Source of the DNA: a virus
DNA length: 47,160 bases
Direction: 5' to 3' (one strand)
Virus record (IMG/VR): IMGVR_UViG_3300037071_007186
Location: 1 to 47,160 of that record
The notes under the pieces were generated by a model, which saw only the letters and a program-made list of their open reading frames with translations, was not told the origin of the DNA and did no database searches. Numbering within the stretch: position 1 is the stretch's first letter; every line of letters starts with the position of its first letter. Position numbers and translations under genes: made by a program. Shown here in pieces: positions 1 through 47,160 of this stretch.

Positions 1-126
1 ACTCCTCGTGGAAGATGGAAAAAACACATCATTGTTGAGATGTCGGGATTATAAATGTTTGGGTTACGGTCAAAGTCGATGTGGCAACCCACTTCAGCTA
101 GATTCCAGTGACTCTTGCCTACCAGT
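1..126. repeat. Terminal direct repeat, left copy
   Basis: Bases 1-126 are identical to 47032-47157; after that the right copy has ccc where the left copy has gtt. The repeat lies inside a single gene that reads through the join, so it is either the overlap of a circular assembly or a short true terminal redundancy. The reading frame is restored only when the two copies are merged, which favours a circular map. Confidence 0.9.
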
Positions 127-1148
127 GTTGCCTTAAGTAATCGCGTATCAAGAAAGCAATTAAGCTGTGCTCTAGATCCGTGGCTTGCCTCTCCCACTGG
201 ATTGCTAAAATCAATAGTGAAAAAATACCCAGGTGCAAGTTCAATGCCGACTTTGTAGTTAACGAAGAAACTAAACTGATTTTGTTTAGTCCAAAGGCAC
301 GACCTTGCTTGATGGCACAGATCAACCAGCTCTTCAACTGAAGGATAGTTTTGCTCAAGTTCATAACTGTACGGCGCGCCCTCTGGGACATCATTTAGAT
401 CCAAGTCGGGAACGGCAAGGTAAGGATTCTTCCAAGCGAGAGATCCAGCTAAGCAATAATTACCCGCAAAACTTTCAACCACTTCAGCTTCAAGAATAGA
501 GGCAACTTTGAGCATTGCCTTTTGTTGCCTAGCGATTAGCTTTTCTTTTTCCGCCAGTTTTCCGCCATGATCGAGATTGCGGAAACAAGATGGATATGGA
601 CCAGCAAGGGCAAATTTCAACTGAGCTCTTGTAAACGGCCCATGTTTTTCTCTTAACATCTTTGCTGTTTTAGGAGTTGGCGTATTGTCGTTAGCATTTA
701 AAACGACGCAATCGCCGTGACGAATAACAATCGCACTATCAATTAAGTTCCCAACTTCACTATCATCAAACGGATGTTTAGAAAACGGCCCATACATCGT
801 GACCTCAAAAAACCCAATACGCGACGTCTCGCCGTCTTTGATCTTCTTAAAATTCGTAAACCCAATTTCTTTCAATTTTCGCTCTAAGAAATTTGGCTGG
901 CGATCTAGAATGATGACGGGAATGTCTTTTCGAAAGTGCGCCAGAGTCGCTGGGTCGTAGTGATCAGGATGTAAATGAGAGATGTAGAGAAAATCGATAG
1001 ACGATGGATCAATGCCGCGCTTGATAGCGCCGTTCGTATGGTACCAAGAGCCTTCAAAGGCTCCGTTGGTTAGCCACGGATCAGCAAGCAAGCGATGATC
1101 TTCAGCCGTGTATAGACAACACGCATTGGTTATCGTTTCGATTTTCAA
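1..1148 (-). CDS. CMAH/UlaG-like metallo-beta-lactamase-fold hydrolase (3' end across the window join)
   Basis: Starts at TTG 1148 after an AGGGAG ribosome site, stays open to position 1, and closes at TGA 47025-47027 on the circle, giving 384 residues. The metal motif SHLHPDH is at residues 57-63. The surrounding pattern (N-terminal DPW, VVLNANDNTPTP, and ESFAGNY) resembles the MBL part of CMP-N-acetylneuraminate hydroxylase and related bacterial proteins. The N-terminal Rieske domain of true CMAH is absent, so hydroxylation is not implied. The stop overlaps the DNA polymerase start (ATGA), so the two are cotranscribed. Its likely partners are the other sugar-acid genes at 36.2-43.3 kb. Metal-dependent hydrolysis is well supported; the substrate is unknown. 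Confidence 0.8.
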   Translation of the reverse strand, partial: MKIETITNACCLYTAEDHRLLADPWLTNGAFEGSWYHTNGAIKRGIDPSSIDFLYISHLHPDHYDPATLAHFRKDIPVIILDRQPNFLERKLKEIGFTNFKKIKDGETSRIGFFEVTMYGPFSKHPFDDSEVGNLIDSAIVIRHGDCVVLNANDNTPTPKTAKMLREKHGPFTRAQLKFALAGPYPSCFRNLDHGGKLAEKEKLIARQQKAMLKVASILEAEVVESFAGNYCLAGSLAWKNPYLAVPDLDLNDVPEGAPYSYELEQNYPSVEELVDLCHQARSCLWTKQNQFSFFVNYKVGIELAPGYFFTIDFSNPVGEASHGSRAQLNCFLDTRLLKATLVGKSHWNLAEVGCHIDFDRNPNIYNPDISTMMCFFHLPRG

Positions 1149-1601
1149 AGAACTCCCTCACTCCATTAACCATCTGAATTAACGATTTTGTTAATTCAAA
1201 TGCTTGTGCAAGAAACTATCGAATAACGGTAGTTTCGCGCATTAAACTTTTGCTTGTCTCTCCAAGCTGTCACACCACTCCCTCACTATATGGGCTCCAG
1301 ATTAGATAGTTACGGACCTGGAGGCAGGTGTCGCATACTCACCATTTATTTAGCCACGCTTGAGCGTATCCCGTGGTTTTTGGCTGTTGATAAGAGTCAA
1401 CATTACGCTCTTCAAAGTCCCTCGGGGATCTGAGCACACCAAACTTAAACTGCGGGCCGGGCTTGATACCGGCTTGCCCTCCACGGACTCAACGATAAAT
1501 CGTCGGGGGCAGTAGACGAACCTACGTGTCCTCACCGGCTCAGGTTTCTAAGCCTCAATGACCGGCTTCGCTTTCGCTCCACGCCGCCGCAGTTATTTTC
1601 C
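1149..1601. other. Non-coding stretch rich in inverted repeats
   Basis: No credible gene lies here; the one open frame inside (1350-1535, minus) has no ribosome site and unlikely composition. The stretch holds a 9-bp perfect hairpin (1175-1183 with 1190-1198), a 9-bp hairpin with one G-T pair (1212-1220 with 1228-1236), a CTCCAG/CTGGAG dyad near 1296-1324, and a compact folded domain listed separately at 1448-1594. The sequence ACTCCCTCACT occurs twice, near 1152 and 1277. It lies between two leftward genes, so it is transcribed leftward if read-through occurs. Confidence 0.7.
1448..1594 (-). ncRNA. Candidate structured non-coding RNA
   Basis: AACTGCGG (1448-1455) and CCGCAGTT (1587-1594) form a perfect 8-bp closing helix around 130 bases of shorter hairpins: GGCTCAG/CTAAGCC (1537-1543, 1548-1554; 7 bp with a 4-base loop), GTAGA/CCTAC (1512-1516, 1521-1525; on the minus strand a UUCG tetraloop), GCCGG/CCGGC (1456-1460, 1469-1473) and ACGAT/ATCGT (1492-1503). 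The UUCG loop and the leftward neighbours favour the minus strand. It is more G+C-rich than the adjacent genes. I do not recognise the family; RNase P, tmRNA, SRP RNA and group I/II intron signatures were looked for by eye and not seen. Confidence 0.45.
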
Positions 1602-1886
1602 TTAATCTTCTTCGATAACTTTCTTTTCAATCTTCATGACAAGATTATTGTCGTAGAGACCCATGTCTTGATTCTCTTGAACCATTTGATCGAGAACGTT
1701 ATTTTCACTGAAAATGGAATCGATTTCATTTAGAGCATTAAAAGACTGCTCTACTTCTAGAGCCTCATAAGCAATTCGTAGCGCTCGAATAAGAGTCAGT
1801 CCTGCTTTAGCCATATTTTCTTGGTACTGACGGCCTGAACCGATCCAAGATTTAAAATCCCGTTCAAACTGATCAATCTTCTTCAT
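1602..1886 (-). CDS. Hypothetical acidic helical protein
   Basis: A 94-residue protein, acidic and predicted mostly helical (heptad-like Leu/Ile spacing around residues 28-75), with no motif I recognise. Its ATG overlaps the stop of the upstream gene (TGATG), so translation is coupled. It is the last gene of the leftward early operon before the structured non-coding stretch. Confidence 0.7.
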   Translation of the reverse strand: MKKIDQFERDFKSWIGSGRQYQENMAKAGLTLIRALRIAYEALEVEQSFNALNEIDSIFSENNVLDQMVQENQDMGLYDNNLVMKIEKKVIEED

Positions 1887-2134
1887 CAGTAAACGTCCCC
1901 ATTCTCTTTGATCTTCTGATCCTCATAAGGCCTCGCCACACGAGCATAGAATTCTAACTTGGCTCCCTCGAGCGCTCCAACGATGTCGTTGATCGTTTGA
2001 TAGCTAAGCTTACTGAAAGGCTTATCCTGACAATAGCGTGATATCAGTTGGGTAATTTGAAAATTCAGTTCTCCAGAATTCTCCGCAGTTCTTTCAAGCA
2101 GCTCCTCACGAACTTCTTGTTTGATATAAGGCAT
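1886..2134 (-). CDS. DUF6899-like small phage protein
   Basis: An 82-residue protein starting MPYIKQE, with the internal pattern GELNFQITQLI, then GALEGAKLEFY and the ending YEDQKIKENGDVY. This order of motifs is that of a widespread family of unknown function found in phages and some bacteria (DUF6899 as I recall it); the family is usually about 80-100 residues, so this copy is full length. Start and stop are fused to the neighbours (TGATG on both sides). Confidence 0.75.
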   Translation of the reverse strand: MPYIKQEVREELLERTAENSGELNFQITQLISRYCQDKPFSKLSYQTINDIVGALEGAKLEFYARVARPYEDQKIKENGDVY

Positions 2135-2517
2135 CAGATTTTCTCCTTCGAAATGTGAAAGAAAATCTCATTGTCAGGAACTAAAAAGACAAAGTTCTCT
2201 TGGACTGGAAAACCAAAAATCTCACTCAAACTTTTAAAATGGGGCTTATGGCGAGCCTCGTAGCTAAACATCACATAGTCGCCAACCCGTAAGCTGGGAT
2301 CGCCTTCGCCTAACGGCGGCAAAGCAAGAATGCGCGCAAAGCCATTAAAGTATTCTTCGCTCTTAATGGTATCGTCAGTCAGAATAATCCCGCCGGAAGT
2401 TTTTTGTTCAGCGCGCACTTTAGCAACCATCACGTTGCCATTCTCACATTGAATGCCGCGCTCAATAACGGCGGCTATCAGCTTATCTGTCTCTTTAACA
2501 AAATCAGGATTTAGCAT
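2134..2517 (-). CDS. GroES-like co-chaperonin
   Basis: A 127-residue protein with a Cpn10-type core: the strand NVMVAKVRAEQKTSGGIILT (residues 28-47) matches the beginning of the GroES barrel and its mobile loop region, followed by GFARILALP and RVGDYVMFSYEA. Phage-encoded GroES-type proteins (T4 gp31 is the model) act with the host GroEL to fold the capsid protein. No GroEL-like gene is present, as in other phages. A ribosome site AAGGAA precedes the ATG, and the gene overlaps its upstream neighbour by 14 bases. The C-terminal 25 residues exceed typical GroES. Confidence 0.65.
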   Translation of the reverse strand: MLNPDFVKETDKLIAAVIERGIQCENGNVMVAKVRAEQKTSGGIILTDDTIKSEEYFNGFARILALPPLGEGDPSLRVGDYVMFSYEARHKPHFKSLSEIFGFPVQENFVFLVPDNEIFFHISKEKI

Positions 2518-2695
2518 TCTTGATTCCTTCTCGAATTGCTTCTTCTACCGTGCGTTTAATAATTCTTGTTTGAACCACCAAACTCTTACTTTTGATTTTC
2601 TTGAATTTAATAAACCAGTCCCACTGAGCTGGTGAAAACTCTATGGTTCCATCTTGCTTAACTTTAAGCGGCGGTTTTTTAGGAAACGGTTTCAT
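2504..2695 (-). CDS. Hypothetical basic small protein
   Basis: A 63-residue, lysine-rich protein whose ATG overlaps the recombinase stop (ATGA). A Pro/Lys-rich N-terminus is followed by a central FSPAQWDWFIKF and a helical tail. It has no recognised family. Position and coupling suggest it is a real member of the operon. Confidence 0.6.
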   Translation of the reverse strand: MKPFPKKPPLKVKQDGTIEFSPAQWDWFIKFKKIKSKSLVVQTRIIKRTVEEAIREGIKNAKS

Positions 2696-3435
2696 TTTAA
2701 AACTCTAGCAATCCGATCCATATCAACTCGCACATAGCGCTGAGTCGTATTGACACTGGAATGTCCAAGCAAGGTTGCTGCATCCTTAATTCCTAAGTCA
2801 GGATGATTTGCCACCTTCGTCGCAAAGAAGGCGCGAAAATCATGCGGCGTAAACGGAGCTAAATCTCGCTTAAAGAAAAAGCGGTAAGCAACATGGTTAG
2901 TAACCAAATTTGAATCATGCTTGATCAACTTTTCTACATTGAATGGGATGCATCTTTGCTTTTGTCCTTTACCGACAACCCAGAGATAGCCATCTCGAAA
3001 ATCTTCCCAACGAACAGCTTCAGCTTCGCTAACCCGAAGGCCAGCCTCACCCATCAGGATTAGCAGATTGAACATTCGAACGTTCGTCTCTCTATACGAA
3101 TCACAGAAACGTTCATACTCTTCTTGTTTTAATCTTCGCGTTTTTTCGCGGTAACAATTCTTAAATGCCGCACGTTGCTTTTTGAGGAACTCCGCGTAAC
3201 GCTGGGTTCCGAATCGCTCGTGCTCAAACTGGGAGGCCAAGATGAAGTAGATTTGTAGTGTGTATCTTCCGAGTCCGCTATGTTTGAGACTCTTAAAGTT
3301 TCGATCAGGACTATCCCAATGAGTGCTAAGGGTATTAAGCTTATAACGAGTAGAGCGGCAAGTAGTAGGGCTCCAAAGATCTCGTTTAGATTCAACATAG
3401 CTCTCAATTTCTTCCTTCAATAAGTTGTTGCTCAT
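2692..3435 (-). CDS. Tyrosine recombinase (XerC/D-like), second recombinase of the phage
   Basis: A 247-residue phage integrase-family enzyme that cuts and rejoins DNA through a tyrosine. All catalytic residues are visible: R134 (GLRVSEA), K156 (GKGQK), H198 and R201 (PHDFR), H225 (LLGHSS) and Y234. The N-terminal core-binding half is short, and there is no arm-binding domain of the type in the integrase at 37354. An AGAGG ribosome site precedes the ATG. A promoter with an operator dyad lies just upstream. It is unlinked to attP, so it may resolve genome dimers or act on another site instead of driving integration. Confidence 0.88.
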   Translation of the reverse strand: MSNNLLKEEIESYVESKRDLWSPTTCRSTRYKLNTLSTHWDSPDRNFKSLKHSGLGRYTLQIYFILASQFEHERFGTQRYAEFLKKQRAAFKNCYREKTRRLKQEEYERFCDSYRETNVRMFNLLILMGEAGLRVSEAEAVRWEDFRDGYLWVVGKGQKQRCIPFNVEKLIKHDSNLVTNHVAYRFFFKRDLAPFTPHDFRAFFATKVANHPDLGIKDAATLLGHSSVNTTQRYVRVDMDRIARVLK

Positions 3436-4069
3436 TAAAAACCTCTTTAAGATAGCTTAACACTTTTAACCTATTATGACAAGTGCTGTCAGTTGCCTCT
3501 AAAACGAGGGTGGGCTTACCTGTGCGCTGTCTGTCAGAAACCAGCTCGCCGTAAGTATCGAGAACCGCACTGAAAAATTCACTGCCATTGCTCTCTATAG
3601 CGTCTTTTTGTTTAGAGGCAAGCCTGTCTTTCATGAGAGCTAAAGACCCCTTTAAATAAACGACGCAATCAGGCTCAGCACAAAGCAAGTCTATGAATTT
3701 TTTGCAGAGGCTATATTCATCCCAGTCAATCTGCTTAGTTTTTAAATAACCCTTCAGGTAAGCGAAGTGACTCCACTTGCCGCGATCAGAAACGATGATG
3801 GCGTTTTGCTGATTGTCGATAAAGCGCGCATGCATTGAAGCATCGACATAAAACATTAATTCCCGCTCGATAGGACGTAGATCCGGCGTCTCTAAAACGA
3901 GCTGACGAAGTTGTGGGCCCAAGCCAGTCCAAGGTGAGCCGGGTTCTTTAGACGAATAGATCCAAGGATAGAACGACGAACGTTGCTGGCTCATCTCTTC
4001 AACGAGAGATTGCGCAAGCGTGCTCTTGCCCGTTCCATCCAGGCCTTCAAGTGTGATTAACAAGCTCAC
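3404..4069 (-). CDS. tmk: Thymidylate kinase
   Basis: A 221-residue dTMP kinase (dTMP + ATP to dTDP + ADP). The P-loop GLDGTGKST is at residues 9-17, and VSDRGKWSHFAYLKG carries the DR substrate motif. The length is typical for the family (about 200-220). I take the GTG at 4069: it sits 5 bases after AAGGAG and overlaps the preceding stop as GTGA. Its 3' end overlaps the recombinase start and contains that gene's promoter. It should raise dTTP supply for the phage polymerase. Confidence 0.9.
   Translation of the reverse strand: MSLLITLEGLDGTGKSTLAQSLVEEMSQQRSSFYPWIYSSKEPGSPWTGLGPQLRQLVLETPDLRPIERELMFYVDASMHARFIDNQQNAIIVSDRGKWSHFAYLKGYLKTKQIDWDEYSLCKKFIDLLCAEPDCVVYLKGSLALMKDRLASKQKDAIESNGSEFFSAVLDTYGELVSDRQRTGKPTLVLEATDSTCHNRLKVLSYLKEVFNEQQLIEGRN
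3454..3482 (-). promoter_or_regulatory. Leftward early promoter with operator dyad
   Basis: The -35 TTGTCA (3477-3482) and -10 TAAGCT (3454-3459) are 17 bases apart, with TG ahead of the -10. The dyad TGACA-AGTGC-TGTCA (3477-3491) covers the -35. It lies 19 bases before the start of the recombinase at 3435, inside the tail of the thymidylate kinase gene. One of a family of similar sites in this genome. Confidence 0.7.
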
Positions 4070-4287
4070 TTCCACTCCTTAAAAAGTTTGACTGCCCAGT
4101 TATCTGGATCAAGCTTTTCAAGCTCACAAAACAATTGAGCCATCAACTCCATGGCCTGGAAAATCTCACGCTGAACTGGCTCTGGCATTTTCTGAACTCG
4201 GTCAAAAAGGTAAATCTTTGCCTTCTCGTCACGGCAAAGCATGACGAGGCGATCCCAGCCTTCAGGATTTTTATCCACGATTACCAA
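4066..4287 (-). CDS. Hypothetical protein
   Basis: A 73-residue protein, mixed charge, with a conserved-looking helical centre (EPVQREIFQAMELMAQLF). No family recognised. It overlaps the thymidylate kinase start (GTGA) and the upstream gene by 7 bases, so it is translated as part of the operon. Confidence 0.65.
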   Translation of the reverse strand: MVIVDKNPEGWDRLVMLCRDEKAKIYLFDRVQKMPEPVQREIFQAMELMAQLFCELEKLDPDNWAVKLFKEWK

Positions 4288-4571
4288 CCTCGCTTAGTTT
4301 TCGAGCACCAGTTGTAGTGAGTAGTTTTGAGTTTATCGCCACCGCAATCACACACGGGCTCTAACCACGTAAACGGGCCGTAAGCATTTTTCTTCTTAGC
4401 TCCAGCCTGCTCTTCCATATTTTCTTTAATCGCATCTTCATCAAAGTTCAGCGTGCTGAAATCAAAATAGATTTCTTTGGTTGGCTCATCAGAGAGATCG
4501 CCAGGATCTTCTTGATTCGAGAAAAGCAAACTGATCGCATCTAAATTATCAGCTCGATCCTTAAGACTCAT
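4281..4571 (-). CDS. Hypothetical protein with a C-terminal Cys/His cluster
   Basis: A 96-residue protein. The first 55 residues are strongly acidic; the last 25 carry VCDCGG, a histidine and WCSK, which could bind one zinc ion. Homology is not recognised. The start overlaps the upstream stop by 11 bases. Confidence 0.65.
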   Translation of the reverse strand: MSLKDRADNLDAISLLFSNQEDPGDLSDEPTKEIYFDFSTLNFDEDAIKENMEEQAGAKKKNAYGPFTWLEPVCDCGGDKLKTTHYNWCSKTKRGW

Positions 4572-4929
4572 GAATCACCTTCTCTTCAAGCTCAACCATG
4601 ACAACCTCACCGCTCTTCAACTCTTTAAATAAGTTGGGAACTTGGCTCTTAAGTTTGCGCATGATCTTGTTGTAGTTCTTCGTCGTGAACCGCAACCTGG
4701 CTGGCTCAGCCTTATCGAGAATCGCCATCTTCATGTGATAGATCAGATCAGCAAGCTGACTCGGCGTAAGCTGAACGCTGCTCTGTCTATCGATGTCGTT
4801 TAAAATTCCCTCGTGATTCTCGGTTCCAAGCTCGCCAAGGATTGGAGAGTTGACGGCAGCCCACCGGTAAGTGAGTAGCAACATCAACTCTTGTAATTTA
4901 ATTGAGACGAGATCAGGCGTTCGCGCCAC
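4561..4929 (-). CDS. Hypothetical helical protein
   Basis: A 122-residue, probably all-helical protein beginning at GTG 4929 with GGAG upstream, inside the end of the preceding gene. It has no motif I recognise. Its place between a possible OB-fold protein and small unknowns in a replication-linked operon gives no firm function. Confidence 0.65.
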   Translation of the reverse strand: MARTPDLVSIKLQELMLLLTYRWAAVNSPILGELGTENHEGILNDIDRQSSVQLTPSQLADLIYHMKMAILDKAEPARLRFTTKNYNKIMRKLKSQVPNLFKELKSGEVVMVELEEKVIHES

Positions 4930-5344
4930 TTGCTCCGCCTCGTTTAGCTTGAATAGCAGCCAACTTAGCTTTCACATCAGGATTCACAGTCGAGCCTGTG
5001 GTAGATGATACTCCAGAAACAGCTGCCTTTTGTGGAGCGCCTTCTTGAGTCAGCTTGAACTGAGAAGTTGCATAGCCATTAATGTCTTTGTCTTCAACAC
5101 GGGTAATCGTGATTGATTTGTAGAGCGAGAACTTGCCTTTGTTTACGTCGTCAGCGAGAAAGCGCAAATTGCCGGCGATCATCAATTCGACAGTTTGATT
5201 GTCGACAGTGATCAACGCATTTTGTTTGCCGTACTGATTTTCTTTAAAGCCAACGAGAACGCCAGTTAAGGTTTCGCCTTCGCCAATGTCAGTTGCTTTA
5301 AGTTTTCCATTTTTAATAAGGGTCATATCGATAGTTGTGCTCAT
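4913..5344 (-). CDS. Possible OB-fold (single-strand DNA-binding-like) protein
   Basis: A 143-residue protein. Residues 10-100 alternate strands and glycines (GETLTGVLVGFKENQYGKQN, then ALITVDNQTVELMIAG) in a way that suggests a small beta-barrel; the last 45 residues are Ala/Ser/Gly-rich and look disordered. Phage SSB proteins share this layout, but the usual acidic C-terminal tip is missing. The gene lies one gene away from a RecB-type nuclease, which suits a recombination or replication role. AAGGAT precedes the ATG. Confidence 0.45.
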   Translation of the reverse strand: MSTTIDMTLIKNGKLKATDIGEGETLTGVLVGFKENQYGKQNALITVDNQTVELMIAGNLRFLADDVNKGKFSLYKSITITRVEDKDINGYATSQFKLTQEGAPQKAAVSGVSSTTGSTVNPDVKAKLAAIQAKRGGASGANA

Positions 5345-5360
5345 AATTATCCTTTTCTTT

Positions 5361-5630
5361 TTAGTTTAAAATTAGGGAACCGATGGAAACCAAAATTTGA
5401 ATAGCTAGCATGACGACAAGAATTATATGGCGAGTTGCGTCCTTCTTTTCTCGATCATCATTGAAATTCCGAAGAGTCCTGTAGGAGATATCTCCCTCAT
5501 TGAAACGACGTTGAGCTTGCTCACCAAGCTTATTATTATCTTGGCAACTCTTCTCAAGCTGATTTAGCCGCGTCTCATGAAACTGTAGAACTTTTTCTAA
5601 ACTGACTTGCTTACCCACAATCTTAGACAT
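5361..5630 (-). CDS. Small coiled-coil protein with C-terminal membrane anchor
   Basis: An 89-residue protein: a charged, heptad-like helix over residues 10-65 followed by one membrane segment (HIILVVMLAIQILVSIGSLI) at the very C-terminus, so the bulk would face the cytoplasm. No family recognised. It overlaps the nuclease stop by 8 bases. A similar layout recurs at 39480-39788. Confidence 0.65.
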   Translation of the reverse strand: MSKIVGKQVSLEKVLQFHETRLNQLEKSCQDNNKLGEQAQRRFNEGDISYRTLRNFNDDREKKDATRHIILVVMLAIQILVSIGSLILN

Positions 5631-6468
5631 TTTTCTTTTTCCTTTTTAACTGCTTTGCTTCCTCAGCATGCTGTTGAAACGAATCTTTGAAACGAACGAC
5701 GATGGGATCGATGTACTCAGCCATGCCCTTGATGACTGGCTCCCACTTGCGGGATCTAACATTTTCTTGGTACCAAAGTTCTCGAAGACACATCAGCCGT
5801 ACAAACAGGTCTTGCTCAGTTACACTGCCGCCCTTAAAGAAAGTGTCGAGCGTGTGCATCATAACTTTGCCGCCATCAGCGATTTTGCTTTTGCTATCAG
5901 CTCCGCCTAGGACGAGAAGTTTTTCACTTCCATCAGACAAGCCCATCTCTTGAAGCATGTGCTTGTAAGCTGATAATTGAATGAATGCTTTTGATTGAAC
6001 GGAGCCGGTCTTTAAATCTGCTACATAGGCTTGGCCGTCAACCTTCAAGCGAAGGTCCATCGTTCCACCAAAGCGATAAGTGCGGCTAAACAAAACGCGC
6101 TCACTATCGATCAATTCAATTTCATGTGAGGCCTTGAAAGCATCCCAGCTCTCAATGCCGCGAATCATATCTTCTTTGAGTTCAGCATCTGGAAACTTTA
6201 AATTCTTAAGGTCGTACTCAACCCATTTATGTAATCGCGAACCCAAGTCAGAGACGCGGTTCATATATTCTTTGTGAGCTCCGATTGGATCAAGCTGTCC
6301 GCCAAACTCTTTCAGAGCCCAAGTGATTAAGAAATCACCTCCGCCTTGCATGGATAGGATCTGGCTGACTGAAATATACAGATCGCCCTTTGATAGGTCG
6401 GGCTTATCTTTGTAGAAAATCTGATTGCCTTCTTTGTCGAGAAGATAAGCGTTGTAGTGTGTTGCCAT
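5623..6468 (-). CDS. PD-(D/E)XK exonuclease, Cas4/RecB type
   Basis: A 281-residue protein with the full RecB-type nuclease signature: LGSRLH with H80, D138 in GGTMDL, D151 and K153 in VADLKTG, and the Q164/Y168 motif IQLSAYKH. Such phage enzymes degrade DNA ends to give single strands for recombination or to supply nucleotides. No Cas4 cysteine cluster is seen, so RecB/lambda-exonuclease-like is safer than Cas4. The C-terminus is strongly basic (KRKKK). The start is fused to the upstream stop (TGATG). Confidence 0.8.
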   Translation of the reverse strand: MATHYNAYLLDKEGNQIFYKDKPDLSKGDLYISVSQILSMQGGGDFLITWALKEFGGQLDPIGAHKEYMNRVSDLGSRLHKWVEYDLKNLKFPDAELKEDMIRGIESWDAFKASHEIELIDSERVLFSRTYRFGGTMDLRLKVDGQAYVADLKTGSVQSKAFIQLSAYKHMLQEMGLSDGSEKLLVLGGADSKSKIADGGKVMMHTLDTFFKGGSVTEQDLFVRLMCLRELWYQENVRSRKWEPVIKGMAEYIDPIVVRFKDSFQQHAEEAKQLKRKKKNV

Positions 6469-6800
6469 CAGCTTTTGAATCCCAATTCTATTGCGAGAAT
6501 ATCGATTCGGCAGGAATAATCTGCAAATCCTGGAGATAGGCTGGGTATTGGAAAAGAACTTTTACTAAAAGCCTTTTGTAGTTGGCTTCTAGTAATCTCA
6601 ATCTTCTCTTCTTCAACTTCCCAATCAGTGGCAAGAATGTCGTCTGGAGTGAGAAACTGAAGTCCTGTTCCGTAATTTAAAGTAGCTGCTGAATTATAGA
6701 GCTCGCTTGGCTCAACAAAACCAAACGGATGACGAACACAGTAGGGAGGATCATTGCGGCGAATCTTACGGCCGCTTCTCATTGCTTCTTGAATGGTCAT
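6468..6800 (-). CDS. DUF2829/Tad2-like small protein
   Basis: A 110-residue protein. It opens with TIQEAMRSGRKIRRND and has LTPDDILATDWEVEEEKIEI in the middle, matching a common phage family in which a short beta-rich domain ends in a DWE motif. Thoeris anti-defence 2 (Tad2, which sequesters the gcADPR signal) belongs to this broad group. The relation is by pattern only, and many members have no known role. It overlaps both neighbours by 1-4 bases. Confidence 0.45.
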   Translation of the reverse strand: MTIQEAMRSGRKIRRNDPPYCVRHPFGFVEPSELYNSAATLNYGTGLQFLTPDDILATDWEVEEEKIEITRSQLQKAFSKSSFPIPSLSPGFADYSCRIDILAIELGFKS

Positions 6801-7555
6801 TTAGCCTTCCTCAAAATCTCAAGGAGTAACTCAGACTGCCATATATAAGCATTTTCACGGGCGGCGGCGTAGGCGGAGGCGTAGGCGGAGGCGGAGGCGG
6901 CGGCGGCGGCGTCGGCGGAGGCGTAGGCGGAGGCGGAGGCGGAGGCGTAGGCGGCGGCGTCGGCGGCGGCGGCGGCGGCGTCGGCGTAGGCGGCGGCGTC
7001 GGCGGAGGCGTAGGCGGAGGCGGCGGCGGCGGCGTCGGCGGAGGCGTAGGCGGAGGCGGAGGCGTAGGCGGAGGCGGCGGCGGCGTCGGCGGCGTCTCTC
7101 GCTTCTTTCCACTCAACGACTGGAACTTCTAATCCAATCAATCGCGCTTCATAGAGATCAGAAACTCTTTGAATAACTTCAATTTGCTCTTCAGTTTTTG
7201 CGTATTGAATTACGCCTCCAACTGGATCAGTTAAAAGACGTGATGCAAACTCATCCCAAACTTTTGATAAATCAGCGCCTAGTTTAATAGCTTTTAAAAA
7301 TCTTTCAGGCCAAGTTTTAGCTAAAGCAAAAGGAAGACCTTCAAAAATAGTATCTTCCAATCTCGCGATGATTCTTGGGATTCCTAATTCAGTTTCATAG
7401 TTTTGATGCTGGCTGCTATGAATCGTACAGCCTACTGCGCAACCCTTTCCCTCTTCCCAATATTTGCCTTTTACAATCTCATCAGCTTTTGCATGAGCTC
7501 GAACACGGGTTAAATAAGTTTTTTTAATTTTTGAGTCGTTATGAAAAGCTATCAT
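6797..7555 (-). CDS. Conserved phage protein with a hypervariable Ala-rich repeat domain
   Basis: A 252-residue protein. Residues 1-165 form a conserved domain with HAKADEIVKGKYWEEGKGC, a CAVGCTIHSSQH Cys/His stretch and LEDTIFEGLP, a pattern I know from many phage and bacterial proteins of unknown function. Residues 165-232 are almost only Ala, Asp, Ser and Tyr, encoded by a hexanucleotide-like repeat, followed by a short helical end. I choose ATG 7555 (TGATG overlap, with GGAGGG upstream) over the TTG one codon earlier. Confidence 0.75.
   Translation of the reverse strand: MIAFHNDSKIKKTYLTRVRAHAKADEIVKGKYWEEGKGCAVGCTIHSSQHQNYETELGIPRIIARLEDTIFEGLPFALAKTWPERFLKAIKLGADLSKVWDEFASRLLTDPVGGVIQYAKTEEQIEVIQRVSDLYEARLIGLEVPVVEWKEARDAADAAAASAYASASAYASADAAAAASAYASADAAAYADAAAAAADAAAYASASASAYASADAAAAASASAYASAYAAARENAYIWQSELLLEILRKAK
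6859..7095. repeat. Degenerate hexanucleotide GGCG(G/T)(A/C) repeat, about 237 bp
   Basis: The stretch is built from units such as GGCGGA, GGCGGC, GGCGTA and GGCGTC in irregular order. It is in frame with the 252-residue protein on the minus strand, where it encodes Ala-Ser/Asp/Tyr dipeptide-like repeats. Its G+C content is far above the rest of the phage. Changes by six bases keep the frame. Confidence 0.9.
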
Positions 7556-7830
7556 CAATTAATCCCTCCAAAGTAGCGAGTGTGAAACTGAACATCGGCC
7601 CAAGCCTTGCCTCGCTTCTCACAACTGAAGTAGCCACTATCTACAAACTTCCAGCCAAGCGGCGCTTCCAAGTCTGTTGCCTCAGGAAGCGAACCAATTA
7701 AACTCTTTAAAGTTTCTCTTAGAGTTATGTAGCAAGAATCGCATCGCCCATCGTCAGGATTAAGATAGATTAAATAGTTTTTGTTTAGTCCGCAAGCATG
7801 ACAGCGGTATTTGCTTGAATCTCTGCTCAT
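7555..7830 (-). CDS. Small zinc-finger-like protein
   Basis: A 91-residue protein with CHACG (residues 10-14) and CDSC (30-33), a typical four-cysteine zinc site, then a helical segment and an aromatic C-terminus. Partner and role are unknown. It is joined to both neighbours by 1-4 base overlaps. Confidence 0.7.
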   Translation of the reverse strand: MSRDSSKYRCHACGLNKNYLIYLNPDDGRCDSCYITLRETLKSLIGSLPEATDLEAPLGWKFVDSGYFSCEKRGKAWADVQFHTRYFGGIN

Positions 7831-8042
7831 TTGGAACTCTCTGTGTATGAATTACTGCTGCTATTATTTAAGCCGACCAACTTACCGCGCTTGTTAAAGT
7901 TAAAGTCACAATCTTTGATGCTGTGAACTCTTACCGTTCCAGCTTCAATAGCTTCCCTAAAAATGTATTGCGGATCAGTAAAAGTGATTGGCTTAAGTCC
8001 CCTTCTTTTTAGAAGGCTGAGAAGTATTTCTTCATCGCTCAT
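7827..8042 (-). CDS. Hypothetical protein
   Basis: A 71-residue protein with a helical start (SDEEILLSLLKRRG) and a Ser/Asn-rich end. No family recognised. ATGA and 4-base overlaps with both neighbours support it as an operon member. Confidence 0.6.
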   Translation of the reverse strand: MSDEEILLSLLKRRGLKPITFTDPQYIFREAIEAGTVRVHSIKDCDFNFNKRGKLVGLNNSSSNSYTESSK

Positions 8043-8311
8043 CGGGCCACATCCTGGTTGGGATCAAACTCAACCATGTGATAGCTGCGAACGAGACTCA
8101 GCTTCGTCTTGCCGCACTTAAGCTGCTGACGAATCTGATTGCGATCAGTCATCGTTGTGCCAAGTGTTTGGCAGGGATTCCCCGCAAGATCACGCAACTC
8201 TTGAAATGCTTCTGTCTTCTGAAAAGTAACTGTCTGGTTTGACCGGCCAAAGAAGTAGCCAGCAAACAAACCAAGCACAGCAATAATGACTAACTCGTAG
8301 ATGTGTCTCAT
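8039..8311 (-). CDS. Small membrane-anchored protein
   Basis: A 90-residue protein with one N-terminal membrane segment (ELVIIAVLGLFAGYFFG) and a soluble C-terminal part containing two cysteines, probably facing the periplasm. I choose ATG 8311, preceded by a GGGAGAGGGAG purine stretch; an in-frame GTG at 8338 would fall at the expected transcription start. It is the first gene after the promoter at 8345-8373. Confidence 0.65.
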   Translation of the reverse strand: MRHIYELVIIAVLGLFAGYFFGRSNQTVTFQKTEAFQELRDLAGNPCQTLGTTMTDRNQIRQQLKCGKTKLSLVRSYHMVEFDPNQDVAR

Positions 8312-8344
8312 AACTCTTAAGCTCCCTCTCCCCAACACAATTAA

Positions 8345-8373
8345 AGCTTAACAGATTATGACAGTACTGTCAA
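8345..8373 (-). promoter_or_regulatory. Leftward early promoter with perfect operator palindrome
   Basis: TTGACA (8368-8373), a 17-base spacer and TAAGCT (8345-8350), with TG before the -10. The 14-base perfect palindrome TGACAGTACTGTCA (8359-8372) overlaps the -35. It lies between the gene ending at 8374 and the gene starting at 8311. Confidence 0.75.
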
Positions 8374-8592
8374 TCACTCCTGACCTATGAAAAAGGCAAG
8401 GAATTCGGCTTGGTTAGCGGGCCAGACATTAGCTAGCTTTTTGGCGTGCTTCTCGCACCGAATGCGCCCCTCGCTCTCGCGGGCACAGACCAGGCAGTTT
8501 AATAACCAACGCTTTAGAGGACTCTTCGCGGCCAGATCTTTCAGAGCTTGAAGTTGCTGTTCGCGGTTTGGCTTGACGGGAGGTTTTCGCAT
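8374..8592 (-). CDS. Small Cys/His protein overlapping its upstream neighbour
   Basis: A 72-residue basic protein with CLVC (residues 34-37), then C and H in RCEKH, a plausible zinc site. It overlaps the 3' end of the 8429-9118 gene by 164 bases in another frame. The Cys/His arrangement suggests this frame is the functional one over the shared stretch. Confidence 0.55.
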   Translation of the reverse strand: MRKPPVKPNREQQLQALKDLAAKSPLKRWLLNCLVCARESEGRIRCEKHAKKLANVWPANQAEFLAFFIGQE

Positions 8593-9118
8593 TCTCTTTC
8601 ACTTTCAGTTTCTTGCCGTTGCGCCATCTCAAGTACTGAATGTAAGAAATCGTAAAGACTTCTCCAGTTCCAAAGAATTCAACGTCAACGTGGTTAGGTT
8701 TATCTAGTAAGTTGATGCGGGCTAGAGCTCTGGTCCCCGGTTCGACTAGCTTCGGGTGTCTCAGTCTCAGATCGATCCTCTTAGGCTTAATTCCCCTATG
8801 CCAAGAGATGCCATGCACTCTGGTTCGATGGAGAAACTCTAGCTGTTCGAAGTAGTACTCACTGCGCTCACTTAGCCAATCGAGATAGAAGTCTAGTGAC
8901 ATGACGAGCTTCTCTTCGAAAGGTTTATCCCAGACATCGCCGTAACCAAGCACAGCTCGGTAAAAGTCTCCTCCCATGTACTGAAAGGAGTTGAAGTAGT
9001 AGATTGGGTTCTCGTAAAGCTGGCCGTAAGCTGTCAGGCCGTACGGGTGCAGTTCAACAGTGATAGCTCGATGTTTATCAAGCTCGTAATGATCAAAGGG
9101 ATGTTCAAATGTTCTCAA
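8429..9118 (-). CDS. Hypothetical protein with long overlapping tail
   Basis: A 229-residue protein starting at TTG 9118; no clear ribosome site. Residues 1-170 look well folded, rich in Tyr/Phe/Trp. From about residue 175 the protein becomes Arg/Ser/Lys-rich with low complexity, exactly where it overlaps the 72-residue gene. The tail may be a by-product of the overlap or a disordered extension. No family recognised. First gene of the leftward operon from the promoter at 9147. Confidence 0.6.
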   Translation of the reverse strand: MRTFEHPFDHYELDKHRAITVELHPYGLTAYGQLYENPIYYFNSFQYMGGDFYRAVLGYGDVWDKPFEEKLVMSLDFYLDWLSERSEYYFEQLEFLHRTRVHGISWHRGIKPKRIDLRLRHPKLVEPGTRALARINLLDKPNHVDVEFFGTGEVFTISYIQYLRWRNGKKLKVKENAKTSRQAKPRTATSSSERSGREESSKALVIKLPGLCPRERGAHSVREARQKAS

Positions 9119-9146
9119 GCGCCAAGCGAGTAGTAGTGTTCTTTTA

Positions 9147-9175
9147 ACTCTAACAGATTAGGTTAAGATTGTCAA
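9147..9175 (-). promoter_or_regulatory. Leftward early promoter
   Basis: TTGACA (9170-9175), a 17-base spacer ending in TGT, and TAGAGT (9147-9152). It shares the spacer end with the other early promoters but has no TGACA/TGTCA dyad. It faces away from the rightward promoter at 9665. Confidence 0.65.
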
Positions 9176-9179
9176 CAGG

Positions 9180-9660
9180 CTATAGCCTATAAAATCAGCT
9201 GCTTATTATCGGCTATGGCCTTCGCCGTCAGCCGCACCCTGGCACTGTAGGTGCCCGGTGCTAGCTTGTAGTTTATAGTTTAGACTCAACTCTCAACCAA
9301 ACTTCGCGGCGCCATTGATCGCCGTTTGCTATACTGGAGACAAGCCCCCGCTCTAGCTGCTAATCCCCACAAGGGGTGTGTAAACAACACACCCCAAGCG
9401 GGTGAGTATCAGATAATCTCTATAGCTATAGCTAATCAGATTATCGCTTATCGATAATCGATAATCAGCTTAGCTAATCTAGCTAGTAGCTACGTTAGTA
9501 GCTACTCAGCTATAGCTAATCAGCTTAACGATAATCAGATAATCAGCTTAGCTATAGCTATCCCCTATCCTAGTCCTACTCCCACTCTAACCTTCAGTTA
9601 GCTAGCTGCTAATCCCACCAATCAATCTAATCATGGCGCGCACCGGCAGGTGCGCCAGCC
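9180..9660. other. Divergent intergenic region; candidate replication origin
   Basis: No gene. The left half (9200-9400) stacks hairpins: CGGCT/AGCCG (9210-9234), GCACC-CT-GGCAC/GTGCC-C-GGTGC (9234-9261), CGGCG/CGCCG (9307-9324), and the 9-bp GGGGTGTGT/ACACACCCC (9373-9381, 9387-9395). The right half (9410-9570) is AT-rich and made almost only of AGCTATAGCTA, AATCAG, CGATAATC and TAGTAGCTAC units, several in direct repeat. A last hairpin GCGCACC/GGTGCGC (9638-9655) precedes the rightward promoter. Iteron-like repeats next to hairpins beside the primase-helicase operon suggest an origin; this is inference. Confidence 0.5.
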
Positions 9661-9664
9661 CGTC

Positions 9665-9693
9665 TTGACAGTTATGACAGTTTAGGTTACGAT
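9665..9693 (+). promoter_or_regulatory. Rightward early promoter
   Basis: TTGACA (9665-9670), a 17-base spacer, and TACGAT (9688-9693). TGACA-GTTA-TGACA (9666-9679) differs from the operators elsewhere by having the second half in direct orientation. Transcription would start about 12 bases before the GGGAGGAGAG ribosome site of the 9712 gene and serve the primase-helicase operon. Confidence 0.7.
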
Positions 9694-9711
9694 CAAAGGG
9701 AGGAGAGACAC

Positions 9712-9921
9712 ATGAAGAGTTTAGGTTGGGCAGAGATGGCTATTGGTTTAGAAGATGAAGAACGTTTGCTGAAGCGAAAGCTGATCAAACGCCCTAGACG
9801 GGCGACACTTCAAGCAGAGATTGAGCGGCCAGCGTTTGAATGCAACTGCTTGGTTCACAGCGGCCAGAAAAAGAAATGGGTAGAGCCGCGAGCCACGACC
9901 GCAGGGAGTGGCGAGCAGTGA
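9712..9921 (+). CDS. Small hypothetical protein
   Basis: A 69-residue, charged protein with a strong GGGAGGAGAG ribosome site and two cysteines (CNC). No family recognised. It overlaps the next gene as GTGA. Confidence 0.6.
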   Translation: MKSLGWAEMAIGLEDEERLLKRKLIKRPRRATLQAEIERPAFECNCLVHSGQKKKWVEPRATTAGSGEQ

Positions 9922-10262
9922 GACATCTGTATTCTTGGCGGCCTGCCTTCGGCAGACTCTATGATCACCCAGCCATTGAGATGGCTTATCCAAATGGTGA
10001 GCGAGAGCTTTGCCTAAGCGGGAAGAAGGGCGAAATTTGGGCTTTCAGTGATACCCAAGCCTGTGTGCTATGTTTTAGTCCTGTACTCGCGAATTTGGTC
10101 CGCAAACTCGCTCTAATAGCCCCTTGGCGAGGTTCTCGTAAGGGTGATGAGCAGGTTATCAAGGTCCCAAATCATATAGTTCCTAAAATCATCAAGCAGA
10201 TGCGAATTCCAACATCTCGATCATCTCAGATTAAAGCTGCCAATGCTTTTCGCAATCGTTAA
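9918..10262 (+). CDS. Hypothetical protein
   Basis: A 114-residue protein starting at GTG 9918, which overlaps the preceding stop. The earlier in-frame start at 9840 would overlap the first gene by 80 bases and adds an Arg-rich stretch, so it is less likely. Contains one CVLC pair and a basic C-terminus. No family recognised. Confidence 0.6.
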   Translation: MRHLYSWRPAFGRLYDHPAIEMAYPNGERELCLSGKKGEIWAFSDTQACVLCFSPVLANLVRKLALIAPWRGSRKGDEQVIKVPNHIVPKIIKQMRIPTSRSSQIKAANAFRNR

Positions 10263-10449
10263 ATCATTTTTATGTAGCTGGATCTTCGGCGGCCATGATG
10301 AAGAGTTGCTAGGTCGTGGCGATCTCTTTGATTCCAAGACCAAAGAGCAGATAGGCTTTGCCATTTTCTTTTACTGCGAACGTTGTTTTAAGGGACGCAT
10401 TCAGGAGCATTACTTTGACTCAAACCGAGATGCTAATCGACTGCCCTGA
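10243..10449 (+). CDS. Small protein with a Cys pair
   Basis: A 68-residue protein with a hydrophobic N-terminus and YCERC near residue 45, similar to small phage zinc-ribbon proteins (DUF1660-like layout, not certain). It overlaps the gene before it by 20 bases and the primase start by 35. Confidence 0.5.
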   Translation: MLFAIVKSFLCSWIFGGHDEELLGRGDLFDSKTKEQIGFAIFFYCERCFKGRIQEHYFDSNRDANRLP

Positions 10450-12037
10450 TTGCGATAATCTCTCAGTATCAGGACGCTACGACCCAGTCTGCTATCTTAA
10501 CGTGGACAAAGCGGTCTACTATTGCCAGCGCTGTAAAGCAACCGGACCCCTTCAGGAGGAACAGTTGGAGAACTTGAACGTTATCGATATTAAAGAGAAG
10601 CTGCCCTTTAATCCTAAAGTGTTTCAAGAATTGGAGCCACTCAATGAAGACTGCTATCGCTATCTACATACTCGGTTGCCAGGCATTGAGTCTGATAGGC
10701 TTGATCAGTTTAACTTGCGTTATCACAGCCGGTACCATGCGATTGCTATACCGACTTATCATCCAACACTTAAAACAATCCAAGGAATAAAATACCGACT
10801 CATTGCTCCGTTAGATCCCGTGACCCGATTCTTTGCCGTAAATGGGTCAGTCTTTGGCGGCTACTGGCTTCATGGCTCTAGTCCTAAACTTCTAATCGTT
10901 GAGGGTGAGCTAGATGCAATCACTGCCAAAGTGTGCGGCTTTCAAGGTTCAGTTTTGGCATTGCAGACTAATCGACTGAGTGAAGAGAGCGTTAAAAAAG
11001 TACGAGCATTTAAGAATATCTTTCTTGCTCTTGATAATGATGAAGCTGGCATTCAGGGAGCTGAATCAATTAAAGCTATCCTTGGTAACTATCGCGTTCC
11101 GGTCTCTATCCAAATGCCGAGTGATACAAAAGATTTAAACGAAATGCTTCAGAAAGATGGGCGCTATGTCACAGAAAACTTCATCAAAGAACAGACGAAA
11201 ACTGAAGTCGAAAAGAAAACCGTTACAGCTAGCTCAAGACAGTCAAACATCGTCGAGTTCCTTAAGAACAAAGAAGCCATCAAAGGTAAGTCTACAGGAT
11301 GGGCAAGTCTTGATCGAATATTCGCAGGCGGATTACGACCTAAAGAGTTCACTGTTCTTAACGGATTTTTCAAACGCGGTAAAACTACCGTTCTTACCAA
11401 CCTCACGTTCAATATGGCACTCAATGGAGTTCGCTGTGCTATCTCGTCTTTTGAAATGGACGGTGACACTCAACTCTTTCCTAACTATTTGTCGCTCGCG
11501 CTTGGTTCAGATGTTACGCAACTCCCTATCGAGAGAGTTGATTCGACCATTAAAGGATTATTACAAGACCTCCCAGAGTTAAACAACATCGCTATCTTCA
11601 ACAATTACGGCAAAACTACAAGAGCTGAAGTTGAAGAGTGGCTCCGCCATATAGCTAAAGAAGGCTACGAGGTTGTCGTCTTAGATCACTCCGGCTTCAT
11701 GCTTGAAGAGCCTGGCAATGCAAATGAGAATGAAAAGCTGGCAGAGATGCTGGCATCACTTGCTAAAGAATTAAACATTCATTTGATCTGTGTTGTGCAA
11801 AGCCCGAAGCCTTCGAAGGATAGAACTGGAAGTTATGTGATGGAGTTGAGTGGATTGACAGCTCATGGCGGAACTAGCTGGGCTAAGTATTGCTCTAACT
11901 TCTTAACACTCTCAGTCGACTTCGACTCAGCAGTTACTAAATTGGCATTGAAAGAAGCTGGCCGCAATCGATGGACCATACGAGATGAGGAAGTATGGCT
12001 CAGCTATGAACGAGAGACGGGCCGCTTAGTAGAGTGA
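10415..12037 (+). CDS. Primase-helicase, T7 gp4 type
   Basis: A 540-residue replicative enzyme that unwinds DNA and makes RNA primers. In order: an N-terminal zinc ribbon (C10, C13, C37, C40), a Toprim domain with VEGELDA (about 162-168) and LDNDEAG (about 206), then a DnaB/RecA-like helicase with Walker A FFKRGKTT (about 318-325) and Walker B VVVLDHS. I choose TTG 10415 because AGGAG sits 7 bases upstream; ATG 10430 would also keep the zinc ribbon. It should work with the Pol A at 45181. The terminal gene of the rightward early operon. Confidence 0.88.
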   Translation: MTQTEMLIDCPDCDNLSVSGRYDPVCYLNVDKAVYYCQRCKATGPLQEEQLENLNVIDIKEKLPFNPKVFQELEPLNEDCYRYLHTRLPGIESDRLDQFNLRYHSRYHAIAIPTYHPTLKTIQGIKYRLIAPLDPVTRFFAVNGSVFGGYWLHGSSPKLLIVEGELDAITAKVCGFQGSVLALQTNRLSEESVKKVRAFKNIFLALDNDEAGIQGAESIKAILGNYRVPVSIQMPSDTKDLNEMLQKDGRYVTENFIKEQTKTEVEKKTVTASSRQSNIVEFLKNKEAIKGKSTGWASLDRIFAGGLRPKEFTVLNGFFKRGKTTVLTNLTFNMALNGVRCAISSFEMDGDTQLFPNYLSLALGSDVTQLPIERVDSTIKGLLQDLPELNNIAIFNNYGKTTRAEVEEWLRHIAKEGYEVVVLDHSGFMLEEPGNANENEKLAEMLASLAKELNIHLICVVQSPKPSKDRTGSYVMELSGLTAHGGTSWAKYCSNFLTLSVDFDSAVTKLALKEAGRNRWTIRDEEVWLSYERETGRLVE

Positions 12038-12055
12038 AGACCTCACAGCAGTTAA

Positions 12056-12484
12056 TTAGCGGCGCTTAGTTTTTGACGGTGCATCTTGCACAGCAGTTCC
12101 TAATAGAGATTCTAACTCGACAATTCTCGTTCGAAGAGTGGCATTCTCCATCATTGCATTCAGCAGTTTATCTTTAAGGTCTAACATCTCCATCTTATTC
12201 TCAACTGATGGTTGAGCTTTGAATGTTGGCTTTTGCTCTGTGAGTTGAGCAGATCTCATGGGCGCCCCCATGCTACTCATTGGAAAGCCTTCCTCATGAG
12301 TTAAATAACCTTGAGCAATGAACTTATCCCGCCATCTAGAGAGTGATGCAGACAGAGATTCGTAAGACATTCCAACTTGATCAGACAGTTCTCGAGAAGT
12401 AGCCTTCCCACTAATCCATTGCTTAACAATTTTAAGCTTGGTCTCGAAATTTAAATTAATTCTTCGTTTACGCTCTTTTGCCAT
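12056..12484 (-). CDS. IS3 OrfA-like helix-turn-helix DNA-binding protein
   Basis: A 142-residue protein. Residues 12-55 form a transposase-8-type HTH (TKLKIVKQW, RELSDQVGMSYESLSASLSR), then a linker and a C-terminal leucine-rich coiled coil (about 95-128). No OrfB catalytic partner or terminal inverted repeat is nearby, so it is not an active insertion sequence. It has its own strong promoter and GGGGGA ribosome site, and it converges with the primase-helicase gene 19 bases away. It may be a transposase part reused as a regulator. Confidence 0.7.
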   Translation of the reverse strand: MAKERKRRINLNFETKLKIVKQWISGKATSRELSDQVGMSYESLSASLSRWRDKFIAQGYLTHEEGFPMSSMGAPMRSAQLTEQKPTFKAQPSVENKMEMLDLKDKLLNAMMENATLRTRIVELESLLGTAVQDAPSKTKRR

Positions 12485-12513
12485 AGTTATGTTCCCCCAT
12501 GATAGTTAAACCA

Positions 12514-12542
12514 AACCTAACAGATATTACATAGTCTGACAA
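12514..12542 (-). promoter_or_regulatory. Leftward promoter of the HTH gene
   Basis: TTGTCA (12537-12542), a 17-base spacer ending in TGT, and TAGGTT (12514-12519). It directs the gene starting at 12484. Same layout as the other early promoters, without a full operator dyad. Confidence 0.65.
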
Positions 12543-12562
12543 GTCTGATAAATAATGCGTAG

Positions 12563-12913
12563 TTAAATCTTAGGTTTGTCTACCAAATCTTGATAACGTT
12601 TCTGCATAACTCTAGAGCTTCGCGTCCTAGTTGCCTGCCATACATCATCCGGGATCAAAGCTAATTGATCCTTATACTCTCTAACGAATAAACAAATTTC
12701 GAATATATTTAACCCACGTCGGTCAAACTCGAATATGTGTTTGCGATGCTCGTAAAGATTATCGATCACCTTCTTAACATCTTTTGGGCCCCATGCGGCA
12801 GCCTCTAGAAGCACCGCGTACCAAAACTGATTGTTAGTCTTCAGTCTGATTAAAAATTGCATTGTGTGTGGGGTGATTCGCTCAGCAGTTTCTTTATATT
12901 CAGGATTATTCAT
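12563..12913 (-). CDS. Hypothetical protein
   Basis: A 116-residue helical protein with a Trp/Tyr-rich centre. ATG 12913 is 9 bases from AAGGAG; the ATG two codons earlier is only 3 bases away and is less likely. No family recognised. It is the last gene of the 14.8-12.6 kb leftward operon. Confidence 0.65.
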   Translation of the reverse strand: MNNPEYKETAERITPHTMQFLIRLKTNNQFWYAVLLEAAAWGPKDVKKVIDNLYEHRKHIFEFDRRGLNIFEICLFVREYKDQLALIPDDVWQATRTRSSRVMQKRYQDLVDKPKI

Positions 12914-12937
12914 TTTCATTTTCTCCTTAATCAGCAG

Positions 12938-13261
12938 TTAGAAATCGACTTTAATCATGATCACCGCAGCACCAATACCGGCCACATCAGCAACGCCATC
13001 TTCTAGCGATTGCTTGACTGTGTTAGCGCCACGCTTTTGGTCTACGAGCTCTTTCGAGGCAGCGATTGTACAAGCTACGGCAACCCCAAGGACTAGACAC
13101 TTGCCCCGATGCTCGCCGTGAGTCATGCGATTGCACACGGCTTGCGATCCGTGAGTTAGGCCGTAGGTCCCAACTGCATGAGCAAACTTATCCAATGGAA
13201 TGCCAGCTTCTAAATCGCTATTCAGCAGTAGAAAACTACTTAGCAATAAAATTTGTTTCAT
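12938..13261 (-). CDS. Exported YfiM/DUF2279-like protein
   Basis: A 107-residue protein with an N-terminal signal sequence (MKQILLLSSFLLLNSD) and the pattern DKFAHAVGTYGL, then AASKELVDQKRGANT and a small-residue hydrophobic end. This spacing is that of YfiM-type envelope proteins, whose role is unclear. GAGGTG lies 7 bases before the ATG. It overlaps the metallopeptidase gene by 26 bases, suggesting they act in the same compartment. Confidence 0.55.
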   Translation of the reverse strand: MKQILLLSSFLLLNSDLEAGIPLDKFAHAVGTYGLTHGSQAVCNRMTHGEHRGKCLVLGVAVACTIAASKELVDQKRGANTVKQSLEDGVADVAGIGAAVIMIKVDF

Positions 13262-13706
13262 AGCTAAACACCTCATTGAGATAGAAGTTGCGATTAGTTT
13301 CGTAATACGAAGTCAAAAGAGTTGGATCGATGATCATCAATGATTCGGGAATAGAGAGTTGCGTTAGTCCGTCAACATGAGTCCGATTGAGCACGCAATG
13401 CCCAAGCTCATGGAATAGAACGACTTCACGATTCACATCTAATTGCGCTAAGAAGTAAGGCTTAACGATAGTAACTGTGCCGTCTTCGCAGTAGCCAAAC
13501 TGAAAGCCTTTGTTAGTTAGAACTAGCTGATCTACGAATCGAACCGTCAAGCCCGAAACGTCAAGGACTACACCGCGCAGCTGAGCTTCAGCGACGAAGC
13601 GGTCCACATAGGGCTTAACTTCAGGCTCTATATAGGGCGCTTCGCCACAAGCCGATAGCAAGCTCATAAATAGTATTTGTTTAGATATGGTGTAAAAAAT
13701 TTTCAT
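13236..13706 (-). CDS. Lipoprotein zinc metallopeptidase (HELGHCVLNRTH)
   Basis: A 156-residue protein with a lipoprotein signal (LLSAC, Cys19) and the extended zinc motif HELGHCVLNRTH (HExxHxxxxxH) near residues 99-110, then an SLMIIDP-like downstream turn and a conserved-looking Tyr/Asn-rich end. The layout resembles small secreted metallopeptidases of Gram-negative bacteria. As an early gene it is unlikely to be the endolysin; an envelope-modifying or exclusion role is possible. AAGGAG precedes the ATG. Confidence 0.75.
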   Translation of the reverse strand: MKIFYTISKQILFMSLLSACGEAPYIEPEVKPYVDRFVAEAQLRGVVLDVSGLTVRFVDQLVLTNKGFQFGYCEDGTVTIVKPYFLAQLDVNREVVLFHELGHCVLNRTHVDGLTQLSIPESLMIIDPTLLTSYYETNRNFYLNEVFSYETNFIAK

Positions 13707-13716
13707 GAAATCTCCT

Positions 13717-13878
13717 TCAAAACAGCAGTGAAAATAAGCCGACTAATGGCAGCAGTGGCGATGCGAATAGCAAGACCAAGACTGCGACTAATCCGCTCAT
13801 AAACCAGAGTGTGACTAGTCCTTTGATTGCTAAGACGATGATGCCAAGCCATGCAGCTAAGAATAGTAGTGCGCTCAT
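13717..13878 (-). CDS. Hydrophobic 53-residue membrane protein
   Basis: Almost wholly hydrophobic, with two membrane segments (LLFLAAWLGIIVLAIKGL and LVAVLVLLFASPLLPLVGLF). AGGAG lies 8 bases upstream of ATG 13878, which also overlaps the preceding stop. No family recognised. Confidence 0.7.
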   Translation of the reverse strand: MSALLFLAAWLGIIVLAIKGLVTLWFMSGLVAVLVLLFASPLLPLVGLFSLLF

Positions 13879-13949
13879 TTACCGTTCTCCTCGTCGTTGA
13901 ATTCGCTATCCACAAACAGATGCATTAGGGCCATTAGTAGTTGGTTCAC
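13875..13949 (-). CDS. 24-residue microprotein
   Basis: GTG 13949 overlaps the preceding stop (GTGA), has AGAGAGG upstream and ends as ATGA with the next gene. A Met/Leu-rich start and an acidic tail (DSEFNDEENGK). It may be a leader that couples translation, as its end supplies the AGGAG of the next gene. Confidence 0.5.
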   Translation of the reverse strand: MNQLLMALMHLFVDSEFNDEENGK

Positions 13950-14077
13950 TTGGCACCTCTCTTGCAGAAATAGATCATAAAAAGACCCATTCTATAGATA
14001 ATCCAACCATCTTCTTTAAGTTGCTCAGCTTTGCGCAAACCTTCCAAAGTATGCGTACTAACGGATGTATATTTCAC
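13946..14077 (-). CDS. 43-residue small protein
   Basis: GTG 14077 overlaps the preceding stop and has GAGAGGTGA upstream. Charged helix followed by a short hydrophobic stretch (WIIYRMGLFMIYF). No family recognised. Confidence 0.55.
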   Translation of the reverse strand: MKYTSVSTHTLEGLRKAEQLKEDGWIIYRMGLFMIYFCKRGAK

Positions 14078-14160
14078 GACTCACCTCTCAGCATGCCAAC
14101 GGCACAAATGGTTAAGGTTACGGCCATATAAATTTGGACTACTAAGATTGTTGCGTTCAT
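14074..14160 (-). CDS. 28-residue membrane microprotein
   Basis: AGGAG lies 8 bases before ATG 14160. The protein is a single hydrophobic helix (ILVVQIYMAVTLTICAVGML) with a short polar tail. Part of a chain of coupled tiny genes. Confidence 0.55.
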   Translation of the reverse strand: MNATILVVQIYMAVTLTICAVGMLRGES

Positions 14161-14345
14161 GCGTGTTCTCCTTTGAAGGGAAGTAAGTGGAAATACATAT
14201 TCAAAGAAAGATTCAAACTCCCAACTCCGAATAGAAAATGCCAACCAATCTGAGTTGCATAGGGCAGAATGGCTCGAAGCTGATATTGAGAGTCAATCTT
14301 ATCGATGATATCTAAAGTAAAAGGTCCAACTTTGTAGCGCTTCAT
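14157..14345 (-). CDS. Hypothetical small protein
   Basis: A 62-residue protein, basic start, hydrophobic second half (HFLFGVGSLNLSLNMYFHLL). The start overlaps the preceding stop by 4 bases. No family recognised. Confidence 0.6.
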   Translation of the reverse strand: MKRYKVGPFTLDIIDKIDSQYQLRAILPYATQIGWHFLFGVGSLNLSLNMYFHLLPFKGEHA

Positions 14346-14593
14346 TTGGCACCCGCTTTTTCTTCTTCAGGAATTTCAATATATTCAAAGCCGTGTTCAT
14401 TTACATAACGAACCAATGCTTCATGCCATGATTCATTTGCACGCTTGAAACCGTCTTCCACAAACTCAGAAACTTGCTCGTCCCAGAGAGCAAAAATTTC
14501 TTCTTCGCAACCGCTCTCATATGAGAGAATCACATAACCTCGATTTCTTTCGAACCAAGTTGCACATCCTGTATTTTCAAGATTGAATTTCAT
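14342..14593 (-). CDS. Hypothetical acidic protein
   Basis: An 83-residue, Glu- and Trp-rich protein. ATG 14593 has a clear AAGGAGAT site; an open frame extends further upstream but lacks one. No family recognised. Confidence 0.65.
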   Translation of the reverse strand: MKFNLENTGCATWFERNRGYVILSYESGCEEEIFALWDEQVSEFVEDGFKRANESWHEALVRYVNEHGFEYIEIPEEEKAGAK

Positions 14594-14618
14594 CTGATAT
14601 CTCCTTAATAAATTCTGT

Positions 14619-14807
14619 TTATAAACTAACAATCCAAATGCCTTTGCTTGATCCAAGCACTCGCGACTCGTGAAAGTGCTTAGCGAGCAATCCTTTGGTG
14701 ATCCAAACGGTTTCAAGTCTGCTATCAGTTATAATGTCGTGATAAGCGACACAGACTTTGCCCTTATAAGCGTCAGTAACTTGAAAGTTTTCTTTGCTTT
14801 CTGTCAT
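14619..14807 (-). CDS. Hypothetical protein, first gene of the leftward operon
   Basis: A 62-residue protein. The in-frame ATG at 14846 lies inside the promoter's -35, so translation must begin at ATG 14807, about 4 bases after the expected transcription start. No strong ribosome site is seen, so the mRNA would be nearly leaderless. No family recognised. Confidence 0.6.
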   Translation of the reverse strand: MTESKENFQVTDAYKGKVCVAYHDIITDSRLETVWITKGLLAKHFHESRVLGSSKGIWIVSL

Positions 14808-14817
14808 ATATTTATCC

Positions 14818-14846
14818 AATCTAACAGTTTCTGTTTGCTCTGTCAT
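14818..14846 (-). promoter_or_regulatory. Leftward promoter of the 14.8-12.6 kb operon
   Basis: ATGACA (14841-14846), a 17-base spacer ending in TGT, and TAGATT (14818-14823). It fixes the start of the first gene at 14807. Confidence 0.65.
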
Positions 14847-14849
14847 ACT

Positions 14850-15472
14850 ATGTTAACAATGCAATCTGCATGCCAAGAGAAAGGGCAATGAAATCAATAG
14901 GTGCTTCTGTCAGATATGACCTAACTTGTCGCAGTTAGTGACAATAATGGGCAAATAGCTGATTTAATTGGGTGTGAAAGTGTCAAAGTTTGCCGTGCGT
15001 CTGACAGTTAACTGATAAACTGAAAGTTGAGAGTATTGCGTGCAAAGGCGCATCGCTCCGAAAATACAACTTAAATAAGCCAAAAAGTCGGTGAGACATT
15101 AGAGAAGTGTTTTCAGTGTATAGCCATACTCTGAAAGTAAGCCGTATAAGCGGTTTATAAGGATGTTTGGCACCCAGGATGTGTATAGATCACCTCTTAA
15201 CCACCACCATGGTTATGACAGTGATGTTAACTACTAGAATGATGAGTGATTACAATAGCTTAGGCCCAATGAAAGAGGGGCGGTAGCCGGGCCCACCAAC
15301 CTCCCCAAAATCCCAGTATCTATGAGTCCGAATTTTTTTTCAGAAATTGGACTTGGCTAGTCCGGTTAAAACTAAACTACAAGGCTAATCGAGGGACTAT
15401 AAACCCCCCGCCTGCCCTCCCAAACGGCGGCCCAACCCACAAACTCCTTAAGCACCCAAAAATAAATTTTGC
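14850..15472. other. Second divergent intergenic region, upstream of late genes
   Basis: About 620 bases without a convincing gene. Contains an inverted TTGTC/GACAA pair near 14924-14942, the palindrome AGTTAACT near 15006, a weak rightward promoter at 15215, and a hairpin AGTCC(g)AATTT/AAATTGGACT (15325-15353) with a T-rich loop that could weaken read-through. From 15380 to 15460 it is C-rich on the plus strand. It separates the leftward early operon from the rightward late genes. Confidence 0.6.
15215..15243 (+). promoter_or_regulatory. Possible rightward promoter before the late genes
   Basis: ATGACA (15215-15220), a 17-base spacer and AATGAT (15238-15243), a poor -10. TGACA-GTGA-TGTTA (15216-15229) is one base away from the operator dyad seen elsewhere. 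Confidence 0.4.
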
Positions 15473-15670
15473 ATGAACCTACACAAAGGCTCCCGAGCCC
15501 CAAAACGCACCTCTCTGTTAGTCCAACTTCGTCTCGTTTCTCGTTCTGGCGAGATCCTCGATGAACAAGATGCATGGCAAGCACTTGTCGACGCATTCTC
15601 TAAGCATCCGACGATTGATGTCTTTCAAGCAGAGACTCGTCCCAACCTTGAAGAGACGCCGTTCGAATGA
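15473..15670 (+). CDS. Small protein preceding terminase
   Basis: A 65-residue basic protein; no clear ribosome site. Its stop overlaps the next start (ATGA), which supports it. Could be an accessory packaging protein, but nothing in the sequence shows this. Confidence 0.55.
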   Translation: MNLHKGSRAPKRTSLLVQLRLVSRSGEILDEQDAWQALVDAFSKHPTIDVFQAETRPNLEETPFE

Positions 15671-16194
15671 GACGCAACAAGAACGAAGATGATTTGATTG
15701 CATCGATCGGCCGCAAGCGAGCGGCTGAGCGAAAGCTTGATCTCGAGTTTGAGCTCTTCCAACAATTGCTTCCCGCTATCCGCTCTGTCTTTAAGTCAGG
15801 CGGCGGTGCAGATCAGATGCTTAAGAAGAGTGAACCTCTTGCAGCCATGCGCCTGATTAAGAGTGCGATGGATGAGGATTCTTCTGTTGCTTTGAAAGCC
15901 AGCACTGAGATCTTGAACCGCGTCAGTGGAAGGCCAGTCGAGAGAACGATGACTTTGTTCGCAGACGTAGGCCGCATAAACGAAAAAGATTTAGATAACC
16001 AAATACTGCGCTTGCTCAAACAGACGGGCAAAGATGGAGCTCATCAGTTGATGGGAGCTGTCCTAGACCAGCCCATCCCTGTCGCTCCTACCAAGAAGCG
16101 TCGGCCCCGAACGCCAAAGATTAAAGAAGAAGTGCTGGTTAAAAGCGCTAGTTCCACTTCAGAACAACCTCCTGAAACTACTACAGAATCCTAA
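15667..16194 (+). CDS. Probable terminase small subunit
   Basis: A 175-residue, basic, mostly helical protein with a Lys/Pro-rich C-terminus (PTKKRRPRTPK). It lies directly before the large terminase, where the DNA-recognition subunit normally lies. The fold is not recognised from motifs, so the call rests on position, size and charge. Confidence 0.6.
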   Translation: MRRNKNEDDLIASIGRKRAAERKLDLEFELFQQLLPAIRSVFKSGGGADQMLKKSEPLAAMRLIKSAMDEDSSVALKASTEILNRVSGRPVERTMTLFADVGRINEKDLDNQILRLLKQTGKDGAHQLMGAVLDQPIPVAPTKKRRPRTPKIKEEVLVKSASSTSEQPPETTTES

Positions 16195-16235
16195 GATTTT
16201 CGCGATTCGCGAATGACGAAAACTGCTGGTTAAAC

Positions 16236-17657
16236 GTGACAGATACCAACATAGCAAATTTGACCCGTGAGCAAAAAGAGCAACTGTTCAAGCTCCTCGA
16301 GCAGAAAGCTCTCGTTAAAAAGGAGCGAGTGCTTGACGAGTTTAAAGCACATGCTGGCCAAGTCCAGTTCCTACAAAGCCCTGCAACCATCCGCGCCATG
16401 TTTAGCGGGAACGGGTTCGGCAAGACGACAGCGCTAGCCATAGATTTAATCTGGGCTCACACGCGCAAGCATCCTTACCGCGATACGGGAGATGTTGGAC
16501 ACAGCTGGCTCTTAGTCCCTTCGCTAGATAAAGCGGAAGATTACTGGGCTGAAGTCAAACGATGGTGCCCCCCATCCATGCTTCCCAAACCATCTAAGAT
16601 GGGAAGCTCGAACATACGGCGATTCGAGTGGCAAAACGGAACGATCACTACGATCTATTCGCATGAGCAAGACAGCGACAAGTTAGAAGGCACTAACTTA
16701 GATGCGCTCTACTGTGACGAGCCGCCACCTAGAGATTTATGGATCGCAGCTTTTCGCGGTCTCCGTAACAACCCGAACTACTATGTCGTTATGGCAGGCA
16801 CTCCACTCGCTGCCGCTTGGCTCTATGAGGAACTCTACATTCCATGGATGACCAAGGCCGATAAGAAGATCGAGATCATCCAAGGTTCGACTTACGACAA
16901 CCCGCACTTGAGTGCTGAGTTCGTAAACGACTTCGCTAGCCGGCTGAGTGAGGATGAAAAGAAGACGCGCCTCTACGGCGAATTCTCGTTCTTGCAAGGC
17001 CGGGTCTTTAAAGATTTCAGTCGACGAACGCATGTATTTAAACAGCAAGATTGGCCAACTGACTGGCCCGTCTATTGCGCTATCGATCCGCATCCACGCA
17101 AGCCGCATACCGTCGTCTATCTCGGTGTAACCGCAGACGACGTGATGGTTGTTATCGATGAACTCTCTGTCGAGGGTGACATCGAACATCTAGCTGATGC
17201 GATGAAGGAACTTGAAAAGCGTAAAGCCTACAAAGTTGTCACCCGCCGCGTAGATAACTCAGGAGCTGGAACCGATTGGAACCGCGACTCATTTATAGAT
17301 CAGCTAGCCAAGTTTGGAATTCGAACTAATCCGATGAGGAAAGCAGAGAAGGATGTCGCCGCCTCTATTCAGAAAATACAACGGTTGTTTAAGAACAACC
17401 AACTGGCCGTTCTAGAGAACTGCCACAATACGATTAAAGATCTCGAACTCTTTCAATGGGAGAATCACCTTCATCCAGAGAAGAGTGGGATTAAAGAAGC
17501 ACCTAAGAAAATCCATGACGATTTCATAGATCCGCTTCGCTACATAGTTATGTCCAACCCAGTCCACTCGCCTTCTTTGAGCTTCATCAGTTCGATTGGC
17601 GACAAGACTCCATACAACAAACGTCCCACGCCGGCGGTTCGACCCCGCGCCTGGTAA
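16236..17657 (+). CDS. terL: Terminase large subunit
   Basis: A 473-residue packaging motor. ATPase: Walker A SGNGFGKTT (57-65) and Walker B DALYCDEPP with D161/E162. Nuclease (RNase H-like): D284 in CAIDPHPR and the late acidic cluster DDFIDPLRYI (428-437). Length is typical. It cuts concatemers and drives DNA into proheads through the portal encoded next. Start at GTG 16236; no strong ribosome site. Confidence 0.92.
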   Translation: MTDTNIANLTREQKEQLFKLLEQKALVKKERVLDEFKAHAGQVQFLQSPATIRAMFSGNGFGKTTALAIDLIWAHTRKHPYRDTGDVGHSWLLVPSLDKAEDYWAEVKRWCPPSMLPKPSKMGSSNIRRFEWQNGTITTIYSHEQDSDKLEGTNLDALYCDEPPPRDLWIAAFRGLRNNPNYYVVMAGTPLAAAWLYEELYIPWMTKADKKIEIIQGSTYDNPHLSAEFVNDFASRLSEDEKKTRLYGEFSFLQGRVFKDFSRRTHVFKQQDWPTDWPVYCAIDPHPRKPHTVVYLGVTADDVMVVIDELSVEGDIEHLADAMKELEKRKAYKVVTRRVDNSGAGTDWNRDSFIDQLAKFGIRTNPMRKAEKDVAASIQKIQRLFKNNQLAVLENCHNTIKDLELFQWENHLHPEKSGIKEAPKKIHDDFIDPLRYIVMSNPVHSPSLSFISSIGDKTPYNKRPTPAVRPRAW

Positions 17658-17660
17658 ACT
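17652..17660 (+). promoter_or_regulatory. Late element TGGTAAACT before the portal gene
   Basis: An extended -10-like TGGTAAACT overlapping the terminase stop, 22 bases before the portal ATG. No matching -35. Three similar elements occur in late gaps at 20154, 26969 and 33145. Confidence 0.4.
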
Positions 17661-17681
17661 GAAAGAATAGACAAACAATTT

Positions 17682-20132
17682 ATGTTTAAAGGTGACGACC
17701 AAATACCCTCGTTAAAGAGGTCCAAGCGTTCCAAGGGCGGTCGAACTGGTGGCGATCTTGCTAAGATTCGCAACTCAGTTCTAAAGACTCCCCAAGCCTA
17801 CGTTGAAGACAGCCGCATTTCTAACCCCGAAGTTAAGCCCAACAAGCCAGTTGTTTACGAACAACAACCTTGGAGCACTCGGATTAAAGAAGCGTCTAAC
17901 GACAGCGTGGTTCTCCATGCAATGGGAGATGCGCCTGAGAACCAAGCATCTACCAAGATGCAAAAGCCGCATGCGCTTTCGATGCGCTACCGCATTCCGA
18001 CCAAACTTGCTTCACTGTTTAATGATGAACCTGAAAAACTTAAGAAGTTAGGCAACTACATCCTCGAGCAACTGGCTCTTGCAGATGCTGATCGTTCTGA
18101 ATTTATTCGTAGACTGCGCGACTATCGCCAAGTTTGGAAAGATTTCGTTTCTGCTGGCCTCGATCCAGCCTTTGACGGAGCACACGACGTGCACGTTCCC
18201 CTGGCTTTCTCTTCAATCAAAGCCATGCATGCCCGCATTTACCAAGCTATAATGGGCATTTCTCCCCCCTTCAGCCTCAAACCCCGTTCTAAAATCCCTG
18301 AAACACAAAAAGACGACAAAGAAAACCTTCTGAGATGGGTGATTGCTGACTACGCCAACACGCAAAACGGTTGGGATGGCGCTATCGACGAAGATATTTT
18401 GAACTTCGTCGCTGACGGCAAGGCAGTTACTAAACAATATTGGTTGAGAGACGTCAGAAAATTCACTGATGTTGAAGAAACCGTCAAGCGACCCCTCGAA
18501 TTAGATGAAGATGGCTTCCCCAAGATGGAAGAAAAGGAAGTTGAGAAGGAAGAGGTTGTCTGGGATTGCCCAATTCTCGAAAATGTTAAGCTAGAAGACT
18601 TCTGGATCATCAGTCGCAAGCCTTGGGACATCGATGCAGCTGATTTAATCGATCACATGCAAGATTATACCAAGAGTGAGTTGATTAAATTCTCACGTCT
18701 TGGCTTTTTCCACAAAGAAAGCGTGGACGAAGTCTTACGAGCAGCTCCTCAGAAAGAAAATCAGAGCACTTTCACTGACCCGTCTTTGAAAAACCTAGAT
18801 GAGTGGACGAGCGGTCTTCAAACTCATTCATCCCTAGCTGGAATTCCTACTTACAAAGTTCACGAGTGCTATCTTCGCTTCGATATCGATGATGATGGCA
18901 TTGATGAAGAGCTTGTTGTTTGGGTTGAAGAAAACTCACGCAAGATTCTACGCATCACTTACTTAGAACGAGTTGGCCCAGGCGGTAAGCGCCCTTTCAC
19001 CCTCAAACTCTTCACTCCAGACGGAAAGGGACTTGGCGAACTTCTCTACGGACTGAATAACGAAGTAGATTACATTCACAATCAACGCCTCGATTACGGC
19101 ACCCTCCAAAATTTGCCGTACTTCTTTTATCGAGCCGCTTCGGGCCTCAATCCTGTCGAAATTAAACTAGCTCCTGGTATGGGAGTTCCTGTTGATGATC
19201 CTCATGGCGACGTCGCATTCCCTAAAATGAATGGCGGCACTGCCTACGGATTTCAAGAGGAAGAACAAGTGACTCGCTACGCAGAAAAAGCCAGCGGGAT
19301 TACAGATTTCGCTCTTGGACAAATTAGTTCGCAAGGTGCTACGCGAACTGCGACTGGAACATCTGCTCTCGTTAATGAATTAAACTCTAATATAGATATT
19401 CATATTAAACGTTACCAACGCGGCTATAAACGAAATTTGTGGTTATTAGATCTTCAGTGTCAAGACTTGCTCCCACTCGGAACTATTATCCGAGTTGCTG
19501 GAATTGATGGCAAAGATGTCTATAAACGATTCGAGAACCGTGAAGCACTTCGCTTCTCTTGTGATTTCGAATTAGCTGCAAACTCAATCAACTCTAATAA
19601 AGCGATTGAGCGTGAAACAGCTCAGATGCTGATCCAAAACTTAGCGAATCCTATTGCTCTGCAAACTGGTATCGCTGGCCCACTCAATCTTTACAACGCT
19701 TACAAAAACATGCTTCAGAAATTTGAAGTTCATGACATCGATGCTTACATCACTAAGCCGCAAGATGCTCCTGATAGCCCTTACAATGCTAAGGACGAAA
19801 TCAACATGATCATCGCGGGCGTTAAACCCCCGCTTGTCTTGAAAGATAAGCATGAAGAGAAACTCGCCTTCTTTGACGAGTTTGAGAAGAGCGATGATTT
19901 CAATGAGTGGATGACTCAAGATCACATTCCTCTCTATCTAGAAGTTCGCCAACACCATGAACAAGCCGCAGCTGCCATAGCTGCCCAAGCCGCAAACCCA
20001 GCCATCCAAAATGGAACAATGGATCTAGGTTTAGCAGGTCAATTAGCAGCAGGAGGCGGCCAAGCGGCTGCAGGTCCTGCTCAACAACAAAGTGATTTAG
20101 GTCAAAGCGGCGGGCAACTCAACCCAATGTGA
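17682..20132 (+). CDS. Portal protein (podovirus type)
   Basis: An 816-residue protein, in the size range of P22-like portals and longer than T7's. The N-terminus is basic and disordered; residues about 140-650 carry the portal pattern (EFIRRLRDYRQVW, GAHDVHVPLA, then a long acidic wing and FDIDDDGIDEELVVWV); the last 60 are Ala/Gln/Gly-rich. Forms the dodecameric DNA channel at one capsid vertex and docks terminase and tail. It directly follows the large terminase gene. Confidence 0.85.
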   Translation: MFKGDDQIPSLKRSKRSKGGRTGGDLAKIRNSVLKTPQAYVEDSRISNPEVKPNKPVVYEQQPWSTRIKEASNDSVVLHAMGDAPENQASTKMQKPHALSMRYRIPTKLASLFNDEPEKLKKLGNYILEQLALADADRSEFIRRLRDYRQVWKDFVSAGLDPAFDGAHDVHVPLAFSSIKAMHARIYQAIMGISPPFSLKPRSKIPETQKDDKENLLRWVIADYANTQNGWDGAIDEDILNFVADGKAVTKQYWLRDVRKFTDVEETVKRPLELDEDGFPKMEEKEVEKEEVVWDCPILENVKLEDFWIISRKPWDIDAADLIDHMQDYTKSELIKFSRLGFFHKESVDEVLRAAPQKENQSTFTDPSLKNLDEWTSGLQTHSSLAGIPTYKVHECYLRFDIDDDGIDEELVVWVEENSRKILRITYLERVGPGGKRPFTLKLFTPDGKGLGELLYGLNNEVDYIHNQRLDYGTLQNLPYFFYRAASGLNPVEIKLAPGMGVPVDDPHGDVAFPKMNGGTAYGFQEEEQVTRYAEKASGITDFALGQISSQGATRTATGTSALVNELNSNIDIHIKRYQRGYKRNLWLLDLQCQDLLPLGTIIRVAGIDGKDVYKRFENREALRFSCDFELAANSINSNKAIERETAQMLIQNLANPIALQTGIAGPLNLYNAYKNMLQKFEVHDIDAYITKPQDAPDSPYNAKDEINMIIAGVKPPLVLKDKHEEKLAFFDEFEKSDDFNEWMTQDHIPLYLEVRQHHEQAAAAIAAQAANPAIQNGTMDLGLAGQLAAGGGQAAAGPAQQQSDLGQSGGQLNPM

Positions 20133-20153
20133 CCAAGGCCTTTAAGGTCGGAC

Positions 20154-20162
20154 TGGTATAAT
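20154..20162 (+). promoter_or_regulatory. Late element TGGTATAAT
   Basis: A perfect extended -10 (TG, one base, TATAAT at 20157-20162) without a recognisable -35. It is only 4 bases before the GTG at 20167, so an mRNA from it would start at or after that codon. Confidence 0.5.
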
Positions 20163-20166
20163 AAAA

Positions 20167-20418
20167 GTGGAAGATACCATCAAAGGAAAACTTCTAGCCG
20201 AAATTATCGGTTCGCAAGCATTTCAGGCGCAAATAGCGCTTGAGAACGAAACACTCAGCTCTTGCATATCAAAAATGCAGACTATGGATCTTAGTGATCC
20301 AAACGTCCTTTTAGAATTCGCAAAAGCCCGGGGAGCCATCGAAGCGATTAAAAGTGTGCAAGCACTTCGAAAACGTCTCGCTGACTTATCCCGTTCGAGC
20401 ACCTCAACCATCTCGTAA
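20167..20418 (+). CDS. Small helical head-region protein
   Basis: An 83-residue, probably all-helical protein starting at GTG. It has no recognised family. Its place between portal and scaffold fits a small head-assembly or packaging accessory protein. Confidence 0.6.
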   Translation: MEDTIKGKLLAEIIGSQAFQAQIALENETLSSCISKMQTMDLSDPNVLLEFAKARGAIEAIKSVQALRKRLADLSRSSTSTIS

Positions 20419-20438
20419 AAATCGGGGAGAAAAAACTA

Positions 20439-21134
20439 GTGAACGATCAGATCAACGACGGAGAGTCTTTAGGCTCTCTTGACGGCGTTAGTGCGTCTAA
20501 CGACACACAGGCCTCTTCGCCAGAAGCCACGACTCAAAACAGCCAACAAGATTTAATCAAAAATCTCAAAGCTGAGATGAATCGTAAATTTTCGAAGATT
20601 AATGACATAAAAAGCCAGGTAGACTTGTTGGTCAATTTTATTGGCCAGCAACAACAACCAACGGGAACTGTTTCAGACGACAAGTCGAATGCAGACCCAG
20701 TAGTGCAGTACGTTGAGAAACGCTTTCAAGAACAAGACAAGAAAGCGATCGATGCTCAACACAAACGAGACTTTCAAGAAGCTGTCACCAAGTTTCCTGA
20801 ACTCGATGAGAACTCAGATCAATATGATCCGAAGTTCTACGACATGGTCGACAAACTTTTTGGCAAGCGACAGGGCAATGATCCTGAAGCTCTAAAAGAA
20901 GCTGTCGAAATCGCAGCCGTTCGAATGGGGAAGATCGAAAGATTAACTCAAGACAAATTGCTGAAAGATGAAGCCCGCCGAAGTCGTCTTATCGCTGAAG
21001 GGACAAATGCCCCTCGAGAAGGACGCGGCAAGACCGAAGCAACTGTAGACGAAAAAGCTCTACAGAGACTTGGAATTGATCCCGCGAAATTCAAGAAGCG
21101 ACTCAAAGACGAAAAATATCAGGGAGGCAAATAA
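20439..21134 (+). CDS. Scaffold-like head protein
   Basis: A 231-residue, highly charged, low-hydrophobic protein: a Ser/Thr/Gln-rich start, helices with coiled-coil character (about 40-200), and a basic C-terminus (KFKKRLKDEKYQGGK), the usual place of the coat-binding helix in scaffolds. GGGGAG precedes the GTG. It lies between portal and capsid, where scaffolds are found. No sequence family recognised. Confidence 0.6.
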   Translation: MNDQINDGESLGSLDGVSASNDTQASSPEATTQNSQQDLIKNLKAEMNRKFSKINDIKSQVDLLVNFIGQQQQPTGTVSDDKSNADPVVQYVEKRFQEQDKKAIDAQHKRDFQEAVTKFPELDENSDQYDPKFYDMVDKLFGKRQGNDPEALKEAVEIAAVRMGKIERLTQDKLLKDEARRSRLIAEGTNAPREGRGKTEATVDEKALQRLGIDPAKFKKRLKDEKYQGGK

Positions 21135-21136
21135 TC

Positions 21137-21505
21137 ATGACGGAAAAAAAACGCAGCACTTACAAAGCAGGATCTAAATTAGATCTTCCAGCTCACGTAG
21201 ATAAGAAAAAGTTCGCATATCGATGGATCAGCGCAAGGAAACTTGAGCAATACAGCGATAGCTACGAAGAGCGCGGTTACGAAATTGATAAAGCAAATGC
21301 CTCAGGAACAGCAACTCGTCGAGAGGACCTCGTTCTTGGAAGAATGCCCATCGATCAATGGGAAAATATGAAGGCATCCAAAGATCAAGATCGTGAAGAT
21401 CAACTCCAGTTCGCTCTCGAAGCCGAACAACAGAAGACCGATGAAATGTCGCATGAATTTAAAAAAGCAGGCGGCAAGGTGAGATTCAAACTCGAACACA
21501 ACTAA
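21137..21505 (+). CDS. Small charged head-region protein
   Basis: A 122-residue, very charged protein with a Lys-rich start and a long Glu/Gln/Lys helix (about 75-115). It starts 2 bases after the scaffold stop. May assist capsid assembly; not recognised. Confidence 0.6.
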   Translation: MTEKKRSTYKAGSKLDLPAHVDKKKFAYRWISARKLEQYSDSYEERGYEIDKANASGTATRREDLVLGRMPIDQWENMKASKDQDREDQLQFALEAEQQKTDEMSHEFKKAGGKVRFKLEHN

Positions 21506-21540
21506 ACTAACAAAACCACTCTCAAGGAGTTTTTGATTTT

Positions 21541-22062
21541 ATGGCAAATCCAAATGCCCCATTCGGTTTCAAACCGATCAAAGCCCTTTCTGGTTCTTCG
21601 TTGCAAGTTAACTACTACAAAGTAAGTTCTTCTGCTACGCGAATTGGAAAAGGTGATTTAGTCGAGCTCAATAGCTCAGGCTTTATCCAACGTTCTACCT
21701 CTGCAACTTCAGTAGGTCCCTGGGTTGGCGTTTCTCTCGCTGATTCTGGAACCATTATTGCTGGCGGAATCGCAAGACATCCTGTTTGCGATGATCCTTC
21801 GGCTGTTTATGAAGTTCAAGGCGCAACTGCTGCTCTTGCTACGACCGATCTCGGAACTATCGTTAAAGCAAACTGCGGAACTGCTCCTAACTCCTCAACT
21901 GGACTTTCCAAAAACGTTCTCACTTCTACTGCTGCAACCGCCTCAAACGGCGTGCGATTAGTTCGCTTCGTAGCTGACCCAAATAATGAAGTAGCTGCCA
22001 GTGCTCGCTTAGAAGTTCGATTAAATTCGTCCACGAGCGTACCTGGAACGGCTGGCGTCTAA
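21541..22062 (+). CDS. Head decoration/stabilisation protein
   Basis: A 173-residue, beta-rich protein beginning MANPNAPFGFKPIKALSG, a start I associate with a common podovirus decoration-like family that lies just before the capsid gene. Good AAGGAG site. The exact virion location is not shown by the sequence. Confidence 0.6.
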   Translation: MANPNAPFGFKPIKALSGSSLQVNYYKVSSSATRIGKGDLVELNSSGFIQRSTSATSVGPWVGVSLADSGTIIAGGIARHPVCDDPSAVYEVQGATAALATTDLGTIVKANCGTAPNSSTGLSKNVLTSTAATASNGVRLVRFVADPNNEVAASARLEVRLNSSTSVPGTAGV

Positions 22063-22082
22063 TCGGAAGGAATGAATAGACC

Positions 22083-22994
22083 ATGTTAAATTTACAATCA
22101 CAATTTACGAAACTGTTTGGGTCTGCTGCCCTTCCAATGCTTGATGAGCTTTTCTTTGATGAGCTTCAACAAGCGGAAGATCCCCGCCCCCAATTATTCC
22201 AAATGCTCTCTACTAGTCGCGAACTTGACCAATCCCTTGAAATGGATTCGTTAGGCGTATTCTCGATTAAAGGCGAAGGCGAACAAGCTGCTAAAGATAG
22301 CTTGCAACAAGGATACACCAAGAACTTCTCACAAATCACTTACGCAAAAGCTATCGGCTTCTCGCGTGAAATGATTGCGGATGATCGATGGAGCCTTATT
22401 AGCAAAGCTACTAAATCTCTAGCTCGCTCTGCGCAAGAAACTAAAAACCTGTTGGCGATGAATATCTTCAACAACGCTTTTAGTGCTGAAACGTCGTCTG
22501 ACGGCGTTGCTATTATCAGCGCGTCGCATCCCAGCCAAATTGGTAACCAATCGAATACTCTCGCAGCTCCTGCGGACATTTCGGTTGCTGCTTTGAAAGA
22601 AATGGAAAAGATTTTCCGTTCTACTCAAGATGCTCGCGGTAAACGTATGAATATCAAACCTGCAGTTCTTCTGGTTTCTGAATCAGATCGACATGCGGCG
22701 ATTGAATTCATTCAGTCTCCTTACAAAGCTGAGACTGCTAACAATAACATCAACTCTTTAGGTATGACTGGTTCGGGACTCAAAGTTATCAGCTCGCCTT
22801 ACCTGACTGATGCTGATGCTTATTTTATGTTGGCCAATCCTAGTGACCACGGTTTGAAGATCTATGATCGACAAAAATTGGAAACTAGAACCTCTGAAGA
22901 TGAACTCGCTGGAGTTCTCTACTACGTTGCCGACTTCCGACAATCTGTCGGTTGCGACAAGTGGAGAGGTATCGTCGGTACTGCTGGCGCTTAA
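22083..22994 (+). CDS. Major capsid protein (Mu gpT-like, HK97 fold)
   Basis: A 303-residue protein with the Mu gpT-type pattern: a central GYTKNFSQITYAKAIGFSRE, a metal-free NLLAMNIFNNAF helix, LLVSESDRHAAIEFI and a C-terminal VLYYVADFRQSVGCDKW. The length fits a coat without an N-terminal protease. A strong terminator follows it, as expected for a gene made in excess. Confidence 0.8.
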   Translation: MLNLQSQFTKLFGSAALPMLDELFFDELQQAEDPRPQLFQMLSTSRELDQSLEMDSLGVFSIKGEGEQAAKDSLQQGYTKNFSQITYAKAIGFSREMIADDRWSLISKATKSLARSAQETKNLLAMNIFNNAFSAETSSDGVAIISASHPSQIGNQSNTLAAPADISVAALKEMEKIFRSTQDARGKRMNIKPAVLLVSESDRHAAIEFIQSPYKAETANNNINSLGMTGSGLKVISSPYLTDADAYFMLANPSDHGLKIYDRQKLETRTSEDELAGVLYYVADFRQSVGCDKWRGIVGTAGA

Positions 22995-23015
22995 TCCAAC
23001 TACTCTTGAAAGACA

Positions 23016-23050
23016 GGCTGGGAGCTTCGGCTCCTGGCCCCTTTCTTTTT
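23016..23050 (+). terminator. Rho-independent terminator after the capsid gene
   Basis: A 10-bp stem with two G-T pairs (23016-23025 with 23030-23039), a TTCG loop (23026-23029), then the T-rich CTTTCTTTTTC. Confidence 0.8.
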
Positions 23051-23073
23051 CTTCTCCTCACTAGGAGGTCCCC

Positions 23074-23235
23074 ATGTCTAGCTATCCCACAAGAATGAAA
23101 GAACGCAAAAATAAAGCGGCTTCTCTTCTTAAAGAAAATAAGAATTTAGCTGTCGAAGGTTTGGCGATCAAGCCCAATGACTGCAAAGTCTCTAAACAAA
23201 AAGTTCAATCACAACCTAAACCGAGAATTAAATAA
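23074..23235 (+). CDS. 53-residue basic protein
   Basis: ATG 23074 follows a perfect TAGGAGG site at 5-6 bases. Lys-rich throughout, with no hydrophobic core, so probably extended or DNA/capsid-binding. No family recognised. It ends 2 bases before the next start. Confidence 0.7.
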   Translation: MSSYPTRMKERKNKAASLLKENKNLAVEGLAIKPNDCKVSKQKVQSQPKPRIK

Positions 23236-23237
23236 TC

Positions 23238-23561
23238 ATGGCAACTGGCGCATTCGTTAATGCTATTGTTCCTAAATCATTTCAAGTCACGGTTAGTACT
23301 TCTCCTGTTCGTTTGAAAAGTTCTTCGTCGTTAGCGACTAAGTTCACTGTCATCGCTACAACTCAAAAAGTTTATATCGGCGACTCTTCAGTTTCGACGA
23401 CTCGAGGAATTCCAATCGCTCTCGCGTCTTCGCAGACTTTTGAAGAATTCAAAAAAGAAGGAATGCTTAGCGCTGATTATGATCTCGCTCATTTTTGGGC
23501 AATCACAACCGCATCCATCTCCGTCACAGTAATTAACTACGTCAAACAGAAAGACGGTTAA
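23238..23561 (+). CDS. Small beta-rich structural protein
   Basis: A 107-residue, Ser/Thr/Val-rich protein, predicted beta-sheet. No family recognised. In the capsid-to-tail interval, so probably a virion component. Confidence 0.6.
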   Translation: MATGAFVNAIVPKSFQVTVSTSPVRLKSSSSLATKFTVIATTQKVYIGDSSVSTTRGIPIALASSQTFEEFKKEGMLSADYDLAHFWAITTASISVTVINYVKQKDG

Positions 23562-23566
23562 TAACC

Positions 23567-24394
23567 ATGTCAGGTTCTGACTACACGCATTTCACAAAAC
23601 TTGCGTTTGACAGTCTATTTGCGCGTAAGGCCGCTGGCCAAGAAGTGCAGGTTATGGACTCAGACGGTAATTTAAATATTGCCGGTATAACCGCGACTAG
23701 CTTAACCACGACTGGGAATCTTTCTGTAACTGGAACGTCTGCCTTAACGGGTCAGACTACTGTTCAAAAAGGTTCTGCAAGCGCACCTGGAATTCGCTTC
23801 TCTGGTGCAACAACTTCAGGTCTTGCATTTGATACGACATCCTCATCGACAAGTCTTGTTGCTGGTGGAAACGCTTCAGTTAAAGCTGCGCAAAACGGCG
23901 ACGTAACTATTCCTTTCAACTTAGCTGTTACAGGAACTGGAACTTTTACCGGCAAGTTAGTTGGTAAGGGTACTGCCACAAACGACAACGCTTCTGCTGG
24001 TCAAATTGGCGAAGTGATGTCGATTGATCTCGCCGGCTCCACTTCTTCTTACGGCGCTTCAGCAACATATGTAAATATTGGCACCGTTTCTCTGACGGCT
24101 GGCGATTGGGAAGTAAACGCCATGGGGCAGCACTTTCTAAGTACGGCCTCAGCTTGTACCCGCGTTCAATTCGTCATTTCTAAATTTTCTGCCAATACGA
24201 CCACTGATCATGCGACAGGCGATAACCAGACAATCAATGATCACTTAACAAACTTACCCAGCTTAACGGCAACTATTCCCGGCTATCGAATTTCAACTTC
24301 AGCAACTATCAGCGTTTATTTTAAGGCTGCAGCTACTTACGTAGGCACTGCTCCTAAATATCGCGGGCGAGCTACGTTTCGCCGAATGAGATAA
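23567..24394 (+). CDS. Tail fibre or appendage-like protein
   Basis: A 275-residue, Thr/Ser/Gly-rich beta protein with short repeats (TSLTTTGNLSVTGTSALTG), typical of trimeric fibre shafts, followed by a folded beta domain (about 140-275) with an Arg-rich end (GRATFRRMR). It precedes the head-tail adaptor, so it could also be a head fibre. Confidence 0.55.
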   Translation: MSGSDYTHFTKLAFDSLFARKAAGQEVQVMDSDGNLNIAGITATSLTTTGNLSVTGTSALTGQTTVQKGSASAPGIRFSGATTSGLAFDTTSSSTSLVAGGNASVKAAQNGDVTIPFNLAVTGTGTFTGKLVGKGTATNDNASAGQIGEVMSIDLAGSTSSYGASATYVNIGTVSLTAGDWEVNAMGQHFLSTASACTRVQFVISKFSANTTTDHATGDNQTINDHLTNLPSLTATIPGYRISTSATISVYFKAAATYVGTAPKYRGRATFRRMR

Positions 24395-24398
24395 AACC

Positions 24399-25307
24399 AT
24401 GGCAGCTGATTCACCCTACCAAACATTTGGCGAGATTCGCTCTGCGATCTTGTCAGACAGTAAAGAAACGACAAGCTCAACTTTCGTAGCTCTCGTTGAT
24501 CGATGGATTAATGAAGGACACGAGCAAGTCACGCTTCGCAAAAAGCGAGATTGGCTTGATGAGCAATTCGCCGTTCAAGTAAACGCCGCCGTCTCGGATA
24601 CATGCACAGTAACAAATGGTTCAACCACTGTTACTTACGCATCCGCACAATCTTTTCCAAGCGGTGTAGAACTTCAGTTCAATACGTCTTCTTACGAAGA
24701 AATTTACGATGTTAGTTCTGCTACATCTACGACTGCTGTCATTCTTTCTAAACCATTTTTAGGTACGACAAGTACCGCTGCGACTGGGGTTGTTTATCAA
24801 CCTCATGTGATTCTCGATGATGAGATTAGACACGTTTACCAAGTCTATCATCAGCACAGTGTTCAACCTCTGACTTACATTGGCCCACAACAAATGCGCC
24901 AAGTTCAAGCAGCTGGCAAAGTTCAACGAGACTTTGGAGTTTACTGGACTATTTTCGGTCAAAGTAACGGAGCTCGCCGTCTGGTTATCTATCCATACCC
25001 GGATGAAGCTTACACCTTATATATAGACGCGAATGTTTTCGTTCCCGTTCTCTCACTAGCTGCTGATGAGCCCGTCATTCCAATGCAATACCGTCAGATT
25101 CTTTACTGGTATGGAATGTACAAAGTTTGGCTCTATCATCGTAACTCCGATCAAGCCGCAATCGCGCTTCAGAACTTCAATTCTTTCTTAGCCCGCATCG
25201 ATGGCGAGATGAGAGCCGAAATCGATAAACCACAACTACGAGTTAGTTATTTCAAACGATCAAACCGCCGCTTTGCTAAGCCTTTTGATCCGCGCATTCG
25301 AGATTGA
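24399..25307 (+). CDS. Head-tail adaptor-like protein
   Basis: A 302-residue protein with an N-terminal helical part (FGEIRSAILSDSKETTSSTF, RWINEGHEQVTLRKKRDWL) and a beta C-terminal half with YPYPDEAYTLYIDA. This is the pattern of podovirus adaptor (gp6-like) proteins that join portal and tail hub. Position between capsid and propeller tail protein agrees. Confidence 0.65.
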   Translation: MAADSPYQTFGEIRSAILSDSKETTSSTFVALVDRWINEGHEQVTLRKKRDWLDEQFAVQVNAAVSDTCTVTNGSTTVTYASAQSFPSGVELQFNTSSYEEIYDVSSATSTTAVILSKPFLGTTSTAATGVVYQPHVILDDEIRHVYQVYHQHSVQPLTYIGPQQMRQVQAAGKVQRDFGVYWTIFGQSNGARRLVIYPYPDEAYTLYIDANVFVPVLSLAADEPVIPMQYRQILYWYGMYKVWLYHRNSDQAAIALQNFNSFLARIDGEMRAEIDKPQLRVSYFKRSNRRFAKPFDPRIRD

Positions 25308-25313
25308 AGCTAA

Positions 25314-26945
25314 ATGCCTCGCATAACTAAATACAAACCGCTCTATCCCTGGATGGGCGGGCTGAACACTTCTGTCGATCCAATTATTTTGGATCATCAA
25401 GATCTCGTTCAAGCAGATAATATTGTATTTACTAACTCCGGCTCACGTCGCAAGCGTGGAGGCCAAGCGCGCTATAACTCCGTAGCTATTGGGTCTTCTG
25501 CCGCCTCAGTTCTTTATATAACTGATTACTGGGCAACTGTTTCGTCTGCAAAGCGCGAGCGTTTTGTAGCAGTCGCAAACGACAACAAAGTTTATCGAAG
25601 CGATCCTGCTGCTGGAACTTGGTCCTCATTTAGCACTCTCGCTTTAAGCGTTTCTCATGGAGGAATAACTTCCACTGTGATGAACGAAGATCTTATTTTA
25701 GGTCTGCGTTCTAATGGCGTTCCCAAAACCTGGCTGAATCAAAGTACGTCAGTAAACCTGACTACATTAACAGCAAGTTCTGGATCGATTCCATTTAGCT
25801 CAGCTTGGATTGTATCGAGTTTCTTAAATCGTCTTTTTGTTGCAGGAGATCCTGCTAATCCCGACAAGCTCTATGTTAGCTCTACGGGAGATCAAACTAA
25901 CTGGACGATTTCTAGCACGCCTGGAAAAGCAATTACTTTAGATGTTGGTGTTGGCGACGGAGATCCAAGCGGCATAACGGCAATCTTTCCTGGCACTGCA
26001 GGTGATGGCGTTTTCTATGCAGCTAAACGTAGAAGCATCTATGTAATAGATTGCTCCGCAGCTGACCAAACAACTTGGTCTGTCAGACGACTGACGAACA
26101 AAATTGGCGTGATCAATCCCAACGCCGTTACGGCAGTTGACGAAGTAGATATTTTCTTCCTGTCCGATCGAGGCATGCACACTCTCTCGCAGGTGATCAG
26201 TGGAACAGCTGTCAAAGAAGGCTCGTTCATTTCAGCGCCAATTCAAGAAGACTATCGCTCAATTATTAATGCTGGCGATAGAGACAAGATCAGTCTTGTT
26301 TACGTTCCTTCGATGAACAGTCTTTTATTTAGCTGCAAAAGAACGGGCCAAACTACTTTCGAAACTATCTACGGATTCAACCTTGAAATCCAAAAGTGGT
26401 TTCGATGGACTGCGACACCATCAAATTTTCTGATGATGCGGTTTAACAAGACCGATGGAGTTGAAGAACTCTATGGGTGTGGAACTGACGGATACGTCAA
26501 CCTGATGAATGACGAAGATCGAAACGATTTTGGCGCCCCCATTGTTACGAGAATTAAATCAGCTTTTATCGCTCCGGAAGGAATTCCTCTTCAGGATAAT
26601 CAGTATACAAACCTCGCGTTGATTTATCGCGCTCGAGAAAACAGCACCTTCCGCGTTTATTATTCAGTTGATGGTTTGACGACTAAATCGCTCACCTACC
26701 AACAGCGAATTGCAGGTGGGAATCTCCTAGGCACAACTCTTCTAGGTCCGGCTTTTTTACTAGGCCAGATCCAAGCACTCAAACCCGTCTGGCAACATCT
26801 AGGAATAGATCAAGGCGCAAGCGTTCAATTTACGTTCGAACAGGACGGCTTAGATGAAGATTTCGAGCTATTCGGTCTCGTTCTTGAATACGAAGCAGAT
26901 GAGGAAAGTCAAAACGCATTCACAAACGGAGTCTATAACTCCTGA
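25314..26945 (+). CDS. Tail hub/nozzle-like beta-propeller protein
   Basis: A 543-residue beta-rich protein. The opening PWMGGLNTSVDPIILDHQDL and the repeated blades (RFVAVANDNKVYRSD, LFVAGDPANPDKLYVSS) match podovirus tail proteins in which a propeller forms the tube below the adaptor. No glycosidase motif seen. Starts 6 bases after the adaptor stop. Confidence 0.65.
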   Translation: MPRITKYKPLYPWMGGLNTSVDPIILDHQDLVQADNIVFTNSGSRRKRGGQARYNSVAIGSSAASVLYITDYWATVSSAKRERFVAVANDNKVYRSDPAAGTWSSFSTLALSVSHGGITSTVMNEDLILGLRSNGVPKTWLNQSTSVNLTTLTASSGSIPFSSAWIVSSFLNRLFVAGDPANPDKLYVSSTGDQTNWTISSTPGKAITLDVGVGDGDPSGITAIFPGTAGDGVFYAAKRRSIYVIDCSAADQTTWSVRRLTNKIGVINPNAVTAVDEVDIFFLSDRGMHTLSQVISGTAVKEGSFISAPIQEDYRSIINAGDRDKISLVYVPSMNSLLFSCKRTGQTTFETIYGFNLEIQKWFRWTATPSNFLMMRFNKTDGVEELYGCGTDGYVNLMNDEDRNDFGAPIVTRIKSAFIAPEGIPLQDNQYTNLALIYRARENSTFRVYYSVDGLTTKSLTYQQRIAGGNLLGTTLLGPAFLLGQIQALKPVWQHLGIDQGASVQFTFEQDGLDEDFELFGLVLEYEADEESQNAFTNGVYNS

Positions 26946-26968
26946 TCGGGCTGAGTCAGATATCAGCA

Positions 26969-26977
26969 TGGTAAAAT
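26969..26977 (+). promoter_or_regulatory. Late element TGGTAAAAT before the fibre gene
   Basis: An extended -10-like element 19 bases before the fibre ATG. A GCTGA/TCAGC dyad (26950-26967) lies just upstream. Confidence 0.4.
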
Positions 26978-26996
26978 AGATAAATAAGGTTAATTT

Positions 26997-28118
26997 ATGG
27001 CAGATAATACGTTTACAAAAGGCTACGCGGACAGCACAGCACTAACTGAAACCCAGTTAGACACGGCCTATAAAAGTCTAAAATTAGACATCTCAAATAC
27101 CACATCTCTGACATCTGGCTCTACAGCTGGGCAGTTTCTTAAGAGTAACGGATCAGCCGTCGCGGCTAGTTTTGCCAGCGTTCCAGATCCGTTAGGCCCG
27201 TTCGCTCTCCGCAATTACGGCCTTTCAACTTCCGTTTCTGCAGGCGCTCTAACGGTAGCTCTCAAAACAAAAGCTCTTTCGGATGCTTCTGCCTCAGATG
27301 CAATCGATTTTACATACAGCTCTAACGGCACCACTTCAGCTACCTACAATGCAGTCCAAGTTACGGGAGCTTTAAGTTTTACAATAACCGCTTCAGCTAC
27401 TCTTGGTTTTACTACCACTTCTACTAATCGCGTCTTCGTTTACGGTTATTACAACACAGCAACTTCCGGCGTGAAGTTGGCTGTTAGTGCGAGAGCTGAT
27501 TTAGATTTAAATAGTCCAATTACAATGACTGTAATGTCAGCAGCAGCCGACAGTTTGACAATACTATATGCAACGGCTGCTCTCTCCGTAGCACCTCGAT
27601 TGCTAGGTTATTTTGAAGCTGCTTTAAATACCGCCAAACAATGGCAGAGTGCGACAAAAGTAAATGTCGGGCAAACTTCACAAGCTATTTATAATCGTGT
27701 TGTTGTCTCAGACAGTTGCTCTACTTTCAATACAACTTCAACCGCTTTCGTTGATGTTACTAATCTTTCAGTAACTTTGAATACAACGGGTAAACGGCCA
27801 GTTTGTATTAAGACTATTAGTGATGTGGCTGGAGCTGATAGTTTCTTTAGAGTAGCCGGTCCTAACTCAGGCTCAGCTGGGAATTATTCCATGCAAGTGA
27901 AGATCTTGCGAGGCACATCAGCGATTGCCGTTTACAAACTCGGCGTGCCGATGGCTTCACAGGCAAATCCGCTTCATTATGCAAACGGATGCCTTGAACA
28001 TTTTGATTTTCCAAGTACTGCCGGCTCTTACACTTATAAAGTTCAGATCTGTTCTAACAACGCAACCAACATCTCAGTTGGAGCCGTATATCTCAAATTA
28101 ATGGCTTACGAAATCTAA
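26997..28118 (+). CDS. Tail fibre-like protein
   Basis: A 373-residue Ser/Thr/Ala-rich protein; residues 1-60 (phage-proximal) contain LKSNGSAVAASFASV, common in fibre attachment regions, and the rest is beta-rich with a compact C-terminal domain (FDFPSTAGSYTYKVQ). Likely trimeric, host-contacting. Confidence 0.6.
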   Translation: MADNTFTKGYADSTALTETQLDTAYKSLKLDISNTTSLTSGSTAGQFLKSNGSAVAASFASVPDPLGPFALRNYGLSTSVSAGALTVALKTKALSDASASDAIDFTYSSNGTTSATYNAVQVTGALSFTITASATLGFTTTSTNRVFVYGYYNTATSGVKLAVSARADLDLNSPITMTVMSAAADSLTILYATAALSVAPRLLGYFEAALNTAKQWQSATKVNVGQTSQAIYNRVVVSDSCSTFNTTSTAFVDVTNLSVTLNTTGKRPVCIKTISDVAGADSFFRVAGPNSGSAGNYSMQVKILRGTSAIAVYKLGVPMASQANPLHYANGCLEHFDFPSTAGSYTYKVQICSNNATNISVGAVYLKLMAYEI

Positions 28119-28119
28119 C

Positions 28120-28512
28120 ATGATGCTCGCTGATTACATAAACGAGCGCTATGACCTCGCTGACTTTGCTCCTTCAACTCTAGATGAAGTTGTCGAACGT
28201 GTTTTAGATACATGGGAACGCAGTGATGTTCAGGTGATTGAAAATCACTATGGCTTCATTAGTTATCAGCTTCAAGGCGATGCGATTGTTATTTACGACC
28301 TCTATGTGAAACCGGCCTTAAGAAATAAGGCTAATGCTTGGAAGCTTTTTAATAAAGCGCTTGCCGAAGCACAAAGCGAAAACAAACGAGTAGCAATTAC
28401 ATTCTCTGAACCAGGTAAAAACGAACACTTCGGTTTAGGTGCAATTAAACAAGCTGGTTTTATTCCAGCCTACAAAACAGATTCAGACACAGTATTTATC
28501 AAAGGACTCTAA
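28120..28512 (+). CDS. GNAT-fold protein in the tail/injection cluster (T7 gp13-like)
   Basis: A 130-residue protein with an acetyltransferase-like core: the strand DAIVIYDLYVKPALRNKANA where the acetyl-CoA loop normally lies, then a helix and FGLGAIKQAGFIP. The RGxGxG/A loop is degenerate, so catalysis is uncertain. T7-type phages have a similar small GNAT-like protein before the internal virion proteins. Confidence 0.6.
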   Translation: MMLADYINERYDLADFAPSTLDEVVERVLDTWERSDVQVIENHYGFISYQLQGDAIVIYDLYVKPALRNKANAWKLFNKALAEAQSENKRVAITFSEPGKNEHFGLGAIKQAGFIPAYKTDSDTVFIKGL

Positions 28513-28515
28513 GCA

Positions 28516-29832
28516 ATGAGCGCAGTAAAAAATGCATTTAGTGGAGCGACGAATTTTCTAGTCGGCGGTAAGAAGCAAGATGCTTATACCAAACTAGGCG
28601 AGAACATGAGCGCTGAAGAAAAAGCGCGTCTTGATGATATTGAGAAGCAACTTAATGAGATGCTGGCTCAACCCAACGCAAATGCTGATCTCGAACAGAT
28701 GTTCAAACAGCATTTAACTGATTTCGTTTCTAAAGATTTCGGTCCCAACCCAACGCCAGAACAACTTCAACAAGCTACTAGTTTAATTGACGATACTTTT
28801 ACCAATCCTGCTCAGGCTCAACTTAATGCCCAACGTGGTGATATCGAAAGTCAAAATCAAGCTCTTGCTGCCTCAATGGGACGCAACGGCAATCTTGATG
28901 CCTCTACTCGCGCGGCCATTGCCTCTGAGCAAATGAAACAACAACTAGGTTTAAATGCTGAACGCGGTTCACGCATTGGAAACTTAGCTCTTGATTATAA
29001 TAATCGAGACTACGCCCGCCAGGGAGAGAAACTAAATACTCTCGGCTCTGGAACTGGATTCTTAAACCAGCTTACACAACAAGCCATGGCAAACAAACTT
29101 AGTTTACTCAATGCTAGATCGGGTGTCGGAAACACCTACCAAAACGAACGTTTCCAAAACCGCATTAGTGGTGGCGGTGGAACCAGCTCTGGAATTCTCA
29201 GCCAAATCAAGGGAATTAGAAATGGCGTTCAAGGCGCGACTGGATTGAATGACTTCCGTGAAGATCTCTTTGGATTTAACGGCGGCGGCATGAATCAAGG
29301 AGCGAGTAATGCTTCATTCGGTTCTGGTTCTGCTGGCGGTGGGGGCGGAAGTCTTGGATCTTTAGGATCAGGAATTCAATACAATGGGGCAAATTATAAT
29401 TTAGGAAGTAATTACGGCAATGGAGGCAATGCTGGCGGGATTGGTGGAGGAGGCGGAGCCTATAGTCTCAATGCTGATTACGGCGGAGCTAAAAAAGATA
29501 ACTCTGGTTTAGTTTCTGGCGGTGTTGGCGCACTTGCCGCTCTCTGGTCTGATGAGAAGTTGAAGACAAACATTTCTAACTCATCGAACGATGTTGATGA
29601 GCTTCTCAGTCATTTAACTCCATACTCCTACGATTACAAAAATAGTAAACACGGCGTTGGAAAACACTACTCAGTCATGGCTCAAGATTTAGAAAAATCT
29701 GAAATGGGCAAGACTCTTGTTATCGATACGGCTGAAGGTAAGCAACTCGATTTAACTAAAACAGTTCTAGCTTTACTCGCTACAAACGCCGCTCTCGCTA
29801 AACGTTTAGATCGTATTGAAGGAGTTAAGTAA
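28516..29832 (+). CDS. Virion protein with C-terminal S74 (intramolecular chaperone) domain
   Basis: A 438-residue protein. The helical N-terminal half (1-210) is Gln/Asn/Ala-rich and resembles DNA-injection proteins; 215-325 is Gly/Ser/Asn-rich; the last 95 residues are a peptidase S74 domain with WSDEKLKTNI, the self-cleavage site, and HYSVMAQDLEK. S74 domains usually trim trimeric fibres. Neighbours on both sides are injection-type proteins. Confidence 0.7.
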   Translation: MSAVKNAFSGATNFLVGGKKQDAYTKLGENMSAEEKARLDDIEKQLNEMLAQPNANADLEQMFKQHLTDFVSKDFGPNPTPEQLQQATSLIDDTFTNPAQAQLNAQRGDIESQNQALAASMGRNGNLDASTRAAIASEQMKQQLGLNAERGSRIGNLALDYNNRDYARQGEKLNTLGSGTGFLNQLTQQAMANKLSLLNARSGVGNTYQNERFQNRISGGGGTSSGILSQIKGIRNGVQGATGLNDFREDLFGFNGGGMNQGASNASFGSGSAGGGGGSLGSLGSGIQYNGANYNLGSNYGNGGNAGGIGGGGGAYSLNADYGGAKKDNSGLVSGGVGALAALWSDEKLKTNISNSSNDVDELLSHLTPYSYDYKNSKHGVGKHYSVMAQDLEKSEMGKTLVIDTAEGKQLDLTKTVLALLATNAALAKRLDRIEGVK

Positions 29833-29834
29833 TC

Positions 29835-31013
29835 ATGGCTGGCCCAACACTCGAAGGACTTCAATCTGCTGAAGATCTGCTGAAATCGCAAAACGCGAAT
29901 GAGCAACAAATGAATCAGGATAAACGTCGTCAAGATGTTATCCCCGCAGCTGCAGAGAAATTTAAAAATGGCGATGTAAAAGGTGCTTACATGGAATTAG
30001 CTGCGGCTGATCCCGAATGGGCATTGAAGATGATTGGCACTCACGGCCTAACTGGCGGCGGTCCAAAGATCGTAAAAAGTGTCTCGATTCAAGATCCCGA
30101 ATCCGGTCAGATTAATGAACATGCTCTATATGATGATGGAACTGTGAAGCCTATCGGGGTCAAAGGATTTGCTCCCCAAGGATATTTCAATCCAATTTCT
30201 GGCGAGCGAGAGATGTCTTACGGCGGAACGGGCGATCGTCGCGGTATCACTGGTTCTGGAGCTGGCCGCTTTATTAATCAAGGTTCTAACAAACAAGCTC
30301 CTACTAAAGCTTTCTTAGACCCACAGAGTTCAAGCATTGAACCATCTGCACAAATATCAGCAAAGCCTTCAGTAAGATCAGCAGCACCTAACAAGCCCCA
30401 AGTTGATCAAGAAGAAATTGCAGCTAAACGAGCATTTCAATCTTTAGATCCTAAGATGAGAGGCTACTTCGATGAGCAATTTAAATCTTACGACTCGGCG
30501 ATCAAAGATGATAAAGATGCTCTCTATGGAGCCAAACGAGCTAAAGATTTGCTCGCAGCTGGTAAGAACATAGACCAAGATATCGTTCGTCTCTACCAAA
30601 ATTACTTATCTTCAGCATCAGGTGATCGCGGGGCTAGAACTGAAATGGATGTTCAACCTTTCGGTGGAAGAGCTTCCGTTCTAGCTAGGCTTGAAAGGTT
30701 TGCGAAAACAAATCTTCAAGGTAAATTACCTGAAGATGATCGAAAGTTTTTATCGCAGCTAACGGGCGCAATGCAGAAAACGTCTGAATCAATTATTTCT
30801 GATCGCGCTGCTCAATATTCAAACCAAGTTTCGCAAAGAACCCACTTAACCGAGTCACAAGCCCGTAAGATGTTGATGAAAGGTGTTATCCCTGAATCAA
30901 CTGTTAAGCAACAACCCAACTCAGCAACTGGTCCTAAAAAAGGAACAGTAATGGATGGGCATGTCTTCTTAGGCGGTAATCCTGCTGACCCAGCTAGTTG
31001 GAAGAAACAATAA
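29835..31013 (+). CDS. Internal virion/injection-type protein
   Basis: A 392-residue, mostly helical, Ala/Gln/Lys-rich protein without transmembrane segments or a lysozyme motif. Context (after the GNAT-like gene, before a PWEKFQ-type protein) suggests ejection into the host with the DNA. No family recognised. Confidence 0.55.
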   Translation: MAGPTLEGLQSAEDLLKSQNANEQQMNQDKRRQDVIPAAAEKFKNGDVKGAYMELAAADPEWALKMIGTHGLTGGGPKIVKSVSIQDPESGQINEHALYDDGTVKPIGVKGFAPQGYFNPISGEREMSYGGTGDRRGITGSGAGRFINQGSNKQAPTKAFLDPQSSSIEPSAQISAKPSVRSAAPNKPQVDQEEIAAKRAFQSLDPKMRGYFDEQFKSYDSAIKDDKDALYGAKRAKDLLAAGKNIDQDIVRLYQNYLSSASGDRGARTEMDVQPFGGRASVLARLERFAKTNLQGKLPEDDRKFLSQLTGAMQKTSESIISDRAAQYSNQVSQRTHLTESQARKMLMKGVIPESTVKQQPNSATGPKKGTVMDGHVFLGGNPADPASWKKQ

Positions 31014-31015
31014 AC

Positions 31016-32731
31016 ATGGGCGGCCCTTGGGAGAAATTTCAAAACGCTGAGCCTGCTCCTTCGCAAGCTCCTGCTCAAGCTGAGGGTCCTTGGACTAAGT
31101 TTCAAGAACCGGCTATTGTTGCTGAATCACAACCTACAGAAGAAACACCTCAGTTAAATTCATTTGAACGAGGACTGGCTCAAGGAGCTACCTTCGGACA
31201 TCAAGACGAAGCTTCAGGAATGACTGAGGCAGCGATGGGTGCTGTTGATTCTCTAGTAAACGGCTCCAACTCATTCGGCGATCAAGGTCGGCTTGGTGGA
31301 GTGAAAAATGTTATCGATAACTATGCACGTGCTCGTGACACTCAACGAGATCAACTTGCCGCCGATAGAGATGCACATCCAGTTTTAGAAGCTGCTGGCG
31401 AAATTCTCGGTTCTATTCCACTCAGTATCGCAACACGCGCAAATTCTAATCTAACTCGTACGGGTTTAGCTGGAGCTACTTACGGGCTTGGCTCAAGCAG
31501 CAAAGAGTCCGCTGGACAAACTGCTCTTGATACTTCAATCGGTGGTTTGATTGCTATAGCGACTGGCGGCTTAGCAAAACTTAAAGGGAATAAGATTGCC
31601 CCTGCGGTAGGCGAAGAATTTAACAACCTAGGTTTAGGTAAAAAAGTAATCGACACTCTGAATCCAGAGAATGTGGGAATAACTTCCAAAATTCGTCCTA
31701 ACGGCGATTTTGATATCAAGTTTGGTGGCGGTCTAAAAGATGCTTTCACTCTCTCGAAGGACAGTAAGAAGTTTTTAGGCAATGATACACTTAAAGCATC
31801 TGTGACAGATGAGGTTAATAATATCTTTGGAACGGCAGATCGGCCCGGCAACATCCCTCAATTAATCGATCAGACAAAAAGTCGCCTTGGCGTTGCTCGT
31901 GATGGCGTTCTTAAAAACAAAGGTGCTTTAAGCACTGATGTAGAAAGTCCTTTTAAGAAAGCATTTGATCGCATTAAGACCTATGACACTGGCGGCGATG
32001 TCGAAAAAGAAAATGCGCTGAAAGATTTAACCAAACGATTGGGAATTCTAGAAGATAATTTGCTAGCTAAATCTCCTTCTGGCTCGTTGAAAGATGTTCC
32101 TCTTCTTCATACGTTCGAAACCAAACAAGATTTGGGTGAGAAGCTTTTCGGCGTTTCTCAATTATATAGGAAAGCCCCAGATGCTAAGAACATCGTCCAA
32201 AAACTTTGGGGTGATTTAGGGAATGTTGCTGGAAAGTCTGATCCAGAAGTTAAGACACTAACTGACGCTTTTTCTACTCTCTATAAGATGGAGAGCAATG
32301 CAATCAACAGTCCTGTAAAGATGAAAGCATTGACTAGCCCAACTGCTGGTCCAGCACGCGCTGCCTACAAAGATTTTATCGATCCTATGTTAAAGTTAGA
32401 CCCAAATACGCGCGCATCTTTAATGCCTGAGCTTCAAGAGTACATCGCCGTTCAGATGCCAAAAACTCTGAACAAACAAGCTGTATTGAACTCAGTAAAT
32501 TCTAGTGCTGATGCCAAAGGTGGGATGGGTTGGGTACTAAATAAACTTTATTTAAACCAATCTAGTTTATATAGCGCTGCTGGAACGGCAGGCGCTGCTT
32601 CAAATATTCCTGCATCTGCAGCTAATGTCGGCCTCTCTGGATTACGAGGAGCAGCTAATGTTTCTGCCCCGGCCCTTGGTGGATTCTCAGCACAACCTTT
32701 AGAACAACGTGCCTTGAAAGAATTGAAGTAA
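31016..32731 (+). CDS. Large injection-type protein with GPWEKFQ motifs
   Basis: A 571-residue protein. The N-terminus has two copies of a short GPW(E/T)KFQ motif (residues 3-9 and 28-34), known to me from podovirus ejection proteins; then an Ala/Gly-rich hydrophobic stretch (about 130-200) and long helices. ATG 31016 follows the previous stop by 2 bases. No transglycosylase motif seen. Confidence 0.65.
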   Translation: MGGPWEKFQNAEPAPSQAPAQAEGPWTKFQEPAIVAESQPTEETPQLNSFERGLAQGATFGHQDEASGMTEAAMGAVDSLVNGSNSFGDQGRLGGVKNVIDNYARARDTQRDQLAADRDAHPVLEAAGEILGSIPLSIATRANSNLTRTGLAGATYGLGSSSKESAGQTALDTSIGGLIAIATGGLAKLKGNKIAPAVGEEFNNLGLGKKVIDTLNPENVGITSKIRPNGDFDIKFGGGLKDAFTLSKDSKKFLGNDTLKASVTDEVNNIFGTADRPGNIPQLIDQTKSRLGVARDGVLKNKGALSTDVESPFKKAFDRIKTYDTGGDVEKENALKDLTKRLGILEDNLLAKSPSGSLKDVPLLHTFETKQDLGEKLFGVSQLYRKAPDAKNIVQKLWGDLGNVAGKSDPEVKTLTDAFSTLYKMESNAINSPVKMKALTSPTAGPARAAYKDFIDPMLKLDPNTRASLMPELQEYIAVQMPKTLNKQAVLNSVNSSADAKGGMGWVLNKLYLNQSSLYSAAGTAGAASNIPASAANVGLSGLRGAANVSAPALGGFSAQPLEQRALKELK

Positions 32732-32736
32732 ATGTC

Positions 32737-33135
32737 ATGTCGCTCTCTGTTCCAAGCTTTTTAAGCAAAGTCGCTATTGTGATTCTCGCACTCATTGCTC
32801 CCATTCAAGCAACAATGCTGACTGTCGGTTTTTTGATAGTCGCAGATTTAATCACTGGCATCTGGGCCTCTCACAAACGGGGCGAGAAATTCTCATCCGC
32901 TGAAATGCGCCGAACTGTCTCAAAGATGTTGATCTATCAACTTTGTGTCATCTCAGCGTTTTTCATCGAAGCTCACATTCTTCAAAACGTACTTCCCATA
33001 GCGAAAATCGTCTCTGGAGTGATCGCTCTAGTGGAGCTTAAAAGCCTGCTAGAGAACTCGAATACCATCCTTGGGGTAGACATCTTTAAAGCCTTAATCA
33101 AGAAATTAGGCTCACGTAACGATCCCAGGCTTTGA
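32737..33135 (+). CDS. Holin (phage holin 4-like)
   Basis: A 132-residue membrane protein with about three hydrophobic segments (VAIVILALIAPI, MLTVGFLIVADLITGIW, MLIYQLCVISAFFIEAHIL) and a basic C-terminus. The DLITGIWASHKRGEKFSS motif after the second helix is characteristic of the toxin-secretion/lysis holin family. It would permeabilise the inner membrane for the endolysin 1.8 kb downstream. Confidence 0.8.
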   Translation: MSLSVPSFLSKVAIVILALIAPIQATMLTVGFLIVADLITGIWASHKRGEKFSSAEMRRTVSKMLIYQLCVISAFFIEAHILQNVLPIAKIVSGVIALVELKSLLENSNTILGVDIFKALIKKLGSRNDPRL

Positions 33136-33144
33136 CCTCCCGTC

Positions 33145-33153
33145 TGGTAAACT
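33145..33153 (+). promoter_or_regulatory. Late element TGGTAAACT before the spanin genes
   Basis: An extended -10-like element 8 bases before the i-spanin ATG, so transcription would start at about the start codon. Similar to those at 17652, 20154 and 26969. Confidence 0.4.
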
Positions 33154-33161
33154 AGAAGTAG

Positions 33162-33458
33162 ATGATCACTCTAGCTACCGAACTTCTGACCAACAAATAT
33201 GTTATCGGGTTTTTAGGAGCTCTTTTTGGAGCTCTCTATCTCTATACAAAAGGCAAGAGCGTTGCCCGCAAAGAAGCTGAGACCGATCAATTAGAAGCTC
33301 AGAAAGAGCAGAGCGAAACTCTGCATAAAGCTGAAGCAGATAATCAAAAGGAAAACGGTAAACGTGAACAAGATCTTCGCAACGTCGATGTTGCTAACGG
33401 CATTAGCTCTCTTATCAAGTTGTTCAATGCACTCAAACGTCCTCCCAAAGATCGTTAA
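33162..33458 (+). CDS. Inner-membrane spanin (Rz-like)
   Basis: A 98-residue protein: an N-terminal membrane segment (YVIGFLGALFGALYLY) then a long charged helix (about 30-75) reaching into the periplasm. Overlaps the lipoprotein gene by 95 bases in another frame, as in Rz/Rz1 pairs. Confidence 0.75.
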   Translation: MITLATELLTNKYVIGFLGALFGALYLYTKGKSVARKEAETDQLEAQKEQSETLHKAEADNQKENGKREQDLRNVDVANGISSLIKLFNALKRPPKDR

Positions 33459-33636
33459 ACCTCTTCGCTCATTCGAACTCCCAGTTGAGATCGAAGTTTG
33501 CGGCAACCAAGCTTGCCTAAGCGAAGAGAATTTTAAAAATCTGATCAAGAATCAGATCAGCACTGAAAGCTATATCAAACAATTAGAGCGACTACTAAAA
33601 GAACTCGCTGAATTCGAAAGACCAACTAATGATTAA
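33364..33636 (+). CDS. Outer-membrane spanin lipoprotein (Rz1-like)
   Basis: A 90-residue lipoprotein starting at GTG 33364; signal peptide ends in LLSSC (Cys20). The mature part has two cysteines and a charged C-terminal helix. It starts inside the i-spanin gene and overlaps the next start by 8 bases. Together they would fuse the membranes at lysis. Confidence 0.75.
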   Translation: MNKIFATSMLLTALALLSSCSMHSNVLPKIVKPLRSFELPVEIEVCGNQACLSEENFKNLIKNQISTESYIKQLERLLKELAEFERPTND

Positions 33637-34144
33637 AGACCAACGAGTTTTGTATCGATCCAAAAATAATCTGACGGGCTTAACTGATGTTAAAGCTCTA
33701 GTGATCAGACGCAATGGAGTTTCTGTCGCGAGCAATATTGCTTTGACTGAAGTTTCAGCAGTAAATGAACCGGGTTTATATGAACTCTATCTTCCTGCTG
33801 CTACGATCACTGGTTATGGCGGCGCTGGCTTCTATGATTTCTTCATCGATTCAGCTAGCAAATCTTCTCCTGATGTTGCGATTCGCGTCGTCGAGTCTAG
33901 CGATTCTTCAGATGTCGAAGCTGCTGTTAACGCTGTGAATGCAATCGTTTCCGACATTCAGTCGAAAGTGAACAACGGAACTTACGGGTTATCCGCTATC
34001 AAAGGCTTGATCGATGTTCTTCAAGCAACTGCAAATACTACTCAATCAACGCTTGGCTCAATTGAAGGTGTTGGTTTTGTCTCTGCAGATGATTCACTAA
34101 AAGCAATCAGCGACCGCATCTATACAGGCGGTAGAGCTATATAG
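33629..34144 (+). CDS. Beta-sandwich protein, paralogue 1
   Basis: A 171-residue protein. Residues 1-95 look like an Ig-like/BppU-type sandwich (ALTEVSAVNEPGLYELYLP); the rest is helical, with heptad-like spacing. It shares layout and residues with the next gene (RVLY/RVVY, GLYELY/GVYYFDYY). Lies within the lysis cluster; may be an accessory virion part. Confidence 0.6.
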   Translation: MIKDQRVLYRSKNNLTGLTDVKALVIRRNGVSVASNIALTEVSAVNEPGLYELYLPAATITGYGGAGFYDFFIDSASKSSPDVAIRVVESSDSSDVEAAVNAVNAIVSDIQSKVNNGTYGLSAIKGLIDVLQATANTTQSTLGSIEGVGFVSADDSLKAISDRIYTGGRAI

Positions 34145-34150
34145 TTTTTT

Positions 34151-34495
34151 ATGGCGTCTGAGGGAATACCTGGACGCCCACATCGCGTCGTTTATACCGC
34201 GAAGAATTTTACATCTGGCTTAGTCCAGATTGCTCTCAAAGTAATACGGCCGGATCTGACCATTAGCGAAAGCTATTCGCTGGCGGAGTTTGAAGATCCC
34301 TTTCTCTCTGGCGTCTATTACTTCGATTATTACACGGCCCCAAATGACCCTCTTGGCGATTACATTTTCATTATCAGTAATCCAGAGCAGTCACACAAAG
34401 AAGGTTTCCGAATAGCCTATCGCTCTTCGGAGGACATAGACGGATCAGCCTTGAGCTTGAAGAAACGTTACTTCGGCAGAGGTTGGTGGAGATAG
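34151..34495 (+). CDS. Beta-sandwich protein, paralogue 2
   Basis: A 114-residue, single-domain relative of the preceding protein without its helical C-terminus; ends in an aromatic/basic tail (YFGRGWWR). The two probably arose by duplication. Role unknown. Confidence 0.6.
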   Translation: MASEGIPGRPHRVVYTAKNFTSGLVQIALKVIRPDLTISESYSLAEFEDPFLSGVYYFDYYTAPNDPLGDYIFIISNPEQSHKEGFRIAYRSSEDIDGSALSLKKRYFGRGWWR

Positions 34496-34505
34496 GAAAC
34501 CCCCA

Positions 34506-34775
34506 ATGAAACGCAAAATCAAACAACTGAAAAAACTTTGTGCATCTCAACTTCCACGACTTAAACGAGCTCTTCTATTCATTAACAAGCATCGTGAGGT
34601 CGGTTTCTTTCTCTATCTCATTATTCGGGTTGAACAGCTCCATACGAAAATCGACATCTTTCAAGACGCTCTATTCGGCTTCCTCATCCAGTTCTACTCG
34701 CAAGTCGCTGACTCTATCGAACTTACGCAAGCTGTTTTCATGCACTTTCTTCGCGCTATGGGCGTTGAGTCTTAG
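34506..34775 (+). CDS. Basic amphipathic protein overlapping a lipoprotein frame
   Basis: An 89-residue protein, basic N-terminus then hydrophobic stretches (VGFFLYLIIRVEQL, ALFGFLIQFY). GGAGATAGGAA precedes the ATG. It could be a second small membrane protein of the lysis cluster. No family recognised. Confidence 0.55.
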   Translation: MKRKIKQLKKLCASQLPRLKRALLFINKHREVGFFLYLIIRVEQLHTKIDIFQDALFGFLIQFYSQVADSIELTQAVFMHFLRAMGVES

Positions 34776-34893
34776 TGGCTGCGCTACTAAGCAATTAATT
34801 CCTCCTCCTTGTCGCCCGATGAGAGAGAAGTGCCCGCCAAAATTCGAGCCTGGTTTTCTCTGGCTCCCAGACAGCAAGTTTTTCAAACAATGA
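34540..34893 (+). CDS. Nested lipoprotein frame (Rz1-like), start uncertain
   Basis: An open frame of 117 residues from GTG 34540 in +1 frame to the preceding gene. Only the last 55 residues look functional: a signal-like FFALWALSLSGC (Cys81) then a short Pro/Cys-rich mature part (IPPPCRP), as in Rz1. No ATG/GTG/TTG lies close before the signal sequence, so it may start at a CTG, or be reached by frameshift from the overlapping gene. The stop overlaps the endolysin start (ATGA). Confidence 0.5.
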   Translation: MHLNFHDLNELFYSLTSIVRSVSFSISLFGLNSSIRKSTSFKTLYSASSSSSTRKSLTLSNLRKLFSCTFFALWALSLSGCATKQLIPPPCRPMREKCPPKFEPGFLWLPDSKFFKQ

Positions 34894-35249
34894 TAAGTCG
34901 TGAAGAGATCAGTAAGGGTCAACTAATCCCGCCAAAGCTCGAAGCAAATCTGCAATTGCTTCTCGAACGACTAAACAAGTTTCGCAAAGAATATGCCAAA
35001 CCAATGATTGTCGTTTCGGGCTATCGGCAATCCAACCACAATCGCAAGATTGGGGGTGCTCCGAATAGTGCGCATCTTTCTTGCCAGGCCGCCGACTTTG
35101 CTGATGTTGATCGGACATTAACGAAATTTTGTACGAATGAAGTTCTTCAGAAGTTCGATCTTTATATGGAGGACCCATCTCACACTCCTACCTGGGTTCA
35201 TCTGCAAACGCGACCCACAAAAAGCGGTCGCCGCATTTTCATTCCCTAA
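34890..35249 (+). CDS. Endolysin, peptidase M15 family
   Basis: A 119-residue zinc peptidase (M15, L-Ala-D-Glu or D-Ala-D-Ala cleaving type): VVSGYRQSNHN, GAPNSAHLSCQAADF (zinc His and Asp) and TWVHLQ (zinc His). ATG 34890 overlaps the preceding stop (ATGA); an earlier in-frame start at 34809 would overlap the lipoprotein by 85 bases. No signal peptide, so it needs the holin. Short but complete for single-domain phage M15. Confidence 0.88.
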   Translation: MISREEISKGQLIPPKLEANLQLLLERLNKFRKEYAKPMIVVSGYRQSNHNRKIGGAPNSAHLSCQAADFADVDRTLTKFCTNEVLQKFDLYMEDPSHTPTWVHLQTRPTKSGRRIFIP

Positions 35250-35431
35250 CCAATCATCTGCCTCAGCTGATTTATTAACTGTTCTTCCTCTTTCATCCAG
35301 CGAACGAATTCATAAGCTTTACGAGCTGAAGCAAACTGCTTTGAGGCCAGCCTATGCTCGTCAGTGAGCCAACTGACGACATATGTCTTAGGGCCTGTTT
35401 TTTGGATTCTTAACGCAATTCCTATCTTCAC
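35246..35431 (-). CDS. Small hypothetical protein
   Basis: A 61-residue basic protein from GTG 35431, preceded by GGGGAG. Stop codons of this gene and the endolysin overlap by 4 bases. Strand pattern suggests a small DNA-binding or regulatory protein, not recognised. Confidence 0.5.
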   Translation of the reverse strand: MKIGIALRIQKTGPKTYVVSWLTDEHRLASKQFASARKAYEFVRWMKEEEQLINQLRQMIG

Positions 35432-35461
35432 AATCTCCCCTCTCCCCGCCGTAAATACATC

Positions 35462-35489
35462 TGTACACGAGCGTATACATAGCGTATAC
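35462..35489. promoter_or_regulatory. Three helically phased operator half-sites
   Basis: TGTACAC (35462-35468), CGTATAC (35472-35478) and CGTATAC (35483-35489) are spaced 10-11 bases, one DNA turn. They lie between the divergent genes at 35431 (minus) and 35513 (plus). Ribbon-helix-helix dimers bind such tandem short repeats. Confidence 0.6.
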
Positions 35490-35512
35490 CTATCGCCTAC
35501 AGAGAACAAGTG

Positions 35513-35752
35513 ATGGCTAAATGGGTGATTTTTGGGGTAAATTATCGACGAGTGAAACTTGTCGGTACGAAGAGGGTAAAAAAGCAGCCTGTAAACCGCG
35601 TACCCGTTTCTGTACGACTAGACTCTAAGCTCATTCAAGAGCTCGATCAAATTGCAAAAGATGCCTCTACAGGCAGAGCGCAGATCTTAGAAGCCATACT
35701 GCGTAAGGTCTTTAGCGACCCCCGTTTCACTCTCAATATCGACGAACTCTAA
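35513..35752 (+). CDS. Ribbon-helix-helix DNA-binding protein
   Basis: A 79-residue protein; residues 30-70 form a CopG/Arc-type domain (RVPVSVRLDSKLIQELDQIA, then GRAQILEAILRKVF). Probably dimeric, with the strand entering the major groove. It would be autoregulated through the phased CGTATAC sites upstream. Stop overlaps the convergent gene by 4 bases. Confidence 0.75.
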   Translation: MAKWVIFGVNYRRVKLVGTKRVKKQPVNRVPVSVRLDSKLIQELDQIAKDASTGRAQILEAILRKVFSDPRFTLNIDEL

Positions 35753-35907
35753 TCGTCCGTCTCGTGCTTTTTTGACTCACACAATAAGATCAACGTGATT
35801 AACAGCTCAACGATCTTTTCAGGACTTATCCCAGTCTTTGAAGAAAGTGTATGCAAAAAGGCCATATTGGTTGGAGCAATTTCGAATTTTAGTGTCTGTT
35901 TCTGCAT
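35749..35907 (-). CDS. Second ribbon-helix-helix-like protein
   Basis: A 52-residue protein: strand TLKFEIA, helix NMAFLHTLSSKTG, helix SPEKIVELLITLILL, the order of a ribbon-helix-helix domain. An in-frame ATG at 35946 would fall on the operator, so ATG 35907 is preferred; neither has a clear ribosome site. It faces the first RHH gene, and both have CGTATAC-type sites upstream. Confidence 0.55.
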   Translation of the reverse strand: MQKQTLKFEIAPTNMAFLHTLSSKTGISPEKIVELLITLILLCESKKHETDD

Positions 35908-35931
35908 AAGTGTCAGCGGTAGGTATTCACT

Positions 35932-35948
35932 CGTATACAAACGCATAC
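35932..35948. promoter_or_regulatory. Two phased operator half-sites
   Basis: CGTATAC (35932-35938) and CGCATAC (35942-35948), one helical turn apart, upstream of the 35907 start. They match the sites at 35472 and 35483, pointing to one regulator for both genes. Confidence 0.55.
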
Positions 35949-36003
35949 AACTTACTTAAGATAGAAATGGGTTGGGATTTTTGATCCGAAGACGATGATC
36001 GAT

Positions 36004-36051
36004 AGAGGGCTAGCAAGGTGGGAGCTGTCGCCTATCTTGGCTAGCTCTCTA
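36004..36051 (-). terminator. Hairpin at the end of the leftward BRCT gene
   Basis: AGAGGGCTAGC-AAG pairs with CTTGGCTAGCTCTCT, about 13 bp with one G-T pair and one bulge, overlapping the stop at 36041-36043. No long U tract follows, so termination strength is uncertain. Confidence 0.55.
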
Positions 36052-36226
36052 ACTCCTTGATAAGCCTAACTTGATCCCAGATCTCGATGCCAAGTCTTCT
36101 CGCTTTAGCAATTTTCGATTGAGAAGGACTATCTCCGATAATTAAGACATCGGTTTTCTTTGTCAGTTTTGACTGAAGTGATCCCCCTAGATTTTCGATT
36201 AAGCGTTTAGCTTCATCGCGGTTCAT
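36041..36226 (-). CDS. Solo BRCT-domain protein
   Basis: A 61-residue protein matching the body of the BRCT domain as in bacterial NAD-dependent DNA ligase: RDEAKRLIENLGGSLQSKLT, TDVLIIGD, SKIAKARRLGIEIWD. The first strand of the domain is missing and there is no ligase, so it is trimmed. It may bind DNA ends or a host protein. Coupled to the NeuB-like gene by ATGA. Confidence 0.75.
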   Translation of the reverse strand: MNRDEAKRLIENLGGSLQSKLTKKTDVLIIGDSPSQSKIAKARRLGIEIWDQVRLIKELES

Positions 36227-36933
36227 CCTCGCACCTTTCCTAACTCTTCAATCGTCACAGCGAAGCGCGCATCAGGACAGCTTCTGATGTCGGTCTCAGG
36301 CAAGCGGACATGCTTCTCAATAATCTTCGCACCTGCAGCTATAGCACGTTTGGTCTGGCGCGTGCCAAGAGTATGATCAGAGAAACCATCGAAGCGTGGT
36401 TCGCCTCGAGAGACCAGCGCTCCTTCAGACGTTCTCGCCGTTCCGAATAGCATGTCGAAATCTACTTCGTAGCGAACGGGATATTCGGGGATGCAATAGA
36501 GATGAAACTCACTACTTAAATTATCCTCATCAGTCATGACATCGCAGCTAGTTAATGAAGAAATCTCAGCTGCATAAAGTTCATGTCGCCAGTCTTCTTT
36601 ATGTTTTTTGCTGTAACTCAGTTTAATGAATATTGGATTCAAGCGAAGTAAGAACTGAAAACTCTCTTCATCAAAAACGCTAGCCGTTAGCGTTAGTCCC
36701 TTCCCATTCGCATACTCAAATGCCCGCAAGAACATCTCTTGTGGAAGGTGAATGTTGGTTGGAACGTAAGGCTCTTGATCGGGGAACAACTGAAGTTTCA
36801 AAGCATCGATGCCATAGAAGACACACTCATCGACAGCCCGTTTGATATTCTCAAGCTTACCGAGATGACAGCTGCCAAACTCTGCAATTAAGTACGGCTG
36901 GCCATCAGGCCGCAAGAAGGGATTAGTGAACAT
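36223..36933 (-). CDS. NeuB-like sialic-acid-type synthase, barrel only
   Basis: A 236-residue NeuB-family protein. Typical marks: PYLIAEFGSCHLG near the start, DALKLQLF, FSDHTLG and AKIIEKHVRL. NeuB/PseI/LegI enzymes condense phosphoenolpyruvate with a C6 amino sugar to a nonulosonic acid and are about 340 residues with a C-terminal SAF domain; this one lacks that domain and is shortened, so activity is uncertain. ATG 36933 follows GAGGAGG. Its coding context differs from a full nonulosonate operon: no CMP-synthetase is present. Confidence 0.72.
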   Translation of the reverse strand: MFTNPFLRPDGQPYLIAEFGSCHLGKLENIKRAVDECVFYGIDALKLQLFPDQEPYVPTNIHLPQEMFLRAFEYANGKGLTLTASVFDEESFQFLLRLNPIFIKLSYSKKHKEDWRHELYAAEISSLTSCDVMTDEDNLSSEFHLYCIPEYPVRYEVDFDMLFGTARTSEGALVSRGEPRFDGFSDHTLGTRQTKRAIAAGAKIIEKHVRLPETDIRSCPDARFAVTIEELGKVRG

Positions 36934-37081
36934 AGACCTCCTCGATTCTCGGAAAGGGCCGTTTAAGGATGTGCGTCGGGAGTGGCTCCCTTGCAGCAAG
37001 CTCGACGTATTGGGAATACGCCTCAGGAGGAAGCTTGAAGATAGTTAGAACTATAGCCAAAAGTACCCACTCCCATCGCAT
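36923..37081 (-). CDS. Small protein at the start of the NeuB operon
   Basis: A 52-residue protein with a short hydrophobic N-terminus (WVLLAIVLTIF). ATG 37081 is 6 bases after the -10, so the mRNA would be leaderless; an in-frame TTG at codon 8 has GGGAG upstream. The tail overlaps the NeuB start by 11 bases. Confidence 0.5.
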   Translation of the reverse strand: MRWEWVLLAIVLTIFKLPPEAYSQYVELAAREPLPTHILKRPFPRIEEVYVH

Positions 37082-37087
37082 TATTCC

Positions 37088-37116
37088 ATCTTAACAGTTT
37101 ATGACAGTTATGTCAA
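37088..37116 (-). promoter_or_regulatory. Leftward promoter with operator dyad
   Basis: TTGACA (37111-37116), a 17-base spacer, TAAGAT (37088-37093) with TG ahead. The dyad TGACA-GTTA-TGTCA (37102-37115) is base-for-base identical to the one at 45170-45183. Confidence 0.75.
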
Positions 37117-37291
37117 TTGACGCGGGGCTGCATTATTGGGGCGTTATTGGGAGCAGTAAAAGACCCTGATTAAGTATCTGAATTCCTGATACAAATGATA
37201 AATGATCTGTGAGTCACTTCAAAACGACAAAGCGGCTCATTAGGCCGCCTAGATGCGTTTAAATCGTTTTTGTTTAGTTCATTCCCTTACC

Positions 37292-37333
37292 TTTGGGAAC
37301 TAGGGGTTGGAGGTTCAAATCCTCTCACTCCGA
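37292..37333 (+). other. attP core: 3' half of tRNA-Pro(UGG)
   Basis: The 42 bases read as tRNA-Pro from the anticodon loop (TTTGGGA, anticodon UGG) through the 3' anticodon stem, variable loop GGGTT, T arm with TTCAAAT, and acceptor strand CACTCCG plus discriminator A. Upstream bases do not continue the tRNA (no matching 5' stem), so it is not a gene but the phage copy that restores the host tRNA-Pro on integration. The integrase gene ends 20 bases away. Confidence 0.85.
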
Positions 37334-37353
37334 TGCTTATTCTCCCCTTATAA

Positions 37354-38493
37354 CTAACTTACAGAGTGAATCAGTGTCAGATGAGGTCTCGTTGAATCCT
37401 CGATTATTGGGAAAGTATTGGGAGCTAGAGGGGCCACAAAGCTCACGCGTCCTGCCTGGCTGCGAACATGGTCCATTGCCAAGTGGGCGTAGCGTGCTGT
37501 GGTCTCGTAGTTTGAATGTCCCAAAAGTTTCATCAGGTCATAGATAGAACCGCCGTTCATTACAAAATGAGAAGCGAAGGTGTGGCGAATCGTGTGAATC
37601 GCTATTCTTCGATTCATCCCAGCAGCTGATTGATCTTTGTTAAAGTTCAATCTGACTTGCTTGTAGATGAGGGGGTTTCCATCCTTTCGACAAAAGACAT
37701 AATGACTATCGTGACTTTGAAGAACCTTCTGAAGCGTGCTCTTTAAAGACACACTCATCGGAAGATATCTAATCTTTTTAGTCTTAGTCGTTTCGAGCAA
37801 TTTGTTAGTGATTCGGCACCAATTACGGCGAACGGTAATCAAGCCATCTTGAAGATTAATGCAATCTCGTTGGAGAGCGATAATCTCAGAGATTCGCATC
37901 CCACTCTCATAGGCAAATTGATAGAGAGCAAAGCGGTCAGTTTTGTTGAGAAAGGCCCAGTTAAGAAATTGCTGAGACTCTTCCCTAGACCAAAAGTCCG
38001 TCTTGCCTTCATTGTCTTTAAACCACTCAACTGAATTGAGAGGATTAGATCCTACATAGTGAAATTTGAGGGCCATCTTAAAGAGGGTCGAAAAAACCGT
38101 ATGAGCCTTGTTAGCTCGGTTTGCACTCATGCCGTTAGCGACAAGTTTAGACAGAAAGTCAGAAGCCGATTGCTCAGAGATGTTGCTGAGCTTGCAAGAT
38201 CCAAAGCGTGGCTCGATGTGCTGTTTAAACAGCCGGCGGTAATCTACTGAAGTACCGTCAGTCACCTTTCGGTTAGGCCAGTAAACTTGTTCAAAGAACT
38301 CAGTCAGAGTTACGTCTTTACCTTTGAGACGGCCGACTTCGCCGTTATCAATCGCAATCTCTTGTCTCTTTAACCAGCCATCAGCATCACCCTTGCGTTC
38401 AAAGGTTTTGCTTTTTAGCGCGCGATTTTGATGCCAGAGAACGGCTGTGTAGCGCGTCTCACCTTTAGAAGTTTTCTTTTTTATGATTGCCAT
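37354..38493 (-). CDS. int: Phage integrase (tyrosine recombinase)
   Basis: A 379-residue integrase with an N-terminal arm-binding domain (RYTAVLWHQNRALKSKTF), a core-binding domain and the catalytic domain: R in ESGMRISE, HTIRHTFASH with HxxR, LLGHSN and Y in TARYAHLA. ATG 38493 follows AAGGAG. It lies beside attP, so it should integrate the phage at host tRNA-Pro. Overlaps the excisionase-like gene by 29 bases. Confidence 0.92.
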   Translation of the reverse strand: MAIIKKKTSKGETRYTAVLWHQNRALKSKTFERKGDADGWLKRQEIAIDNGEVGRLKGKDVTLTEFFEQVYWPNRKVTDGTSVDYRRLFKQHIEPRFGSCKLSNISEQSASDFLSKLVANGMSANRANKAHTVFSTLFKMALKFHYVGSNPLNSVEWFKDNEGKTDFWSREESQQFLNWAFLNKTDRFALYQFAYESGMRISEIIALQRDCINLQDGLITVRRNWCRITNKLLETTKTKKIRYLPMSVSLKSTLQKVLQSHDSHYVFCRKDGNPLIYKQVRLNFNKDQSAAGMNRRIAIHTIRHTFASHFVMNGGSIYDLMKLLGHSNYETTARYAHLAMDHVRSQAGRVSFVAPLAPNTFPIIEDSTRPHLTLIHSVS

Positions 38494-38722
38494 CAGTGGG
38501 CTCCTTTCTATTGAAAGAAGCGACCCACAGATCAATTTTATCTTTATCAAAGCGAATTAGTTTTGGCCCGATGCGCTCAACGTCAATCATGCCTTTATCT
38601 ACCCATCGATAGATGGTTGGCACGCTGACATTCAGATACGAGGCAACTTGTTTCGCTGATAGAAGTTTTTTTGAATTGTCAAAGAACTGACTATTTAATT
38701 TTAAGTTTTCCATAGCTAACAC
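38465..38722 (-). CDS. Excisionase-type HTH protein
   Basis: An 85-residue protein with a MerR/excisionase-like winged HTH: LLSAKQVASYLNVSVPTIYR, WVDKGMI, KLIRFDKDKIDLWV. It is upstream of int, so may control excision direction or int expression. GTG 38722 lies 4 bases after AGGAAAGGGA; ATG 38713 is the alternative. A weak promoter (TTGTAA, TAAAAT) can be seen at 38787-38810. Confidence 0.75.
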   Translation of the reverse strand: MLAMENLKLNSQFFDNSKKLLSAKQVASYLNVSVPTIYRWVDKGMIDVERIGPKLIRFDKDKIDLWVASFNRKEPTDGNHKKENF

Positions 38723-38810
38723 TGGGTCCCTTTCCTGTCGAGCCCACTTCCAACACAAACCCTCGGAGCAACTTTATTTTATCACTTTTCGGGTGTTTAC
38801 AAGGGGCTTG

Positions 38811-39248
38811 CTAGAAGCGGCGAGTTAGGCGTTTAAACTCATTTTGTTTAGACTTTTGTATAAAACCAAAATGGCGGTGTAACTTAAGTGACACCTTATT
38901 GGCGCTATGGACTAACGCATTGATCTCATTCAATTCAAGCTGCCTTGCATAAAGCAAAGCGAGTTGAAGCATCACTTTACTTAGTCCTTTCTTAATTAAA
39001 GAAGGCTTTAAATAGAATGACCAAAAACCATCACGATCTATCTTGATGAATCCGGCCCGTCGTCCTTGGTATTCGAAGATAAGGCGGCAAAGATCGCTAT
39101 GATCAGCACACCAATCCAAATGCTCGCGATGAGAAATTGTCGAACGATCTCTACTAAATAATCGTACTGTTTCATGGTTTCTCCAAGTCAAAATGAGATT
39201 GAAATCAGAACGCTTCAATGGACGTAATTTAAAATTCAGGATCTTCAT
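38811..39248 (-). CDS. PseH-like GNAT N-acetyltransferase
   Basis: A 145-residue acetyltransferase with the PseH/RimJ pattern: LRPLKRSDFNLILTWRN, EHLDW, AGFIKIDRDG, KKGLSKVMLQLALLYA (acetyl-CoA loop), NKVSLKLHRHFGF. PseH acetylates the amino sugar before nonulosonate synthesis. Its start is inside the previous gene. The first genes of the cassette that also holds Maf-like and PseB-like proteins. Confidence 0.75.
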   Translation of the reverse strand: MKILNFKLRPLKRSDFNLILTWRNHETVRLFSRDRSTISHREHLDWCADHSDLCRLIFEYQGRRAGFIKIDRDGFWSFYLKPSLIKKGLSKVMLQLALLYARQLELNEINALVHSANKVSLKLHRHFGFIQKSKQNEFKRLTRRF

Positions 39249-39495
39249 CTGAAGCCAGAAATTGTTGTGCAACGATATCTTGCCGAATGGCTGCGAGAAT
39301 CGTTTCAGTTGTGCCGATAACTTCCCACTCAAGGCCCCAAGCTTGAAATTCCATCATGGTGTCTTGTCGTTTAACGACAACAATCAAACTCTCCAGATCA
39401 TCCAGAGTCAGACTCGCAACTTGGTCTTGAATCTCTTTAAGCTGTTCCTTGCCGATGCGGCGAGCTGGGTCAAAATCAATTATTTTATTAGACAT
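39229..39495 (-). CDS. Hypothetical protein
   Basis: An 88-residue acidic helical protein (VASLTLDDLESLIVVVKRQD). No family recognised. Overlaps the next gene by 16 bases and the acetyltransferase start by 20. Confidence 0.6.
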   Translation of the reverse strand: MSNKIIDFDPARRIGKEQLKEIQDQVASLTLDDLESLIVVVKRQDTMMEFQAWGLEWEVIGTTETILAAIRQDIVAQQFLASDEDPEF

Positions 39496-39788
39496 AAAGC
39501 TAACGCTCCCCCGACTACGGTGAATGAGACGGCAACAACAAACACATCAAGCATTCGGTGTCTCACTTGTGATGCACGCTGCTCTCGAGCTATCTCAGCT
39601 GTTCGTGTTTGAACCGACGAATGAGCTACTTCTAAAGACCAGAGTTGTTGCTCTAGCTTGCTTAGCCGTTCCTCTTGCTCACCAATCACGTTAACGAGCT
39701 TTGATGTTTGCTGCGTAAGTGCTGTCACAAACTCTCTAAGAAAGATGTGATCTTTGGATTCCTTTAAAATCTCAGCCGCTTCCCTCAT
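39480..39788 (-). CDS. Coiled-coil protein with C-terminal membrane anchor
   Basis: A 102-residue protein: charged coiled coil (about 25-75) and a C-terminal membrane helix (VFVVAVSFTVVGGALALCLI). Layout resembles the gene at 5361-5630. Role unknown. Confidence 0.6.
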   Translation of the reverse strand: MREAAEILKESKDHIFLREFVTALTQQTSKLVNVIGEQEERLSKLEQQLWSLEVAHSSVQTRTAEIAREQRASQVRHRMLDVFVVAVSFTVVGGALALCLIK

Positions 39789-41575
39789 GCATGTTCCTCC
39801 AAAATCTTGTTTAGACGTTCGAGAACTGAAATGAATAATTCGAACCGCGCTTTGATGATTCGCAGTTTCTTAGGCAAGTCTTCGGTGTACTGCGAACTAA
39901 ATGACCACCACTTGTTTTCGAGTTCGAAGAACTCTCGAGCGCAGCATTGAACAACGAACGAAATAAAGAGAGTTTCAGTTACAAAGCGAAAGTTAAAAAG
40001 GAACATCAAAACTTCATATCGATCCGTATCAACTTGATCGCCTTGCTTCAAAAGTTCTTCAGTTTCAACTAGCCCGTCTTTTGCAGTCTCTAACCAGCTT
40101 GCTAAATTCTTCTTTAAATCCTTGTGTTCCCAAAGACGTGAATAACTGGCCTTAGGAGGAACGGGTTTTGCCGTTTCCAGAACGGGCAAATTCTCCGTCG
40201 CATCCGCCAAAGAATGATAGGGAACGCCTTCAATCTTCAAACCAATCGCAGAGCAATTAATGAAGATGATTGTCTGACCAAGTAAAGCCATCTCTTCAGA
40301 CAACTCTTTGATCCATTGATAATAAGTAATGTTAGTCATTGCTGGCTCACCTAGATTGTTGAGAGCTGGCAATGAAGGTGCGTGACCGCGTTTAGTTTCA
40401 AACTCCTCAAGAGGAAGCGGAGTTGACCACTCAGGATAGCCAGTGCCAGAGCAATGAGAACGATAGAGATTCTCGCCAACTTTCTCGTAAGAGCTATCAA
40501 GTCCAACAAGCAAGACTTTGCGACAGCCCATATAGCCAGCTAGACGAATACCAAGATGAGACGCAGAACCGCCACATTTCAGGATTCCTTTTGGATAGCT
40601 TTTTTCAAAGTAAGCAAAGAAGGAATAGTTTCGATAAACCAAACGAATCGTGCCTGGGAATGCTTCAAGCACTTCAGGATGTACCACTGGAAAAGCAATA
40701 AGCTCTGCTCCACTGTCAGTCGTTCCTTCAAAGAACGGCTTTTGATAATCATTTAGTCTTTCAATTGAAGCGACGTAATCAACTCGAATACCTGCATTAA
40801 CTAACGGCTTGTAAGCAGCATCTGCACAGATCAAAACAACCTTATCGTTAATTTTCTTAATGGCTTCTAGGTTCTGATCAACTGACGCGCCAGCTCCAAC
40901 AATCAAAGCTGTCTTGCCAAGATAGGCATTTTTCAAATCCAAAATGCCTGGACATTTTTTGACAAATTCGCGGTTCATCATGGTGGCTTCTAGACCCTGA
41001 AGAGAGTCAGCCGCATTGCCGTGATTATGCATCACATGGTGGACGGTCTCATTGTAGATAGCTGGAACAACGCCGTAGTAATCTTCAAAGCCTTTCGATG
41101 AAAGAGCATCGACAGTCAAAGCTTGAGCATTGCGCATCAAGCTCGTCACACCTTCAGGCCGTAAGGCCATAAACAGATTCGGTTTAACAGTCTCAACCGT
41201 CTCGCATAAGAACCATTCAGTTTTTGGGAACATGATGACCTGAGTTAGATCAGCGCTCTGAAACATCCAGGCAAGGAAGGCTGGGTTCTGCTCAAAAAAG
41301 AAAACCTTAAAGTTCTCTTGCTGAACAGTTTGATCGTTTAAGATCTTCGGAATAAAAAGAGGTGAGCCAATCCCACAAACCAAAAGCACTCTCATAGGAG
41401 GTTGAGAAGGGGCTGGAGGTAGTTCGATATCCTCTAAAGGAGGAGCTGAGGTTACTTCTGCTCGCAAGATTGGCTCAAGACGGGCCTGTTCATGGGGGTA
41501 CCGATAGAACAAGGCCTTCAAATTGTTTTCTAGAACTTTGTTAATATGATGCTTAGGTAGAATCAATTCACTCAT
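39785..41575 (-). CDS. Maf/DUF115 (MptE-like) glycosyltransferase-like protein
   Basis: A 596-residue protein of the motility-associated-factor family. The nucleotide-sugar-like core reads ALIVGAGASVDQN, then CADAAYKPLVNAGIRVDYVA and GGSASHLGIRLAGYMGCRKV, LLVGLDSSY. Maf proteins add pseudaminic or legionaminic acid to flagellin in several Gram-negative bacteria; the wider DUF115 group also includes 6-hydroxymethylpterin pyrophosphokinases. Full length. Close to PseH- and PseB-like genes, which favours a glycan role, but flagellin as acceptor is not shown. Confidence 0.75.
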   Translation of the reverse strand: MSELILPKHHINKVLENNLKALFYRYPHEQARLEPILRAEVTSAPPLEDIELPPAPSQPPMRVLLVCGIGSPLFIPKILNDQTVQQENFKVFFFEQNPAFLAWMFQSADLTQVIMFPKTEWFLCETVETVKPNLFMALRPEGVTSLMRNAQALTVDALSSKGFEDYYGVVPAIYNETVHHVMHNHGNAADSLQGLEATMMNREFVKKCPGILDLKNAYLGKTALIVGAGASVDQNLEAIKKINDKVVLICADAAYKPLVNAGIRVDYVASIERLNDYQKPFFEGTTDSGAELIAFPVVHPEVLEAFPGTIRLVYRNYSFFAYFEKSYPKGILKCGGSASHLGIRLAGYMGCRKVLLVGLDSSYEKVGENLYRSHCSGTGYPEWSTPLPLEEFETKRGHAPSLPALNNLGEPAMTNITYYQWIKELSEEMALLGQTIIFINCSAIGLKIEGVPYHSLADATENLPVLETAKPVPPKASYSRLWEHKDLKKNLASWLETAKDGLVETEELLKQGDQVDTDRYEVLMFLFNFRFVTETLFISFVVQCCAREFFELENKWWSFSSQYTEDLPKKLRIIKARFELFISVLERLNKILEEHA

Positions 41576-42363
41576 TAGTGCCCCACTCTCAACGATTCTC
41601 GCTTTTCAGCTGTTAAAAGATTCACTCGTCCAACGTGCTCCGCACCACATCCGCTGCATGAATAGCGTTGATATTTACCAACACTGCGATACGTGCTCCC
41701 ATTTTTAATCATTTTTGTGCTACCGCAATTACAGCGAAACTGAAGTTCATCAGTGTAGGCGTGAAAGTTAATCGATGAATCCCAAGGCTGAAGTTTGTGA
41801 TAGAGCTCTTCTAAAGAGAGAACGTCGTACTTGTTGTAGCGTTCCATTTCTTTCCACGCTTTGAGATTGCCCTTTAAGCATTCGTTCCAAAGTTGATGGC
41901 CTGGAAACTTAGTATGCTTAAGCTTGCGATACTTAGTACAAAGCTTGTCAGTCATGTACTCAAGCTTGTTGCTCGTGAAAGCAAACTTCCTAGATGCAAT
42001 TTGCTTAGTATCGATGTGTTTGAATGAGCTAGGAGGTTTAAATCCCTGAAGAATAAAACGGGCATTCAACTTCTTAACGTCGAAAGCTTTGCCGTTTTGC
42101 GTAATGACAATATCGGCTTCATCAAGAAGCTTCCAAATGCCTTTTAGAATCTTGCGATCATCTTCAACGTTCTTAGCGCGACGTTGATCCATGTACATCG
42201 TCTTAGATGCGGGATCGCCAAGCCATTTAGCAGCCCAAGCGAGAACGTGCCAATCAGACTGGATTTGATTGAGACCGACATTATTCTCCCAAAGACCCCA
42301 AACGTGTCCAAGGATAGGCGCTGTCTCAATATCGAAAATTAAAACTTTAGGTTTATTGCTCAC
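41575..42363 (-). CDS. DnaQ-like 3'-5' exonuclease with C-terminal zinc ribbon
   Basis: A 262-residue protein. The RNase H-like exonuclease has FDIET near residues 10-14, GKAFDVKKLNARF and YNKYDVLSLEEL. The C-terminal 60 residues carry CNCGS and CSGCG, a zinc ribbon of the transposase-associated type. GTG 42363 overlaps the preceding stop and has GGAGAG upstream. It is separate from the exonuclease domain of the phage Pol A, so it may process other ends. Confidence 0.78.
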   Translation of the reverse strand: MSNKPKVLIFDIETAPILGHVWGLWENNVGLNQIQSDWHVLAWAAKWLGDPASKTMYMDQRRAKNVEDDRKILKGIWKLLDEADIVITQNGKAFDVKKLNARFILQGFKPPSSFKHIDTKQIASRKFAFTSNKLEYMTDKLCTKYRKLKHTKFPGHQLWNECLKGNLKAWKEMERYNKYDVLSLEELYHKLQPWDSSINFHAYTDELQFRCNCGSTKMIKNGSTYRSVGKYQRYSCSGCGAEHVGRVNLLTAEKRESLRVGH

Positions 42364-43310
42364 AAACTCTCCACCAAACTCTTTAACTCTGCTTGCGTTA
42401 GCCATTCTTCGTTCGAATCAGATGAGTAACGAAACCCATCTCTCATCGGATAGCCGACATGACTTTTCTGACCTGCTAACTGGAACGGTGCTTTGATAAT
42501 AAATCGATCAATCTGATCTAAAACAAACTGACTCTCATCTTCTGTGATTAAAACTTCATGCAACTTCTCACCTGGTTGTTTGCCAATGATTTGAAAAGCA
42601 GCTTCGGGAGCAATTGCTCTAGCTACATCAACCACTTTCATCGAAGGAATCTTAGGAATGAAAACTTCCCCGCCTTCCATGTCTTCAATCGCTTTAGCTA
42701 CAAATTGAACGGCTTCGGGAAGAGTAATGAAAAAGCGAGTCATCTCTTCATCAGTAATCGTTATAATTCGGCTTTCTTTTTGCTTTTTGAATAGCGGGAT
42801 AATAGAACCACGAGAGCCGAGAACATTCCCATAGCGAGCAGCGCTTACTTTCGTTCTTCCACTGAAATACTGATTCGCTTGAACGGCGATCTTCTCTGCG
42901 CAAAGTTTTGTAGCGCCGTAGAGATTAGCTGGATTAACAGCCTTATCAGATGAGATGACCATGACCTTAGGAACGCCAGCTTTAATAGCCGCACTAACGA
43001 CGTTCTGAGTGCCGAGAATGTTGGTCTTGATTGCTTCAAACGGATTGTACTCGCAAGCATCTACTCTCTTCATCGCAGCGGCATGGATGACCAAATCAAT
43101 TCCATCCATTGCCTGCTCAAGACGGGCTTCATCTCTTACATCGCCAACTAAGAAGCGAAGTCGCTTGTCGTTAAACTTCGCTTTCATCTCGCTTTGCTTC
43201 AGCTCATCTCGGCTGAAGATGCGAACCACTTCGGCATAGTTTGTCGTCAAAGCATAATCGACAAAGGCATTGCCGAACGAGCCTGTGCCACCTGTGATTA
43301 GAATTCTCAT
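42360..43310 (-). CDS. PseB/LegB-type UDP-GlcNAc 4,6-dehydratase
   Basis: A 316-residue short-chain dehydrogenase/reductase. NAD site GGTGSFG (residues 7-13), active-site SSDKAVNPANLYGATK with YxxxK, and the sugar-binding MTRFFITL typical of the PseB/FlaA1 inverting dehydratases. These convert UDP-GlcNAc to a 4-keto-6-deoxy sugar, first step toward pseudaminic or legionaminic acid. Length is normal. The partner aminotransferase (PseC) is not in the phage. Confidence 0.82.
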   Translation of the reverse strand: MRILITGGTGSFGNAFVDYALTTNYAEVVRIFSRDELKQSEMKAKFNDKRLRFLVGDVRDEARLEQAMDGIDLVIHAAAMKRVDACEYNPFEAIKTNILGTQNVVSAAIKAGVPKVMVISSDKAVNPANLYGATKLCAEKIAVQANQYFSGRTKVSAARYGNVLGSRGSIIPLFKKQKESRIITITDEEMTRFFITLPEAVQFVAKAIEDMEGGEVFIPKIPSMKVVDVARAIAPEAAFQIIGKQPGEKLHEVLITEDESQFVLDQIDRFIIKAPFQLAGQKSHVGYPMRDGFRYSSDSNEEWLTQAELKSLVESL

Positions 43311-43768
43311 TTGCTTAACTCCTTAAGCAGAGCTTTAACTTCTTTTGCTTTATCGAGTTCTTTGGCGAGATCCATTGCAGCTTCTAGCTCGCTCTCGTAA
43401 ATCTCCATCAAGCGGCGAGGCAATCTGCCTGTGTCTTCAAGCTGCTCACGCAAATCTAAAACGAGTTCTAACTTATCAGCGACCTTGCCTAATTTCTTTT
43501 CAGATGCGGCCTCAAAGGAGGGTCTCATCGCTTCGTATTTTTCTAAGCCTTGAAGATCTTTTTTAACTGGAGAAGGAACATCGCCCGTAATTGACTCTTC
43601 AATATCATGGAGCATGGCTGGCAGAATTTCTTTGCCGCCAAGAAAGGCATAGATCGCAGCAACTCTAAATGAATGCTCAGCAACACTCTTCGGCACTTGC
43701 AAACGATGAGTCTGAAAGCGGCGAATGTTGTGGAGGTTAAGAGCGAGTTTGAGTTGCTCTTTAGTCAA
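43307..43768 (-). CDS. HD-domain 5'-deoxynucleotidase (YfbR-like)
   Basis: A 153-residue HD hydrolase: SVAEHSFRVA (H32), LHDIEESITGD (H54/D55). YfbR-like enzymes dephosphorylate dNMPs, balancing dTMP supply together with the phage thymidylate kinase. TTG 43768 has AAGGAG 8 bases before. Overlaps RuvC by 8 bases. Confidence 0.8.
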   Translation of the reverse strand: MTKEQLKLALNLHNIRRFQTHRLQVPKSVAEHSFRVAAIYAFLGGKEILPAMLHDIEESITGDVPSPVKKDLQGLEKYEAMRPSFEAASEKKLGKVADKLELVLDLREQLEDTGRLPRRLMEIYESELEAAMDLAKELDKAKEVKALLKELSK

Positions 43769-44228
43769 CGAGCTTCTCCTTAGCAAAATGAGTCAGTCCA
43801 ATTGCAACTGCATCAGTCTCGTCAAAGGCCTCACGTCTAATAGCTTCAGCAAGAATTTCTTGCTCATGTTGGAACTGAAGTTTCTCACCGGAAGCTAGGG
43901 CAACTTCCAACTTATCTAACGAGCCAGATCCCAAAGATTTTTTAACAGTCAGAGGATGATAGAAATAGACATGACCGTTCGTTACCTTCTCAATCATTCC
44001 GAGAAGTCTCTGCATTCCATTGTTGTTCTTGCCCTTTAAGAAAGGCTCTTCGGAAACAACTGCGTCAGCATCAACAATGAACGGCGCTAACTGAAATGCG
44101 ATATCGAGACGGCGAAAGAGTGGGGTCTTAGCATTCGAGATCAAAGTTCTGGTTTCAATAAGAACGCCGTTATTAAATCGTGCTATACCGCATTTATTCG
44201 AAGCGGGATCGATTGCTAGAATTCTCAT
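43761..44228 (-). CDS. ruvC: RuvC-like Holliday-junction resolvase
   Basis: A 155-residue resolvase: LAIDPASNKCGIA with D7, SEEPF with E60/E61, DETDAVAIGL with D136 and D139; all four acidic positions present. It would clear branched DNA before packaging. Length close to cellular RuvC (about 170). Confidence 0.88.
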   Translation of the reverse strand: MRILAIDPASNKCGIARFNNGVLIETRTLISNAKTPLFRRLDIAFQLAPFIVDADAVVSEEPFLKGKNNNGMQRLLGMIEKVTNGHVYFYHPLTVKKSLGSGSLDKLEVALASGEKLQFQHEQEILAEAIRREAFDETDAVAIGLTHFAKEKLVD

Positions 44229-44443
44229 TTAACTTCAATCCAATCTGATTCGAAAGTAGCTGTAGGAATGCTAATCGTTTCGATAGCTAATTGTTTGGAT
44301 GAGCCCATAGGAAACGGGCTTGGATGGTCAAAGGTTCCTAACTGATTAACCCAAAGAATCTTTAAGACTTTTACGTCCTGAGAGACGGAAAGATCTTCGA
44401 TTACTTCAGCGGCAACATCACGCATTAAACGGTGTTTAATCAT
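44225..44443 (-). CDS. Hypothetical protein
   Basis: A 72-residue protein from ATG 44443 (TGATG overlap). Mixed strand/helix, no recognised family. Coupled to RuvC by 4 bases. Confidence 0.6.
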   Translation of the reverse strand: MIKHRLMRDVAAEVIEDLSVSQDVKVLKILWVNQLGTFDHPSPFPMGSSKQLAIETISIPTATFESDWIEVK

Positions 44444-44634
44444 CACTTGATATCGCTCCAGATTCGATAGATCAGAACGACAACTAAGGCGCTTAATAAC
44501 AGAAGAAACGAAACTTCTAGGGTATCAATAATCATAGGATAAAAATCTATTGGCTTTTCGGTTCGCTGCAGTTCAAACGTGTCGGCCCGCTTCTTAAAAC
44601 GGCCCCAACTTTCGGTGCTGTTATTTGCTGCCAT
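44443..44634 (-). CDS. Small membrane protein
   Basis: A 63-residue protein with a charged N-terminal part and one C-terminal membrane segment (TLEVSFLLLLSALVVVLIYR). ATG 44634 with GGTGGAG upstream is preferred to the ATG 15 codons earlier. Role unknown. Confidence 0.6.
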   Translation of the reverse strand: MAANNSTESWGRFKKRADTFELQRTEKPIDFYPMIIDTLEVSFLLLLSALVVVLIYRIWSDIK

Positions 44635-44830
44635 CACTCCACCAATAATTGCTGTCCCCAGAATAATTGTTGGCCGCATTCGCGCCGTTCACTTCAAAAT
44701 TACTTCTTGAAATAACGCGGTCAGCTACAGCTCCACAATCACACAGAACAGCGTCGGATCGTTCATTGACACTAAACAACTCTTGTTTAGTATTCTTACA
44801 AGACGGGCACTCGTATTCGTAAATCGGCAT
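44621..44830 (-). CDS. FmdB-like zinc-ribbon protein
   Basis: A 69-residue protein: MPIYEYECPSCKNTKQELFS and VLCDCGA, the zinc ribbon 8/FmdB signature with CxxC and CxC. Phage versions are common; partner unknown. The tail is Asn/Ser-rich. Confidence 0.78.
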   Translation of the reverse strand: MPIYEYECPSCKNTKQELFSVNERSDAVLCDCGAVADRVISRSNFEVNGANAANNYSGDSNYWWSDGSK

Positions 44831-44834
44831 GATT

Positions 44835-45149
44835 CTATTCAGCTTCTTTGTTTAAAAATGTTTGCAGTTCTTGATCTTGGAAGATCTCGGCAAGGCCTTC
44901 GAAAGCATTACAAACGGCTTCCTCATGCTTGGTTTTCAAAATATTGCTAAGACCTGAGACATTCAGAAGGGCGTGAGTAATCTCGTGAAACAAGACTCGG
45001 CGAGCCTGTTCTTGAGAAAGGGAGGAACTTAAATAAATCGTGTCGTTATAGAAGAGACCGAGTACATCATTCTCATCGGTCATCTGAGCCAGTTCGCGGT
45101 CAGACACATAGCGAACTTGGATTTTTCTCCCTAAGATCCTCAACTCCAC
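44835..45149 (-). CDS. Small HExxH metallopeptidase-like protein
   Basis: A 104-residue protein with FHEITHALL (HExxH) at the centre and a downstream conserved-looking E in KTKHEEAVCNAFEGLAEIF. This resembles the ImmA/IrrE-like group, which can cleave repressors. GTG 45149 falls at the expected transcription start, so the mRNA is leaderless or the start is later. Confidence 0.65.
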   Translation of the reverse strand: MELRILGRKIQVRYVSDRELAQMTDENDVLGLFYNDTIYLSSSLSQEQARRVLFHEITHALLNVSGLSNILKTKHEEAVCNAFEGLAEIFQDQELQTFLNKEAE

Positions 45150-45155
45150 ATCTCT

Positions 45156-45184
45156 ATCTTAACCTAAACTGACAGTTATGTCAA
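45156..45184 (-). promoter_or_regulatory. Leftward promoter with operator dyad
   Basis: TTGACA (45179-45184), 17 bases, TAAGAT (45156-45161). TGACA-GTTA-TGTCA (45170-45183) is identical to the 37102 site. It overlaps the stop of DNA polymerase A and fires into the HExxH gene and the genes after it. Confidence 0.75.
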
Positions 45185-47028
45185 GGCTTCTCCCAGACGG
45201 GGCCAATGTGGTATTCAACAGCTAATGGGACTGACAACTTAAGTTCTTTTTCTAAATTGATTGTCATCTCAGGAATGATGACTTCTTTAGTGAGCAGTTC
45301 AGCTTCGTCTGCATTTAATTCAAGGACAACTTCATCGTGAATCAGCATGCGGTAGGTGTAATCAATTCCCAACGCTTTCAGTGCAGGTTCAACTCTAGCA
45401 ATCTGGCTATAGATGACGAGATCAGACGCGGAACCTTGAACCAACGTGTTCAACCCCTTCATGTATATTTCGTCATTCGATGGGAGACTGAACGGCCGTC
45501 CCAAAAGGTTGAAACTGACTTTACCATTGGCAAGATCGCGATCAAGTTTGGCTCTAAGTGTTTTAACACCCGAGAAGTCGTTTCGATAGTCTTCGATAAA
45601 CTGTTTGCAAGTACTGACTGAATAATCTCTTCCAAGTTCTTTGCGCAAAACCTCTTGAAGCTTACGCGCTCCAGTTCCATAGAAGATAGAAAGTCCTGCC
45701 GTCTTTGAAACGTCTCGCTCTTTCGGGAACTTCTTTTTGAGCTCTTTGACGGGACAGTCGATCTTGAGAAGTTTCTGCGCAATGATTGAGTACGGGTCGA
45801 TCCCCTCTTTGAAGGCATTGATCAGTTCCTTTTCTTTCGCGAGATGCGCGATGAGCCTGACTTCGATTTGCGAGTAGTCAATTGTAACAAGAGATCTCTC
45901 AGCTTTGGCAGTGATATAAGAACGTATTGATCCTCTAGGGATTTGCTGAAGGTTTGGTGAGCTACTAGATAATCTACCCGTCCTAGTGCCACCAACGTTA
46001 TAGCTTGCATGAACGCCACCATCGATCGAGCAATTGTCCAGCAACGCAGGGATGCACGTTGATACAAGTTTCTCAAGTTCGCGATAGAGAAGGAGGACAC
46101 GGGCCGTGCGATTCTTCGGAGCGAGATCCCTAAGCATAGCTTCGTTAGTCGTTTCTTTATCTTCGCGCTCATTGCGGATATCGAGCCCGTAATAATCTCG
46201 AAGCAACCACTTAAGCTGTTCAGAGCTGTTCCAATTGAAAGGCTCAAGCCGACTAACAGCGGCGCTTTCGAGAAGAGCATATCGTCTGAGACACTTTGTT
46301 TGATCTTTTGATTTCGTTTTCGCTTTTTCATACATCTCCCTATAATTAGTACTGACGTTACGAACTTGTAGCTCGTGGTAAGTTTTGATGGCTGGTTGAG
46401 CAATCTTCTGAAGATAGCCAAGAACGCGGTCTCGTTGTTTAGTCTTGAGCTCGCGGTAGTGAGCTAAGCCTTTTTGATTGATGTGAACGCCATTGAATTC
46501 TAACTCGGCACAAAAACGAGTAGCTGGCATCAGCCACTTATGTACGAAATCCCAGCCATCTTTACTCAAGGATTTCTGTATGTAAAAAAACAGGTCGTAA
46601 GTAACTTTGCAGTCTTTCAGACAGTAGTGAGCAACTTCCTCTATTGCGTAGCCAGCCATGTTTTCGCGATCAAGCTTCCAAGCGCTAAGCCCAAGAAGAG
46701 CCATGCCAAGATTCTGGAGAGAGAGTGCATGTTTTTCACCTTGGACCGGAACTGGGGCAGGAGAAAGGATAGAAGCCAAAGACCGCGTGTCGTAACTAAA
46801 GCGCTCGCGGATATCGCAACCAACACGACGTAAGAAATTGATATCGAACGAACCCCGATGACATATAAATCTTGCACTTGGATTTTCCTTTAGCCAATTT
46901 TCAAAATCAGCCAGATCAGTAAAAAAGGTAGAGAAAGAAGGACGATAGATGCCAATACCAAGAATGCGATCCTTAAAGCTATCAAGACCAGTAGTTTCGA
47001 TATCGAGACTGTAGAGTTGATCACTCAT
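45181..47028 (-). CDS. polA: DNA polymerase A (Pol I-type, with 3'-5' exonuclease)
   Basis: A 615-residue family A polymerase. Proofreading domain: LDIETTG (D9, E11) and HYCLKDC (YxxxD). Polymerase motifs A DYSQIEVRLIAH (D384), B RDVSKTAGLSIFYG (R438, K442) and C MLIHDEVVLE (H564-E566). The 5'-nuclease domain of bacterial Pol I is absent, as in most phages. ATG overlaps the upstream stop (ATGA), so it is cotranscribed with the MBL gene. Confidence 0.95.
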   Translation of the reverse strand: MSDQLYSLDIETTGLDSFKDRILGIGIYRPSFSTFFTDLADFENWLKENPSARFICHRGSFDINFLRRVGCDIRERFSYDTRSLASILSPAPVPVQGEKHALSLQNLGMALLGLSAWKLDRENMAGYAIEEVAHYCLKDCKVTYDLFFYIQKSLSKDGWDFVHKWLMPATRFCAELEFNGVHINQKGLAHYRELKTKQRDRVLGYLQKIAQPAIKTYHELQVRNVSTNYREMYEKAKTKSKDQTKCLRRYALLESAAVSRLEPFNWNSSEQLKWLLRDYYGLDIRNEREDKETTNEAMLRDLAPKNRTARVLLLYRELEKLVSTCIPALLDNCSIDGGVHASYNVGGTRTGRLSSSSPNLQQIPRGSIRSYITAKAERSLVTIDYSQIEVRLIAHLAKEKELINAFKEGIDPYSIIAQKLLKIDCPVKELKKKFPKERDVSKTAGLSIFYGTGARKLQEVLRKELGRDYSVSTCKQFIEDYRNDFSGVKTLRAKLDRDLANGKVSFNLLGRPFSLPSNDEIYMKGLNTLVQGSASDLVIYSQIARVEPALKALGIDYTYRMLIHDEVVLELNADEAELLTKEVIIPEMTINLEKELKLSVPLAVEYHIGPVWEKP

Positions 47029-47160
47029 TTAACTCCTCGTGGAAGATGGAAAAAACACATCATTGTTGAGATGTCGGGATTATAAATGTTTGGGTTACGG
47101 TCAAAGTCGATGTGGCAACCCACTTCAGCTAGATTCCAGTGACTCTTGCCTACCAGTCCC
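47025..47160 (-). CDS. 3' end of the CMAH-like MBL gene (second copy)
   Basis: The C-terminal codons of the MBL gene, ending TGA at 47025-47027. It continues as positions 126 to 1 of the window. The last three bases (ccc, 47158-47160) do not match the left copy and break the frame identity. Confidence 0.85.
   Translation of the reverse strand, partial: GLVGKSHWNLAEVGCHIDFDRNPNIYNPDISTMMCFFHLPRGVK
47032..47157. repeat. Terminal direct repeat, right copy
   Basis: Identical to 1-126; see the left copy. Confidence 0.9.

Follow-up and report, generated by a model that had tools for sequence, protein, structure and literature searches.

The noncoding gap between two divergently transcribed gene blocks of a 47,160-base IMG/VR virus contig (hereafter the window, i.e. 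the whole stretch of DNA that was analysed) contains an array of short self-complementary words together with perfect hairpins. Its location and structure are conserved in related phages while its sequence is not, and the word vocabulary of the array is replaced in two of them (L029 and G015). We give an even chance to the interpretation that the gap serves both as a rapidly evolving origin of replication and as a divergent control region. Reading it as a candidate origin fits best because the gap is noncoding, divergent and adjacent to a primase-helicase gene, is dense in palindromes and hairpins, and keeps its place without keeping its sequence. The same features would suit a regulatory array.

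Genome context and the divergent gap

An identical 126-base repeat occurs at both ends of the window (1–126 and 47032–47157), and the contig of one relative (G006) likewise has a terminal overlap of ~127 bases. Because of these terminal repeats and overlaps, both contigs are probably circular assemblies, that of the window representing a complete or nearly complete genome. Pfam and PHROG scans indicate that the window encodes a PolA-type polymerase, exonucleases, a thymidylate kinase, a GroES-like protein and a RuvC-like resolvase in addition to the primase-helicase (Table 1). The PHROG match of the portal is weak, and the terminase and capsid protein were named via homology to annotated genes of phage MW202601. 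The protein scans identified no phage RNA polymerase, and none of the unassigned ORFs has the length needed for one. The window also contains two tyrosine recombinase genes: a small one (2692–3435) that lies beside the thymidylate kinase gene and is conserved in the relatives G001 and G006, and a large one (37354–38550) found in neither of them. In a genome-contig search for the host, the only match was a distant one to a Pelagibacteraceae MAG.

The gap (9119–9711) lies between ORF 8429–9118 on the minus strand and ORF 9712–9921 on the plus strand, and is bordered by a conserved early block on the minus strand and by a plus-strand block headed by a small gene and the primase-helicase gene. The product of the adjoining minus-strand gene (p8429) has homologues with 40–48% identity in L027/G001 and 37–41% in L116/G006; its AlphaFold model is poor (pLDDT 52) and unsuited to structure search. 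Searches of Pfam and PHROG returned no family for this protein or for the other gap neighbours (9712–9921 and 9840–10262), and no initiator gene is recognised among them.

Table 1. Features of the gap and adjoining genes (positions are those of the window; promoter and operator entries are consensus matches only)
Feature	Position	Strand	Basis
First gene of the minus-strand early block, adjoining the gap (p8429)	8429–9118	−	Conserved in relatives
Promoter-like boxes TTGACA-17-TAGAGT, TG before the second box, minus block	9147–9175	−	Consensus scan
Left copy of the word common to both promoter regions, TAACAGATTAGGTT, candidate operator	9151–9164	+	12 of 14 bases identical to 9675–9688
Imperfect hairpin, 9 pairs including 2 G-U	9239–9264		Fold/hairpin scan
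Extended −10-like box TGCTATACT, aimed into the array	9327–9335	+	Consensus match; chance expectation 0.2–0.9 per strand
Perfect 9-bp GC-rich hairpin GGGGTGTGT-AAACA-ACACACCCC	9373–9395		Hairpin scan
Array of short self-complementary words TAGCTATAG, GATAATC, AATCAGCTTA and GTAGCTAC; 35% GC	9405–9561		Word counts, palindromes
Whole array as a single imperfect hairpin of ~140 nt	9422–9561		RNA and DNA folds, both strands
Perfect 8-bp hairpin	9439–9459		Hairpin scan
Apical perfect 9-bp hairpin AGTAGCTAC-GTTA-GTAGCTACT	9485–9506		Hairpin scan
GC-rich hairpin, core GCGCACC-GGCA-GGTGCGC; 7 bp perfect at 9638–9655, 8 bp with one G-U	9634–9657		Hairpin scan
Promoter-like boxes TTGACA-17-TACGAT, plus block	9665–9693	+	Consensus scan
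Right copy of the shared word, TGACAGTTTAGGTT, candidate operator	9675–9688	+	12 of 14 bases identical to 9151–9164
Small first gene of the plus block	9712–9921	+	Similar genes in the same place in L027 and L029 (SLGW..., C-x-CL-x-H), read off translations without statistical alignment
DNA primase-helicase, T7 gp4-like (Toprim and DnaB C-terminal domain)	10358–12037	+	PHROG 239, E 3.9e-47; Pfam DnaB_C, Toprim

A reading made from the sequence alone (hereafter the sequence-only reading) had placed the region between divergent promoters. Outward-facing boxes are indeed present on both sides (Table 1), but the number of promoter-like sites in the region is not above chance (3 vs 2.1 expected in the scan). 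Words analogous to the candidate operators occur at both gap ends in L027 (TGACA..TGTCA) and L029 (ATTAGGTAAATTAA), and L027, L029 and L116 each have a plus-strand extended −10-like box, similar to that of the window, on the left side of the gap. In addition, L027 has good −35 and −10 boxes, and in L029 only, a textbook intrinsic terminator (3117–3135) closes the right end of the gap. These calls, too, are consensus matches only.

A palindromic array with perfect hairpins

All short words that the sequence-only reading had named in an array of ~150 bases are present, and the longer ones (AGCTATAGCT, AATCAGCTTA and GTAGCTAC) are absent elsewhere in the record. Recurring 6-mer pairs at 9405–9560 number 203, compared to 49 ± 11.5 in dinucleotide shuffles (maximum 102, n = 500), and recurring 8-mer pairs number 94, compared to 8.7 ± 5.2. 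No other noncoding part of the 47-kb record is as repetitive as the array, and only a coding stretch at 6797–7558 (Ala-rich, with GGCGGA repeats) is more repetitive. The description 'unlike any coding stretch' thus applies to the type of words but not to the degree of repetition.

The repeats are mainly palindromes or inverted repeats, with 10 palindromes of at least 8 bp compared to 3.6 ± 2.0 expected. Iteron-type origins consist of several direct repeats of ~17–22 bp that are regularly spaced in helical phase, with a cognate Rep initiator encoded nearby. In the window, copy spacings are irregular (48, 55 and 23, also 84), and autocorrelation peaks at 42, 29 and 48 with no helical period of 10–11 or 21–22 bp. 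A strict iteron origin is ruled out by this irregular spacing and missing period, and the term 'iteron-like' has to be dropped, also because no initiator gene is recognised.

The region proved to be hairpin-rich, as had been claimed, with perfect hairpins of 9, 8 and 7 bp. The stems of the GC-rich hairpins inside one phage are mutually unrelated in sequence. The inverted arms of the array (9422–9445 and 9538–9561) are 24 nt long and 92% complementary. Folding of the 489-nt gap gives z-scores of −8.5 (plus strand) and −7.2 (minus strand), and no window in the record folds better than 9361–9520 (dE −38 vs −14 for the next). The array and the adjoining hairpin are real and extreme within the record.

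Fold strength is about equal on both strands in all six elements analysed. The plus-strand fold of the window has one G-U among 98 pairs, and the other elements have up to ~12% G-U. RNA genes usually show G-U pairs on the sense strand. Since both strands fold about equally and the plus strand of the window is nearly devoid of G-U pairs, a role at the DNA level is favoured over one at the RNA level.

Conservation of place without sequence in related phages

Relatives of the phage were reached by alignment-based searches; a single-protein search with the primase found nothing, and one with the portal returned two distant fragments only. The relatives comprise L027 (G001; portal 70%), L029 (G002; 74%) and L116 (G006; terminase 62%), and, more distantly, G015 (capsid ~33%) and MW202601. 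Gene order is identical in the window, G001 and G006 (i.e. polA, cpn10, recombinase, thymidylate kinase, exonuclease, p8429, gap, primase, terminase and portal), with several small genes inserted between p8429 and the gap in L027/G001.

Comparison with these phages reveals dense hairpins at the corresponding place in L027, L029 and L116 and, more distantly, in G015 and MW202601, written in different letters. The L029 gap (2725–3262) is densely packed with GTTAGCTAAC and AACGTTAG words and with perfect hairpins; in the L027 gap (2168–2589), there are five GC-rich hairpins and words recur less strongly; and the L116 gap (2001–2697) contains GGCCGGGTC...GACCCGGCC plus a CTCTAAAC repeat. In G015/L192, the divergent gap upstream of the primase gene contains a TATAAGC/GCTTATA array, a vocabulary that differs from that of the window, and within the 13 kb examined this array ranks first for both folding and repetition. 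The element also ranks first for folding in L027 and L029 (first 9 kb), and the strongest fold window within the first 14 kb of MW202601 immediately precedes its primase gene. In L116 the element is only the third-ranked fold window and the signal is weak. No hairpin or array pattern was seen beside the primase gene in the more distant G003, G010 and L032; the pattern is therefore a feature of only part of this phage group.

Global alignment of the elements is not meaningful except for one hairpin (H2), which is alignable in L027, L029 and L116. All nine of its pairs are kept (27 of 27 cells paired) and four of the nine have changed on both sides, i.e. are compensatory; the covariation score was reached by 2 of 500 shuffles, for three sequences only and for a hairpin picked because it is alignable. 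The structure of the element thus appears to be under selection. No DNA similarity of the element to phages or plasmids was found (blastn of 9119–9711 against 50,697 phage records, no match). The exact 16-mer AGCTATAGCTAATCAG has 19 matches in viral contigs, one per contig, which we estimate to be about chance for a collection of this size.

Two further hairpin arrangements were observed. In L026 (MW202601), two adjacent hairpins directly upstream of the primase gene (2506–2584) have the same inner stem, GGTAAC...GTTACC, and carry GA/GAA-type internal loops. A contig end in L191 (1–93) consists of a tandem repeat, GTAAGAAACTGCCGCGAAGCGGCGGAGCTGA, with a perfect hairpin in each copy.

Candidate functions and comparison with known origins

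The proposal of a candidate origin, freed of its iteron component, fits the anatomy of the gap best, and the phage has its own primase-helicase, PolA and RuvC-like resolvase. Against it stand the flat GC skew, the lack of iterons and of a recognised initiator, the near-chance promoter calls, the weak signal in L116 and the missing pattern beside the primase gene of G003, G010 and L032. The range of cumulative GC skew is no larger than in block-permuted genomes for the window and likewise for G001, with no turning point at the element; in G006 it is larger (293 vs a permuted 95% value of 257), with extremes at 27.7 and 15.7 kb and the element at 32.2 kb. Given the permutation result for the window, the skew criterion by which the sequence-only reading would have rejected an origin carries no information.

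If the gap is an origin, early transcription leaving in both directions would make it negatively supercoiled, and the array might then melt or extrude hairpins or cruciforms. Rightward transcription from the box at 9327 may supply a primer or R-loop, and the phage helicase-primase could load onto the single-stranded DNA so exposed, with extension by the phage PolA. The sequence might be free to drift because melting and structure matter, or the array may coevolve with a binding protein. It is doubtful that the elements represent a phage origin family defined by architecture, i.e. by perfect hairpins and a palindromic array whose vocabulary is swapped between relatives, opened by divergent transcription and with helicase-primase loading in the absence of an initiator protein. 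Our literature search of open-licence papers found no paper on a hairpin-array origin next to a helicase-primase gene.

The first of two main rivals, an unlikely one, is that the gap is a purely regulatory divergent control region, in which a phage repressor or activator binds the words, the hairpins merely result from operators being palindromic and replication starts elsewhere. This would agree with the outward promoter-like boxes on both sides, with the words that the window, L027 and L029 each have at both promoters, with the palindrome excess and with word sets that differ between phages as operator/repressor pairs do. However, palindromes are densest in mid-gap, ~100–250 bp from the nearer promoter boxes rather than over them, the GC-rich stems within one phage are unrelated, unlike repeated operators, and no recognised regulator gene adjoins the gap. 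The second rival, less probable still, is a structured noncoding RNA of ~300 nt that would be transcribed rightwards from a promoter inside the gap and would either act in trans or prime replication. The extended −10-like boxes of four phages, the L027 promoter boxes, the L029 terminator, the very low folding energy and the covarying hairpin H2 all point in this direction, but the two strands fold about equally with almost no G-U on the plus strand of the window, the terminator is confined to L029, and a conserved loop or sequence motif is absent. Also, no Rfam family is matched at gathering score, and the best sub-threshold matches of the window are to eukaryotic miRNA and snoRNA models.

We consider it very improbable that the element is a recombination or packaging site, whether an attP or resolution site of the small tyrosine recombinase or a pac site. 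Conservation of that recombinase in G001 and G006 and the formal resemblance of short-spacer inverted repeats to recombinase core sites speak for it; yet the differing stems within one phage show that the hairpins are not copies of one core site, and the element is separated from the recombinase gene by ~5.7 kb and from the terminase gene by ~6.5 kb. Slippage can enlarge word arrays, but a functionless, neutral expansion of simple sequence is also very improbable, since five further phages have the structure at the corresponding place, and in view of the compensatory changes in H2 and the perfect GC-rich hairpins that also occur outside the array.

Among known systems, the primary origin of phage T7 is an AT-rich segment next to promoters that works with a primase-helicase of the gp4 type and a polymerase of the PolA type, and it has no hairpin array. 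The window resembles it in having an AT-rich segment beside promoter-like boxes and the same types of primase-helicase and polymerase, but differs in its hairpin array and in that the protein scans revealed no phage RNA polymerase. In phage G4 and plasmid ssi sequences, hairpins are priming sites. The cluster of perfect hairpins in the window could similarly mark single strands for primase; in contrast to these sites, the window phage is double-stranded and has its own primase.

The origins of the Ceduovirus phages of Lactococcus (c2, bIL67 and 923 types) are noncoding, promoter-flanked and located between divergent blocks; three types without intergroup similarity occupy the same place and all support plasmid replication, and the c2 origin is crossed by a noncoding transcript (PMC7150918). 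In layout, the gap of the window comes closest to these origins: it is likewise noncoding, lies between divergently transcribed blocks with promoter-like boxes on its flanks, and has sequence-dissimilar types in the same place. Unlike in Ceduovirus, both flanking blocks carry early or replication genes (polA on the minus side and primase on the plus side), the relatives are much more distant, a palindromic array and hairpins dominate, and the phage has its own primase-helicase and PolA. At most, the element would work like the c2 origins; it is no member of them by sequence because blastn found no match. The Vibrio phage satellite PLE has an iteron origin in a noncoding region between divergent operons (PMC7145576). 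The repeats of the window occupy the same kind of location, but unlike those of PLE and other iteron origins they are not regularly spaced direct repeats and have no recognised Rep protein.

To our knowledge, the origins of most environmental phages that have a gp4-type primase-helicase and lack a phage RNA polymerase are unknown. If the gap is an origin, position combined with hairpin and palindrome density would locate origins missed by sequence comparison, and a gap that changes its vocabulary and keeps its fold would be suited to asking whether DNA structure alone directs replication initiation.

Two observations concern other parts of these genomes. The repetitive coding stretch of the window at 6797–7558 has GGCGGA-type repeats that encode an Ala/Ser/Tyr/Asp low-complexity protein, and in L116 a series of several related copies lies between primase and terminase (5853–8272). 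Minus-strand genes at 36223–43310 of the window encode a NeuB-family synthase (36223–36999), an MptE-like/Maf-like protein (39785–41575) and a Polysacc_synt_2 (PseB-like) dehydratase (42360–43310), which, judging from their family assignments, possibly form a phage-borne nonulosonic-acid surface-glycan set.
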